Source: Deltaproteobacteria bacterium
GTDB taxonomy: Bacteria > JAMCPX01
Assembly (NCBI GenBank): GCA_023381995.1
Contig: JAMCVD010000024.1
Coordinates: forward strand, 1-48,396
Direction of reading: 5' to 3'
DNA length: 48,396 nt
The position numbers and the translations under genes were made by a program. The notes beneath the pieces were generated by a model. It was given only the letters and a program-made list of their open reading frames with translations, was not told where the DNA came from and did not search any database. The first letter of the stretch is position 1. Every line of letters starts with the position of its first letter. Below are positions 1-48,396 of the stretch, in pieces.

Positions 1-253
1 ACTATAATATATAGTTATTCTATATATTATAATATGGTAATACGATAATATTAATAATTCTTGGCATTTATAATTTTGTTGATTATCCTTCTATTATGAA
101 GGCGCTGGATAACATTTAATAAGGAGGGGAGGTCTTTTTTATGCAGATTTTAGACTTAGAAACAGTAGAAAGTCAGGTTCTTCTCCGAAGAGTGATCAGA
201 GCATTCCGCGGATAAAAATAGAAGCATCGGTAACTGTGATAAAACTCCTTTTC

Positions 254-377
254 TGGTTCCTCTCCCATTTGTGATCATGAAGAAAGAGTTTTCTCCTCTG
301 CTCGGTTTCCCTTCGCAGTGTCGAACACTCTTTCTTTTTGTTCTATCAGTCCCATGATCACTTTTGGGATAAGAGCC
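254..377. repeat. Palindromic interspersed repeat, short copy
   Basis: This segment matches 27001-27241 almost base for base at both ends. Its outer parts form an imperfect inverted repeat: GTGATCATG plus an AAGAAAGAGT tract on the left, and ACTCTTTCTT plus CATGATCAC on the right, so it can fold into a long hairpin. It lacks about 118 bp found in the middle of the other copy. It encodes no protein; the 92-aa minus-strand ORF in the track is a read-through of the repeat. The structure suits a MITE or REP-type element. Confidence 0.75.
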
Positions 378-525
378 CCTTTTATTATCACCAATAAAGA
401 GAAGAGGTCTCAGACCGATGCATATGGATTGCATTCCCGGTTCTTCGATTCTGCCGTCGATACCTCCTCTATGCCGCTCGTTTCTCCTTCGTAAGTCCTA
501 ACTTGAATGGGAAGATAGAGGTATA

Positions 526-563
526 ATTTATTTGTTGACAAATAAATCAAAATACCCTACTAA
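526..563 (+). promoter_or_regulatory. TetR-type operator overlapping a sigma-70 promoter
   Basis: A perfect palindrome with 10-bp arms (ATTTATTTGT and ACAAATAAAT) around a central TG occupies 526-547. Its right half contains a consensus -35 box TTGACA (535-540), followed after 17 bp by TACTAA (558-563), a reasonable -10. Transcription would start near 570, only a few bases before the ATG at 573. That favours the downstream ATG at 612 as the true start of the regulator. A palindrome covering the -35 box directly upstream of a TetR gene is typical of autorepression. Confidence 0.6.
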
Positions 564-572
564 GACTCCATT

Positions 573-1199
573 ATGGGCAGAAATTATCGAAAGAAAGAGA
601 AAGTAGATAAGATGAAGGAATTGATCATCAAGGCCGCGATAAAGGTGTATGCGGCAAAGGGCATGCAGGGCATACGCATAGCGGACATCGCAAAGGAGGC
701 GAAGGTCTCCTACGGGCTCGTGTATCATTACTTCAAGAACAAAGAGGACGTCCTCAATGCGATATTCTCCAAGAGCATAAATATCTTCCTGAAGGCGATA
801 GAGAATACGTCCGTCCAGGAGAAGAGCCTGAAAGAGAAGCTTGTTTCCATAACGACGTTCTTGTTCAATGCGTGCCGGGAGCTGCCCGAGTTCATGTATG
901 TTATAATGTTCGAGGTCATCTGGACGCCCAAGTTCCTCGAGACGAGGAACTTTATTACCTTTACCAAGGCGTTCGCCACGTTCGAGAAGATACTGATCGA
1001 GTACAAGCAAAAGGGCGAGCTCAGAAGCGACGTGAATACGACCATAAGCACGTATATGTTCTTCGGGGGGCTCGAAATGATCCTTACCGGCATCGTTCTC
1101 AAGGCGATACCCGTGGAAAAGGAGGACGTGTTCCAGAGGCTCTCGAATACTTTTATAAGTCAATACGTATACGGACTGACTGCAATTCAGAAGGCATAA
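573..1199 (+). CDS. TetR/AcrR family transcriptional regulator
   Basis: This is a one-component repressor of about 208 aa. The N-terminal helix-turn-helix is clear: an AAIKVYAAKGMQGIRIADIA segment followed by VSYGLVYHYFKNKEDVL, the usual TetR recognition-helix pattern with the YxYFxxKEDL ending. The C-terminal ligand-binding part is divergent. The ORF opens at 573, but an ATG at 612 (MKELIIKAAIK) is preceded by a purine-rich AAGAGAAAG and sits better with the predicted transcription start. It lies 22 bp upstream of two acyl-CoA dehydrogenase genes in the same direction, so it is probably a FadR-like regulator that senses an acyl-CoA and controls this operon. The ligand is inferred, not seen. 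Confidence 0.9.
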   Translation: MGRNYRKKEKVDKMKELIIKAAIKVYAAKGMQGIRIADIAKEAKVSYGLVYHYFKNKEDVLNAIFSKSINIFLKAIENTSVQEKSLKEKLVSITTFLFNACRELPEFMYVIMFEVIWTPKFLETRNFITFTKAFATFEKILIEYKQKGELRSDVNTTISTYMFFGGLEMILTGIVLKAIPVEKEDVFQRLSNTFISQYVYGLTAIQKA

Positions 1200-1221
1200 A
1201 AATTGTATAGGGAGGTATGCA

Positions 1222-2379
1222 ATGGAATTTAGTATTCCCAAAGAGAGTCTGGATTTCAAAGAGAGCGTCTACAGGTTCGGCGTGCGGGATCTTGCGCCAG
1301 TGTCCCAGCAGCCGGAGTATGACGAGAGAGAAGAGTTCATTGTCGAGAACTGGAAGAAGATGGCGGACTTCGGGCTGCTCGGGCTCCCGTATCCCGAAGA
1401 GTACGGAGGGTCTGGGGCGAGCGTCCTGACGACAACGCTTGCGGGCGAGGCGCTCGGGTATGCGGGCATCGATGCCGGTATCATGCTTTCATGGGGTGCG
1501 CACATGATACTGTGCGGAGTACCGATCTGGCAGATGGGCACGGAGGCACAGAAGAAGAAGTACCTCCCCAAGCTTGCGGCGGGAGAGTGGATAGGCGGGC
1601 TCGGACTCACGGAGCCGAACGCGGGCTCGGACGCCGCGGGTATACAGACGACGGCGGTAAAGAAGGGCGATAGGTATATCCTGAACGGCGCCAAGATGTT
1701 CATAACCAATGGGCCGACCGGCAAGGTGTTCGTCGTCGCCGCCGTTACCGACAAATCGAAGAAGGCATTCGGGATAAGCGCATTCATAGTCGAGAAGGGG
1801 ATGAAGGGATTTTCCGTGGGGAAGAAGCTCTCGAAGCTCGGTGTCAGGACGTCGCCGACGTCTGAGCTCATATTCGAGGACTGCGAGGTGCCGGAGGAGA
1901 ACATGCTCGGCGAGCCGGACCTCGGCTTTGTCAATGTCATCAAGCTTACCCTGGAATGGGAGAGGAGCTGCCTTGTCGCTCCTGCAATAGGCGGCCTCGA
2001 ACTGGGATTGAAAGGGGCCATCGAGTACGCGAAGCAGAGGAAGCAGTTCGGGCGGCCCATAATAAAGTTCCAGGCTATCAGGCATAAGATCGCGGACCTG
2101 AAGATGAACCTCGAGGCGGTAAGGCAGATCGTTTATAAGGTCGCGTGGCTGAAGGACAGGGACATACCCGCCATGATGGAGGCATCTGCGGCAAAATTGT
2201 TTGTTTCAGAGATTATGGAAAAGATGTCGTCCGAAGTGCTGCAGATATTCGGTGGGTACGGGTTTATAAAAGAGTATCTCGTGGAAAGAGGGTACAGAGA
2301 CTCGCGGCTTGCCTCGATAGGGGGCGGGACATCCGAGATACAGCGCGGTATCATCGCACGCTCTATCATAAACTTTTAG
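1222..2379 (+). CDS. Acyl-CoA dehydrogenase (helix-G glutamate type)
   Basis: This FAD-dependent dehydrogenase catalyses alpha,beta-desaturation of an acyl-CoA in beta-oxidation or branched-chain degradation. At 385 aa it has the family's normal length. The flavin/substrate signature GLTEPNAGSDA is at about 128-138, and the arm YRDSRLASIGGGTSEIQR is near the C-terminus. At the place where MCAD/SCAD enzymes carry the catalytic Glu (I-x-E-G-T), this protein has Gly368. A Glu is instead present in LTLEWERSC (Glu247), the helix-G position used by isovaleryl- and long-chain acyl-CoA dehydrogenases. The RBS AGGGAGGT precedes the ATG by 6 nt. It is followed after 10 bp by a second acyl-CoA dehydrogenase. 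Confidence 0.95.
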   Translation: MEFSIPKESLDFKESVYRFGVRDLAPVSQQPEYDEREEFIVENWKKMADFGLLGLPYPEEYGGSGASVLTTTLAGEALGYAGIDAGIMLSWGAHMILCGVPIWQMGTEAQKKKYLPKLAAGEWIGGLGLTEPNAGSDAAGIQTTAVKKGDRYILNGAKMFITNGPTGKVFVVAAVTDKSKKAFGISAFIVEKGMKGFSVGKKLSKLGVRTSPTSELIFEDCEVPEENMLGEPDLGFVNVIKLTLEWERSCLVAPAIGGLELGLKGAIEYAKQRKQFGRPIIKFQAIRHKIADLKMNLEAVRQIVYKVAWLKDRDIPAMMEASAAKLFVSEIMEKMSSEVLQIFGGYGFIKEYLVERGYRDSRLASIGGGTSEIQRGIIARSIINF

Positions 2380-2389
2380 GAGGGTAGCT

Positions 2390-3538
2390 ATGGATTTTGA
2401 ACTCACGGAAGATCAAAAGAAGCAGAAGGAATCGTTCGCGGGGCTTTGTGCCAAGGAGATTGCGCCCAGGGCGGAGTTTACCGATAAGGAGGCCGTGTTC
2501 CCTGAAGAGAACATCCGGCTCCTTGGGAAGGTTGGGTTCCTCGGGATGGGGTTCCCGGAAGAGTACGGGGGGTCGAAAGGGGACCCGGTCATCAGGGCGG
2601 TGCTCGGCGAAGAGCTCGCAAAGGCGTGCGCGTCGACCTATTTGTCGGCAGGTGCGTCCTCAGGTCTGTTCGGTATACCCGTACTGAAGTTCGGCACGCA
2701 GACCCAGAAAAAGAAATACCTGCCGGGCGTCCTGTCCGGAGAAAAGATGGGGGCACTCGCCATAACGGAGCCGCAGGCCGGCTCGGACATGCTCGGCATG
2801 AAGACGGGTGCACAGAAGAGCGGCAATGGATGGCTCATAAACGGCTCAAAGACGCTTATAACCAATGGTCCTGTGGCCGATTATTACGTTGTTGCCGCTT
2901 ATACGGACAAGGAAAAGAAGAGGGACGGCATAAGCCTGTTTATAGTCGAAAAGGGCACGAAGGGGTTCTCTTCGGGGAAGCCCTTCGATAAGCTTGGAGT
3001 AAGGGGCTCGCCCACCTCCGATTTGTTCTTCGACGGCTGCGAGGTCCCGGGGGAGAATCTGCTTGGGGAGGTAAACAAGGGGTTCCTTCAGCTTGCCCGG
3101 ACGCTCTCGCACGGCAGGATAGGCATGGCGGTCTACAGCCTCGGTATTGCACAGGCATGCCTTGAGGAGTCCATAAGCTATGCACAGGAAAGGACCGCAT
3201 TCGGGAAGAAGCTCGCCCATTTCCAGGACGTGCACTTCAAGATTGCAGACATGAAAATGTACATAGATGTCGGCAGAGAGCTCATATACAAGGCAGCATG
3301 GATGCTCGATCAGGACGACTCTCAGTCCGTACTGTTTGCGTCCATTGCCAAGCTGTTCATGTCGGAGCATACGACGAAGATCGCGAGCGATGCCGTCCAG
3401 ATATTCGGCGGATACGGGTTTATCAAGGGCTACAAGGTCGAGAGACTCTACAGGGACTCCAAGCTCGGAGAGATAGGGGAGGGCACCTCGGAGATTCAGA
3501 GGACGATAATAACGAAGCTCGTGGAAGACCAGTATTGA
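2390..3538 (+). CDS. Acyl-CoA dehydrogenase (SCAD/MCAD-type catalytic base)
   Basis: This 382-aa acyl-CoA dehydrogenase shares the fold of its upstream neighbour: AITEPQAGSDM at about 124-134, AQERTAFGKKLAHFQ in the middle domain, and a C-terminal YRDSKLGEIGEGTSEIQR. Glu364 in I-G-E-G-T is the conventional catalytic base, while the helix-G position is Gly (LSHGRIGMA). It therefore uses the usual short/medium-chain or butyryl-CoA layout, unlike the gene before it. RBS AGGAGGG lies 6-7 nt upstream of the ATG, and only 10 bp separate it from the previous stop, so the two are cotranscribed. No electron-transfer flavoprotein genes are in the window, so the acceptor must be encoded elsewhere. Confidence 0.95.
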   Translation: MDFELTEDQKKQKESFAGLCAKEIAPRAEFTDKEAVFPEENIRLLGKVGFLGMGFPEEYGGSKGDPVIRAVLGEELAKACASTYLSAGASSGLFGIPVLKFGTQTQKKKYLPGVLSGEKMGALAITEPQAGSDMLGMKTGAQKSGNGWLINGSKTLITNGPVADYYVVAAYTDKEKKRDGISLFIVEKGTKGFSSGKPFDKLGVRGSPTSDLFFDGCEVPGENLLGEVNKGFLQLARTLSHGRIGMAVYSLGIAQACLEESISYAQERTAFGKKLAHFQDVHFKIADMKMYIDVGRELIYKAAWMLDQDDSQSVLFASIAKLFMSEHTTKIASDAVQIFGGYGFIKGYKVERLYRDSKLGEIGEGTSEIQRTIITKLVEDQY

Positions 3539-3614
3539 GACTGCGATACAAACAGCACGACACTACGCGCGCGTCATCTTGCACTGACGATGCAACGGGA
3601 TGTGTCGCAGGATA

Positions 3615-4499
3615 TCATACCGTGAATACCAGGGCGGGCTGTAGTGCCTGTTGGTGTGAGAGGGCCTTTTTCTCCATCAAGGCGGCGATTTTGTTTACAA
3701 ATATGTGATTGAGGGCATGGCCGCTCTTGTAGCTTGTTATATGGCCTTTTAAGGGGGAGCCGAGCGTGTAGAGGTCCCCGAGCATATCGAGGACCTTGTG
3801 CCGTACGAACTCGTCCTGAAATCTCAGGCCGTCTGCATTCATAACTTCTTTTTCGTCGAGCACGACGGTATTTTCCATGGATGAACCTTTTGCGAGCCCG
3901 AGAGACTGCATGGTGGCATAATCTTTCAAAAATCCGAATGTCCTTGCCTTTGCAAGCTCGGAATAAAAATGTTCCGGAGAGTTATGATAGGTATAGTGCT
4001 GTCTGAGTATCCTTGGATGATTGAAATCTATGACGCCATCTATAACGAGTGTGCTGGCCGGAGAGTACTCTATATACCCTGTATTGTGCTCGACTTTTAG
4101 CGGGGTCTCTATCAGGATGTTTTCTTTTTTTGCTGTGAGTGTGAATATGCCCGCGTCGAGTATGGCGTCCGCAAACAGGGACGCACTGCCGTCCCCTCCG
4201 GGGACCTCGTCGCCTTCGACCTCGATTATCGCACTGTCCACCCCAAAGCCGTGCAAGGCGCTCAACAGGTGTTCCACCGTCAAGACCGTAAAGTCGTCGT
4301 TCCCTATCGTTGTCGCGAACATCGTGCTTTTGACCCTGCTGGAGCGGAGCGGGAGATATCTCAATACGTTTCCAACCTTCTTTACGAATAGTATACTGTC
4401 CCTTTCTGAGCCGGGATGTATTACTATCCTCGAAAACTCGCCTGTGTGTAGACCATAGCCTGCACAGACAGTTTTTCTTTTTAAAGTCCTCTTAAACAT
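3615..4499 (-). CDS. lpxC: UDP-3-O-acyl-N-acetylglucosamine deacetylase
   Basis: LpxC is the zinc amidase that commits UDP-acyl-GlcNAc to lipid A synthesis in the cytoplasm. The start at 4499 gives MFKRTLKRK...GYGLHTG, aligning with the family's N-terminus (294 aa); the track's longer form adds eight residues with no better RBS. With this start, the zinc ligands are His77 (VEHLLSALHG) and His234/Asp238 (HKVLDMLGDL). Glu76 is the likely general base and His261 (KSGH) the second catalytic residue. The EVPGGDGSA loop is intact. It is a single gene with no fabZ fusion, convergent with the acyl-CoA dehydrogenase operon, and establishes a lipid A-making envelope. Confidence 0.96.
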   Translation of the reverse strand: MFKRTLKRKTVCAGYGLHTGEFSRIVIHPGSERDSILFVKKVGNVLRYLPLRSSRVKSTMFATTIGNDDFTVLTVEHLLSALHGFGVDSAIIEVEGDEVPGGDGSASLFADAILDAGIFTLTAKKENILIETPLKVEHNTGYIEYSPASTLVIDGVIDFNHPRILRQHYTYHNSPEHFYSELAKARTFGFLKDYATMQSLGLAKGSSMENTVVLDEKEVMNADGLRFQDEFVRHKVLDMLGDLYTLGSPLKGHITSYKSGHALNHIFVNKIAALMEKKALSHQQALQPALVFTV

Positions 4500-4624
4500 T
4501 AGAAGACAAGGGAAAGCAATCATCGTGCCAGTTAAAATGTCCTTATATCTTAGTCGGTTAAACCTATAAGGTTAAAGCGGATGTGATGCTAAAATCACAC
4601 CTTCGTATGCTATGATTATGGCGG

Positions 4625-4969
4625 TTACGCCACGTGTATGTGCAGGGGTGCACCGCCCACGACATGCAGATGGATATGGTATATACTCTGTCCTCCCCAT
4701 TGCTTTACATTGAATACCGCCTTGAAGCCTTTCTCCGATATGCCCGTTTTGTCTGCCATTGCTTTCGCTACCAGCATTATTTTCCCCAGCAGCACCTGGT
4801 CCTCCGGTGTTACATCCGTGAGTGTGGGGATATGTTTCCTTGGTATTATCAAGAGATGTACAGGAGCGACCGGGTGCAGGTCCTCTATCACGATGACATC
4901 GCTGTCCTCGTACACCTTTCTGGAGGGAATTCTCCCTTCGATGACCTGGCAGAATATGCAGTTTTCCAT
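4625..4969 (-). CDS. HIT family (histidine triad) nucleotide-binding protein
   Basis: This is a small (about 114 aa) HinT-like nucleotide phosphoramidase/hydrolase. It begins with the characteristic ENCIFCQVIEGRIPS, continues with APVHLLIIPRKHI, and ends with the triad HIHLHVV close to the C-terminus. Cys residues in CIFC are typical of HinT-type proteins, some of which bind zinc. I start it at the second of two adjacent ATG codons because GGAG lies 7 nt upstream; the track's start at 4984 has no RBS. The physiological substrate is unknown, as for most bacterial HIT proteins. Confidence 0.93.
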   Translation of the reverse strand: MENCIFCQVIEGRIPSRKVYEDSDVIVIEDLHPVAPVHLLIIPRKHIPTLTDVTPEDQVLLGKIMLVAKAMADKTGISEKGFKAVFNVKQWGGQSIYHIHLHVVGGAPLHIHVA

Positions 4970-5036
4970 CATTGTTCTCCTCACAAGGACTTGGTATCAG
5001 AACATGGGCATAGAAACAAGGAATTTTTGCCGAGTA

Positions 5037-5699
5037 TTACATGGATTGGAATGGAAAGGCCCTTATGTCCTTCTTTGCCGCAACGCCCATGGTAAGGATC
5101 AGCTTGAACGCCTCCTCTATGGATATGTTGAGCTCGAACAGGCTTTGTCTTTGAACAAACAGAAAGAAGCCCGATGTCGGGTTCGGGACCGTTGGGACAA
5201 AGACGGTCATACTCTCCCACTCAGCGGCCTGGCCCTTGATCTCTGCCTTCCCCACGACGAACCCTATCGCATAGCTGCCTGCTCTCGGGAATTCCACAAG
5301 CACCACGTGATTGAACTGCTTCCTGTTCTCCGTGAAGGCGTCGGTGATCTGCTTTGCTCCATGGTAGATGCCCTTGATGAACGGAATGTTCGAGAATACG
5401 TCCCCCATCATGCTCAGCAGTTTCTGGCCTATGTAATTATAGGTCATAAGCCCCATGATGAAGATCAGTACGATCGCAATGATAATGCTTATACCCTTTA
5501 CCGGTATGTATGTCTGGGGATTGATGACGCTCGGAAGGATGTTCAGCAGGCTGTCGGACCACGATACTATGATCTTGAGTATGAATATCGTTACGATGAT
5601 AGGTATGTAGACGGCTATGCCCGCTATAAAGATGTTGCGTATCCTTACACTGAGCTTCTTTTTAATCTGGTTTATCTGCGGGATTGAACTATTCAGCAA
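5037..5699 (-). CDS. DUF502 family membrane protein
   Basis: This 220-aa protein has two predicted transmembrane segments (roughly 24-50 and 70-90), followed by the soluble part typical of DUF502: SNIPFIKGIYHGAKQITDAF, then PRAGSYAIGFVVG and the VPTVPNPTSGFF motif. The function of DUF502 proteins is not established. Its start overlaps the stop of the PilZ gene by 11 bp, and that gene in turn overlaps yjbQ, so the three are probably one transcript with translational coupling. Confidence 0.9.
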   Translation of the reverse strand: MLNSSIPQINQIKKKLSVRIRNIFIAGIAVYIPIIVTIFILKIIVSWSDSLLNILPSVINPQTYIPVKGISIIIAIVLIFIMGLMTYNYIGQKLLSMMGDVFSNIPFIKGIYHGAKQITDAFTENRKQFNHVVLVEFPRAGSYAIGFVVGKAEIKGQAAEWESMTVFVPTVPNPTSGFFLFVQRQSLFELNISIEEAFKLILTMGVAAKKDIRAFPFQSM

Positions 5700-6087
5700 A
5701 GATGTCCTCTTCTATGGAGCCTTTCTCGTTTTCTATATACGATACCAGATAATTTCTGCTCTGCTCATCGAGCTCCAGGAACTTTATACCCATGCCCGGG
5801 AGGGCGTTTCTGGTCGGCTCGGTGCCCGGTACATATTTGTGCGACCATATGACTTCGCCCTTTGCCTCGATGAGTTTTATCGCACCCGGCAGCCTGAACC
5901 GTATGTCGAGTATGAGTCCCTTTTCGAGGGGCGATTCCGTCTGGACAAGAAATCCCCCCAGACTCATGTCCGTTGTATAGTCTATCTTAAAATTATTGCT
6001 CCCCTCTATCGATAGGAGTACAGGTATGCATATCAATTTTCTCTGTCGCTTCCTCGCCCGATGTAACAGGTTCAGTTCATCGTTCAT
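5689..6087 (-). CDS. PilZ domain protein (c-di-GMP receptor)
   Basis: This 132-aa single-domain PilZ protein is a cyclic di-GMP effector. The arginine motif is visible in RKRQRKLICIPV (about 13-18), followed by TTDMSLGGFLV, which matches the D/NxSxxG second motif. The rest has the expected beta-barrel pattern (KGLILDIRFRLPG, EAKGEVIW, PGMGIKFLEL). It sits between yjbQ and DUF502 with 11-bp overlaps on both sides. The same window encodes an HD-GYP protein that would degrade c-di-GMP. Coupling to an inner-membrane DUF502 partner suggests, but does not prove, c-di-GMP control of an envelope function. Confidence 0.9.
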   Translation of the reverse strand: MNDELNLLHRARKRQRKLICIPVLLSIEGSNNFKIDYTTDMSLGGFLVQTESPLEKGLILDIRFRLPGAIKLIEAKGEVIWSHKYVPGTEPTRNALPGMGIKFLELDEQSRNYLVSYIENEKGSIEEDIFAE

Positions 6088-6478
6088 ACGGTGTAACTTC
6101 TAAGAGCAGGCTCCTCGTTCTTGGTCCGTCGAATTCGCAGAAGAAGACGGATTGCCATGTGCCGAGTACAAGCCTGCTGTTTTCGACAAACAGCGACAGT
6201 GTCACGCCGATCATACTCGATTTTATATGGGCGTCCGCATTGCCTTCTTTATGGTTGTAGTCTCTGTTGGCCGGCGCTATCCTTTCGAGCGTTTCCAGTA
6301 TGTCCTGCTTTACGGCGGGGTCCGCGTTCTCGTTTATCGTGAGGCCGCTGGTAGTGTGCGGTACAAAGAGATAGCATATACCTCTCACGATACCCAGCTT
6401 CCTGAGCATGCCGTTTATCTCCGAGGTAACATCGATTATCTCTATCCTTTTTTTTGTAGCGACAGGTATATGCTTCAT
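6077..6478 (-). CDS. yjbQ: YjbQ family protein (UPF0047)
   Basis: This 133-aa member of the YjbQ/UPF0047 family is associated with a secondary thiamine-phosphate synthase activity. The signature VPHTTSGLTINENADPAVKQDIL is intact, as are the later GNADAHIKSSMIG and LGTWQSVFFCEFDGPR motifs that hold the conserved His and Asp residues. I choose the ATG at 6478 (MKHIPVATKK) because AGAGGA lies about 9 nt upstream. The track's start at 6502 would run into the hairpin of the preceding terminator. It heads the yjbQ-PilZ-DUF502 unit. Confidence 0.92.
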   Translation of the reverse strand: MKHIPVATKKRIEIIDVTSEINGMLRKLGIVRGICYLFVPHTTSGLTINENADPAVKQDILETLERIAPANRDYNHKEGNADAHIKSSMIGVTLSLFVENSRLVLGTWQSVFFCEFDGPRTRSLLLEVTPYER

Positions 6479-6493
6479 GGGTAAAATCCTCTT

Positions 6494-6524
6494 AAAAAAC
6501 AAGCCCCTGTATGGCAGGGGCTTG
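6494..6524 (-). terminator. Rho-independent terminator of the Ig-like lipoprotein gene
   Basis: A perfect 10-bp stem (CAAGCCCCTG/CAGGGGCTTG) with a 5-nt loop is followed on the minus strand by six T residues. It lies about 45 bp past the stop of the lipoprotein gene and just before yjbQ, separating the two transcripts. Confidence 0.9.
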
Positions 6525-6569
6525 CCAAAGAAGACATGCGCATGGGATTGGACTCTTTCATCGGAGGTA

Positions 6570-7526
6570 TCATGGGGCCGATGGCGGCTGAATATTCGAT
6601 ATGCTTACAGAGTTCTTGATTGATTCCGCATAGCTCTGTCCGAGCACGGTCGTGGTAGTATCGCTTGCGGACAGCACGCCTGTCGCAACCACGTAATAGT
6701 CTCCCGGCGGGGTGTTTAAAGAAACGAATATTCCGTCGCTCGATGTCATCGTAAGCGTGGGATCCGGGATGTCTCCCAGACCTGCCGCGGTCTTGAAGTA
6801 GATCATATTGGTGGCAACAGGTTTGCCCGTATTTACATCGACCACCGAGACGATGGCGTTCTCTATCGGGTCGCCGTTGCAGTCCCACACGGTCCCCGCT
6901 ATGGCGCCGTTCGACCAGTCCTGTGTTGCATGCGCCAGCGCGCTGACGAGGCTTACGGTGCCGGACGAGATGATCAGGACCTGAAAGAGCGTATCCGCTT
7001 GATTTGCGGAAAGGATGTCGCCAAACTGGTAGGTGTCCTGATAGGACGACATGGACGCCTTTGCCACAAACGGGGTACCCGTCGGAAGCGTCACGGTGAC
7101 TGTGCCGTCGGCCCCGGTCGTGGCTGTGAAGTCCGGGGCAGCATTGCCGATCGTGTTCGATGTGCTTGTAAAGAACGCTACCGTCGCACCCGCTACCGCA
7201 CCTTTGGTCTGGAAGTCTGTCGCGGTTATGTTTACGCTGATCGGGCCCGTATTGGCGATCGTGGAGCATGAGGCGTACGTACCGCCGTTCGCTATTATGA
7301 TCGGAGGAGGCAGATTGACCGTGGGCGTTGTCGGCTGCTGGGCAGCCTGTGTTGGGCAGCCGAGCAGTTTCTTCATATCGGAGGAGAGATTTTGTGAGCA
7401 CGTACTGTTGTTAACGCCCGGGGGTACATAGCCGGGTCCTCCACTGCAACCGCTGAAGAGCATTATCGAGTATATGAGCGTTGATAGTGCAAATAGCTTC
7501 GTTCTCTGTCTGGTTACAAGCCTCAT
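6570..7526 (-). CDS. Predicted lipoprotein with Ig-like/carboxypeptidase-regulatory-like repeats
   Basis: This 318-aa exported lipoprotein has a basic N-terminus, a hydrophobic stretch and the lipobox LFSGC at about 23-27. After a Pro/Thr-rich linker (QQPTTPTVNLPPP) there are at least two beta-sandwich-like modules. One contains TDFQTKGAVAGATVAFF, GADGTVTVTLPTGTPF; the other GTVWDCNGDPIENAIVSVVDVNTGKP with SSDGIFVSLNTPPGDYYVVA, the pattern of Big-1/CarboxypepD_reg domains. RBS AAAAGGAGG is 9 nt before the ATG. It is a single-gene transcript closed by a strong terminator. Function is unknown; a surface or periplasmic adhesion/structural role is only a guess. Confidence 0.85.
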   Translation of the reverse strand: MRLVTRQRTKLFALSTLIYSIMLFSGCSGGPGYVPPGVNNSTCSQNLSSDMKKLLGCPTQAAQQPTTPTVNLPPPIIIANGGTYASCSTIANTGPISVNITATDFQTKGAVAGATVAFFTSTSNTIGNAAPDFTATTGADGTVTVTLPTGTPFVAKASMSSYQDTYQFGDILSANQADTLFQVLIISSGTVSLVSALAHATQDWSNGAIAGTVWDCNGDPIENAIVSVVDVNTGKPVATNMIYFKTAAGLGDIPDPTLTMTSSDGIFVSLNTPPGDYYVVATGVLSASDTTTTVLGQSYAESIKNSVSISNIQPPSAP

Positions 7527-7611
7527 AGAGAAAGCCTCCTTTTATTTTTTTTCAATATACAGAACCATTTATGTCGTGTCAAGGACATGCAAAGATTTAC
7601 CAGATTGGTGG

Positions 7612-7887
7612 CTACTCTTTTATTACCTCGAGCAATATTTTCGATGCGACCCCTTTCCCTATCGCGGCCTTTGTTCCTTCTGCGGCGATGATTATAGGGC
7701 CCGCCGATGTGTTCAAGACCTTGACGGTGCTCCCCGTGCGTATGCCTATGTTTATGAGTTTCTTGAGAAAACCCATGCCGCCCGAGATCTGTCTGACAAT
7801 GCCTTTTTCTCCCGCTTTAAGAGTGGAGAGCGGCTGCAGAGCGTTGGGCCGTGCCTTATTGTCCTGTAGTGTATTTGTCGTTTCCAT
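7612..7887 (-). CDS. feoA: FeoA domain protein, stand-alone
   Basis: This 91-aa protein is made up of one FeoA (SH3-like) domain: PLSTLKAGEKGIVRQISGG, FLKKLINIGIRTGSTVKVLN, GPIIIAAEGTKAAIGKGVASKILLE. FeoA assists the ferrous-iron permease FeoB. No feoB or feoC lies in the window, so this copy is detached from its usual partner. The start codon has no obvious Shine-Dalgarno; instead a Fur-box-like sequence lies within about 5 nt upstream, so the operator may overlap the ribosome-binding region. Confidence 0.88.
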   Translation of the reverse strand: METTNTLQDNKARPNALQPLSTLKAGEKGIVRQISGGMGFLKKLINIGIRTGSTVKVLNTSAGPIIIAAEGTKAAIGKGVASKILLEVIKE

Positions 7888-7891
7888 TTTT

Positions 7892-7912
7892 ATTATCGAT
7901 AATGATTTTCAA
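7892..7912 (-). promoter_or_regulatory. Fur-box-like sequence upstream of feoA
   Basis: ATTATCGATAAT is a perfect 12-bp palindrome running into GATAATGATTTTCA, which matches 13 of 19 positions of the classical Fur box by eye. It is adjacent to an iron-transport gene. The very short distance to the ATG is unusual and would place Fur over the 5' untranslated region. Confidence 0.5.
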
Positions 7913-8105
7913 CAGTAATGTCAATAGTTGTTTTAGGGCCCGATATGATGGTATGGAACAAAGGTGGAGATACATCGTTAATGAGAGGGGGGGACGTGTA
8001 CTTTGTTGTGGAGGGTGGAGGGCTGTAGGACCGCTCTATAACGGAAGGAAGCGGCCCCGCCTTAAAACTTGACTTTGCGATGACTGGATATTAGGTATCG
8101 GTGAT

Positions 8106-9527
8106 ATGGCCGAGGAAATTGTTAACACAAGAGATGCCGGGATGATCGATAATACGGACGTTACATCGAAAGCCGAGTGTTCCGGGGGAAGTCACGGGCC
8201 AGATAGTCTGCCTGAAAAAATGAAGTTTTTCGACCCGGTATTGAAAATAGGTATACTGATTGTTGTCGCGGGTTTTGTAGTTGTATCTGTCTACTATGGC
8301 TCGTTCGTAAAAATATGGGAAATTACCATAGCTCAGGGCAAGGTCTTCAGCTTTTTTACCTATGCATCCATAAGCTATTCTACGGTCACGCTGCTGTATC
8401 TTCTTTTCAGGACGTTCTTATGGATACGATATAAGCCCTATACCGCAGCACAGTACGCCCCCCTCCCGAAGGTCAGCGTCATAATCCCGGCATACAATGA
8501 GGGCGCACTTGTCGAGAAGGCAATCAAGGCCGCCATAGAATCGGGCTACCCAGGCGATAGGTTAGAGGTCATATGTGTGGACGATGGCTCTAAGGACGAT
8601 ACGTTTTTATACATGCAAAAGGCAAGGGCAAGGTACCCCGATAATGTCGAGTTGATAAAACTTCCCCGTAATATGGGGAAGCGCCATGCCCTGTACAACG
8701 GGTTTAAAAAGGCAAAAGGGGGAATATTCGTAACGATAGACTCTGATAGTATCATAGAAAAGGGTGCCCTCCATAATATCGTCGCCCCGTTTTTAAAGAG
8801 CGAACGGATCGGCGCGGTGGCTGGAAATGTGAAAGTGTTGAACAGGTACGAAGGTATCATACCAAGAATGCTCGGTGTCAGCTTTATCCTGTCGTTTGAT
8901 TTTACGAGGGCGTGCCAGTCTACCTACGGCGCTGTTTTATGCTGTCCGGGCGCTTTTTCGGCTTACAGGGCCGATATTGTAAGACAGGTTGAAGAGCAAT
9001 GGCTTCACGAGATATTTCTTGGCGAGGTATGTACCTATGGCGAAGATAGGGCGTTGACGAATATGGTGCTGCGGAAAGGTTTCTATACAATCTATCAAAA
9101 CAATGCAGTGGTGCATACGCAGGTCCCCACGACATACCATAAACTGACAAGGATGTATCTCAGGTGGGAAAGAAGCAACATAAGGGAATCGATTATCCTT
9201 TCGACTTTTATTATGAGAAGGTACAGGGAGAGACACAGGATCCTGCCTTTCGTGAATTTTGTAATCGTTAATCTCCGGTACCCGTTTCAGTATTATGCGA
9301 TAATGTTTCTTTTCATCAATCTCGCGATCTATCCAGCAAACATTTTCAGGTATCTATCGGTGGTAGGACTGATTTCTTTCCTCTACATGCTGTACTATAT
9401 CAGGGCCGAGAAGAATTCTGATTTTATCTATGGCATTCTCTATTCTTATGTCTCTATATTCACGCTACAATGGATATTTCCCTATGCCTTTGCCACGCTG
9501 AAAAGCAAGTCGTGGATGACGCGATGA
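8106..9527 (+). CDS. Family 2 membrane glycosyltransferase, HAS/NodC/chitin-synthase-like
   Basis: This 473-aa processive-type glycosyltransferase has two N-terminal transmembrane segments (about 47-65 and 80-102), a cytoplasmic GT-A domain (about 120-350) and several C-terminal membrane spans. The GT2 motifs are present: VSVIIPAYNEG, VDDGSKD, the metal-binding DSDS (TIDSDSII), and the GED motif (TYGEDRALT). The QxxRW acceptor motif is replaced by YLRWERS. It probably polymerises a UDP-sugar and extrudes the chain. It is preceded by an AAAACTTGACTTT promoter-like sequence also found before the downstream kinase. A hairpin with a weak T-run lies 28 bp after the stop. The polymer cannot be told from sequence. 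Confidence 0.88.
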   Translation: MAEEIVNTRDAGMIDNTDVTSKAECSGGSHGPDSLPEKMKFFDPVLKIGILIVVAGFVVVSVYYGSFVKIWEITIAQGKVFSFFTYASISYSTVTLLYLLFRTFLWIRYKPYTAAQYAPLPKVSVIIPAYNEGALVEKAIKAAIESGYPGDRLEVICVDDGSKDDTFLYMQKARARYPDNVELIKLPRNMGKRHALYNGFKKAKGGIFVTIDSDSIIEKGALHNIVAPFLKSERIGAVAGNVKVLNRYEGIIPRMLGVSFILSFDFTRACQSTYGAVLCCPGAFSAYRADIVRQVEEQWLHEIFLGEVCTYGEDRALTNMVLRKGFYTIYQNNAVVHTQVPTTYHKLTRMYLRWERSNIRESIILSTFIMRRYRERHRILPFVNFVIVNLRYPFQYYAIMFLFINLAIYPANIFRYLSVVGLISFLYMLYYIRAEKNSDFIYGILYSYVSIFTLQWIFPYAFATLKSKSWMTR

Positions 9528-9537
9528 GAATGCGGAC

Positions 9538-9675
9538 TTATGCATGTCCCTTGTTCGGCTTATAGAGATAAGCCGATACTTTTCTGCTTACGCCATTGTA
9601 CAAATTTGTTACAGCATAGTGCACTAATTCATAAACCACACCCAATGCTATAAAGGTAAACTTTAAAAGCCACAT
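9538..9675 (-). CDS. Small 45-aa membrane-type peptide (not in the ORF track)
   Basis: On the minus strand GGAGG is followed 8 nt later by ATG and a 45-codon ORF beginning MWLLKFTFIALGVVYELV and ending in a basic/polar tail (SRKVSAYLYKPNKGHA). The first 23 residues are hydrophobic enough for one membrane helix; the tail is positively charged. Twenty-odd bases further upstream is a GG-N10-GC element of sigma-54 type. I do not recognise a family. The combination of consensus RBS and promoter-like motif in an otherwise empty 434-bp gap argues for a real gene, but 45 codons can arise by chance. Confidence 0.5.
   Translation of the reverse strand: MWLLKFTFIALGVVYELVHYAVTNLYNGVSRKVSAYLYKPNKGHA
9556..9586 (+). 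terminator. Probable terminator of the HAS-like glycosyltransferase gene
   Basis: A perfect 8-bp stem CGGCTTAT/ATAAGCCG with a 4-nt loop AGAG is followed by ATACTTTTCT. It lies 28 bp after the glycosyltransferase stop. The T-run is interrupted, so efficiency is uncertain. The hairpin lies inside the 3' end of the minus-strand small ORF. Confidence 0.5.
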
Positions 9676-9711
9676 AATCTTTGCCTCCATATATTTGCAA
9701 TCAATAACTTA

Positions 9712-9727
9712 AGCATTTTATGTGCCA
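9712..9727 (-). promoter_or_regulatory. Sigma-54-type promoter (-24/-12)
   Basis: On the minus strand TGGCACATAAAATGCT matches the sigma-54 consensus TGGCAC-N5-TTGCW, with the invariant GG and GC exactly ten bases apart. It lies 37 bp upstream of the small ORF start, leaving a short leader that carries the GGAGG. No bacterial enhancer-binding protein gene is in the window. Confidence 0.45.
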
Positions 9728-9961
9728 AAAACAGAGTCTTTGTTTATTAGATAGTTACAATATTCAGTTGTGATTTTTTTGCACAACGGATGTTAAAGTC
9801 TATCACGATTGTCACTCTATGGCGAAGGTTGTACTGCAGAAAACCAAAAAACTTGACTTTTGCATGTTTAAATTGTGTATATCATGTATGGCTGACATTC
9901 GAGTATTGCAGGATTGAATTGTCGAAAACTACGCAACAGAAGCTGTCTTTGGAAGGGTTTT

Positions 9962-11683
9962 ATGATAAAACTTGACAGAGACTTAAAGATTTTTTTTATC
10001 GCATCGATAGTGTTTGCGGTGTTTGTTATACTATTGAGCCGTTACGCAGCAATACCTGTCAGGGAAGATACCATCCTGTATGTGTCCGTTACCGGGTCGC
10101 TCCTGCTGATTATTGCCGTTGTTTTCTACAACCACAGGCAAAAGACGGCTATCGACGGTCAGAACAGGAGCATAAAAAGAAAGGAATTCTATATCAATAA
10201 CATGCATGACGGCCTCTGTGTGCTTGATAAGGACGATAACATAGTGGACGTCAATCCTTCTTTTACGGCTATGCTGGGCTATACGAGAGAAGAGGTTATC
10301 GGCAAATCGATATTCGATCTGTTTGACAAGGACAACAAAAAAATTCTTGCGGAGGAATTCGAGAAGCGGTACGAGGGCAAATCATCCACGTACGAGATCG
10401 ACGTTACCAGGAAAAATGGCGAAACGATACCCATTGTCATAAGCGGTGCGCCTGTTATAGAGGATGGAGAGCTTGTCAGGAAGATTGGTATTTTCACCGA
10501 TATAAGCTTTTTGAAGAAGATACAGCGTGAATTGGAGATTAAGAATAGAGAGCTTGACAAGGCAAACAAGGCGAAGTCTGACTTCCTTGCCAGTATGTCC
10601 CATGAGCTGAGAACGCCGCTCAATGCCATTATGGGTTTTTCAGAGGTATTGCTCGAGCGGAACTTTGGCACCCTCAATCAAAAGCAGGAAGATTACATAA
10701 AGGATATCTTTGAGGCCGGAGAACATTTGCTCCTGCTTATCAATGACATACTCGATCTTGCCCGCGTCGAATCCGGACAGATGACATTCGAGCCCTCGGA
10801 TTTTTATGTCAGGGACGTTGTCGAGCAGAGTATTTCTATCGTAAAAGAGCGTGCACTGAAGCAGCACATAAATCTTACGTACGAGGTACGTGGCGGCACA
10901 GAGATTGTCTATGCAGACGAAAGGAAGATAAAGCAGGTGCTTTATAATCTACTTACCAATGCGATCAAGTTCACACCCGATAACGGGAGTATAAAGATTA
11001 TAGCGGGCAGATCGAACGACGATATCATGTTTACTGTCGAGGACACGGGTATTGGGATTCCGGAAGAGGCCATATCGGGGCTGTTTTATCCCTTCTCCCA
11101 GATCCGGCAGCTCCACCCGTCCATACATGAGGGCACGGGGTTGGGGCTTTCTATAGTAAAGGCAATTCTGGAATTGCACGGCGGCGAGATCTGGGTCGAG
11201 AGCAGGGTGGGGAAGGGAAGCAGGTTTATCTTTACCATTCCATCCAATATAAGACACAGCGCAAGTCTGTCGCATGCCGCGGTCACTGGTAAGAAGCTCA
11301 ATGGAAACAAGGTCCTTATCGTGGAAGATAACAAATCTATAGCGAAATTGATGGAAGGCTATCTTCAGGATGCAGGGTATGTCGTTGAAGTCGCGGGTGA
11401 TGGCGAGCAGGCACTCTCGGAGGTTGCGATCTTTAAGCCCGATATTATCACATTGAATCTTTTCATATCCAAAAAGGACGGATGGCTTGTGCTTCAATCA
11501 TTACAGGAATCTCCTGAAACAAAAAGTATCCCTGTTATCGTTGTCTCCTCGTTCGAGGAAGGTAGGGACGCATTAAAGCTTGGTGCGTCGGCATTTATAT
11601 TAAAACCAATCGACAGGCAAAAACTACTCAATGAGATACATAAGATCTCTGACAGGGGGCTCAATGAGAATATTGATCGTTGA
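9962..11683 (+). CDS. Hybrid sensor histidine kinase with PAS domain and Asp-less receiver
   Basis: This is a 573-aa membrane sensor kinase. Two transmembrane segments (about 8-28 and 38-56) are followed by a PAS domain (about 75-185) and HisKA with phospho-acceptor His214 (SMSHELRTPLN). The HATPase has the N box NLLTNAIKF, G1 DTGIGIP and G2 GTGLGLSIVK. A C-terminal receiver spans about 449-560. In the receiver the acidic pocket VEDN is present, but the phosphorylated Asp is replaced by Asn499 (IITLNLF), so it should not accept phosphate normally. The ATG at 9962 has GGAAGGG upstream; the track's start at 9914 lacks an RBS. Its 3' end overlaps the next gene by 20 bp. Confidence 0.93.
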   Translation: MIKLDRDLKIFFIASIVFAVFVILLSRYAAIPVREDTILYVSVTGSLLLIIAVVFYNHRQKTAIDGQNRSIKRKEFYINNMHDGLCVLDKDDNIVDVNPSFTAMLGYTREEVIGKSIFDLFDKDNKKILAEEFEKRYEGKSSTYEIDVTRKNGETIPIVISGAPVIEDGELVRKIGIFTDISFLKKIQRELEIKNRELDKANKAKSDFLASMSHELRTPLNAIMGFSEVLLERNFGTLNQKQEDYIKDIFEAGEHLLLLINDILDLARVESGQMTFEPSDFYVRDVVEQSISIVKERALKQHINLTYEVRGGTEIVYADERKIKQVLYNLLTNAIKFTPDNGSIKIIAGRSNDDIMFTVEDTGIGIPEEAISGLFYPFSQIRQLHPSIHEGTGLGLSIVKAILELHGGEIWVESRVGKGSRFIFTIPSNIRHSASLSHAAVTGKKLNGNKVLIVEDNKSIAKLMEGYLQDAGYVVEVAGDGEQALSEVAIFKPDIITLNLFISKKDGWLVLQSLQESPETKSIPVIVVSSFEEGRDALKLGASAFILKPIDRQKLLNEIHKISDRGLNENIDR

Positions 11684-13079
11684 AGATGACAGCAAGAGCG
11701 CGAGGCTCATAAGGGATATACTCGAGCTCAGGGGGCACAGCGTTATAGAGGCAGGGAACGGTTTATCGGCTATGAGGATGATTAACGATCACCTCCCTGA
11801 TCTTATTTTTATGGACATAAATCTTCCCGGAATGGACGGAATGACGCTTACCAAACTTATAAAAGCGAGCTCGAAGACCGGCAGGATCCCCGTGATAGCC
11901 CTTACGGCGGCGGCAATGAAAGGCGACAGGGCCCGCTTTACCCAGGCAGGCTGCGATGATTATGTAAGCAAGCCGTTTCATATAAAAGACATACTCGAAA
12001 TGCTGAACAAGTACGGTGGCGCCGTCGAGCAGGGCGCCAAGGTACGTCCTTCCATCGTACTGGTGGCGGACGATATGCCACAGAACATAGAGCTGATCGA
12101 TGCGACCCTATCGCCGCTTGGCTACCATACGATAAGCGCGAACAACGGCATACAGGCGCTCGAAAAGATACGAACGCTGCATCCGGACATAGCTTTAATA
12201 AACGTTGTTATGCCGGGCCTGAATGGTATGGATGTCTGCAAGAATATCAAGTCGGATGAATACTATTCTACGATACCGGTGATAATGATAACAGCGCTCG
12301 ACGATGCGGACGATAAGATAAACGCCCTTTCTGCGGGAGCGGATGAATTCCTGACAAAGCCGATCGACCGTTCCGAGCTGATTGTAAGGGTCGGCAATCT
12401 TTTGAAGATAAAGAAACATATCGATGGTCTGAACAGTAAGATCCTGGAGAAGACCCAGGAGCTCCAGAAGGTTAATTCAGACTTAAAAGAGGCAAACAGT
12501 GATATAATCTACAGGCTGTCAAAAGCGGTCGAATACATGGATGTCGATACCGGGGAGCATAATGTAAGGGTTAGCAGGTATGTCATGATTATGGCCAATG
12601 CCATGGGATTTTCAAAGGATGATGTTGAGACGTTCTACCTCGCAAGCAGTTTGCACGATGTCGGTAAGATCGGTGTGCCGCTCTCCATACTCTTGAAGCC
12701 CTCGGCACTGACGCCAGAGGAGTTTGAGCAGATAAAAAGACATACGATAGTAGGTGCCCGTATTCTTCATAGCAGCGGTGTCAGACTGCTTGAGATGGCG
12801 GGAAAGGTGGCGCTCACGCACCACGAGAGGGTGGACGGAACAGGTTATCCGCATGGATTGAAGACAGACAGTATTCCTGTAGAAGGGAGGATAACCGCAC
12901 TGGCCGATGTTTTCGATTCCATGACCATCAAAAGGCCGTACCGGGACGCCCTTCCTGTTGATCAAACAGTCGAATATATAAAATCGAATGCAGGCACACA
13001 GTTCGATGCGCATATTACGGATATATTTTTACGGCATCTGAAAGACATACTTGATATAAAGTATATGATAAAAGCGTAA
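11664..13079 (+). CDS. Two-receiver HD-GYP response regulator (c-di-GMP phosphodiesterase)
   Basis: This is a 471-aa protein with domains REC1 (1-118), REC2 (129-250), a coiled linker and HD-GYP (about 280-460). REC1 has a normal phospho-acceptor Asp51 (IFMDINLPGMDG). REC2 has Asn180 where Asp is expected (IALINVVMPG). The HD-GYP catalytic motifs are intact: SLHDVGKIG (His331-Asp332), HHERVDGTGYP and the conserved ITALADVFD, so hydrolysis of c-di-GMP is expected. The start at 11664 (MRILIVEDD) follows AGGGGG and overlaps the kinase gene, implying coupled translation and a cognate pair. The PilZ protein elsewhere in the window is a possible reader of the same second messenger. Confidence 0.93.
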   Translation: MRILIVEDDSKSARLIRDILELRGHSVIEAGNGLSAMRMINDHLPDLIFMDINLPGMDGMTLTKLIKASSKTGRIPVIALTAAAMKGDRARFTQAGCDDYVSKPFHIKDILEMLNKYGGAVEQGAKVRPSIVLVADDMPQNIELIDATLSPLGYHTISANNGIQALEKIRTLHPDIALINVVMPGLNGMDVCKNIKSDEYYSTIPVIMITALDDADDKINALSAGADEFLTKPIDRSELIVRVGNLLKIKKHIDGLNSKILEKTQELQKVNSDLKEANSDIIYRLSKAVEYMDVDTGEHNVRVSRYVMIMANAMGFSKDDVETFYLASSLHDVGKIGVPLSILLKPSALTPEEFEQIKRHTIVGARILHSSGVRLLEMAGKVALTHHERVDGTGYPHGLKTDSIPVEGRITALADVFDSMTIKRPYRDALPVDQTVEYIKSNAGTQFDAHITDIFLRHLKDILDIKYMIKA

Positions 13080-13136
13080 TGCGATTTATTGTAACAACCA
13101 TTGCAATTATATTGACATGAATGAAAATACATGAAA

Positions 13137-13152
13137 TGTGATCCATATCATA
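13137..13152 (+). promoter_or_regulatory. CRP/FNR-type operator candidate
   Basis: TGTGATCCATATCATA resembles the CRP/FNR-family half-site pair TGTGA-N6-TCACA, with one half degenerate. It lies between a TTGACA (13113-13118) and the lipoprotein start at 13200. Evidence is by eye only. Confidence 0.3.
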
Positions 13153-13199
13153 GACGATTTGAATCTGCTATCCTAAAACTAACCTAAAAGGAGGTTACA

Positions 13200-15182
13200 A
13201 TGAAGACAAAGGCATTTAGTAAACTAATTATTCTCGGGTTGCTTGCCATGGTAGTCATGGCAGGATGCAGCGGATCGAAGGGCGCAACAGGCGCAACAGG
13301 ATCCACAGGTGCAACTGGTGGAACCGGAACAGCCGGCCCGGCAGGCCCTTTAAGTCCATCACCTGTCATCACTGGATTGAATCCAACAATGGCATCATTC
13401 AACACAGTTATAACAATAACCGGCGAAAATTTCACGGCAAGCCCGACAGTCTACTGTGACGGCTCACCAGCAATGCTGACGAGCTATAGCGCAACACAGA
13501 TCTCTGTTATAGGGTGCGGCAATCCATCGTCATCTTCGCCTTATCAGGCAAGCATGGCAGTGCTTGTCAATAAGCAGATGAGCAATGCAATCAACGAATG
13601 GGTAGTTCCGTCAGGATATATAACACAGTTTCCAGCAGCGTCTTTGACAGGCCCCCAGGGAGTGGTATACGACAGTGCAACCGGCAAGCTCTATGTGGCT
13701 GACAATGCAGGTGTATTCGCGGTTGATAATGCAACAGGCTGGACGACAAAGATAGTACCGGCAACTACGTCATGCGCGTCTTGTACGCTTGCGGACCCGG
13801 CAGGCATTACCATGGACAACAACGGAAACCTCATCGTAACAGACAGCTACAACAATACCGTGGTTGGTATTAATCCTACAACAAGCAATGTATGGTATGT
13901 CATCAAGCCCGGCAATAGCTTGCTCAATGCCCCGGTAGGTGTGACCTATTCAAACGGCTATCTGTACGTAGCCAATAGCGGTTCAAGTACTATTACGAAG
14001 ATCAATACTACGACCTTAATTGCAGCGAATCTTACATTAAGCTTGGCCCTGCCATCAGCACCTTACGGTATCGCAGCAGATGGAAGCGGATATCTCTATG
14101 TTGCGTGCAAGACGAACAATACAATATCGAAGATTGTTGTGACAGGTCTCATCGGGGCAGTTACAAACAGCTATGTAACAGGCATCACAGGACCCTATGG
14201 CATCGGCATATCAGGAACATCTATGCTGGTAACAAGGGCTGCAAATTCAACCCTGTATACAGCACCATTAGCAACAGGCGGGGCTGCAAGTGCAATGTGT
14301 GCAGTCTTTGGAAGTGCTTCGCATCAGAATTCATCCGTTATTCCTGACGGCTCCGGCGGATTATTTGTAGGCGCGCCTTCTGACGGATTGGTGTACCATG
14401 TAAACAGTGCTTGCAATACAAGCACGTATGCAGCAGGGTTTGCAGGCTCGTATGATACGGGGTTTGCTCAGGGCGACATCTATGCTGTAAACGACTGGTT
14501 TGGCGGATCTTATGGGGACGCTATATTGGAAATAAGGTCTGACGGGGCTATGAAGGTACTTGCTCAGATTGAAGGCCGTGGGGCTTCGGTAATAGCAAAC
14601 CCTACAGGGAATATTACTGTGGGCTCATGGGGCGGCAGTGTTATTAATGTTTCTTCAACAGGTGTTACAAGCACGGTGTTTCCTCTGGGCACATTTAACA
14701 GTGGTGCATCAGGTCTTGCATACGATAACAGCGGCAACCTGTTCATAAACAACTGCGGCACTATCGCAAAGTGGGACGGCACTACACTGACCCCCAGTTT
14801 TGCAACGGGAACCCATTGTTATCAGATGGCGTACCATAATGGAAACCTCTATGTAAGCGTCTATAACAGTCCAAACGGACGCATAGATATAGTGAACGCA
14901 TCAACGGGTGGTCCGGTAAGCACCTATGTGCCTGCATCGGCTTTTGGGCCCAATGGACTCGAAGGTATAGGGTTTGATATGTTCGGCGACATCATTGTCG
15001 TAGACGATGGCTACAACGCACTGTTCCGTGTAGACCCTCTGGGACATGTAACCGCCCTCGTACCGTCAGCAACAAGTCCGATGAACTGTCCTAACGGTAT
15101 TGGCATAGCTCCATCGCAGCTTATCTATACCGATGAGGAATGCGGTGGTACAAGTGCAAGAATGTGGGTGATTGCACCGTAA
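13200..15182 (+). CDS. NHL/IPT-repeat lipoprotein with collagen-like N-terminal tract
   Basis: This 660-aa exported lipoprotein has the lipobox VVMAGC at about 18-23. Immediately after it comes a short Gly-X-Y tract (GSKGATGATGSTGATGGTG). An IPT/TIG-like beta domain follows (SPVITGLNPTMASFNTVITI, about 53-130). The remainder consists of repeated blades of the NHL/SMP-30 type, such as GVVYDSATGKLYVADNAGV, GITMDNNGNLIVTDSYNNTV and GIGFDMFGDIIVVDDGYNAL, forming a likely six- to eight-bladed propeller. RBS AAAAGGAGGTT is strong. It is monocistronic with a good terminator. Such proteins are abundant in Geobacter-like bacteria and usually uncharacterised; ligand unknown. Confidence 0.88.
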   Translation: MKTKAFSKLIILGLLAMVVMAGCSGSKGATGATGSTGATGGTGTAGPAGPLSPSPVITGLNPTMASFNTVITITGENFTASPTVYCDGSPAMLTSYSATQISVIGCGNPSSSSPYQASMAVLVNKQMSNAINEWVVPSGYITQFPAASLTGPQGVVYDSATGKLYVADNAGVFAVDNATGWTTKIVPATTSCASCTLADPAGITMDNNGNLIVTDSYNNTVVGINPTTSNVWYVIKPGNSLLNAPVGVTYSNGYLYVANSGSSTITKINTTTLIAANLTLSLALPSAPYGIAADGSGYLYVACKTNNTISKIVVTGLIGAVTNSYVTGITGPYGIGISGTSMLVTRAANSTLYTAPLATGGAASAMCAVFGSASHQNSSVIPDGSGGLFVGAPSDGLVYHVNSACNTSTYAAGFAGSYDTGFAQGDIYAVNDWFGGSYGDAILEIRSDGAMKVLAQIEGRGASVIANPTGNITVGSWGGSVINVSSTGVTSTVFPLGTFNSGASGLAYDNSGNLFINNCGTIAKWDGTTLTPSFATGTHCYQMAYHNGNLYVSVYNSPNGRIDIVNASTGGPVSTYVPASAFGPNGLEGIGFDMFGDIIVVDDGYNALFRVDPLGHVTALVPSATSPMNCPNGIGIAPSQLIYTDEECGGTSARMWVIAP

Positions 15183-15207
15183 GGAAAGAGTCAAATATGA
15201 AATGCAG

Positions 15208-15238
15208 GGGCAGGCACCAACGTGCCTGCCCCTTTTTG
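15208..15238 (+). terminator. Rho-independent terminator after the NHL lipoprotein gene
   Basis: A perfect 11-bp GC-rich stem GGGGCAGGCAC/GTGCCTGCCCC with a 4-nt loop is followed by TTTTT. It lies 26 bp past the stop codon. Confidence 0.95.
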
Positions 15239-15274
15239 CTTGACTTACTGCGCTTTTAAAGTTACCGATTTTCT

Positions 15275-16456
15275 ATGCACTGGTTCTCTCCTATAATCCC
15301 TGTTTTTATGAGCAATGGAAATGTAGGTGCACTGCATGCACTGTGGACATTTCCCGCTCTTGTTGCGCTTGCGCTGATCATCGCATGGTCGGCGGAATCC
15401 GCCCAATATTTTATATCGCAGGGGCTTGCCCTTGCACTCCTCGCATGGTTCCAGACGGCCCCGGAATTCATGGTTGAGGCGGACCTTGCATGGCATAAAG
15501 AGGTGCATTTAATGCTTGCAAACCTGACCGGCTCTTTGCGCCTGCTGACGGGGGTGGGATTGCCGCTTGTGTTCTTCGTGTCGTATTTTTACAACAGAAA
15601 GCGCAGGAATGGTTCGACAATCCATATAGAAAAGGCCCATTCCGTAGAAGTCGTCTTCTTTGGAATAGGCGTTGTGTACCTTTTCATCGTTTATCTCAAA
15701 GGGAGTTTAAGCATCGTAGACGGCGTCGTCATGCTGCTGATATACCTTGTTTATCTGTTTTTTCTTACGAGGCTTCCCTCAAAGGAAAGAGAAGAACAAT
15801 CCCACATGGAATACATACCCGCAAAGATTGTCGGCATGAAAGGCGGTTACCGGACTTCAACGATAATCCTGCTGTTTATTATAGGAGGGGCCGGCCTGGT
15901 ATTCGTCGTAGACCCATTTATAGAGAGTATGAAGGGCATTGCACTGACCGCCGGCATTTCCGAGTTTATCTTCATTCAATGGTTATCTCCGTTTCTGTCG
16001 GAGTTCCCTGAAAAGCTGAGTGCCTTTTACTGGGCCAAAAAGAAAGAAGGCGCGACCATGGGCCTCATGAACATAACATCCTCCACCATAAACCAGCTTA
16101 CCCTGCTGCCCGCAATGCTCCCTTTTATCTATTCCTATGCCATGGGCGGTGCAACGGCCATCCATTTCGATGCCTACCAGAGGTCCGAACTGCTCCTGAC
16201 TTTTGCCCAGTGCAGTACAACGTTGTTACTTTTGATTGACATGCGGTTCACTTTGTATGAAGCAGGTGGTATATTTATTGTATGGTGTATACAATTTTTT
16301 GTACCGTCCGCACGAGAGATCGTAACAGGCATCTTTCTGGGGTGGACTTTCGTGGAGGCGACATTAATAATTTTAAGGTTTAAAGGTATAGATACGGCAG
16401 ACAGTTTTGTCAGTACGTGCAAAAAATATATAAAACTTAAAAAGGAGGAAATATGA
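15275..16456 (+). CDS. CaCA-superfamily cation exchanger-like membrane protein
   Basis: This is a 393-aa polytopic membrane protein with about ten hydrophobic segments. Two inverted alpha-repeat-like regions are visible. The first contains FQTAPEFMVEADLAW and ANLTGSLRLLTGVGLP. The second contains SEFPEKLSAFYWAKKKEG and NITSSTINQLTLLPAMLP. The S/T-x-PE and G/N-x-xGS-xxN patterns are those of Na+/Ca2+ and Ca2+/H+ exchangers, though divergent. The ATG has no clear RBS. Its TGA overlaps the ATG of hppA (ATGA), and the hppA RBS lies inside this gene, so the proteins are made together. Cation specificity cannot be read from sequence. Confidence 0.8.
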   Translation: MHWFSPIIPVFMSNGNVGALHALWTFPALVALALIIAWSAESAQYFISQGLALALLAWFQTAPEFMVEADLAWHKEVHLMLANLTGSLRLLTGVGLPLVFFVSYFYNRKRRNGSTIHIEKAHSVEVVFFGIGVVYLFIVYLKGSLSIVDGVVMLLIYLVYLFFLTRLPSKEREEQSHMEYIPAKIVGMKGGYRTSTIILLFIIGGAGLVFVVDPFIESMKGIALTAGISEFIFIQWLSPFLSEFPEKLSAFYWAKKKEGATMGLMNITSSTINQLTLLPAMLPFIYSYAMGGATAIHFDAYQRSELLLTFAQCSTTLLLLIDMRFTLYEAGGIFIVWCIQFFVPSAREIVTGIFLGWTFVEATLIILRFKGIDTADSFVSTCKKYIKLKKEEI

Positions 16457-18624
16457 CACAGGCACAGGAAGCTCAAATAATATTGACTTTCATTGTCGGG
16501 GTCAGTCTCGTATCACTGGGGTACGCAGGCTGGCTGGCACGTTGGGTTTTAAAGAAAGATATGGGGACACCGAGGATGCAGGAGATCAGCAATGCGATAA
16601 AAGAAGGTGCTGTCGCATTCTTGAACAGGCAGTATAAAACGATTATTTCTCTTGCGGTCCTGACGGCTCTTATAATCGTTGGCATATATCTTGGCGTGCA
16701 GCACGATTCAGGCCTTGCCGTAAAAACAGGCATAGCCTTTATCTTCGGGTCTTTCTCATCAGCCCTCGCAGGGTATGTGGGTATGCACATTGCGATCAGA
16801 TCGAATGTGAGAACCGCAGCAGCATCAACCCGGAGCCTCGATGAAGCATTGAAGGTATCGCTCCGCGGCGGGGCTGTTTCCGGTATAACCATTGTAGCAA
16901 TGAGCCTGCTCGGTATATCCATATTGTTCCTGCTCTACGGCGGACTTTCAAACCCGACACATGTACCCTATATGATTGTCGGATACGGGTTCGGAGCCAG
17001 CTTTGTTGCATTGTTTGCACAGCTCGGCGGCGGTATTTATACCAAAGCGGCAGATGTCGGTGCAGACCTTGTCGGTAAGGTAGAGGCAGGCATTCCAGAG
17101 GATGACCCGAGAAACCCTGCGGTCATAGCGGACCTTGTCGGTGACAATGTCGGCGACTGTGCAGGAAGGGGCGCTGACCTGTTTGAGTCGACCGCTGCCG
17201 AGAACATCGGAGCCATGATCCTCGGTATAGCGCTTTATCAGCATTTTGGAATCAATGGCATCTTATTCCCTCTGCTTGCAAGGGCATTCGGTCTTATTGC
17301 AGCCATGTTTGGCGTACTCGTTGTTAAGACGAAGGAAGACGGTGAGCCGATGCAGGCACTCAATAAAGGGTATTACCTTACCAGTATACTTGCGGCAGTG
17401 GGTTTTTGGGCCGCAACAGACCTTTTGCTGAACAACAATATGTGGTTTTTCTACGCAGGGTTGGTCGGTATTGTAACGAGTATTCTGTTTGTGTTCATCA
17501 CGCAGTACTATACAGAATACAGATACAGGCCGGTAAAAGAGATTGCAGAGTCCGCAAAAACGGGACCTGCGACCGTCATTATAACCGGTTTTGCGGTTGC
17601 ACTCGAGAATACCGTGCTGCCAGCCATAGTAATAGGCATTGCCTTGATTATGTCTTACTACTTCGGACTAAAGGGCAGCGCACTTGAATTTGCCAATAAC
17701 CCGGCAGGCGGTGCTATAATAGGCGGTGGTTTTTTTGGTACGGCGATCGCGACCATGGGTATGCTTTCGACATCCGCTTACATCCTTGCCATGGATACCT
17801 TCGGTCCGATAACCGATAATGCAGGCGGTATCATCGAGATGTCCGATCAGCCGGAAGCGATCAGGAAAAAGACAGACAAGCTCGATGCTGTCGGAAATAC
17901 GACAAAGGCATTGACAAAAGGCTATGCAGTCGGTAGTGCGGCACTTGCGGCATTCCTGCTCTTCAATGCGTATCTTGATGATGTAGGCGAGCTGATGCAG
18001 AAGTCGAAGGATTTTATAGGGCAGACCGCACAGCATATTTACGATAAAGCACATACTGTTAACCTTGCGGATGTGCATGTATTCGTTGCCGGGTTACTCG
18101 GCGCGATGCTTGTATTCATATTTGCGTCATTGGCGATAGCGGCTGTTGGGAAAGCGGCCTATTCGGTCATCAGCGATGTCAGGGCACAGTTTAAGGAAAA
18201 CCCCGGTATTATGAAAGGCACGTCAAAACCGAATTACGGACGTACGGTCGATATCGTTACAAAAACAGCACTGAAGAAGATGGTACTCCCAGGTATCCTA
18301 CCTATACTTTCACCGATTCTCGTGGGATTGATATTCAGGGAGTTCGGCTTCGGTGCACAGGCGGTTGCAGGTTTCATTATGGTCGCAACCATCGTGGGTG
18401 TACTCTTTGCGATCGTGTTGAACAACGGCGGTGGTGCATGGGATAATGCAAAGAAGTACGTAGAAACCGGTGCATTGGGCGGCAAGGGTTCCGATGCACA
18501 TAAGGCAGCGGTCGTAGGAGACACGGTAGGTGACCCATTCAAGGACACGGCAGGCCCATCGCTCCATGTTCTCATCAAATTACTGGCGACGGTTACCCTT
18601 GTCATGGCACCTCTGTTCCTCTAA
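16453..18624 (+). CDS. hppA: Membrane-bound proton-translocating pyrophosphatase, K+-independent type
   Basis: This 723-aa integral membrane pyrophosphatase hydrolyses cytoplasmic PPi and pumps H+. The substrate motif DVGADLVGKVE (201-211) is intact, followed by DDPRNPAVIADLVGDNVGDCAGRGADLFES, and the C-terminal DTVGDPFKDTAGPSLH is also present. At the known K+-sensitivity position the sequence is GNTTKALTKG, with Lys485 and Thr488 rather than the Ala/Gly-Ala of K+-dependent enzymes. This predicts the K+-independent H+-pumping class. RBS AAAGGAGGAA is excellent. It is coupled by ATGA overlap to the exchanger upstream and closed by a terminator. Confidence 0.97.
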   Translation: MTQAQEAQIILTFIVGVSLVSLGYAGWLARWVLKKDMGTPRMQEISNAIKEGAVAFLNRQYKTIISLAVLTALIIVGIYLGVQHDSGLAVKTGIAFIFGSFSSALAGYVGMHIAIRSNVRTAAASTRSLDEALKVSLRGGAVSGITIVAMSLLGISILFLLYGGLSNPTHVPYMIVGYGFGASFVALFAQLGGGIYTKAADVGADLVGKVEAGIPEDDPRNPAVIADLVGDNVGDCAGRGADLFESTAAENIGAMILGIALYQHFGINGILFPLLARAFGLIAAMFGVLVVKTKEDGEPMQALNKGYYLTSILAAVGFWAATDLLLNNNMWFFYAGLVGIVTSILFVFITQYYTEYRYRPVKEIAESAKTGPATVIITGFAVALENTVLPAIVIGIALIMSYYFGLKGSALEFANNPAGGAIIGGGFFGTAIATMGMLSTSAYILAMDTFGPITDNAGGIIEMSDQPEAIRKKTDKLDAVGNTTKALTKGYAVGSAALAAFLLFNAYLDDVGELMQKSKDFIGQTAQHIYDKAHTVNLADVHVFVAGLLGAMLVFIFASLAIAAVGKAAYSVISDVRAQFKENPGIMKGTSKPNYGRTVDIVTKTALKKMVLPGILPILSPILVGLIFREFGFGAQAVAGFIMVATIVGVLFAIVLNNGGGAWDNAKKYVETGALGGKGSDAHKAAVVGDTVGDPFKDTAGPSLHVLIKLLATVTLVMAPLFL

Positions 18625-18657
18625 GAGCGTAAAGAAAGATTGAAAAGTTTGTTCATG

Positions 18658-18690
18658 ACGCCCCCGTCTTTGGCGGGGGCGTTTTATTTG
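18658..18690 (+). terminator. Rho-independent terminator after hppA
   Basis: A 9-bp stem ACGCCCCCG/CGGGGGCGT with a 7-nt loop is followed by TTTTATTTG and, shortly after, by a run of eight T. It lies 34 bp past the hppA stop. Confidence 0.92.
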
Positions 18691-18723
18691 CATTTTTTTT
18701 GTTGAAGGTCTACACACTATTCC

Positions 18724-19662
18724 GTGAACATTATATTCATGGGCAGTGCCGCGTTCAGCATACCTTCGCTGGACGCTCTCATAAAATCATCGCACCGTGT
18801 TATCGGCGTAATGACAAATCGGGAGAAACCTGCGGGCAGGGGGCTTGAGACAAGGCCTACGCCTGTTGCTGAACTTGCAAACCGGCACGGCATCGATACG
18901 ATGACCCCGGTTACGCTGAGGGATAATAGCGAAGTTTCCGTATGGATACGGGGGCATGCGCCGGATGCGATTGTTGTCGTGGCATACGGCAAGTTTATAC
19001 CACCCGGGATCCTTTCGATGCCCGTTCACGGCTGCCTGAACCTGCACCCTTCCCTTTTGCCGAGATACAGGGGCGCTGCCCCCATACAGAGGGCCCTTAT
19101 GAACGGTGATGAAAAGACGGGCGTGACCGTGATGCTGCTCGACGAAGGCATGGACAGCGGTCCCATATATATGCAGGAGGAGGTATCGATCGGGCCCACG
19201 GACAATGCGACAACACTTGGCGAAAGGCTTTCGAGGACCGGAGCCGAGGTGCTGCTGACGACGCTTTCTTTGATCGATCAAAAGAGGATAGAGCCCGTTG
19301 CGCAGCGGCACGAGCTCGCGACCTTCGCTCCGAAGATAAACAGGGAAGAAGGAAAGCTCGACTTTGCGAGGCCTTCCATGGAGCTTTGCAATGCCGTGAG
19401 AGGATTGGTTGAGTGGCCCACTGCATGGACCATGTACAGGGGCAGCGTTGTTCAGGTATTGGACACGGAGTACGTCGTCGGAGAGAACGCCGGGCCCCCC
19501 GGTACAATCGTTAAGATAGATAAGGTCGGCATCCATGTCGCGACCGGAGATGGTACCCTCGTGATAAGATCGGTAAGGCCCGCCGGTGGCAGGTCTATGG
19601 ATGCATTGAGCTATGCGAATGGGAAAAGAATAAAGACCGGAGAAATCTTTAGGGCAAAGTGA
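18724..19662 (+). CDS. fmt: Methionyl-tRNA formyltransferase
   Basis: This enzyme transfers a formyl group from 10-formyl-THF to Met-tRNAi for translation initiation. It is 312 aa, the normal length, with the N-terminal formyltransferase fold (IIFMGSAAFSIPSL), the catalytic core CLNLHPSLLPRYRGAAPIQRAL, and the LDEGMDSGPI motif carrying the active-site Asp. A C-terminal OB-like domain begins at about 210. The start codon is GTG (18724), with only a weak GAAGGT upstream. It is not next to def or rsmB, its frequent partners. The gene is single, convergent with the octaheme cytochrome. Confidence 0.96.
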   Translation: MNIIFMGSAAFSIPSLDALIKSSHRVIGVMTNREKPAGRGLETRPTPVAELANRHGIDTMTPVTLRDNSEVSVWIRGHAPDAIVVVAYGKFIPPGILSMPVHGCLNLHPSLLPRYRGAAPIQRALMNGDEKTGVTVMLLDEGMDSGPIYMQEEVSIGPTDNATTLGERLSRTGAEVLLTTLSLIDQKRIEPVAQRHELATFAPKINREEGKLDFARPSMELCNAVRGLVEWPTAWTMYRGSVVQVLDTEYVVGENAGPPGTIVKIDKVGIHVATGDGTLVIRSVRPAGGRSMDALSYANGKRIKTGEIFRAK

Positions 19663-19663
19663 T

Positions 19664-19699
19664 AAAAAACAGGGCGTCCCGCGTTTTCCGGAACGCCCT
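19664..19699 (-). terminator. Terminator of the octaheme cytochrome gene
   Basis: On the minus strand the stem AGGGCGT/ACGCCCT (extended imperfectly) is followed by GTTTTTTATC. It lies between the convergent fmt and cytochrome genes. There is no T-run in the fmt direction. Confidence 0.8.
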
Positions 19700-19710
19700 C
19701 CGGATGAAAA

Positions 19711-21210
19711 TTACTTTGCTTTCTCGAGCTCCTTGATCTGCTCCTGTGAATATCCAAGCGCCTTAAAGTCCATTACACCGTGTGTCGAATGACATTTGTT
19801 GCAGGAAAGCCCTATCTTCTTTATAGCATGATTTACAGAGATATAGGATGTCCCGGGGACCTGCATCGGCATCCATTCACCGCTCCACGTGAATCCCATC
19901 GCCGCAAACGGCCGCATGCCCGCGTCTATAGCTGCCTTCACATCGCCCGTCTTGTTGTACACCTCCCTGTTCGGTGCAAGCAGCAGCGGGAAGTTCGCCA
20001 TCTGAGAGTTGTCTTTCAGGAAGCCCATGCCGGGCGCCTCCCACATCTTGAGTTTTTTATCAAACAACATTACCTGTGTCAATCCCCTTACGGGGTATAT
20101 CTGTGCACCGGGCGTCTTGATGCTTGATATTTGAAATGCCATCCAGCTCTGTACATCTTGATGATATTCTGTATTGGGGACTCTCCAGATATAGGTGGGA
20201 TGTCCCATTTCTATCTTTACCGTAGGAACATAGAGCCCTGGAATCGAAGGGATCTTATCGTATTTTGAAAGTTCACTGTATTTCCCATGTATCGTATCTT
20301 TTACAGGTTCCCCCCAGTTCTCGTATGATATCCCGGATACAACGGGTATATGACACGTCTGGCATGCTATTCTTACCGTGTGTTCATTCAGTATCTTTCC
20401 AATCTTACCCGGATGCGGTGTATTGCCATGACAATTCGAGCATGTAACCTTTACATCGGGCAGATCATTAGCAGCCATGTCGGATTCATACTGGCCCTTT
20501 GGCAATTTGTGATGTTCTGTAACGTGGCATGTTACACATTCAAGCCCTGCCTTTGCATGAACATCGGTCTTCGGTGTATAGGGAGTGCCTCTTTTGTAAT
20601 CATAAGAGAACGCATGCTCGTGACATCGTAAGCATGCCTCGTTTGTTGGGACCTTTGTTATACTGAGCGCTGCTTGAAGTGATTTGTCCTGCCCCCAGTG
20701 AGTGCCGGTTGCATCTGTAACAAGGGTTGCCCTCTCTTTCCAGTTGTAATCTTTTGCGTGGCACACGAGACAGTCGACCGTGTTTGCCTGTGCATCTGTT
20801 GGAGGCTTCCCCGGGGGGAGCGGCGGCATCGGCAATGAGCCGATGTGGCATAGGCCGCAGCCCGCGGCTTCTACGGTAAACCTTCCGTTTGTCGAGGCCG
20901 TCCAGTTCGATACCGCCAATGACCCTGCAAGGGCGCATTCCCTGTCGATCATCCCCCACCATGAGCCGTTAGGTAACCCCTGAACGTTTCTGATAGGCGT
21001 AGCCATGGACCAATGCACTGTCTGTGTAATCTCCGTCAGTGCGTCCGGATGACACATTGCGCACGTCTGGACGCCCTGATAGCCGTTCTCTTTTATGGTC
21101 TCATATCCGGGATGTACCCAGCCGCCGAGTGCCTTGTAGTCGCCTTTTGCCAGGACCATACCGGGCAGTGATAGCAAAACCAGTACGGTCAGAACCGACC
21201 TTTTGCTCAT
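19711..21210 (-). CDS. Octaheme c-type cytochrome, periplasmic
   Basis: This 499-aa secreted multiheme protein has a signal peptide (VLTVLVLLSLPGMVLA-KG). Eight CXXCH haem sites follow: CAMCH, CGLCH, CLVCH, CLRCH, CVTCH, CSNCH, CQTCH and CNKCH. Seven lie in the first half and the last near the C-terminus after a long haem-free region of about 200 aa. All eight are canonical; none has the CXXCK of nitrite reductases. The arrangement (TVDCLVCHAKDY, then CLRCHEH) recalls octaheme tetrathionate-reductase-like proteins, but I cannot assign a substrate. No membrane quinol oxidase partner is adjacent. RBS AGGAGG is 7 nt upstream, partly inside a hairpin. Confidence 0.9.
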   Translation of the reverse strand: MSKRSVLTVLVLLSLPGMVLAKGDYKALGGWVHPGYETIKENGYQGVQTCAMCHPDALTEITQTVHWSMATPIRNVQGLPNGSWWGMIDRECALAGSLAVSNWTASTNGRFTVEAAGCGLCHIGSLPMPPLPPGKPPTDAQANTVDCLVCHAKDYNWKERATLVTDATGTHWGQDKSLQAALSITKVPTNEACLRCHEHAFSYDYKRGTPYTPKTDVHAKAGLECVTCHVTEHHKLPKGQYESDMAANDLPDVKVTCSNCHGNTPHPGKIGKILNEHTVRIACQTCHIPVVSGISYENWGEPVKDTIHGKYSELSKYDKIPSIPGLYVPTVKIEMGHPTYIWRVPNTEYHQDVQSWMAFQISSIKTPGAQIYPVRGLTQVMLFDKKLKMWEAPGMGFLKDNSQMANFPLLLAPNREVYNKTGDVKAAIDAGMRPFAAMGFTWSGEWMPMQVPGTSYISVNHAIKKIGLSCNKCHSTHGVMDFKALGYSQEQIKELEKAK

Positions 21211-21216
21211 ACTTTT

Positions 21217-21239
21217 CCTCCTATATTTTTAAATATAGG
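21217..21239 (-). promoter_or_regulatory. Hairpin overlapping the octaheme cytochrome RBS
   Basis: In the minus-strand leader, CCTATATT and AATATAGG can pair around a 4-nt loop, and the 3' arm contains the first bases of the AGGAGG ribosome-binding site. This could lower translation when folded or act as a DNA operator. It is A+T-rich and weak. Confidence 0.25.
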
Positions 21240-21410
21240 GAATATTTCGGCAGTTTTCAAAACATGTCAATAGATTTGCAGTGCAATGTATTTTTGCATA
21301 GCGGCCACATTTCAGGTAAAAAAGGCGTGCGGTATGTTTTTATGCTTGCATTATTTACCATGAAGTATTATGAGAAGAATAGATGGGAAATGTAAGGAAA
21401 GGAGAGCAAA

Positions 21411-21614
21411 ATGGAGATCGATAAGGTTAACGAACTGGAAAGCAAGATCAGTACGCTGATAGACAAGTGTGTCTCATTGAAGGAGGAGAATAGCACGCTC
21501 AAAATAAAAGTAGAGGAGATGAGGAAGGAAAGGGATGAGCTTGTACAGTTCAAGCAAGAGGCGATCGCGAAGGTGGACAGGCTGATCAATACACTGGATG
21601 AAGTGAGCCTTTAA
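21411..21614 (+). CDS. Small coiled-coil protein, ZapB-like
   Basis: This 67-aa protein is almost wholly predicted coiled coil (VNELESKISTLIDKCVSLKEENSTLKIKVEEM), with Leu/Ile at heptad positions and dense Glu/Lys. A protein of this size and composition immediately before zapA is characteristic of ZapB-like cell-division factors, which bridge ZapA-FtsZ to other components. RBS AAAGGAGAG is strong. The stop is 12 bp before zapA. Assignment rests on composition and neighbourhood, since coiled coils align poorly. Confidence 0.75.
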   Translation: MEIDKVNELESKISTLIDKCVSLKEENSTLKIKVEEMRKERDELVQFKQEAIAKVDRLINTLDEVSL

Positions 21615-21626
21615 AGGCAGGGATTA

Positions 21627-21911
21627 TTGAAAAAGTCTTACACCATAAATATACTTGGCATCGAGCTTGTTGTGACGAGCGAGGACGAACAGGAATATGT
21701 AGACAGGGTGGCCTCGTATGTTGAGAACAAACTCAAGGCAACCATGGGAGAAGCCAATATCTCGGACACCTCTATACTTTCCATACTGACATCGATGAAT
21801 ATCGCGGACGAGCTTTTCAAGGCCGAAAACAAGTATAAAGAAAGAATACAATACCTTGAGACCAAGATTGAAGAGCTGATCAAGATGATAGAAACCAAGG
21901 TCTCGATATGA
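21627..21911 (+). CDS. zapA: Cell division protein ZapA
   Basis: This 94-aa FtsZ-ring stabiliser has the N-terminal strand-rich part YTINILGIELVVTSEDEQEYVDRVASYVE, typical of ZapA, and then a helical dimerisation region ending in a coiled coil (KYKERIQYLETKIEELIKMIE). Translation starts at TTG (21627), with GGCAGGGA upstream. It sits between the ZapB-like gene and 5-formyl-THF cyclo-ligase, a conserved neighbourhood in several Gram-negative groups. Confidence 0.9.
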   Translation: MKKSYTINILGIELVVTSEDEQEYVDRVASYVENKLKATMGEANISDTSILSILTSMNIADELFKAENKYKERIQYLETKIEELIKMIETKVSI

Positions 21912-21953
21912 CGGAGACGTTTATCGTAGGGCGTTGACTCCAGTAACAATAAG

Positions 21954-22532
21954 ATGCCAAAATTGAATAATAAGTCCGTTATAAGAAGCAGCATGCTGGA
22001 ATGCAGGAAGACGATGGACGCTGGCGATTACAGGGAATCGAGCACAAGGGTACAGGCATTATTCCTCCAATCTTCTCTCTATAAGGGATCGAGATCGATC
22101 ATGTGCTATCTGTCCGTCAACAATGAGCCCGACACAGCCATGGTCATGGCCGATGCGTTCGAGAGTGGGAAGATCGTATTGCTGCCGTATATGAGGGAGG
22201 ATAGCATTTATCCTGTGCTTTACAGGATGGACATGCCCCTGAAGCGCGGAAGGTACGGAATACAGGAGCCGGCACACCCGGAGTTCTTTTTGGAGAAACG
22301 GATAGATGTCGTGATCGTACCCGGTATCGCATTTGATTTTTACGGCAGCAGAATAGGGTACGGCAAAGGATACTATGATAGGTTCTTATGTACGCTCGAC
22401 AAAAAAACCATCAAGGCGGGTTTTTCCTTCAAGAGGTGTGTCGTGGATAAAATAAAAAATAACAAGTGGGATATTCCTGTCGATGTTGTATTTACCGAGA
22501 CGGATATCCTTACCAAGGAGCAAAGAGTATGA
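21954..22532 (+). CDS. 5-formyltetrahydrofolate cyclo-ligase
   Basis: This ATP-dependent enzyme converts 5-formyl-THF to 5,10-methenyl-THF. It is 192 aa, with the N-terminal basic helix (KSVIRSSMLECRKTM), the central PYMREDSIYPVLYRM and the diagnostic PGIAFDFYGSRIGYGKGYYDRFL ATP/folate motif. Only 42 bp separate it from zapA, leaving no room for the 6S RNA gene found there in many Proteobacteria. Its TGA overlaps the ATG of rny (ATGA), so translation is coupled. Confidence 0.93.
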   Translation: MPKLNNKSVIRSSMLECRKTMDAGDYRESSTRVQALFLQSSLYKGSRSIMCYLSVNNEPDTAMVMADAFESGKIVLLPYMREDSIYPVLYRMDMPLKRGRYGIQEPAHPEFFLEKRIDVVIVPGIAFDFYGSRIGYGKGYYDRFLCTLDKKTIKAGFSFKRCVVDKIKNNKWDIPVDVVFTETDILTKEQRV

Positions 22533-24091
22533 TAAAAATATTGGAAGCCATCGGCATCGGGTTTGCCGGCGCTGTATTCGGCTATGTGATGGCTACGTAT
22601 CTTGATAGAGCCATCAGCAAATCAAAGATAAAGCAGTCGGAGCAAAAGGCCGGGGAGATCCTCGATTCCGCCAATAAGCAGGCGGAGTATATAAAGAAGG
22701 AAGCAGCACTGCATGCGCGGAACAATCTTCTTGAATTGAGGGCCGAGTTTGAGAAAGAGACAAAGGACAGGAGACAGGGGCTCGTTTCACTCGAGAAGAG
22801 ACTGTTGCAGAAGGAGGAGTACCTTGAGAAAAAAGAAGATATCATAAGCAAGAAAGAGGCCGATATTCTGAGGAGAGAGAGGAATGTCAATGTATCTGAA
22901 CGCAGCCTTTCTACCAAAGAGGAAGAGTATAAGAAGAAGTTCAACGAGATCAGCATCGAGCTCCAGCGCATATCGGGGCTTACGACGGACGAGGCAAAAC
23001 AACTGCTCATGGACAGTGTAAGGGAGCAGGCGAAGCACGACATAGGGAAGATGCTGAAACAGATCGAGGACGAGGCACAGCAGACCGCTGAGGCCAAGGC
23101 AAAGGAGATTATTTCGGTTGCCATCCAGAGATACTCCGGCGAGTATGCACAGGAGCATACGGTTACGACCGTCGATCTCCCGAACGACGATCTGAAGGGC
23201 AGAATCATAGGCAGGGAAGGCAGGAACATAAGGGCGATAGAGGCGGCCACGGGCGTCGATATAATCGTTGACGATACGCCGCAGGCGATAGTGATTTCCG
23301 GACACGATCCCGTTAAAAGGGAGATAGCGAGGCTGTCGATAGAAAAGCTCATAGCCGACGGTAGGATCCATCCCGGAAGGATAGAGGACATCGTGAACAA
23401 GACATCGCAGGAGACAGAGAAGAGCATGAAGGAGGCCGGGGAGCGGGCGCTGTTCGATCTCGGGCTGCACGGCATACACAACGAGCTTGTGAAGCTCATA
23501 GGAAGACTGAAGTACAGGACAAGCTATGCCCAGAATGTATACCAGCACTCGATGGAGGTCGCATTCATACTCAGCATAATGTCGGCAGAGCTCGGGTTGA
23601 ACATCAAGCATGCCAAGCGGGCGGGTATCCTGCATGACATAGGGAAGGCCGTCGATCACGAGGTGGAAGGATCGCATGCCGTGATCGGCGCGAACCTCGC
23701 CAAGAAGTACGGCGAGCCACCCAAGGTCGTCGAAGCGATAGAGCAGCACCACAACGATACTCCGACGAGCCTCCTCGGCATACTCCTTCAGTCGGCGGAC
23801 GCTTTGTCGGCAGCAAGGCCCGGGGCGCGAAGGGAGATGTACGAGGCTTATGTCAAGAGGCTGCAGGACCTCGAAAGGCTCTCGACCTCGTTCGATGGGA
23901 TCGACAAGGCTTACGCCATCCAGGCAGGCAGGGAGATAAGGGTCATCGTCTCGCCCGACAAGGTGAGCGACGACGAGATACCGCTGTTGAGCAAGCAGAT
24001 TGCAGATAGGATCGAGAAGGAAATGAGCTATCCCGGGACGATCAAAGTGACGGTCTTGAGGGAGACCAGATCGTCCGTATATGCGAAGTAA
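22529..24091 (+). CDS. rny: Ribonuclease Y
   Basis: This membrane-anchored endoribonuclease initiates mRNA decay. It is 520 aa: an N-terminal transmembrane segment (about 5-24), a long charged coiled coil (to about 190), a KH domain (LKGRIIGREGRNIRAIEAATGVDIIVDDTP) and an HD domain (YQHSMEVAFI, GILHDIGKAVDHE). It ends in the usual YPGTIKVTVLRETR. The ATG at 22529 has AAGGAG upstream and overlaps the preceding stop; the track's start at 22466 lies inside the cyclo-ligase. Only 11 bp separate its stop from that of the convergent asparagine synthase gene, with no terminator between. Confidence 0.97.
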   Translation: MIKILEAIGIGFAGAVFGYVMATYLDRAISKSKIKQSEQKAGEILDSANKQAEYIKKEAALHARNNLLELRAEFEKETKDRRQGLVSLEKRLLQKEEYLEKKEDIISKKEADILRRERNVNVSERSLSTKEEEYKKKFNEISIELQRISGLTTDEAKQLLMDSVREQAKHDIGKMLKQIEDEAQQTAEAKAKEIISVAIQRYSGEYAQEHTVTTVDLPNDDLKGRIIGREGRNIRAIEAATGVDIIVDDTPQAIVISGHDPVKREIARLSIEKLIADGRIHPGRIEDIVNKTSQETEKSMKEAGERALFDLGLHGIHNELVKLIGRLKYRTSYAQNVYQHSMEVAFILSIMSAELGLNIKHAKRAGILHDIGKAVDHEVEGSHAVIGANLAKKYGEPPKVVEAIEQHHNDTPTSLLGILLQSADALSAARPGARREMYEAYVKRLQDLERLSTSFDGIDKAYAIQAGREIRVIVSPDKVSDDEIPLLSKQIADRIEKEMSYPGTIKVTVLRETRSSVYAK

Positions 24092-24102
24092 ATAGTCTGA
24101 GA

Positions 24103-26007
24103 CTACAAGCCCAGGGATGTCCTGTATCTCTGCAGCCATCGGACGAGCACCATGATGGACCACAGTTTCTTCCTGTGATCGTGGGACCGCTGCAGATGCT
24201 CCCGCAGGAGCCGCGCTATGTAGGCATGATTGAAGATGTCCATGCCCTCGATCGCTTCCTGAGAGAGGAGCGCCTCTGCCTCGTGGGCGAGGCCGCCCTG
24301 CAGCCATTGTGTAATCGGGACCCCAAAGCCTTTCTTTTTCCTGTCTATTACGACGTCGGGCAGCTTGTCCTTCATGAGCTTTTTCAATATACGCTTTTGC
24401 GAGATGCCCCTGAGCTTGTATTCGAACGGCAGCGACATGCAGAACTCTATGACCCTGTTGTCGAGGAGGGGGACCCTCGATTCTACGGATGCGGCCATGG
24501 TCGCCCTGTCGATCTTCGCAAGGAGGTCGTCGGGAAGGTACATAAATATGTCCATGATGTTCGCTCTCTCCGGGTCCGATAGCCCCGTCGTCTGCTTTGC
24601 GATCTCTTCCGCGGGCCGGAATATCGAGTGCTCGATGCTTGCAAACACTCCCTCTTTGAGCAGCAGGCCTAATTCTCCGTACGAGAATCCGCCCATCCAT
24701 TCTGTGTGCCTCTCGATTACCTGCTGAGATGCCGAGCCTATGAACCTTTTCGCTATGAAATCCAGCGAGAAGTTTTTCGGTGAAACCGGCAGAAGACTTA
24801 TCAGGGGACCGATGACTTTTTCCCGTATCGATTTGGGGAGGGAGTTGTACAGCGGGGCGAACTTGTGTGCGATGTATGTCGGATAGCCAGCGAACATCTC
24901 GTCGCCGCCTTCTCCTGAGAGTACGACCCTTACACTTCTGCCTGCCAGCCTGCTCAGGGCGTATGTCGGAACGACGGAAGGATCGGCGATGGGGTCGTCC
25001 ATGAAGTCTGTAATATGCTGGAACAGCCCGATGAACGACTCGTATGCAAATACCTCGGAACGATGCGTTAGACCGAGTTTATCGCTTACCATCCTCGCGT
25101 ACCTGCTCTCATCGAAGGAGGGATCCTCGAATGCGAGGGAAAAGCTGCGAATACCAGGGTTTATCCTTGATGCAAAGTATGCGATGGTTGAGGAATCGAT
25201 ACCGCCGGAGAGAAAGATGCCAACAGGCACGTCGGCCGTCATCTGGTCTTTCATGGTACTCGATAGCACGTCCTCCAGTCGGAGAATATAGGCGTTTTCG
25301 CTGTGCGAGATGCCTGTCGGCTGCTCCTCTGTGCGGATCTTGATCCCCGCGAATCGTTTTTCCTCGATGCCGTTTCCTGACCCGATCAGACACGTCCCGG
25401 GCGCAATCCTAAAGATGTCCTTTACGACGGTGTTTTTCCCGGGCGTATAGTCATAGGCGAGGTATTGCGCTACCCCGGGCAGGCTCAGACCGTATGACCT
25501 GTCCTTCAGGGAGAGCAAGGCCTTCATTTCCGAGGCGAAGGCGACGCCGCTGTACAGGCCGCAGTGGTAGAGGGGCTTTATGCCGGCCCTGTCTCTCGCA
25601 AGCACGAGCCTTTTCCTGCTATTATCGTAGAGTGCGAATGCAAACATCCCGTTCAGTCGTTCAAATCCTTCGGTGCCGTACTCCTCGTAGAGGTGCACGA
25701 TGACCTCGGTATCGGTATTTGTGTAGAAGGTATGACCCTTTGAGAGCAGCCCCTTCGCCAGCTCTTTGAAGTTATAAATCTCTCCATTGTATACGATCCA
25801 CACGGAGCCGTCCTCGTTGTGGATGGGCTGATCGCCGGACCTGATGTCGATGATGGCAAGTCTGTTCGCGCCGATAGCACATCGATCCGAGCCGTGTATG
25901 CCCTGGTGGTCTGGTCCCCTGTGCCGTATGGTGTCAAGCATCGTTCGAGTGGACGCAATAAGCTCGTCGGGTGATGCTCGGCCGTATATCCCGCATATCC
26001 CACACAT
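24103..26007 (-). CDS. asnB: Asparagine synthase (glutamine-hydrolysing)
   Basis: This 634-aa two-domain amidotransferase starts with the N-terminal nucleophile Cys2 (MCGICGIYG). The class II glutaminase motifs RHRGPDHQG, NRLAIID and YNGEIYN follow. The synthetase domain carries the PP-loop LSGGIDSST at about 268, then ALSRLAGRSVRVVLSGEGGDEMFAGYP. It starts 3 bp after the stop of the DPM1-like glycosyltransferase, so they form a transcription unit. AsnB-like amidotransferases are often found in exopolysaccharide clusters, where they may amidate a uronic acid rather than aspartate. Given this context the real acceptor is uncertain. Confidence 0.92.
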   Translation of the reverse strand: MCGICGIYGRASPDELIASTRTMLDTIRHRGPDHQGIHGSDRCAIGANRLAIIDIRSGDQPIHNEDGSVWIVYNGEIYNFKELAKGLLSKGHTFYTNTDTEVIVHLYEEYGTEGFERLNGMFAFALYDNSRKRLVLARDRAGIKPLYHCGLYSGVAFASEMKALLSLKDRSYGLSLPGVAQYLAYDYTPGKNTVVKDIFRIAPGTCLIGSGNGIEEKRFAGIKIRTEEQPTGISHSENAYILRLEDVLSSTMKDQMTADVPVGIFLSGGIDSSTIAYFASRINPGIRSFSLAFEDPSFDESRYARMVSDKLGLTHRSEVFAYESFIGLFQHITDFMDDPIADPSVVPTYALSRLAGRSVRVVLSGEGGDEMFAGYPTYIAHKFAPLYNSLPKSIREKVIGPLISLLPVSPKNFSLDFIAKRFIGSASQQVIERHTEWMGGFSYGELGLLLKEGVFASIEHSIFRPAEEIAKQTTGLSDPERANIMDIFMYLPDDLLAKIDRATMAASVESRVPLLDNRVIEFCMSLPFEYKLRGISQKRILKKLMKDKLPDVVIDRKKKGFGVPITQWLQGGLAHEAEALLSQEAIEGMDIFNHAYIARLLREHLQRSHDHRKKLWSIMVLVRWLQRYRTSLGL

Positions 26008-26010
26008 AGC

Positions 26011-26958
26011 TCAAAGGTTGATCTTTTCTTTGATCGTATAGACGGGATTGCTCATGGATTCGTGATAGAGACGTATAATCAATTCTGCGATCAGACCAAT
26101 CAGTATAAGCTCGAACCCTATGAGAAACAGGAATACGGCGAGCAGGAGCAGCGGGTTCCTGTAGGCGAAGACGTGGAGATGGAACTTTTCGTAGAGGACG
26201 TAGACGCCGATAAAAAAGCTCGCGAGCATGAACATGAGGCCGCTGCCTCCGAAGAGGTGCAGGGGCCTCGTAGAAAAATCTGCGAGAAACTTCACCGTGA
26301 GCAGGTCGAGCAGCACCTTTATCGTCTTCATAAAGCCATAATGGGTCTTGCCGTAGTGCCTCGGTCTGTGGTGTGTCTGTATCTCCGCAATGGATGCCCC
26401 CATCCCAGCCGCATACACGGGTATGAACCTGTGCATCTCCCCGTACAGCTTTATGCCTTTGAGGATGTCTGCCTTGTAGGCTTTCAGGGTGCACCCGAAG
26501 TCATGCAGCCTGACCCCTGTAACGATGCCGATAATATGATTTGCGACCATGGAAGGCAGCGTCCTGACCAGGAATTTGTCCCTCCTGGGCTTGCGCCATC
26601 CGCTCACAAGGTCGTAGCCGCTCTCTATCAGGGCAATCATGGCTGGTATATCGTGGGGGTCGTTCTGGAGATCGGCGTCCATCGTAACTATGATGCGGCC
26701 TCCGGCGTTTTCGATGCCTGCCGACATCGCCGGCGTCTGCCCATAGTTCCTCCTGAAGCTCACCACTTTAACGGTGCGGTCGTCTGACGCGATTCGTTTC
26801 AGGTTCTTCAGGGTCGCATCCGTGCTGCCGTCGTCGACGAATACGATCTCCGCATCGTAGTGGTGCAGGCCGATGACGTCCTTGAGCTCTGCATAGAGCT
26901 TCCCAACGGATTCGGCTTCATTAAAAACGGGTATTATAACGGACAGATCTACGCCCAT
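26011..26958 (-). CDS. GT2 glycosyltransferase, DPM1/ArnC-like
   Basis: This is a 315-aa membrane-anchored family 2 glycosyltransferase. The GT-A domain shows LSVIIPVFNEAESVGKLYAEL, VFVDDGSTD, the metal-binding DADLQNDP, and the DFGCTLKAYKADI and HRFIPVYAAGMG motifs of polyprenyl-phosphate mannosyl/glucosyl synthases. Two C-terminal transmembrane helices follow (about 233-255 and 266-292). It probably makes a polyprenyl-phosphate sugar, which is the donor type used by GT-C enzymes. Two GT-C genes lie close by, an attractive functional link (inference). It is transcribed with asnB. Confidence 0.93.
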   Translation of the reverse strand: MGVDLSVIIPVFNEAESVGKLYAELKDVIGLHHYDAEIVFVDDGSTDATLKNLKRIASDDRTVKVVSFRRNYGQTPAMSAGIENAGGRIIVTMDADLQNDPHDIPAMIALIESGYDLVSGWRKPRRDKFLVRTLPSMVANHIIGIVTGVRLHDFGCTLKAYKADILKGIKLYGEMHRFIPVYAAGMGASIAEIQTHHRPRHYGKTHYGFMKTIKVLLDLLTVKFLADFSTRPLHLFGGSGLMFMLASFFIGVYVLYEKFHLHVFAYRNPLLLLAVFLFLIGFELILIGLIAELIIRLYHESMSNPVYTIKEKINL

Positions 26959-27000
26959 GTACTCACACTATCAGAAAAACTGCACGTTTCAAATAGATTT

Positions 27001-27241
27001 TGGTTCCTCTCCCCTTTGTGATCATGAAGAAAGAGTTTTCTCCTCTGCTCGTAAAACAAAGCTCTTTTCGGTAAAGGGGGTACGGCCCATAACGTCTCCG
27101 TATTTCCATAGCGAGAGAGAAGCAGTCCACGCAGAGTACCACGGAAGCATTGCAGGCAGTCCGGATGTGTTTCCCTTCGCAGTGTCGAAAACTCTTTCTT
27201 TTTGTTCTATCAGTCCCATGATCACTTTTGGGATAAGAGCC
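27001..27241. repeat. Palindromic interspersed repeat, long copy
   Basis: Both ends match the repeat at 254-377. The left part carries GTGATCATGAAGAAAGAG and the right part CTCTTTCTTTTTG...CATGATCAC, forming terminal inverted repeats. An extra 118 bp (27051-27168) lies in the middle, after CTCCTCTGCTCG and before GTTTCCC. It fills most of the 324-bp gap between the glycosyltransferase and radical SAM genes. The 107-aa minus ORF here is only a translation of the element. Confidence 0.75.
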
Positions 27242-27282
27242 TAAATTTTTAAAGGTAGAGGGCCAGACCGCAGGGAGACGCA

Positions 27283-28722
27283 TCACATGATGGAGGAGTA
27301 GTTATTGGTCCAGTTGGCGGGACCGCCCGTGTGGAGATAGAAAACGATGGACGGCAGCAGTCCGACGTCGAAGAACTTCTTTACGTAGTACAGCTTGTTG
27401 AGAGCCATTAATCTGAAGAGGGGCGTCAGCAGCGCCGAGCTGTACAGCCTTGGCATAATCCTGTAGAAACTGTCGTGTTTGACGATGAACGGGAACGTAT
27501 AGAACAGGTTCTCGAACTGGACCGCGTACGGCGTCCTATATATCGGCTTTTCCCTGTCGAAAAAGCTTTCGAGGCCCATTGTATAGTCGTGTTCAAGGTA
27601 CCCGTGATCGATGGCGAACTCGTAAAGCTTTGTGCCCTCTATGGGGACCGACATGGTTATTACCGGATTGTCCGGCCTGATCTTCCTGTTGAGCTCTATG
27701 GTCTCGAACACATTTTCGAGGGTCTCGCCGGGGTTCCCTATCATGTTGAACGTCGCCAGTCGTATCCCATGCTTCTTTATCAGCATACACTTGTCGATGA
27801 TCTCCTGGTCGGATATCCTCTTGTTGAGTACATTCACCCTGATGTCGCTGTTGCCGCTTTCGATGCCAACGGCGATGCCCGTGCATCCGGCGTGGGCGAG
27901 CGACTTTATGGTGCTCTCGTCGAGCTTGTTTACCATGCTGTTGAACGTGAACGGGACCGCTATCCTTTCCGCGTATCGGCCGCAGAACTCTGTCGTCCAT
28001 CCCGCGTCGAAGGTGAACAGGTCGTCGGAGAAGTGGACGTGCTTGAGCGGGTACCTGTTCATGATATATTCTATCTCTTCCAGCATGCGGCTTACGCTTT
28101 TCTTCCTTACGAAGCTGCCCCTGCCTTCCGTGATCTTCTTCAGGGAGGGATTAAAGCAATAGGAGCAGACATTCGGGCACCCCCTGCCGCTGATGAACCT
28201 TTTTAAGGGGAGGTTTTTTATGACCCTGTATTTATAATAGACCTCTCTGTCCGGGAGGGGCATTTCGTCCAAGTCCGTAAGCGGGCCCATGGGATTCTTA
28301 TAGATATCTCCCTTGTACTTTACCCACATGCTGCGGACGGTGGTGATGTCGCCGTCCGAACCGAGCCTCTGTAGGAACTCTGGTATTGCATAGTCCACTT
28401 CACCCCTGAGAATGGCATCGACGCCCTCGTTGTCTATGACACCCGGGAAAAAAGTGGGATGGGTGCCTGTAAGTATGCATACGGCCTTCGGCAGGGCGGA
28501 TTTTATCTTTCTGGCAGTGGATATGCCCCATTCGGGCTTTGTGATGGAGGTGGGTAGTATTACTATCGACGGCTCGTAAGAGCCCGCAGACTTCAGCAGG
28601 TTGTTTTCTTCCCTTTCGATCAGTACATCGTAGTCATGGCCTTGTTTTCTGAGCACTCCTGCCAGCTCGGTAAGGGCGAGTGACTCGTTGATGGCGTTGT
28701 CCTGTACAAATAAGACCTTCAT
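27283..28722 (-). CDS. B12-binding-domain radical SAM protein 1
   Basis: This 479-aa protein has an N-terminal cobalamin-binding-like Rossmann domain (KVLFVQDNAI start, GTHPTFFPGVID, ILRGEVDYAI). A radical SAM domain follows with the cluster motif CPNVCSYC (Cys182, 186, 189), then GIAVGIESGNSDIRV and FNMIGNPGETLENVFETIE, typical of this superfamily. The N-terminal domain lacks the DxHxxG loop used for His coordination of cobalt, as in many B12-dependent radical SAM enzymes. Such enzymes methylate or rearrange unactivated carbons. It lies downstream of the first GT-C/SLBB gene on the same strand. Substrate unknown; lipid, sugar and peptide are all possible. Confidence 0.92.
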   Translation of the reverse strand: MKVLFVQDNAINESLALTELAGVLRKQGHDYDVLIEREENNLLKSAGSYEPSIVILPTSITKPEWGISTARKIKSALPKAVCILTGTHPTFFPGVIDNEGVDAILRGEVDYAIPEFLQRLGSDGDITTVRSMWVKYKGDIYKNPMGPLTDLDEMPLPDREVYYKYRVIKNLPLKRFISGRGCPNVCSYCFNPSLKKITEGRGSFVRKKSVSRMLEEIEYIMNRYPLKHVHFSDDLFTFDAGWTTEFCGRYAERIAVPFTFNSMVNKLDESTIKSLAHAGCTGIAVGIESGNSDIRVNVLNKRISDQEIIDKCMLIKKHGIRLATFNMIGNPGETLENVFETIELNRKIRPDNPVITMSVPIEGTKLYEFAIDHGYLEHDYTMGLESFFDREKPIYRTPYAVQFENLFYTFPFIVKHDSFYRIMPRLYSSALLTPLFRLMALNKLYYVKKFFDVGLLPSIVFYLHTGGPANWTNNYSSIM

Positions 28723-28870
28723 GGCTCTATGACTATTCTTCTGTCGAGGAGTATATGTTGAAACAGACCGATTGTCAACGCGATATTATACAAGCCCCCG
28801 TATATTGAACGGGATGCCCGCCGCGTGGGCCTCCCGATTTAACAGGGCTGGTTTTTTAAAGGGCTTTCAT

Positions 28871-31696
28871 TTATCTGGCAGCACCAGAATTCAGGCTATG
28901 TACCATTTTTTTGATGTACCGGATGTCCGGGTGCTCGTTGCCTTTCGGTACATACACGATGTCGTCGTCCTCCAGGGATGGGTTGTAGACAGCGTCCTTT
29001 GTCTGTATGTAGTTAATAAAGTCTGTCGTTATCAGCCTGTCGTGCCTCAGGATGACGATGCTATTGAGGTCCGATACGGGCAGCAGACCGCCTGTCAGGG
29101 TAAAGGTGTCTGCCAGCCTCGCATGCTCGGGCAGGATAAAGCTCCCGGTATATCTCACGGCGCCGATGACGGTCACCGAGATGGTCTTATGGGGGATGCC
29201 GGGCACATAAATGATGTCGTTGTTTTGGAGCAACGGGTTGTAGGCCTGGTCCTTCGTCAGCACATACCGCATAAGGTCTACTTTTATCGGCCTGTCATGC
29301 CTCAGGATGACGATGCTGTCGTAGTCCGATGCGGGCAGGTGACCCCCGGTCATGGTGAAGGCATTCGCGAGCCTCGCACCGTCGTTCAGGGTAAAGCTTC
29401 TCGAATATTTTACGGCACCGAAGACGGTCACCCTGATGGTCTTGTGGGGGGTGCCGGGCACATAAACGATGTCGTTGTCCCTTAGCAAGGGATTGTCCCC
29501 CGGAGCACGGGTCTTCAGATAGCGCAGCAGATTCACCCTTATAAGCTTGTTTCCCCTTATGATGATGACCTGCTTGAGGGCCGACGCCACCACCGGCCCT
29601 TCGGCCTTTACCAGTGCATACATCAATCTTGTCCCCATATCAACACTCAGACTTCTATTATACCTTGCCGTATCTACTATTGTTACTTTTATAGGTAGCT
29701 GCGGGGTGATTGCCGAGATAGATTTATAGCGATGCCCTGTCTCGTGACCCGGGGATTTTCCTGATTTCATGGACTCCGGCCTCTTATAAGATTTATAAAA
29801 ATCTTCGATCAGCTTCCTATTTTGGGGAGAGTCGAGAGGGGCCGTCTCTCCCGGTACGTAGATCACATCGTGCTCATCAAGAAGTGGATTGGACTGTCGA
29901 TCGCCTGTTTGAAAATATCTGGTCAAGTCTATGACGGTTTGCAATCCATTCCTGATTATGATCACGCTATTCAGTGCGGCTTTTTGTTGAATCCCGCCTG
30001 CGTATTTCAGAAGCCCTAAAAGGGTGGGGGTGGTCCTGTCTTTATCTGTAAGAAGGGTGAATACACCCGTCTTTCTGGTGGCGCCGATAAGGAGGACGTC
30101 TACGAAGGATGCTTGAGGAGAAGTTGTAAATTTTAACAAAGAGAAGCTGCCTACTTTCAGGATGGTATCATAGTGCTCCAATATAAGTCTTTCCAATGAG
30201 TTGGGATGGAACTCCATATTATTCATTTTATAGAGCTGCATAAGTAGTGGGTAAGACCAGTTGTGTGTTATTATGTATTCATTATGCGAAGACTTGAGCC
30301 TGCTTAAGACATCCTCAAGCATGGACCGGGGGGCACTGATCTTTGTGCCGAAGCTTGGGACCAAGTCATATGCTGTGGGATTGTTTATACCCATAACCGG
30401 GTATAACAGAGGGGCAAACGGATAGGCGAGTACATTCCTATCGCTTCCTATCAGCTTGTCTGCCTGGGTGATGAACTCTACAAGCGTCGATGCACCATAT
30501 CTGTCGAAAGACCACAGGTGCTCATGATCGAGCTCAAAATGATATGCCTTCGTATCAATCTTTTTGACATTATTGTAGATAATCACGCACACCGCCGCAG
30601 CACCTGCTAAAGCCACTATATTGAATAATCCCTTGATCAGTTTACAGATCAGTTTCCAGCTCACCCTTTTTAAGAGCTCCTCAAGTCTCCAAAGGACATA
30701 AACGGAGAATACGATACTCAGTCCCATATTGATATATGTCGTCGTCGGAACGACCAGCATAATACGATGGGTAACGTTCAGAAACAGGATGATGTTGCCG
30801 ATGAAGAGCGATGACTCCTGGGGTAATGCGTTTCTTTGTTTGAACAGGAAGAAGAGGCTGAGTACGAACGTGGAGATAAAGAGCAGCCTTAGCGGCTCGA
30901 ATATATATCTTATGGATGCGAACGGTCCCATGTAGAACATGTTGATTTTAGGATACAGGACGAGCAGTATGTGTTGGTCCCTTAAGAAGGGGACGAACGC
31001 CCCGTGTACTGCCAGCAGCAGCAGCATAATGGTAAGCGGTACCGCTGCACCCGACAGGAACTTGAGTGCTGCAAGTTTTTTCTGTCGCCCGATCGACGAT
31101 GTGTCGCTTTGCGATGTGCCGGATACATGTTTTAAATAGATGAGGGGGGTGAGCAGTGCTATCGTATACACTCCCGTCGACTGCAACAGGACAGCGGTCG
31201 ATCCGGCAAGCAGGCCCGATAGATACACGTACGTGTCCCTGCCGCTGTGCATAAATCTATTAAGGGCAATGAGGGTCAGAAAGAGTGTTATGGTCGAGGT
31301 GAGATAATGGTTCAGGGTGAACCACTCCGTGTATCCGAAGGTCAGGAAGAGCAGCGGTGCAAGGATCGCATACCATCTTTTTATGACAAGCCTTGATATA
31401 TGGTACAGCAGGAGATTTATTGTGCACGACAGTACAATCGTGACCTGGTTGGACACGGCGATGCTGTAGCCGAATAGTTTATACAGCCCCGCCATAATAT
31501 AGAAGTCGCCCGGGAAAAACACCTCGAAGAAGTCTCTGTAGATCATCTGTCCGTGCAAGATCCTCCATGCCCCGATCATCGTGCCCTCGTCGTTTGCCGG
31601 GTTGGTGGCGAACATATAATGGCTGTATAGGGACAGATAGGTATAAGAAATAAAGGCGACTATCAGGTAGGGGAATGATTTTTTAAGGTATTTCAT
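28871..31696 (-). CDS. GT-C membrane glycosyltransferase fused to four SLBB-like repeats
   Basis: This is a 941-aa chimera. Residues 1-380 form a polytopic membrane domain with about ten helices and the ArnT/PMT-like first periplasmic loop ATNPANDEGTMIGAWRIL...GQMIYRDFFE, which holds an acidic pair (Asp-Glu) in the usual catalytic place. After a soluble linker domain (380-525) come four SLBB-type repeats (about 530-615, 669-747, 753-832, 837-917). Each has the pattern GAVRYTGSF, RLADTFTLTGG, IVILRHDR, NPLL..NDIIYVPG known from Wza-type polysaccharide export proteins. I start at ATG 31696 (GGAAGAG upstream) rather than the track's TTG at 31714. A second, shorter homologue is at 36480. I know of no established family with this architecture. 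Confidence 0.85.
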   Translation of the reverse strand: MKYLKKSFPYLIVAFISYTYLSLYSHYMFATNPANDEGTMIGAWRILHGQMIYRDFFEVFFPGDFYIMAGLYKLFGYSIAVSNQVTIVLSCTINLLLYHISRLVIKRWYAILAPLLFLTFGYTEWFTLNHYLTSTITLFLTLIALNRFMHSGRDTYVYLSGLLAGSTAVLLQSTGVYTIALLTPLIYLKHVSGTSQSDTSSIGRQKKLAALKFLSGAAVPLTIMLLLLAVHGAFVPFLRDQHILLVLYPKINMFYMGPFASIRYIFEPLRLLFISTFVLSLFFLFKQRNALPQESSLFIGNIILFLNVTHRIMLVVPTTTYINMGLSIVFSVYVLWRLEELLKRVSWKLICKLIKGLFNIVALAGAAAVCVIIYNNVKKIDTKAYHFELDHEHLWSFDRYGASTLVEFITQADKLIGSDRNVLAYPFAPLLYPVMGINNPTAYDLVPSFGTKISAPRSMLEDVLSRLKSSHNEYIITHNWSYPLLMQLYKMNNMEFHPNSLERLILEHYDTILKVGSFSLLKFTTSPQASFVDVLLIGATRKTGVFTLLTDKDRTTPTLLGLLKYAGGIQQKAALNSVIIIRNGLQTVIDLTRYFQTGDRQSNPLLDEHDVIYVPGETAPLDSPQNRKLIEDFYKSYKRPESMKSGKSPGHETGHRYKSISAITPQLPIKVTIVDTARYNRSLSVDMGTRLMYALVKAEGPVVASALKQVIIIRGNKLIRVNLLRYLKTRAPGDNPLLRDNDIVYVPGTPHKTIRVTVFGAVKYSRSFTLNDGARLANAFTMTGGHLPASDYDSIVILRHDRPIKVDLMRYVLTKDQAYNPLLQNNDIIYVPGIPHKTISVTVIGAVRYTGSFILPEHARLADTFTLTGGLLPVSDLNSIVILRHDRLITTDFINYIQTKDAVYNPSLEDDDIVYVPKGNEHPDIRYIKKMVHSLNSGAAR

Positions 31697-32082
31697 GTAT
31701 CGACTCTTCCACAATGTGTAATCATATCGGCATAGAAAGGGTAGTATAGAATTTATTTATGGGCAAGACAAATGATGGTGGATAAATAAAAAACCATTTG
31801 ACATTCCTTTCGGGATTCTGTACCCTTCATGAAGAGAGGTGAGAATATGTGGCGGCCAGCACCGAGATAAATAAAATTTGGTATGTTCTTGTTGTCTGAA
31901 GGGAAACAGTATGCGGGGGATAGTCCGGGGTTAGAGAGTGTGTTTTAGCCTTCGAGTGTGGAAATATTTTTATCTGCACTGTCAGAAAGTGTAAGATATC
32001 CACGGGGGTATATATTACACAACAGCATGAAATGAATGAATTACCCCAAAACAAAGTTAAGAAGGCACATAAATATTGAGAG
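31697..32082. other. Divergent intergenic region, no gene
   Basis: This gap separates the minus-strand GT-C/SLBB gene from the plus-strand radical SAM genes and should hold both promoters. A TTGACA at 31798-31803 is followed 17 bp later by a weak TACCCT, a possible plus-strand promoter. The region is A+T-rich with no clear hairpin, riboswitch or tRNA. I looked for a cobalamin riboswitch because of the B12-binding enzymes and did not see one. Confidence 0.5.
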
Positions 32083-33666
32083 ATGAGCATGTCACGCATA
32101 TTACCCACTAACGAGAACGGGGATCTTGACTGTCTTCTCATACATACTCCAAAGTTTAACCATTACGTACACCCTTTCAACAAGGTACAGTTCGTTAATC
32201 TCATGCCCATGGGTCTCCTGTTTATGGCAGACCTGTTAAAAAGGCATGGATTCAAGAGTAGGGTCTTACACCTCGGCATCGAAAAATTATTTACAAAGGA
32301 CTTTTCCTTAAGGGAATATCTCCTTCTTACGAAGCCAAAGGTCGTTGGGATTACGCTTCATTGGCACCATCAGTCTTTTGACGCTATAGAAGTTGCCAGA
32401 GAAGTAAAAAAAGTCTTGCCCGATACCTTCTTGGTCCTGGGGGGGCTGACAGCAAGTTTTTTTAAAAACGAGATACTGGAGAGCTTCGGATTCATCGATG
32501 GGGTCATATCCGGAGACGGCGAGGGCCCACTTCTAAAAATTGTTGAGCATATCGTTAAGAATAACGGGGACATAACTTTGATCCCCAACCTCGCCCGCCG
32601 AAGCGACGGCAGTATTGTACAGAATACCTGTAGTTACATAACGACCAAAGAGGTGTTGGACAGTGCTTCTTTTAGTAATTACGATCTTATGGAAAACTAC
32701 GATTTTTACCCGCAGTTATTTTTCTTTAACTTCAACACCAGCCCGGCACTTAACAAGATCGTTTATAAAAGTTCCCTCGTTGCGTCCATGTATCTTCCGA
32801 TCGGCAAGGGCTGCACGGCAAATTGTAGCTTTTGCGGAGGGGGCTACGATGCAAACGGGATCATAAATGGCAAGGTGCGCATTGTGTTGAGGTCGCCGGA
32901 TAAGATAATAGAAAACATAAAAGATGGTATACGGTGGGGCTTTAAGAGCTTCAACACCGACTTCGATCTCCCAGGGCAGAACTCAAGGACATTTTTTTTA
33001 GAGCTTTTTAAAACGATAAGGAACAATAATCTCAAAATAACGTACAACTTCAACTCGTACTCGCTGCCGTCTGTCGATTTCGTGGATGAGTTCAGTGCGA
33101 CGTTTTCCAGGGATTCACAAATAATAATCTCACCGGAAAGCGGTTCTGAAAAGCTGAGAAAGATCCATAAAGGCTATTTTTATACCAACGCTGAGCTTTT
33201 GCAGACGTTGAAATATATGGAGGGAAAAGGGGTAAACGCGGGGGTCTATTTTGCCGGAGGCCTGCCGCTGGAGACGGAAGAAGACGTTAAGGAGACAATC
33301 GCATTACAGAAGCATCTGAGAAGGTATAAGAATATCAAACAGCTCATTACAGTTCCATTGGAGTTGGATCCTGCGTCGCCTATGTTTTTGTGTCCAGATA
33401 AGTTCAATATAATCTTAACAAGAAAGACCTTTCTTGACTATTATAAAGGTCATGCAAGGCTCTGGTTCGACAGAGGATATTATCTGTCAGGTTCTTCGGA
33501 AAAAGAGATGATGAAGACCCAATGCAAGAATTATTGCTTCTTAAATCCGGTTTTTGGAAAATACCTCTGTTATGTGTCCCATACCGCCACTAAATTCGAG
33601 CCCAATTTCTCCATAAGGTATGTTGACACTTTCCTTTCTTTTATTTTAAGGAAGCTGTTTAAGTAG
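32083..33666 (+). CDS. B12-binding-domain radical SAM protein 2, with extra C-terminal cysteines
   Basis: This is a 527-aa protein. The B12-binding-like domain occupies about 1-170 (LLIHTPKF start, PMGLLFMADLLKRHGF, LVLGGLTASFF, GVISGDGEGPL). The radical SAM core begins with CTANCSFC (Cys244, 248, 251), followed by FNTDFDLPG, IIISPESGSEKLR and YFAGGLPLETEEDVKETI. Near the C-terminus Cys481-x3-Cys485 and Cys496 form an extra motif absent from its three paralogues here and might bind a second iron-sulphur cluster. The start is uncertain: ATG at 32083 or 32089. It leads a plus-strand series of three such genes and a GT-C/SLBB gene. Confidence 0.9.
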   Translation: MSMSRILPTNENGDLDCLLIHTPKFNHYVHPFNKVQFVNLMPMGLLFMADLLKRHGFKSRVLHLGIEKLFTKDFSLREYLLLTKPKVVGITLHWHHQSFDAIEVAREVKKVLPDTFLVLGGLTASFFKNEILESFGFIDGVISGDGEGPLLKIVEHIVKNNGDITLIPNLARRSDGSIVQNTCSYITTKEVLDSASFSNYDLMENYDFYPQLFFFNFNTSPALNKIVYKSSLVASMYLPIGKGCTANCSFCGGGYDANGIINGKVRIVLRSPDKIIENIKDGIRWGFKSFNTDFDLPGQNSRTFFLELFKTIRNNNLKITYNFNSYSLPSVDFVDEFSATFSRDSQIIISPESGSEKLRKIHKGYFYTNAELLQTLKYMEGKGVNAGVYFAGGLPLETEEDVKETIALQKHLRRYKNIKQLITVPLELDPASPMFLCPDKFNIILTRKTFLDYYKGHARLWFDRGYYLSGSSEKEMMKTQCKNYCFLNPVFGKYLCYVSHTATKFEPNFSIRYVDTFLSFILRKLFK

Positions 33667-33735
33667 AAAACATATCCATTGCCACCGTATTGGTAAGGTG
33701 TTGACTAATATCAATTTTTCGGTTACCGTGTCCTT

Positions 33736-35157
33736 ATGAAAATACTGTTTATTATACCCCCATTTTCATCTGGCGGCGGCTGGCTGGTCCCGCATATCGG
33801 CATAGCCTATATGGCTGCCGTGCTAAAGCAAAAAGGATACGATGTTACTATTGCAGATGCGATCGCAGAAAGACTTTCCGGTCCAGGAATAGTAGACAGT
33901 ATAAAAAAAGTGAAGCCGGACATTGTTGGCCTAACTGCCACGACACAGCAGATATATACTGCATCGATAATTGCAAATGAAGTTAAGGGCATATCTCCTG
34001 AAATTAAAACAATCATAGGCGGCTGCCATGTGTCCCCTTTGCCGGAACAGACATTGAGAGAGTTTAGCAGCTTTGATTATGCTGTCATCGGAGAAGGTGA
34101 ATTGGTCCTGCCGGAGCTTCTCAGGGCGATATCCGACGGTAACGACGGCGCGCTTGTGAATATAAAAGGGATAGCCTATAGAACAGACGATAAAGTTGTT
34201 GTAAACCCTCAGGGATCGTATGTCGATGTGAACAGCCTGCCAATGCCGGACTTTGACGGCTTTGATTTGAGTTTGTACAGGCCTTTTTATACCTTACCAA
34301 TCCACGGGTATAGAGAGCTGCCAATACTAACATCAAGAGGGTGTCCCTACGATTGTGTTTTTTGCTTCAGGACAAAGGGCAAGATTGCAAGGTATAGGAC
34401 GGTACAGTCGGTTATTAATGAAGTAAAAAGAGATATAGAGACATACCACGCAAATCAAATATCGTTTATTGACGACACGTTCACCACGAATATGAAACGT
34501 ACGGAGATGATCTGTGATGAATTGATGAAAGCGGGTATTCATAAAAAAATAGAATGGAGCTGTGGAACAAGGGCCGATGTCGTGAGTGGGCCGTTACTGA
34601 GTAAGATGAAGCAGGCCGGGTGCAGAGTGATCTCTTATGGGATAGAATCGGGGGATCAAAAGATTCTCGATAAGGCTACAAAGGGGCTAAAAATAGAGGA
34701 GATAAGAGAGGCGATACGATTGACCAAGCATGCTGGTATCGATGTGTATGCGAATTTTATCATCGGCTTGCCCTATGACACCGTCGACTCAATTAATAAA
34801 ACAATTGACTTTGCAATGGGACTCGATATTGATGCCGCATCATTCGCAATCCTGACACCATTTCCGGGAACGGGGCTTATCGATATGATTAAAAATGGCA
34901 GCGGTGGATTGAAAATGATTTCAAGCGACTGGAGGGATTATCATAAACATCTTGGCAGATCACTCGAACTTGATGCGGTCGATAGAAAGAAGCTCGAAAA
35001 GCTTCAGAGGAAGGCGTACATGAAATTTTATCTGAGACCGAAACGGTTTATAAATATGTTCAAGATCGTAGGACTGGGTACGATAATGTCTTATGCACTT
35101 CAACGGGTCTACATTAAGAAATCCGGACCTTCTCGCATAAACGATCATAGCGTTTAG
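33736..35157 (+). CDS. B12-binding-domain radical SAM protein 3
   Basis: This 473-aa protein is the most conventional of the four paralogues. The N-terminal cobalamin-binding-like domain shows ILFIIPPFSSGGG, PHIGIAYMAAVLKQKGYDV, TIIGGCHVSPLPEQTL and YAVIGEGELVLPEL. The radical SAM domain shows CPYDCVFC (Cys203, 207, 210), FIDDTFTTNMKR, ISYGIESGDQKIL and NFIIGLPYDTVDSI. Proteins of this form include methyltransferases acting on sp3 carbons (as in hopanoid, antibiotic and bacteriochlorophyll pathways). It lies 69 bp after paralogue 2 and 29 bp before paralogue 4, so one operon is likely. The ATG has no clear RBS. Substrate unknown. Confidence 0.93.
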   Translation: MKILFIIPPFSSGGGWLVPHIGIAYMAAVLKQKGYDVTIADAIAERLSGPGIVDSIKKVKPDIVGLTATTQQIYTASIIANEVKGISPEIKTIIGGCHVSPLPEQTLREFSSFDYAVIGEGELVLPELLRAISDGNDGALVNIKGIAYRTDDKVVVNPQGSYVDVNSLPMPDFDGFDLSLYRPFYTLPIHGYRELPILTSRGCPYDCVFCFRTKGKIARYRTVQSVINEVKRDIETYHANQISFIDDTFTTNMKRTEMICDELMKAGIHKKIEWSCGTRADVVSGPLLSKMKQAGCRVISYGIESGDQKILDKATKGLKIEEIREAIRLTKHAGIDVYANFIIGLPYDTVDSINKTIDFAMGLDIDAASFAILTPFPGTGLIDMIKNGSGGLKMISSDWRDYHKHLGRSLELDAVDRKKLEKLQRKAYMKFYLRPKRFINMFKIVGLGTIMSYALQRVYIKKSGPSRINDHSV

Positions 35158-35186
35158 GAAAAAAGGAAAGGAATGCAGCGGCAACT

Positions 35187-36476
35187 ATGAAATTACTGTT
35201 TATAAACGCACCCGGAAAATGGGCGGGCAAAAGGCAATTGATATATCCCCTGGGATTGGCATATGTGGCAACCTACCTGAAGGAAAGATTGGACTCGCCG
35301 GAGATACATTTTTTAGATTTGAATATGTATAAAGATTACTCGCATGTATTGGAGAGGGCAGTAAAGGAATTTTCCCCGGAAATCGTAGGAATTGAATTTA
35401 GGAACGCTTTTTATTTTTCAACTCCTCAAGCATCTTTATTGAAAGATACAGTGGATAAAATCAAACTTACGGTCCCGGATTCCAAAGTAATAATAGGGGG
35501 CTCTGGATTTTCGCTGTTTGCAGAAGATATTATGAAGTACATAAAAAACATAGATTTTGGGATTTTCGGAGAGGGGGAGGTACCGTTCTGGGGGCTGATA
35601 AACTCGGATTTCCGTGCAGAAAAAGTTAAAAATGTGTTTTTCAGGAACAACAACGAAATAATTTATTCGGGTCATAGTGACTCCCTCGTTGATCCCGAGG
35701 AGCTGTCGGTTCCCAAAAGGGACTGGGACGGACTCGATCTGAGTAAATACAATTATCATGGGTTTCAAACCAAGAGGGGATGCTCCTTTAGGTGTGATTA
35801 CTGTCCGGAACCTTTTCTTCAGGGAAAGTATTACAGATTGTATCCATTGAAGCGGATTAAAGAAGAGTTAGCGTACTGCGTCAGTCTGGGTATTGATAAA
35901 ATATTTTTTGTCGATACCATCTTCAATCTTCCCCTACGATTTTCAATGAATGTCTTGGATGTCTTATCCGATTTTAAGGGAGTGGAATTCTCCGCTTTCT
36001 TTAAGGTGACCGGCTTCAATCAGAGCTATATAAATAAATTAGAAGAAACCGGATTCAAAGAAATATATGTTTCGTTGGAAAATGTCGACCCTTCTTTATT
36101 GGAATTAAACCGCACGGGTATCAATGAGCGGGCAATAGAAGAAACGACAAGGCTCTTGTATAAATCGAAATTAAAGGTAAGGTATCAATTTATCCTGGGA
36201 CTTCCCCATGAGGACTTTGCCAACAGGATCAAAAACATGGGTTTTATGCTGAGACTCATGGTTAAGAGCAGATTCAAAGACCGGGTATTTGCAGAGCCTT
36301 TGGCAATTTTACCGTATACGGAATTGATAAAAAGACATAACATAGAGATCGATCTTTTCAACTACCCTGTTTTTATGAGAAAGCTCTATTGGTGGTATTT
36401 CCCTCTATTGAAAATTATCCAAAAAATGTCAGATTTATTCAAACTCAATATTCTTAAATTAAACAAATTTAAATAG
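35187..36476 (+). CDS. B12-binding-domain radical SAM protein 4
   Basis: This 429-aa protein opens KLLFINAPGKWAGKRQ and continues with YPLGLAYVATYLKERL, VIIGGSGFSLFAEDIM and FGIFGEGEVPF in the B12-binding-like domain. The radical SAM motif CSFRCDYC (Cys199, 203, 206) and YVSLENVDPSLLELNRTG, YQFILGLPHED follow. A DUF4080-like tail is not evident; the C-terminus is basic and aromatic (LYWWYFPLLKII). It is strongly A+T-rich compared with genes 10 kb downstream. It ends 3 bp before the GT-C/SLBB gene, which suggests that this enzyme and the glycosyltransferase are made together. Confidence 0.9.
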   Translation: MKLLFINAPGKWAGKRQLIYPLGLAYVATYLKERLDSPEIHFLDLNMYKDYSHVLERAVKEFSPEIVGIEFRNAFYFSTPQASLLKDTVDKIKLTVPDSKVIIGGSGFSLFAEDIMKYIKNIDFGIFGEGEVPFWGLINSDFRAEKVKNVFFRNNNEIIYSGHSDSLVDPEELSVPKRDWDGLDLSKYNYHGFQTKRGCSFRCDYCPEPFLQGKYYRLYPLKRIKEELAYCVSLGIDKIFFVDTIFNLPLRFSMNVLDVLSDFKGVEFSAFFKVTGFNQSYINKLEETGFKEIYVSLENVDPSLLELNRTGINERAIEETTRLLYKSKLKVRYQFILGLPHEDFANRIKNMGFMLRLMVKSRFKDRVFAEPLAILPYTELIKRHNIEIDLFNYPVFMRKLYWWYFPLLKIIQKMSDLFKLNILKLNKFK

Positions 36477-36479
36477 GTT

Positions 36480-38399
36480 ATGACAAGAAGAGAATCGCAA
36501 GCCAATCTCCCTCAATCAAAGCTGATTAAGATAATATCGTTATACGTTATAGTTGCCGCTGTTTCTCTTGTATACCTCTCTCATTACACCCATTATCTTT
36601 TTGCCACCGATGTCGCAAACGACGAAGGTGTGATGGCAGGGGCGTGGCGCATGGTCAATGGCCAGGTGATATACAGGGATTTTTTCGAGTTCTTTGCACC
36701 GGGGAACTTCTTTTTGCTGGCACTCGTCTACAAGCTCTTCGGCTACAGTCTTGTTATTACAAACAAGGCCTTGATCGTCATTGACGTTATCTGTAATATT
36801 CTGCTTTTTCAAATCTCGTATATGGTATTGAGGCGCTGGTACGCCATTGTCCCTCCACTGCTGTTCCTTATCGTCGGTTTCCCGAGCTGGTTTATCCTGA
36901 GTCATTACTGGACGACGTCTGTTACGCTCTTTGCGGCGCTCGTATGGCTTATCATGTATCTGGAGAGGTTGACCGAAGGATATAGATCACCTGCCATCTA
37001 TCTCTTCTTGTCGGGCTTGTTCGTGGGGCTGACAGGCATTTTCCTGCAGTCAGCCGGTGTTTATACGGCGCTCGTACTCCTGATCGTGCTCTATCTCAGA
37101 ACAAAGAAAATCCCCGGTAGGGTTAAAAGGATTTTAACATTCGGTATCGGTATCTCCCTCCCCGTGTTGACTTTCGCACTCTATCTTTTTCTGAACAACG
37201 CCTTCGTTCCATTCATCCATACCCAGATAAGCCTGCTTGAGATGTATCCATCTGCTGCATATTTCTTTTCGAAGCCTCTTCTATCTCTTTATAACATCTT
37301 GACCCCGGTAAAGCTGATGTTTCTCACCTCTTTCGTCGGGAGCCTCATTCTTATAGCCTTTAAAAGGAATACGTCAGACACAGAATTTGTTTTTTTTGCG
37401 GGCAATATATTATTCTTTCTTGATACATGGCACTGGCTGACCATGAGCAATAACGTCCTGGATCCAAGTCATACGACATCCGGCATGAGTTTTGTATTTA
37501 TTATGTATCTCGTGGTCTTATTCGTTGAATATATAAAAAACCATTGTTCCGGATCCATGCACAGACTTGTAGATGTACTTACCCATGGTGCATTTTTGAC
37601 CGTTACGGTAATAATAATGGTGCTTGCTTATAAAGGCATGTCCGATATAAGGACAAAGGCGTTCCATTTCGTGCTTCACGACACCGCCTATTGGACATAC
37701 GATGGAAAGGGAGCGAATGACCTCGTTAAATTTAGCAGCGATGCGGAGAAAATGCTGGGCAATGATAAGGACGTATTTGTTTATCCCCTTGCGTCCACGT
37801 TGTATACCCTGTTGGGCCTTAAGAACACTACGGACTATGATATAATCGTAAGCTTCGGCCAGATTGCGAGGGCACCATCGGAGATCTCGAAAGATGTGAT
37901 ACATCAACTGGTATCGTCCAAAACAAAGTTCATCATAACCTATCAATGGTCGTACAGGTTCCTTGTTATATGGTCGCAGAGGAACGGTGTTATATTTAAG
38001 CCGAATATTCTGGAACGGTTTCTATGGGACAATTATCATGATGTATTGCACGTGGGCATGTACACGCTGTGGGAATTAAATACATTGGTACCGAAGGACG
38101 TACTTTCTGAGTGCCCGATGCGTATTTCCAGAGAGCTCGTTTCGGTGTCTGTATCCGGGGCGACAACGCGTACCGGGAGCTTCGATGTGAACGTGGGTGC
38201 AAGGCTGATGGATGCCCTCAGCATGGCAGGGGGGCCGCTTCCCGTATCCGATTTGAGACGGGTCATCATCCTGAGACACGGCAGGACAATACAAACGGAC
38301 TTTTTGAGGTATCTGCAGACAAGGGATCCGGTCTATAACCCGCTGTTAAAGGACAATGATGCTATCTATGTGCCCAGAAGCGCTGGTTCCGGGAAATGA
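36480..38399 (+). CDS. GT-C membrane glycosyltransferase fused to one SLBB-like domain
   Basis: This 639-aa protein is a clear homologue of the 941-aa protein encoded on the other strand. The first periplasmic loop reads ATDVANDEGVMAGAWRMV...GQVIYRDFFEFFAPG, about ten transmembrane helices extend to about 385, and the same soluble linker follows (AYWTYDGKGANDLVKF, YQWSYRF). A single SLBB-type domain occupies 553-632 (SGATTRTGSFDVNVGARLMDALSMAGG, NPLLKDNDAIYVP). The acidic loop suggests a polyprenyl-phosphate-sugar-dependent GT-C enzyme acting on the periplasmic side. The C-terminal SLBB would then also be periplasmic and could contact a polysaccharide export complex. It starts 3 bp after radical SAM protein 4. 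Confidence 0.87.
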   Translation: MTRRESQANLPQSKLIKIISLYVIVAAVSLVYLSHYTHYLFATDVANDEGVMAGAWRMVNGQVIYRDFFEFFAPGNFFLLALVYKLFGYSLVITNKALIVIDVICNILLFQISYMVLRRWYAIVPPLLFLIVGFPSWFILSHYWTTSVTLFAALVWLIMYLERLTEGYRSPAIYLFLSGLFVGLTGIFLQSAGVYTALVLLIVLYLRTKKIPGRVKRILTFGIGISLPVLTFALYLFLNNAFVPFIHTQISLLEMYPSAAYFFSKPLLSLYNILTPVKLMFLTSFVGSLILIAFKRNTSDTEFVFFAGNILFFLDTWHWLTMSNNVLDPSHTTSGMSFVFIMYLVVLFVEYIKNHCSGSMHRLVDVLTHGAFLTVTVIIMVLAYKGMSDIRTKAFHFVLHDTAYWTYDGKGANDLVKFSSDAEKMLGNDKDVFVYPLASTLYTLLGLKNTTDYDIIVSFGQIARAPSEISKDVIHQLVSSKTKFIITYQWSYRFLVIWSQRNGVIFKPNILERFLWDNYHDVLHVGMYTLWELNTLVPKDVLSECPMRISRELVSVSVSGATTRTGSFDVNVGARLMDALSMAGGPLPVSDLRRVIILRHGRTIQTDFLRYLQTRDPVYNPLLKDNDAIYVPRSAGSGK

Positions 38400-38556
38400 C
38401 CATATTCGGGAAACATCGTGTGTGCCATGGGATTACCATAGCCCCTTAAGCATATAATGGTGCTGCCCCGGCGGTGGGCCGTTCGGGACAAAAGTTATTG
38501 AAGGCGGGACGTCTTTGTGGTAATGACATACGCTATATGTGTACGGAGGTGAAGGG

Positions 38557-39816
38557 ATGAGAAGGCTCAATTGTATAATCGGATTCATGCTGGCCGCTGT
38601 GTTCGTCTTCCCCGCTGCTGCGCTTTCTGACGGATACACGACGCCATGGCTGGGCGGTCCGCTCCAGGGACCGGCAATCGCGTCCGGCGCAGGGGTATAC
38701 TGGAACCCAGCGGCCATCGGCGCTATTCGGAGAAACAGCCTTTTTTTCACCCTGGAGCCCGCGTATGAAGGCGTCAGCTATCAAAGGTTCGGGACCGATC
38801 CGTACAACAATAACCTCCCGTATCCCAAAATAGGCTTCGGCACGTGGGCACCCCTTCCTTCCCTTGCGCTCACCTTCAAGCTGCCGAAGGGCTTTTCCAC
38901 GGGCCTCGGACTCTACGCCCCGTACGCTCGGGTAGCGTACTGGCCGAAGGACGGTCCGGAGAGGTTCAACGGCTCCCAGGAGAACATGGTCATGTTCAAC
39001 ATCTCGCCGCTCCTTGCCTACAAGGTCACGCCGAAGCTCTTCGTCGGAGCAGAATGGAACGTCAGCACCGCGTACCTCGATGTCTATCAGAGCACGACGA
39101 TGGACATGCAAAACCCTTCCGATGAAAACCCGGAATATGAGGCGAAAGTCCATCTTAAGAATAATATGGCCACTTCGTACGGCTTTACCATTGGCTTATA
39201 CTACGAGCCCACTCCCATCTTCACCTTCGGCATCTCGTATATGTCGAGCGTGCATTACCTCCTTCAGGGTACCTCGGACATAAGCACTCAGCTTGTGGGC
39301 AATATCACTGCGGATACCAAACTGGACGTGACCATGCCGCAGACGCTGAACTTCGGTATGCATTTTCTGCCTGCAAAAAACTGGATGGTCGATGTAACGT
39401 ATCAATACATAAACTGGTCCGAATACAAGAACATAAAGGTACAGACCTACAATGCCTCCAACCCACTTGCAGACAAGACCATCTACATGCTTACCGGGCT
39501 CGAAGACGTGCTGGATGGGAAGATCTGGACGGGGTATACGGGATTTAAGGATTGGCTGCTCGCTGGTGGCGTCGGCTATGACCCGTCTTCTTTCCCGGAG
39601 AACCATATCTATTCTCTCAATATAGATTTTACCAGAATGGACGTATTCTTAGGGGCCGAGTATACTGTGACGCCATCGATAAAGGTGGGCCTGATGGCCG
39701 ACCACGCGATCTCGCCGAATATAACCGTAACGGACAGTATCGCCCAGCCGACTGCAAACGGGTTATACACGATAGAGATGGACAAGATAACCATACTCCT
39801 CGACTACAGGTTTTAA
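38557..39816 (+). CDS. OmpP1/FadL/TodX family outer-membrane transporter
   Basis: This 419-aa outer-membrane beta-barrel has a signal peptide (FMLAAVFVFPAAALS-DG), a FadL-like hatch segment (GPAIASGAGVYWNPAAIG), alternating amphipathic strands and a C-terminal aromatic (LLDYRF). FadL proteins import long-chain fatty acids and other hydrophobic compounds, which fits the acyl-CoA dehydrogenases at the other end of the window. I start at 38557 because GGAGGTGA lies 7 nt upstream; the track start at 38539 is upstream of that RBS. It is followed after 11 bp by the RACE gene. Confidence 0.9.
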   Translation: MRRLNCIIGFMLAAVFVFPAAALSDGYTTPWLGGPLQGPAIASGAGVYWNPAAIGAIRRNSLFFTLEPAYEGVSYQRFGTDPYNNNLPYPKIGFGTWAPLPSLALTFKLPKGFSTGLGLYAPYARVAYWPKDGPERFNGSQENMVMFNISPLLAYKVTPKLFVGAEWNVSTAYLDVYQSTTMDMQNPSDENPEYEAKVHLKNNMATSYGFTIGLYYEPTPIFTFGISYMSSVHYLLQGTSDISTQLVGNITADTKLDVTMPQTLNFGMHFLPAKNWMVDVTYQYINWSEYKNIKVQTYNASNPLADKTIYMLTGLEDVLDGKIWTGYTGFKDWLLAGGVGYDPSSFPENHIYSLNIDFTRMDVFLGAEYTVTPSIKVGLMADHAISPNITVTDSIAQPTANGLYTIEMDKITILLDYRF

Positions 39817-39827
39817 ACCACTTTCCT

Positions 39828-41393
39828 TTGAAACCCATTAAGACCAGGCTTGTCCTTAACGATAGGGAGCTGACTATATACGCCAACGCCCCCGGCAGCC
39901 TGCTTGAGATCATCGTTCAGGCCGGTGTCGCCATGGACGCCCCGTGTGCCGGCATCGGCAGGTGCGGGAAGTGCCGCGTAACGGTGGAGGGAGAGCTCCC
40001 GCCGGACGGCGTCGAGACCTCTCTCCTGTCCCATGACGAAATAGAGAGCGGTACGAGGCTCGCGTGCAGGAGAAGGCGCATCCCCACGGGACTGACGATA
40101 CGACTGTCCGAGGAAAAGAAAGCACGGGTCCGGAAGACGTACGAAGTAGAGCCTGCGGACGTGGGCGTCGCCGTGGACCTCGGGACGACGAGTATCGCGA
40201 TAGCATTCATAAACCTGTCGCACGGGACGATTATGACGATGCGGAGCATACTGAATCCCCAGAGGATTTACGGAGCGGACGTCGTCTCGAGGATAAAGGC
40301 GGCCCTCGACAGAGAGGTCCTCGACAGGATGGCGGGGATGACCATGGGTGCGGTTTCCACAGAGATCCGTGGGATGCTTTCGGAGATCGGGCTCGATGCA
40401 GGCAGGGTCAAAGGAGTATATGTGGCAGGCAATACGGCGATGGAGCACATTGTTTCCGGAACGGACGTGTCCGGCCTTGCAAAGGCACCGTACATGCCCG
40501 CGTTCAATGACATGAGGTATGTCCCGGGTTTAAGGCTCGAGTCCGGCGTCGCAGCGAAAGAAGTCGGGCTGTTCCCGGTCATAGGCGGGTTCGTGGGAGG
40601 AGATACGGTCGCCTCTCTGCTGGCTTCCACTATGGACATATCGGATGAGACCGTTGCGCTGATAGATATAGGGACGAATGCGGAGATCGCCATCGGTAGC
40701 AGGTCAGGCATACTCGTGAGCTCGGCGCCGGCCGGCCCCGCCTTCGAGGGCGGACAGATAAGGCACGGTATGCGTGCTCAGGACGGCGCGATCGAAGACA
40801 TACATCTGTCACAGGACAGCGTGTCTCTCGATGTAAAGGGCGGCGTAGAGCCGGCAGGCATTTGCGGGTCCGGGCTCATCAGGATAGTATCGGAGCTTTT
40901 AAGAGCAGGGGTCATCGCCGCGGACGGCGAGCTGCTCGACGCAGGCAGTATCAGCAACAACCTGTTCCTCAGGCTCCGGAAAAGGGGAGGGGAGCAGGCG
41001 TTTGTACTGTATAAATCTTACGACCGCGAGCTCTCTCTCTACCAGTCGGATGTACGTGCACTCCAGCTCGCAAAGGCGAGCATAGCGGCAGGGCTGGACG
41101 TCCTGACGGAGAGGATCGGCGCGATGCCCGTAAGGCTGTATATAGCAGGCGCGTTCGGCAATTATCTCAGGCCCGACGACCTCGCGTCCATAGGCTTGAT
41201 CCCGTCGAAGCTGACGGGGGACACGTACTTCATAGGCGACAGCGTCATATCCGGGATCAGGAGGTTCATTATAAACGAGCCGAAGGTCGATATGGAAAGG
41301 CTTATTTCGAACACCAGGCATATCGAGCTTGCGGATGATCCGGCCTTCAACAGGCGTTTTCTGTCGATGATCGGGTTACGGGCGTTCAAATAA
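39828..41393 (+). CDS. Reductive activator of corrinoid enzymes (RACE), ferredoxin-ASKHA fusion
   Basis: This 521-aa protein has an N-terminal 2Fe-2S ferredoxin domain with Cys40, Cys46, Cys49 and Cys80 (CAGIGRCGKC...ACRRR), a linker, and a large actin-like ATPase domain (DUF4445). The latter shows VAVDLGTTSIAIAFINL, GADVVSRI, VYVAGNTAMEH, GGFVGGDTVASLLA, ALIDIGTNAEIAIG and AGICGSGLI. RACE proteins such as RamA and AcsV use ATP to reduce inactive Co(II) corrinoid proteins to Co(I). The start codon is TTG (39828), 11 bp after the FadL stop, with a poor RBS. No corrinoid methyltransferase is nearby, so the partner is unknown. Confidence 0.92.
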   Translation: MKPIKTRLVLNDRELTIYANAPGSLLEIIVQAGVAMDAPCAGIGRCGKCRVTVEGELPPDGVETSLLSHDEIESGTRLACRRRRIPTGLTIRLSEEKKARVRKTYEVEPADVGVAVDLGTTSIAIAFINLSHGTIMTMRSILNPQRIYGADVVSRIKAALDREVLDRMAGMTMGAVSTEIRGMLSEIGLDAGRVKGVYVAGNTAMEHIVSGTDVSGLAKAPYMPAFNDMRYVPGLRLESGVAAKEVGLFPVIGGFVGGDTVASLLASTMDISDETVALIDIGTNAEIAIGSRSGILVSSAPAGPAFEGGQIRHGMRAQDGAIEDIHLSQDSVSLDVKGGVEPAGICGSGLIRIVSELLRAGVIAADGELLDAGSISNNLFLRLRKRGGEQAFVLYKSYDRELSLYQSDVRALQLAKASIAAGLDVLTERIGAMPVRLYIAGAFGNYLRPDDLASIGLIPSKLTGDTYFIGDSVISGIRRFIINEPKVDMERLISNTRHIELADDPAFNRRFLSMIGLRAFK

Positions 41394-41394
41394 T

Positions 41395-41411
41395 TGGATT
41401 GACATAATCCA
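41395..41411 (+). promoter_or_regulatory. Inverted repeat overlapping a TTGACA box
   Basis: TGGATTGACATAATCCA has perfect 6-bp arms around GACAT and includes the -35-like TTGACA (41399-41404). It lies right after the RACE stop and upstream of the lipoprotein gene. It could be an operator or a weak hairpin; the -10 is poor. Confidence 0.3.
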
Positions 41412-41434
41412 TAAATTTCTGTAATGCCATATCT

Positions 41435-42124
41435 ATGAAGATGAAGAGGTATCTGAGATGTGTCGGCGTGGTCGGCCTGATATCGATAGCAGGCTGTATA
41501 AATGTAAGCGAAGATATCGTCCTGAATCTGGGCGGTTCCGGCAGCCTTCACCTTGTCTATTCCATACCGGAGGCACTGATGAAAGATCAGCAGGGTCTGC
41601 ACAATGCCATGACCCAGACAGGCATCATGTTCCCTCTGACGAAGAAGGACTTTGACAATCAATTCGCGGGACTCGAGGGGGTCCACGTCAGGGGTGTAAA
41701 GACATACACCGACAACGGGTACTACGAAATCGACGGCAGGGTAAAGTTCGCGGACATCAATGCATTAAAGATGAGCAATGTAAGGTTCGTCCTCAGGAAG
41801 AGCGGTACGGACAGTGAACTGGTGATATCGCTCATTAACTCCATGAATAAAAGACAGGCGCCCGGCCAGGACAAGGCGAGGCCCCGTGCGGGCATAAACT
41901 ACGAGAATATACTGAAGGGCTCATTGACCAATTACGGCATAAAGATAGAGGTGAGCTTTCCGACTAAGGTACTGTCCGCAAACGGGAAGATACAGGGCAG
42001 GGACGTCAAATGGGATGTGCCGATGAACGTGTTCCTCAACAGCGAGGCGAAGGAAATGGACCTCCATGCCGTATACTCAGGCAAGCCGACCATTCTCGAC
42101 CGGATAAAGGACTTTTTCAGATAA
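41435..42124 (+). CDS. Predicted lipoprotein, LppM-like
   Basis: This 229-aa protein has a short basic N-terminus and lipobox ISIAGC (about 17-22). The mature part begins CINVSEDIVLNLGGSGSLHLVYSIPE, the pattern of LppM-like proteins (a beta-strand-rich domain with a GsG-hhh-hh-P motif), and ends near KPTILDRIKDFF. Function is not known. No strong RBS is visible; ATG at 41435 or 41441 are both possible. The TAA overlaps the ATG of rmlA by one base, so it is cotranscribed with the nucleotide-sugar genes even though its role may differ. Confidence 0.75.
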   Translation: MKMKRYLRCVGVVGLISIAGCINVSEDIVLNLGGSGSLHLVYSIPEALMKDQQGLHNAMTQTGIMFPLTKKDFDNQFAGLEGVHVRGVKTYTDNGYYEIDGRVKFADINALKMSNVRFVLRKSGTDSELVISLINSMNKRQAPGQDKARPRAGINYENILKGSLTNYGIKIEVSFPTKVLSANGKIQGRDVKWDVPMNVFLNSEAKEMDLHAVYSGKPTILDRIKDFFR

Positions 42125-43188
42125 TGAAGGCGCTTATCCTCAGCGGCGGTAAGGGTACGAGGCTGAGACCAATCACACACACCAGCGCAAAACAGCTTCT
42201 ACCCGTAGCAAACAAGCCCATACTCTTCTATGCGATAGAGGCCATCAGGGACTCGGGTATACGGGACATCGGAATCATCGTGGGGGACACTGCCGAAGAA
42301 GTCAGGAATGCCGTCTCGGACGGCAGGAGATTCGGCGTAGAGGTGACCTATATACAGCAGGACGAGCCGCTCGGCCTGGCCCATGCCGTGCTCATAGCGA
42401 GGGACTTTCTCAAAGACGAGCCCTTTGTCATGTATCTGGGCGATAATCTTATAAAGGGCGGCATTACAGGGCTGGTCGAGCAGTTCAAGCAGCAGTCTCC
42501 CAATTCCCAGATCCTCCTTGCCCATGTCAGGAACCCGAGCCAGTTCGGCGTTGCAGAGCTCCGGGACTCGCAGGTCGTACGACTCGAAGAGAAGCCCGCG
42601 AGCCCGAAGAGCGATCTCGCCCTTGTCGGCGTCTATATGTTCGATAAAAATATCCATGCGGCGGTCAGGGCCATACGGCCATCGAAGAGAGGGGAGCTCG
42701 AGATCACGGACGCAATACAATGGCTCATAGACAACGACCTCAGGGTCCTGCCCCACATCGTGACAGGGTGGTGGAAGGACACCGGCAGACTGGAAGACAT
42801 GCTCGAGGCAAACAGGATGATGCTCGACACCTATGAGACGGACGTCAGGGGCGACGTCGACGAGCATTCGAGGGTGGAATTCAAGGTCGTTGTAGAGAAG
42901 GGCGCGGTCGTCAGGCATTCCACGATCAGGGGGCCTGCCGCGATAGGCAGCGGCGCGAAGATCATAAATTCGTACATCGGGCCGTTTACCTCGATATCCT
43001 CGGACACGCAGATCATAAACAGCGAGATAGAGCACAGCATAATCCTTGAGAACTGCCTTATAGAGGACGTCGGTATCAAGATAGAGGACAGCCTCGTAGG
43101 CAGGAATGCCGAGGTAAAAAGGCTCAATGAGAAGCCCAGGGTCTACAGGCTGCTCCTCGGCGACAACAGCAAGGTGGGGCTGCCTTGA
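42124..43188 (+). CDS. rmlA: Glucose-1-phosphate thymidylyltransferase, long form
   Basis: This enzyme makes dTDP-glucose from dTTP and glucose-1-phosphate. At 354 aa it is the long form with an added C-terminal left-handed beta-helix (HSTIRGPAAIGSGAKIINSYIGPFTSI). The N-terminal nucleotidyltransferase shows LILSGGKGTRLRPIT, LPVANKPILFYAIE, QDEPLGLAHAV, MYLGDNLI and GWWKDTGRLEDMLEA. The track's ORF starts at 42010 inside the lipoprotein gene; ATG 42124 begins the family sequence. It leads the rml/ugd/uxs run. Long-form members vary in specificity (some are UTP-dependent), but the rmlB-rmlC-rmlD neighbours support dTDP-glucose. Confidence 0.93.
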   Translation: MKALILSGGKGTRLRPITHTSAKQLLPVANKPILFYAIEAIRDSGIRDIGIIVGDTAEEVRNAVSDGRRFGVEVTYIQQDEPLGLAHAVLIARDFLKDEPFVMYLGDNLIKGGITGLVEQFKQQSPNSQILLAHVRNPSQFGVAELRDSQVVRLEEKPASPKSDLALVGVYMFDKNIHAAVRAIRPSKRGELEITDAIQWLIDNDLRVLPHIVTGWWKDTGRLEDMLEANRMMLDTYETDVRGDVDEHSRVEFKVVVEKGAVVRHSTIRGPAAIGSGAKIINSYIGPFTSISSDTQIINSEIEHSIILENCLIEDVGIKIEDSLVGRNAEVKRLNEKPRVYRLLLGDNSKVGLP

Positions 43189-43258
43189 CGGGCAGGTGCC
43201 GGGTATCCTCGCTTCTGCACAGCAGGGCCGTACGAAAGGGCTTATGGAGGAACGGATA

Positions 43259-43714
43259 ATGATAGACGGTGTAAAGGTCAAAAACCTCAAGGTAATATGC
43301 GACGAGCGGGGCAGGCTCATGGAGATCCTCCGCTCGGACGACGATGTCTTTCAAAAGTTCGGTCAGGTCTACATGACCACGGCGTACCCCGGCGTCGTAA
43401 AGGCATGGCACTACCATAAACATCAGACGGACAACATGACCGTGGTCAGGGGCATGATGAAGATCGTGCTGTACGACGGCAGGGAAGGCTCCAGGACGAA
43501 GGGCGAGGTCAACCAGTTCTTTGCAGGCGAGCACAGCCCGATACTCGTCTCCATACCGGAGATGGTATACCACGGGTTCAAGTGTATCAGCGAGACGGAG
43601 GCCATCGTCATAAACATACCGACCACTGTATTCAACTACGGGCAGCCGGACGAGTACCGGGTCGACCCCCACAAAAACGATATACCGTACGACTGGTCCC
43701 GAAAAGACGGCTAA
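43259..43714 (+). CDS. rmlC: dTDP-4-dehydrorhamnose 3,5-epimerase-like cupin
   Basis: This 151-aa RmlC-type cupin epimerises C3 and C5 of dTDP-4-keto-6-deoxyglucose. It opens with VKVKNLKVICDERGRLMEILR, has the active-site strand GVVKAWHYHKHQTDNMTVVRG with the conserved His, then MMKIVLYDGREGS and PEMVYHGFKCIS. The C-terminal region FNYGQPDEYRVDPHKNDIPYDW matches this branch. GGAGG lies 8 nt before the ATG at 43259, so I prefer it to the in-frame ATG at 43244 and to the longer track ORF. It is shorter than canonical RmlC (about 180 aa), as in related deep-branching epimerases, so a pure 3- or 5-epimerase is possible. Confidence 0.88.
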   Translation: MIDGVKVKNLKVICDERGRLMEILRSDDDVFQKFGQVYMTTAYPGVVKAWHYHKHQTDNMTVVRGMMKIVLYDGREGSRTKGEVNQFFAGEHSPILVSIPEMVYHGFKCISETEAIVINIPTTVFNYGQPDEYRVDPHKNDIPYDWSRKDG

Positions 43715-43752
43715 CCCGGGAAATGCATGTGCAAGATAGAGAAGTTTGTGTA

Positions 43753-43905
43753 ATGAGTGACAAGCCTGCGTCGAACAGAGATATTCTTCGAATATCGGCG
43801 AAAACTACAACGATGGTTTGTGCATATAAACTTACAGAGGGCTATAACATCCCTTTTGACAGAAAGCTTATAGAGCTTAGGTGGATCGCAGGATTGAACG
43901 AATGA
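43753..43905 (+). CDS. Small hypothetical ORF between rmlC and rmlB
   Basis: A 50-codon ORF (MSDKPASNRDILRISAKTTT...IAGLNE) fills the only sizeable gap (234 bp) in the nucleotide-sugar operon. The RBS is weak (GAGAAG, 9 nt upstream) and no family is recognised. The gap is A+T-richer than its surroundings, so this may be the remnant of a displaced gene or simply spacer. Confidence 0.25.
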   Translation: MSDKPASNRDILRISAKTTTMVCAYKLTEGYNIPFDRKLIELRWIAGLNE

Positions 43906-43948
43906 GCAAACTTCCCTATTGCATTTTTCGGGCTTGGAGAGACGGTCA

Positions 43949-44977
43949 ATGAAGATACTCGTTACAGGCGGGGCCGGCTTCATAGGCTCCAATTTCATAC
44001 ATTACATGCTCGAGCACCATCCGGATTATGATATTATAAACCTCGATAAGCTTACCTACGCAGGCAACCTCGAGAACCTCAGGGACATAGGTCCGGGCAA
44101 GCGCTATAGGTTTGAGAGGGGGGACATAGCCGATGCAGACCTCGTGCGCGGTATCATGGATCAGGGCATAGATGCCGTCATAAACTTTGCCGCTGAGTCC
44201 CACGTGGACAGGAGCATACTCGAACCCGCCTCTTTTATAAAGGCGAACATACTCGGGACCCACGTGCTGCTCGATACCGCACGGGAGAGGCGCATATCGA
44301 GGTTTGTCCAGATCTCCACGGACGAGGTGTACGGATCGCTCGGGGCGACGGGGAGGTTCACGGAGGAGACATGCCTCCGTCCCAACAGCCCCTACTCCGC
44401 GAGCAAGGCGTCGGCCGATATGATTGCGCTCGCTTACCACAGGACCTTCGGTATGCCAGTCCTGATAACGAGGACGTCAAACAACTACGGGCCCTACCAG
44501 TTCCCGGAAAAGCTCCTTCCTCTCGCGATTACGAACCTCATGGAGGACAGGTCCGTCCCCATATACGGAGACGGGCTGAACGTCAGAGACTGGATCTTCG
44601 TAATGGACAACGCGGAGGCCATAGACATGGTCCTGCATAAGGGAGAAGACGGCGAGATATACAATATCGGTGCAGGCCACGAGAGCACGAACATATCGTT
44701 GGTAAGTAGCGTCCTCGGTATTATGGGGAAGCCCAGCTCCCTGATAGCTTATGTCAAGGACAGGCCGGGCCACGACAGGAGGTACGCCATCGATCCCTCG
44801 AAGATCATGACCGCACTTGGATGGTCCCCCCGTACCACGCTCCGCGACGGACTGAAGATGACCGTGGATTGGTATACGAAGAACGTGGGCTGGTGGAAAA
44901 GGGTCAGGTCGGGCGAGTATCTGGAATACTACGAAAAGAATTATTCTGCGAAAGGACTGAAGACGGACAGCCGATGA
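43949..44977 (+). CDS. rmlB: dTDP-glucose 4,6-dehydratase
   Basis: This short-chain dehydrogenase forms dTDP-4-keto-6-deoxyglucose. It is 342 aa, with the NAD-binding [54 protein letters not shown] (TDE catalytic motif), NSPYSASKASADM (YxxxK) and RTSNNYGPYQFPEKLLPL. These are diagnostic of RmlB rather than other 4,6-dehydratases. The ATG at 43949 follows GGAGAGACGG; the track start 30 bp upstream has no RBS. Its TGA overlaps the rmlD ATG. Confidence 0.96.
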   Translation: MKILVTGGAGFIGSNFIHYMLEHHPDYDIINLDKLTYAGNLENLRDIGPGKRYRFERGDIADADLVRGIMDQGIDAVINFAAESHVDRSILEPASFIKANILGTHVLLDTARERRISRFVQISTDEVYGSLGATGRFTEETCLRPNSPYSASKASADMIALAYHRTFGMPVLITRTSNNYGPYQFPEKLLPLAITNLMEDRSVPIYGDGLNVRDWIFVMDNAEAIDMVLHKGEDGEIYNIGAGHESTNISLVSSVLGIMGKPSSLIAYVKDRPGHDRRYAIDPSKIMTALGWSPRTTLRDGLKMTVDWYTKNVGWWKRVRSGEYLEYYEKNYSAKGLKTDSR

Positions 44978-45840
44978 CGGGCCTGAAGGTCTTTATTGCA
45001 GGCGCAGGCGGCATGCTTGCCAGCGCCCTGGAACGCCTGCTCGGTACGGCGTTCGAGCTGAGGGCGCTGACCGAGGCACAGCTCGATATAACGGACAGCG
45101 CGGCGGTCTTCGAGGCGATAAGAGAGGCCAGACCGGACGTGATCGTCAATGCAGCGGCATACACCGCTGTCGATCAGTGCGAGACCGAGCAGGGGAAGGC
45201 GATGCTCGTCAACGGTACCGCGGTCGGCCACCTCGCACGGGCCGCCGAGATGACGGGCGCGAGGATCATCCATTTCAGCACGGACTATATCTTCGACGGA
45301 GAGAAGGAAGGCCCCTACGGAGAGGACGACGTGCCCAATCCCGTCTCTGCATACGGCCGCTCCAAGCTTATGGGGGAGCGGGAACTCCTGCGCTTTACGC
45401 AGAACTATATCATCATACGTACGCAGTGGCTCTACGGCGAGAATGGCAAGAACTTCGTGGACACGATTGTCCGGCTTGCGCGGCAGCAGGACGAGCTGAA
45501 GGTCGTCGACGACCAGTACGGCAGCCCCACTTATACGATGGACCTCGCCCGTGTCGTCGGATGGTTTGCAGAGCACCGGGACATAAAGGGGCAGGTCTTT
45601 CATTTCTCGAACGAAGGGGTTGTATCGTGGTTCGGGTTTGCACGCGAGATACTGAAGCTTGCCGGCATCGGGACCAGGCTTGTCCCGGTCGATACCTCCG
45701 CGTTCCCGAGACCAGCGAAGAGGCCGCACAACTCTGCACTCGACAAGACGAAGATCAGGCGGCTCACAAATATTGACATACGACCGTGGTTTGATGCACT
45801 GTATGAGTACATGGAGAACACCGGAAGGGTAGCAAAGTAG
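44974..45840 (+). CDS. rmlD: dTDP-4-dehydrorhamnose reductase
   Basis: This enzyme carries out the last step of dTDP-L-rhamnose synthesis. It is 288 aa, an SDR with FIAGAGGMLASALERLL, PDVIVNAAAYTAVDQCE, IHFSTDYIFDGEKEGPYGEDD, YGRSKLMGERELL (YxxxK) and IIRTQWLYGENGKNFVDTI, all typical of RmlD. The correct start is the ATG at 44974, which overlaps the rmlB stop (ATGA); the track ORF begins 153 bp too early inside rmlB. Together with rmlA, rmlC and rmlB it completes the rhamnose pathway. Confidence 0.95.
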   Translation: MTGLKVFIAGAGGMLASALERLLGTAFELRALTEAQLDITDSAAVFEAIREARPDVIVNAAAYTAVDQCETEQGKAMLVNGTAVGHLARAAEMTGARIIHFSTDYIFDGEKEGPYGEDDVPNPVSAYGRSKLMGERELLRFTQNYIIIRTQWLYGENGKNFVDTIVRLARQQDELKVVDDQYGSPTYTMDLARVVGWFAEHRDIKGQVFHFSNEGVVSWFGFAREILKLAGIGTRLVPVDTSAFPRPAKRPHNSALDKTKIRRLTNIDIRPWFDALYEYMENTGRVAK

Positions 45841-45892
45841 GCCGATAGTGCGCAGTCCGGGTTAAGAGAAGCATGGAAATGTGGAGGCTTTT

Positions 45893-47200
45893 GTGAAACT
45901 CGCCATTATAGGAACGGGGTATGTCGGACTTGTCACGGGCACGTGCTTTGCCGACAGCGGTAACGACGTCGTGTGTATGGACATCGACAGGGAGAAGATC
46001 GATGCCCTGCGGAAGGGTGCTGTTCCCCTCTACGAGCCGGGCCTGAAGGAGCTCATCCATAAGAACCATAGAGAGGGTAGGCTCGGCTTTACGACGGACA
46101 TTGGGAAGGCCGTTCGGGGCTCGAAGATCATATTCATCGCCGTGGGGACCCCACCGGACAGGAACGGCGCCACCGATCTCAGGGGCATAAAGGCGGTCGC
46201 ACGGGACATCGGCAGACACATGAACGAGTACAAGATCGTCGTGACGAAGAGCACCGTCCCCGTGGGGACGTCCGACCTGATCCGCACGATCGTATCAAGG
46301 GAGACGGACATCCGGTTCGATATCGCATCGAACCCGGAGTTTTTGAAGGAGGGTGCGGCCATAGACGATTTTATGAAGCCCGACCGTGTTGTTATCGGCG
46401 TGGACAGCGAAAAGACGGGGGAGGTGCTGAGGTCGCTGTACGAGCCCTTCACCCGCACCGGGAACCCCATCATCGTTACGGACATACGCAGCTCGGAGAT
46501 GATAAAGTATGCGGCCAACGCCATGCTTGCGACGAAGATATCCTTCATAAACGAGTTCGCAAACCTGTGTACCGTCATGGGTGCGGACATCGACGACGTG
46601 AGGAAGGGCATAGGCTACGACAACCGCATAGGGCATCTCTTCCTGTTTCCCGGGGTGGGGTACGGGGGCTCCTGCTTTCCCAAGGACGTCAAGAGTATAA
46701 TCCACGATGCCGGACGGCACGGATATGCAATGGAGCTGCTCTCGGCAGTGGACCGTGTGAACGACAATCAGAAGGCGCTGATGCCGGCCGTGATAAAAAG
46801 ACATTTCAACGGTAGGCTCAGGGGGAGACGACTTGCGGTATGGGGGCTTGCGTTCAAGCCCAAGACGGACGATATACGGGAGGCGCCCTCCATCGTTATC
46901 ATCAATGCACTGCTGAAGGCCGGTGCCGGCATCATCGCGCACGACCCGGAGGCGATGCGGAACATAAAGGCCGTGTTCGGCAGGAAGATCGGGTACGCGG
47001 ACGATATGTACGGCGCCCTCAAGAACGTGGACGGACTTGTCCTCGTTACGGAGTGGAACGAGTACCGCAAGCCGGACCTTGACAGGATGGCGAGGCTGAT
47101 GAAGGGGAGGGTGGTCTTCGATGGCAGGAACATATTCGACAGACGCCAGCTCCTGGACGTGGGTTTTCAATACTACGGCATAGGAAGGCGGACGGGATGA
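45893..47200 (+). CDS. ugd: UDP-glucose 6-dehydrogenase
   Basis: This enzyme oxidises UDP-glucose to UDP-glucuronate with two NAD+. It is 435 aa, with N-terminal [82 protein letters not shown] and the catalytic Cys in [12 protein letters not shown]. The UDP-binding C-terminal domain shows [19 protein letters not shown]. Both candidate starts are GTG; the one at 45893 has GGAGG 5 nt upstream. Its stop overlaps the uxs start (ATGA), consistent with channelling of UDP-glucuronate to the next enzyme. Confidence 0.96.
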
Positions 47201-48132
47201 ACAGGAGGGTCGTGATAACGGGCGGCGCCGGCTTTATAGGCTCGCACCTGTGCGAATATTTTCTCGGGAAGTCGTACGACGTGCTCTGCGTGGACAATCT
47301 CTTGACCGGCTCCATGGACAACATATCGCACCTGTCCGGTGTAAAAGGGTTTGTCTTCATGAACCATGACATAACGAACGATCTGCAGGTGCCTGGCAGG
47401 GTCGACTATGTGCTCAACTTCGCCTCGCCGGCAAGCCCGGTCGACTACCTTGAGCACCCCATAGAGACGCTCAAGGTCGGCTCATTCGGCACGCACACGT
47501 CCATAGGCCTTGCAAAAGAAAAGGGTGCGAGGTACTTCCTCGCCTCGACCTCCGAGGTGTACGGCGACCCGCTCGTCAACCCACAGCCCGAGACATACTG
47601 GGGGAACGTCAACTCCGTGGGACCGCGCAGCGTCTATGACGAGGCCAAGCGATTCGCCGAGGCGATGACGATAGGGTACCATAGGTTCCATAAGGTGGAC
47701 GTAAGGATCGTAAGGATCTTCAACACGTACGGCCCGCGTATGCGTCTCAACGACGGCCGCGTTGTCCCCAATTTCGTTATGCAGGCGCTTCACAACGAGC
47801 CCCTGACCGTGTACGGCGACGGCTCGCAGACAAGGAGCTTCTGCTATGTCTCCGACCTTGTCGAAGGCATATACAGGCTCCTGGTGTCCGACTATGTTGG
47901 TCCGGTGAACCTCGGCAACCCGGAGGAATGGAAGATCATCGACTTTGCACGGCATATCATAGCTCTTTCCGGCTCCAGGAGCACGATCGCGTACAAGCCC
48001 TTGCCGCAGGATGATCCGAAGCAGAGGAGGCCGGACATAGCGCTCGCAAAGAGGCTGCTCGCCTGGGAACCGAAGGTCGGGCTGGACGAGGGCCTGAGAA
48101 AAACGATGGGCCATTTCCTGAAACAGAGATAA
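47197..48132 (+). CDS. uxs: UDP-glucuronate decarboxylase (UDP-xylose synthase)
   Basis: This SDR enzyme decarboxylates UDP-glucuronate to UDP-xylose. It is 311 aa, with [71 protein letters not shown] (YxxxK), [23 protein letters not shown] and [20 protein letters not shown]. The SPASP and GPRM signatures separate UXS from 4-epimerases. It is coupled to ugd by ATGA overlap. The pair would supply UDP-xylose to the local glycosyltransferases. Confidence 0.95.
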
Positions 48133-48237
48133 GCTCCTTTTCGGGTTATGGTTGAAAGTACATATCAACCCGTATTCTCCAAATAAGAATGAAAATTTGT
48201 ATTGGGAAAACTCCTTTTCTCCTCTATAATGGAGGCA

Positions 48238-48396
48238 TGTCAAGCGACATCGAAAAGTGTAACAAAAAGCGACACGAAAAGTGTACCACCCGAGCCATTA
48301 AAAACTCCCTTTTCTCCTGATTTCACCCCATGCCAGGGTATCAACCACCTCCCGATCGTTTGGCAATGAGGCTTTTAGAAAGCCGTTTTTCGACTT
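48238..48396. mobile_element. Terminus of an IS21-family-like insertion sequence (cut by window end)
   Basis: TGTCAAGCGACATCG opens two direct repeats, GCGACATCGAAAAGTGTAAC (48245-48264) and GCGACACGAAAAGTGTACC (48270-48288). Multiple short repeats of the form CGACA-GAAAAGTGTACCA just inside the end are typical of IS21 family termini. No transposase gene is complete here; whether istA or istB lies next cannot be told from what remains. Confidence 0.45.

Follow-up and report, generated by a model that had tools for sequence, protein, structure and literature searches.

A predicted GT-C glycosyltransferase with an SLBB tail, and its relatives in one bacterial family

Exporters of the OPX type are recognised by a Poly_export domain followed by at least one SLBB domain, in a protein that is exported or is a lipoprotein, that carries no inner-membrane enzyme domain and that forms a ring-shaped oligomer through which polysaccharide passes. 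The accessible text of the OPX survey (PMC9603273) describes three classes (Classes 1-3), with SLBB units of the Wza fold and none with a membrane enzyme head. SLBB units are also found without an export pore in GfcC, a small periplasmic protein of the group 4 capsule system that has two Wza-like SLBB domains and no membrane enzyme, and such domains have been proposed to bind sugars (accessible parts of PMC1796856 and PMC9603273). On the side of the enzymes, PMT_2/ArnT-type GT-Cs (PF13231) combine a multi-helix GT-C fold and acidic residues in the first periplasmic loop with a periplasmic alpha/beta part beyond the last helix, and a GT-C with a periplasmic domain following helix 11 has been described as the founder of GT136 (PMC11127046). 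In the three-component GtrA/GtrB/Gtr systems (PMC11127046) a GT-C that acts in the periplasm is encoded together with a donor synthase and a flippase. It is largely an open question how the enzymes that add sugars in the periplasm are kept in step with polymerisation and export.

Here we describe W1, a protein encoded in the window (the whole stretch of 48,396 nucleotides that was analysed), in which a GT-C head and an SLBB tail, each of a known kind, stand in a union that we have not seen described within the literature searched. Our search of openly available papers found none joining GT-C and SLBB, and we found no described member of the PMT_2/ArnT-type GT-Cs with an SLBB or Poly_export tail; the layout also lies outside the OPX classes set out in the accessible part of the survey (PMC9603273). 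An earlier note on this DNA, made from its letters alone, had known of no family with this layout, and as far as we searched that remains so. Table 1 gives the coordinates.

Table 1. Features of the window (plain positions) and of other analysed loci (positions prefixed with a locus label). W1 residues are numbered in the 947-residue frame that starts at TTG.
Feature	Position	Strand	Details
Asparagine-synthase-type amidotransferase	24103-26007		
GT2 glycosyltransferase, ArnC/GtrB-like	26011-26958	-	best NCBIfam model ArnC, 194.6 bits, residues 5-313, below cut-off
B12-binding radical SAM protein adjoining W1	27283-28722	-	
GT-C-SLBB fusion protein W1	28871-31696	-	941 aa from ATG
W1 short C-terminal helix	28889-28924	-	residues 931-942; AF2 model
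W1 SLBB unit 4	28943-29188	-	residues 843-924; Pfam and unit-level HMM
W1 SLBB unit 3	29198-29443	-	residues 758-839; Pfam and unit-level HMM
W1 SLBB unit 2	29453-29692	-	residues 675-754; unit-level HMM
W1 SLBB unit 1	29849-30106	-	residues 537-622; of the W1 units, closest to classical exporter SLBBs
W1 GT-C head: 11 transmembrane helices and periplasmic alpha/beta subdomain	30125-31696	-	residues 7-530; AF2 model, Foldseek, positive-inside counts
W1 D42-E43, first periplasmic loop, presumed catalytic	31586-31591	-	homologue alignment
Three B12-binding radical SAM genes between W1 and W2	32083-33666, 33736-35157, 35187-36476	+	
Second GT-C-SLBB fusion W2	36480-38399	+	639 aa; one SLBB unit (38136-38378); Pfam, unit-level HMM
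Nucleotide-sugar genes	42010-48132	+	nucleotidyl transferase, dTDP-sugar isomerase-like, GDP-mannose 4,6-dehydratase-like, UDP-glucose/GDP-mannose dehydrogenase, epimerase
Matching SLBB tracts	L035:7281-7794 and L035:11765-12278		about 4.5 kb apart; 86.8% DNA identity, genes otherwise unalignable
Single-helix SLBB protein	L011:7155-8240	+	N-terminal helix, Pfam-less middle, one or two SLBB units
Single-helix SLBB protein	L034:11136-12260	-	N-terminal helix, Pfam-less middle, one or two SLBB units
Single-helix SLBB protein	L056:9071-9892	+	N-terminal helix, Pfam-less middle, one or two SLBB units

Architecture of W1

The W1 frame is uninterrupted over 28871-31714 on the minus strand, a run of 947 codons when counted from an upstream TTG at 31714. 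The earlier note had placed the gene at 28871-31696; its start stands as the first in-frame ATG, giving 941 residues, while the frame itself runs on to the TTG. Promoter and terminator matches were at chance level. Since the window comes from a metagenome-assembled genome (MAG) of 134 contigs, the joining of two separate genes by a frameshift, which the earlier note had named as grounds against its idea, or by a chimeric assembly had to be considered. This is ruled out by an orthologue that is fused in the same way, and continuously, in an independent MAG (JAJYLN010000001.1), further complete fusions are present in three genomes, and we give such an artefact next to no credence.

Pfam places strong SLBB matches in the C-terminal half of W1 (SLBB_2, E 4e-23 over three stretches; SLBB, E 1.5e-13), the PF10531/PF22461 matches reaching 81.8 and 50.8 bits against a cut-off of 27. 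In the head, PMT_2 (PF13231) matches residues 70-192 at 23.5 bits, slightly below its cut-off of 26.1, and the same model scores 33.0 bits, above the cut-off, in the fused orthologue from the same genus. An HMM built at the level of single units from the SLBB units of the fusion family finds exactly four in W1, of which units 3 and 4 form a tandem with 255 nt spacing and 75% DNA identity. Poly_export (PF02563) has no Pfam match in W1, and an SLBB-like unit occupies its place.

A whole-protein AlphaFold2 (AF2) model, made with 19 homologues, has a mean pLDDT of 81.5. Its best Foldseek match in the PDB is Wza (E about 1e-9), followed by GT-C enzymes, namely STT3 of oligosaccharyltransferase, AftA, ArnT and PglB (E 2e-6 to 6e-4, probability 1.00). 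The tail modelled by itself again has Wza as its top match (E 3.6e-13), and a single unit superimposes on Wza entry 7xff with 1.7 Å over 86 columns at 28% identity; GfcC is matched as well, and ubiquitin chains, which have the beta-grasp fold in common, are also among the high matches. A fold other than the SLBB beta-grasp, which the earlier note had named as grounds for dropping its idea, is excluded for the repeats by these matches to Wza. The tail is thus predicted to be SLBB by fold as well as by sequence, and the note's central observation, a GT-C head and four SLBB units in one protein, is borne out by the open frame, by Pfam and the unit-level HMM, and by the AF2 model and Foldseek.

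Where the earlier note had counted ten helices in the head, the AF2 model, read together with positive-inside counts, has 11. In 16 homologues Lys+Arg per residue is 0.19-0.42 in the loops assigned to the cytoplasm versus 0-0.08 in those assigned to the periplasm. Because of the 11 helices and this charge bias, the W1 tail is placed in the periplasm, on the same side as the first loop with D42-E43. The Asp-Glu pair that the note had seen there is indeed present: E43 is invariant in all eight complete fusions, and every homologue that has the loop carries DE or an acidic equivalent at this position. By its model and this alignment the head has the fold and the first-loop acidic motif of a GT-C. 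A short helix ends the protein, and most of the tailed proteins contain a resembling sequence; we considered it as an outer-membrane helix and rejected this on account of its small length and weak amphipathicity.

W1 does not belong to the OPX proteins. Poly_export, and with it the defining layout, is missing from W1, as is the Wza_C helix; in place of the signal peptide or lipid anchor of OPX proteins, its tail is preceded by an 11-helix head, a putative inner-membrane enzyme. It shares with GfcC the presence of SLBB units apart from an export pore, but GfcC has no membrane enzyme.

Our preferred reading, which is tentative and to which we give somewhat less than an even chance, is that W1 is an inner-membrane GT-C glycosyltransferase working in the manner of ArnT or the Gtr GT-Cs, with a head that would accept the sugar of a polyprenyl-phosphate donor and hand it on to a periplasmic acceptor, and with a tail that would be a docking module open to exchange. 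Much as SLBB domains stack in Wza, such tails could associate with one another, with the single-helix SLBB proteins described below, or with the Poly_export-SLBB exporters of the cell, and several periplasmic GT-Cs would thereby be gathered in a single assembly on the route that the glycan takes. The activity, the donor type and the acceptor are what we infer for the head, as is, for the tail, the binding of proteins rather than of glycan.

A family of fusions in two genera

Beyond what the earlier note had described, W1 proved to belong to a multigene family, with a second fusion in the window, Poly_export in several paralogues, and swapped tails. Eight complete fusions and one fragment at a contig edge occur in three genomes of two genera: the source genome (G000), a genome of the same genus (G001) and one of another genus in the same family (G008). 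G000 encodes W1, W2 and a third fusion of 851 aa, with a Poly_export-SLBB tail, on contig C118; the head of W2 is 40% identical to that of W1 and is separated from its SLBB unit by an apparent Poly_export remnant. G001 (GenBank JAJYLN010000001.1, bacterium isolate DBS2-1.bin78) has three fusions, which share a contig and include the W1 orthologue (heads 69% identical), and G008 has two complete fusions and the fragment. The number of SLBB units per paralogue, by the unit-level HMM, ranges from one to four.

In a tree of heads the eight complete fusions fall in one clade (support 92/97) together with one untailed member, the close paralogue U_G008_C54, downstream of which no SLBB remnant was found. 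Since two head types are present in both genera, the fusion probably predates the split of these genera, as far as the sequences tell. The phylum was sampled by nine genomes, all of one family, and the fusion is present in two of its four genera. Among 386 genomes, 377 of them outside the family and with two candidates scored per genome, no other fusion was found at E <= 1e-25, and none was found in three other small phyla, in searches that ran without a positive control; overall, about 400 sampled genomes, a limited sample, hold none outside the one family. GT-C relatives from named genomes outside the family have no SLBB in frame. A contig search with the W1 protein alone as a single query returned no match, the same search with our alignment A1 returned a single record from the same genus along with distant GT-Cs that lack SLBB, and a plasmid collection gave matches to the SLBB tail only.

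Of the eight complete fusions, five have a Poly_export domain that separates the head from the SLBB units; three of these domains exceed the cut-off of 28 bits and the other two score about 25. Tails of this kind can be aligned with Poly_export of the exporters that the genome itself encodes. The order Poly_export then SLBB, which defines OPX proteins and is also that of Class 3 in the accessible part of the survey, raises the possibility that the fused proteins are themselves exporters, forming Poly_export-SLBB rings on the inner membrane with a GT-C base that replace or extend a Wza-type channel; Class 3 proteins, according to the same text, need no outer-membrane helix (PMC9603273). We think this improbable. 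W1 has no Poly_export match and W2 a mere remnant, no outer-membrane-spanning segment is predicted, and a ring with eight 11-helix heads would be bulky. Standard genes for export are moreover already present in the genome of W1, where two OPX genes, on contigs C63 and C113, are each followed by a Wzz/P-loop ATPase co-polymerase gene. These pairs count instead for the docking of tails to export machinery; against it counts that the window cluster itself contains no classical OPX or co-polymerase gene, both being found on other contigs.

SLBB tails on unlike heads

Two neighbouring fusions of G001, G001_b and G001_c, have heads that are 38.6% identical and terminal tandem SLBB tails that are 75.3% identical. 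The sole nucleotide match between the two genes is 514 nt at 86.8% and spans the two SLBB units, and we read it as a domain-bounded gene-conversion tract. Across 14 tailed proteins, the similarity of the last SLBB unit tracks the genome from which a protein comes (as extreme in 3 of 5000 label permutations) and does not track head type (1049 of 5000); the genome effect is partly due to G008 belonging to another genus, and it is weak when the two genomes of one genus are taken by themselves (54.8 versus 51.9%). On this sequence evidence, tails have been exchanged between unlike heads.

The fusion-type SLBB unit also terminates a different polytopic family that has a TPR-like part (L010 and L035:12419; 798 aa in G000, 739 aa in G001). 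No glycosyltransferase domain is recognised by Pfam in these proteins, which are GT-C-like by layout only. Both polytopic families, the fusion heads and the TPR type, have relatives without the tail. One TPR-type relative, at L116:655-3015 on the minus strand (contig C17 of G001), has another tail in place of the TPR part and SLBB, which by eye resembles a formylglycine-generating-enzyme/sulfatase-modifying domain. Each fusion-bearing genome further encodes one single-helix SLBB protein (361, 374 and 273 aa), a candidate scaffold partner of the fused enzymes.

Units that are swapped by gene conversion and vary in number, together with a close paralogue that is tailless, are what might be expected if recombination had simply added copies of SLBB units to GT-C genes, without any selected role for them. 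We hold out little prospect for such neutral accretion: the tail is in frame, with conserved positions, in eight complete proteins from two genera, and because the fused heads of both genera fall in one clade, the tails were probably retained from a time before these genera diverged.

The tail might instead be lectin-like, an acceptor-binding module that holds the growing glycan by the GT-C active site, after the manner of the MIR or other accessory domains of protein mannosyltransferases, with no large assembly. Binding modules often differ in unit number, as these tails do among paralogues; the catalytic protein carries the tail as a direct fusion; and SLBB domains have been proposed to contact polysaccharide. 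Binding specific for an acceptor nevertheless predicts that tails follow heads, whereas they are similar by genome; the same tail is found on heads that share no more than about 40% identity, and in another polytopic family as well; and the single-helix proteins bear the module without any enzyme. We judge the lectin-like tail rather unlikely, though it is the chief rival of docking, and regard both the exporter reading and neutral accretion as less likely than either docking or glycan binding.

Because tails are swapped between unlike heads and are present on enzyme-free anchors, a protein interface that the tails have in common seems to us a better reading than a lectin specific for the acceptor, and tail similarity that goes by genome and not by head is the pattern expected of such an interface. 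Gene conversion among neighbouring paralogues, however, requires no common function, and this counts against the docking reading.

Gene neighbourhood and implications

The gene set around W1 is, to judge from the sequences, a glycan-making one. The ArnC/GtrB-like GT2 gene lies two genes from W1 and is a candidate for making the polyprenyl-phosphate-sugar donor, an arrangement recalling the GtrA/GtrB/Gtr systems. Unlike in those systems, no GtrA flippase was found in the source genome (84% complete), which speaks against our preferred reading, and the GT-C here has an exporter-type tail that is common to several GT-Cs. The four B12-binding radical SAM genes of the window score below every NCBIfam cut-off, the nearest models being HpnJ, BchE, TIGR04190 and rSAM_ladder_B12; such genes are also interleaved with GT-C-SLBB genes at L034, L035 and L056.

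A recurring gene order, in which an SLBB-tailed membrane protein is followed by membrane proteins of 450-470 aa and of 783-825 aa, is found in three genomes of two genera (L010:141-6310, L035:12419-18361 and L056:9071-13675). In G000 a PMT_2 protein and a YfhO protein stand beside the SLBB-tailed TPR-type protein: by Pfam, the 450-470 aa protein is PMT_2-like in G000 and the 783-825 aa protein is YfhO in G000 and G008. For G001 the order was judged by size and start, and in G008 it stands behind the single-helix SLBB protein. Elsewhere in the window we observed a membrane H+-pyrophosphatase (16453-18624, plus strand) and a multihaem cytochrome c with an MtrC/MtrF-like domain match (19711-21210, minus strand).

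The earlier note had suggested that W1 might link periplasmic glycosyl transfer to an export or polymerisation complex, and such a link is plausible. Its fullest form, a modular complex for glycan assembly in the periplasm, with different GT-Cs, single-helix scaffolds and exporters joined via one recombining SLBB tail, is at present a doubtful proposition. If true, enzymes would be exchanged by swapping heads or tails, and the fusion would be a new covalent link of periplasmic glycosylation to export machinery. The tails supply fragments for pull-down and structural studies, and a natural fusion of a GT-C with an exporter domain, with many paralogues and swapped tails, offers a direct test of whether enzymes are held at the export path.
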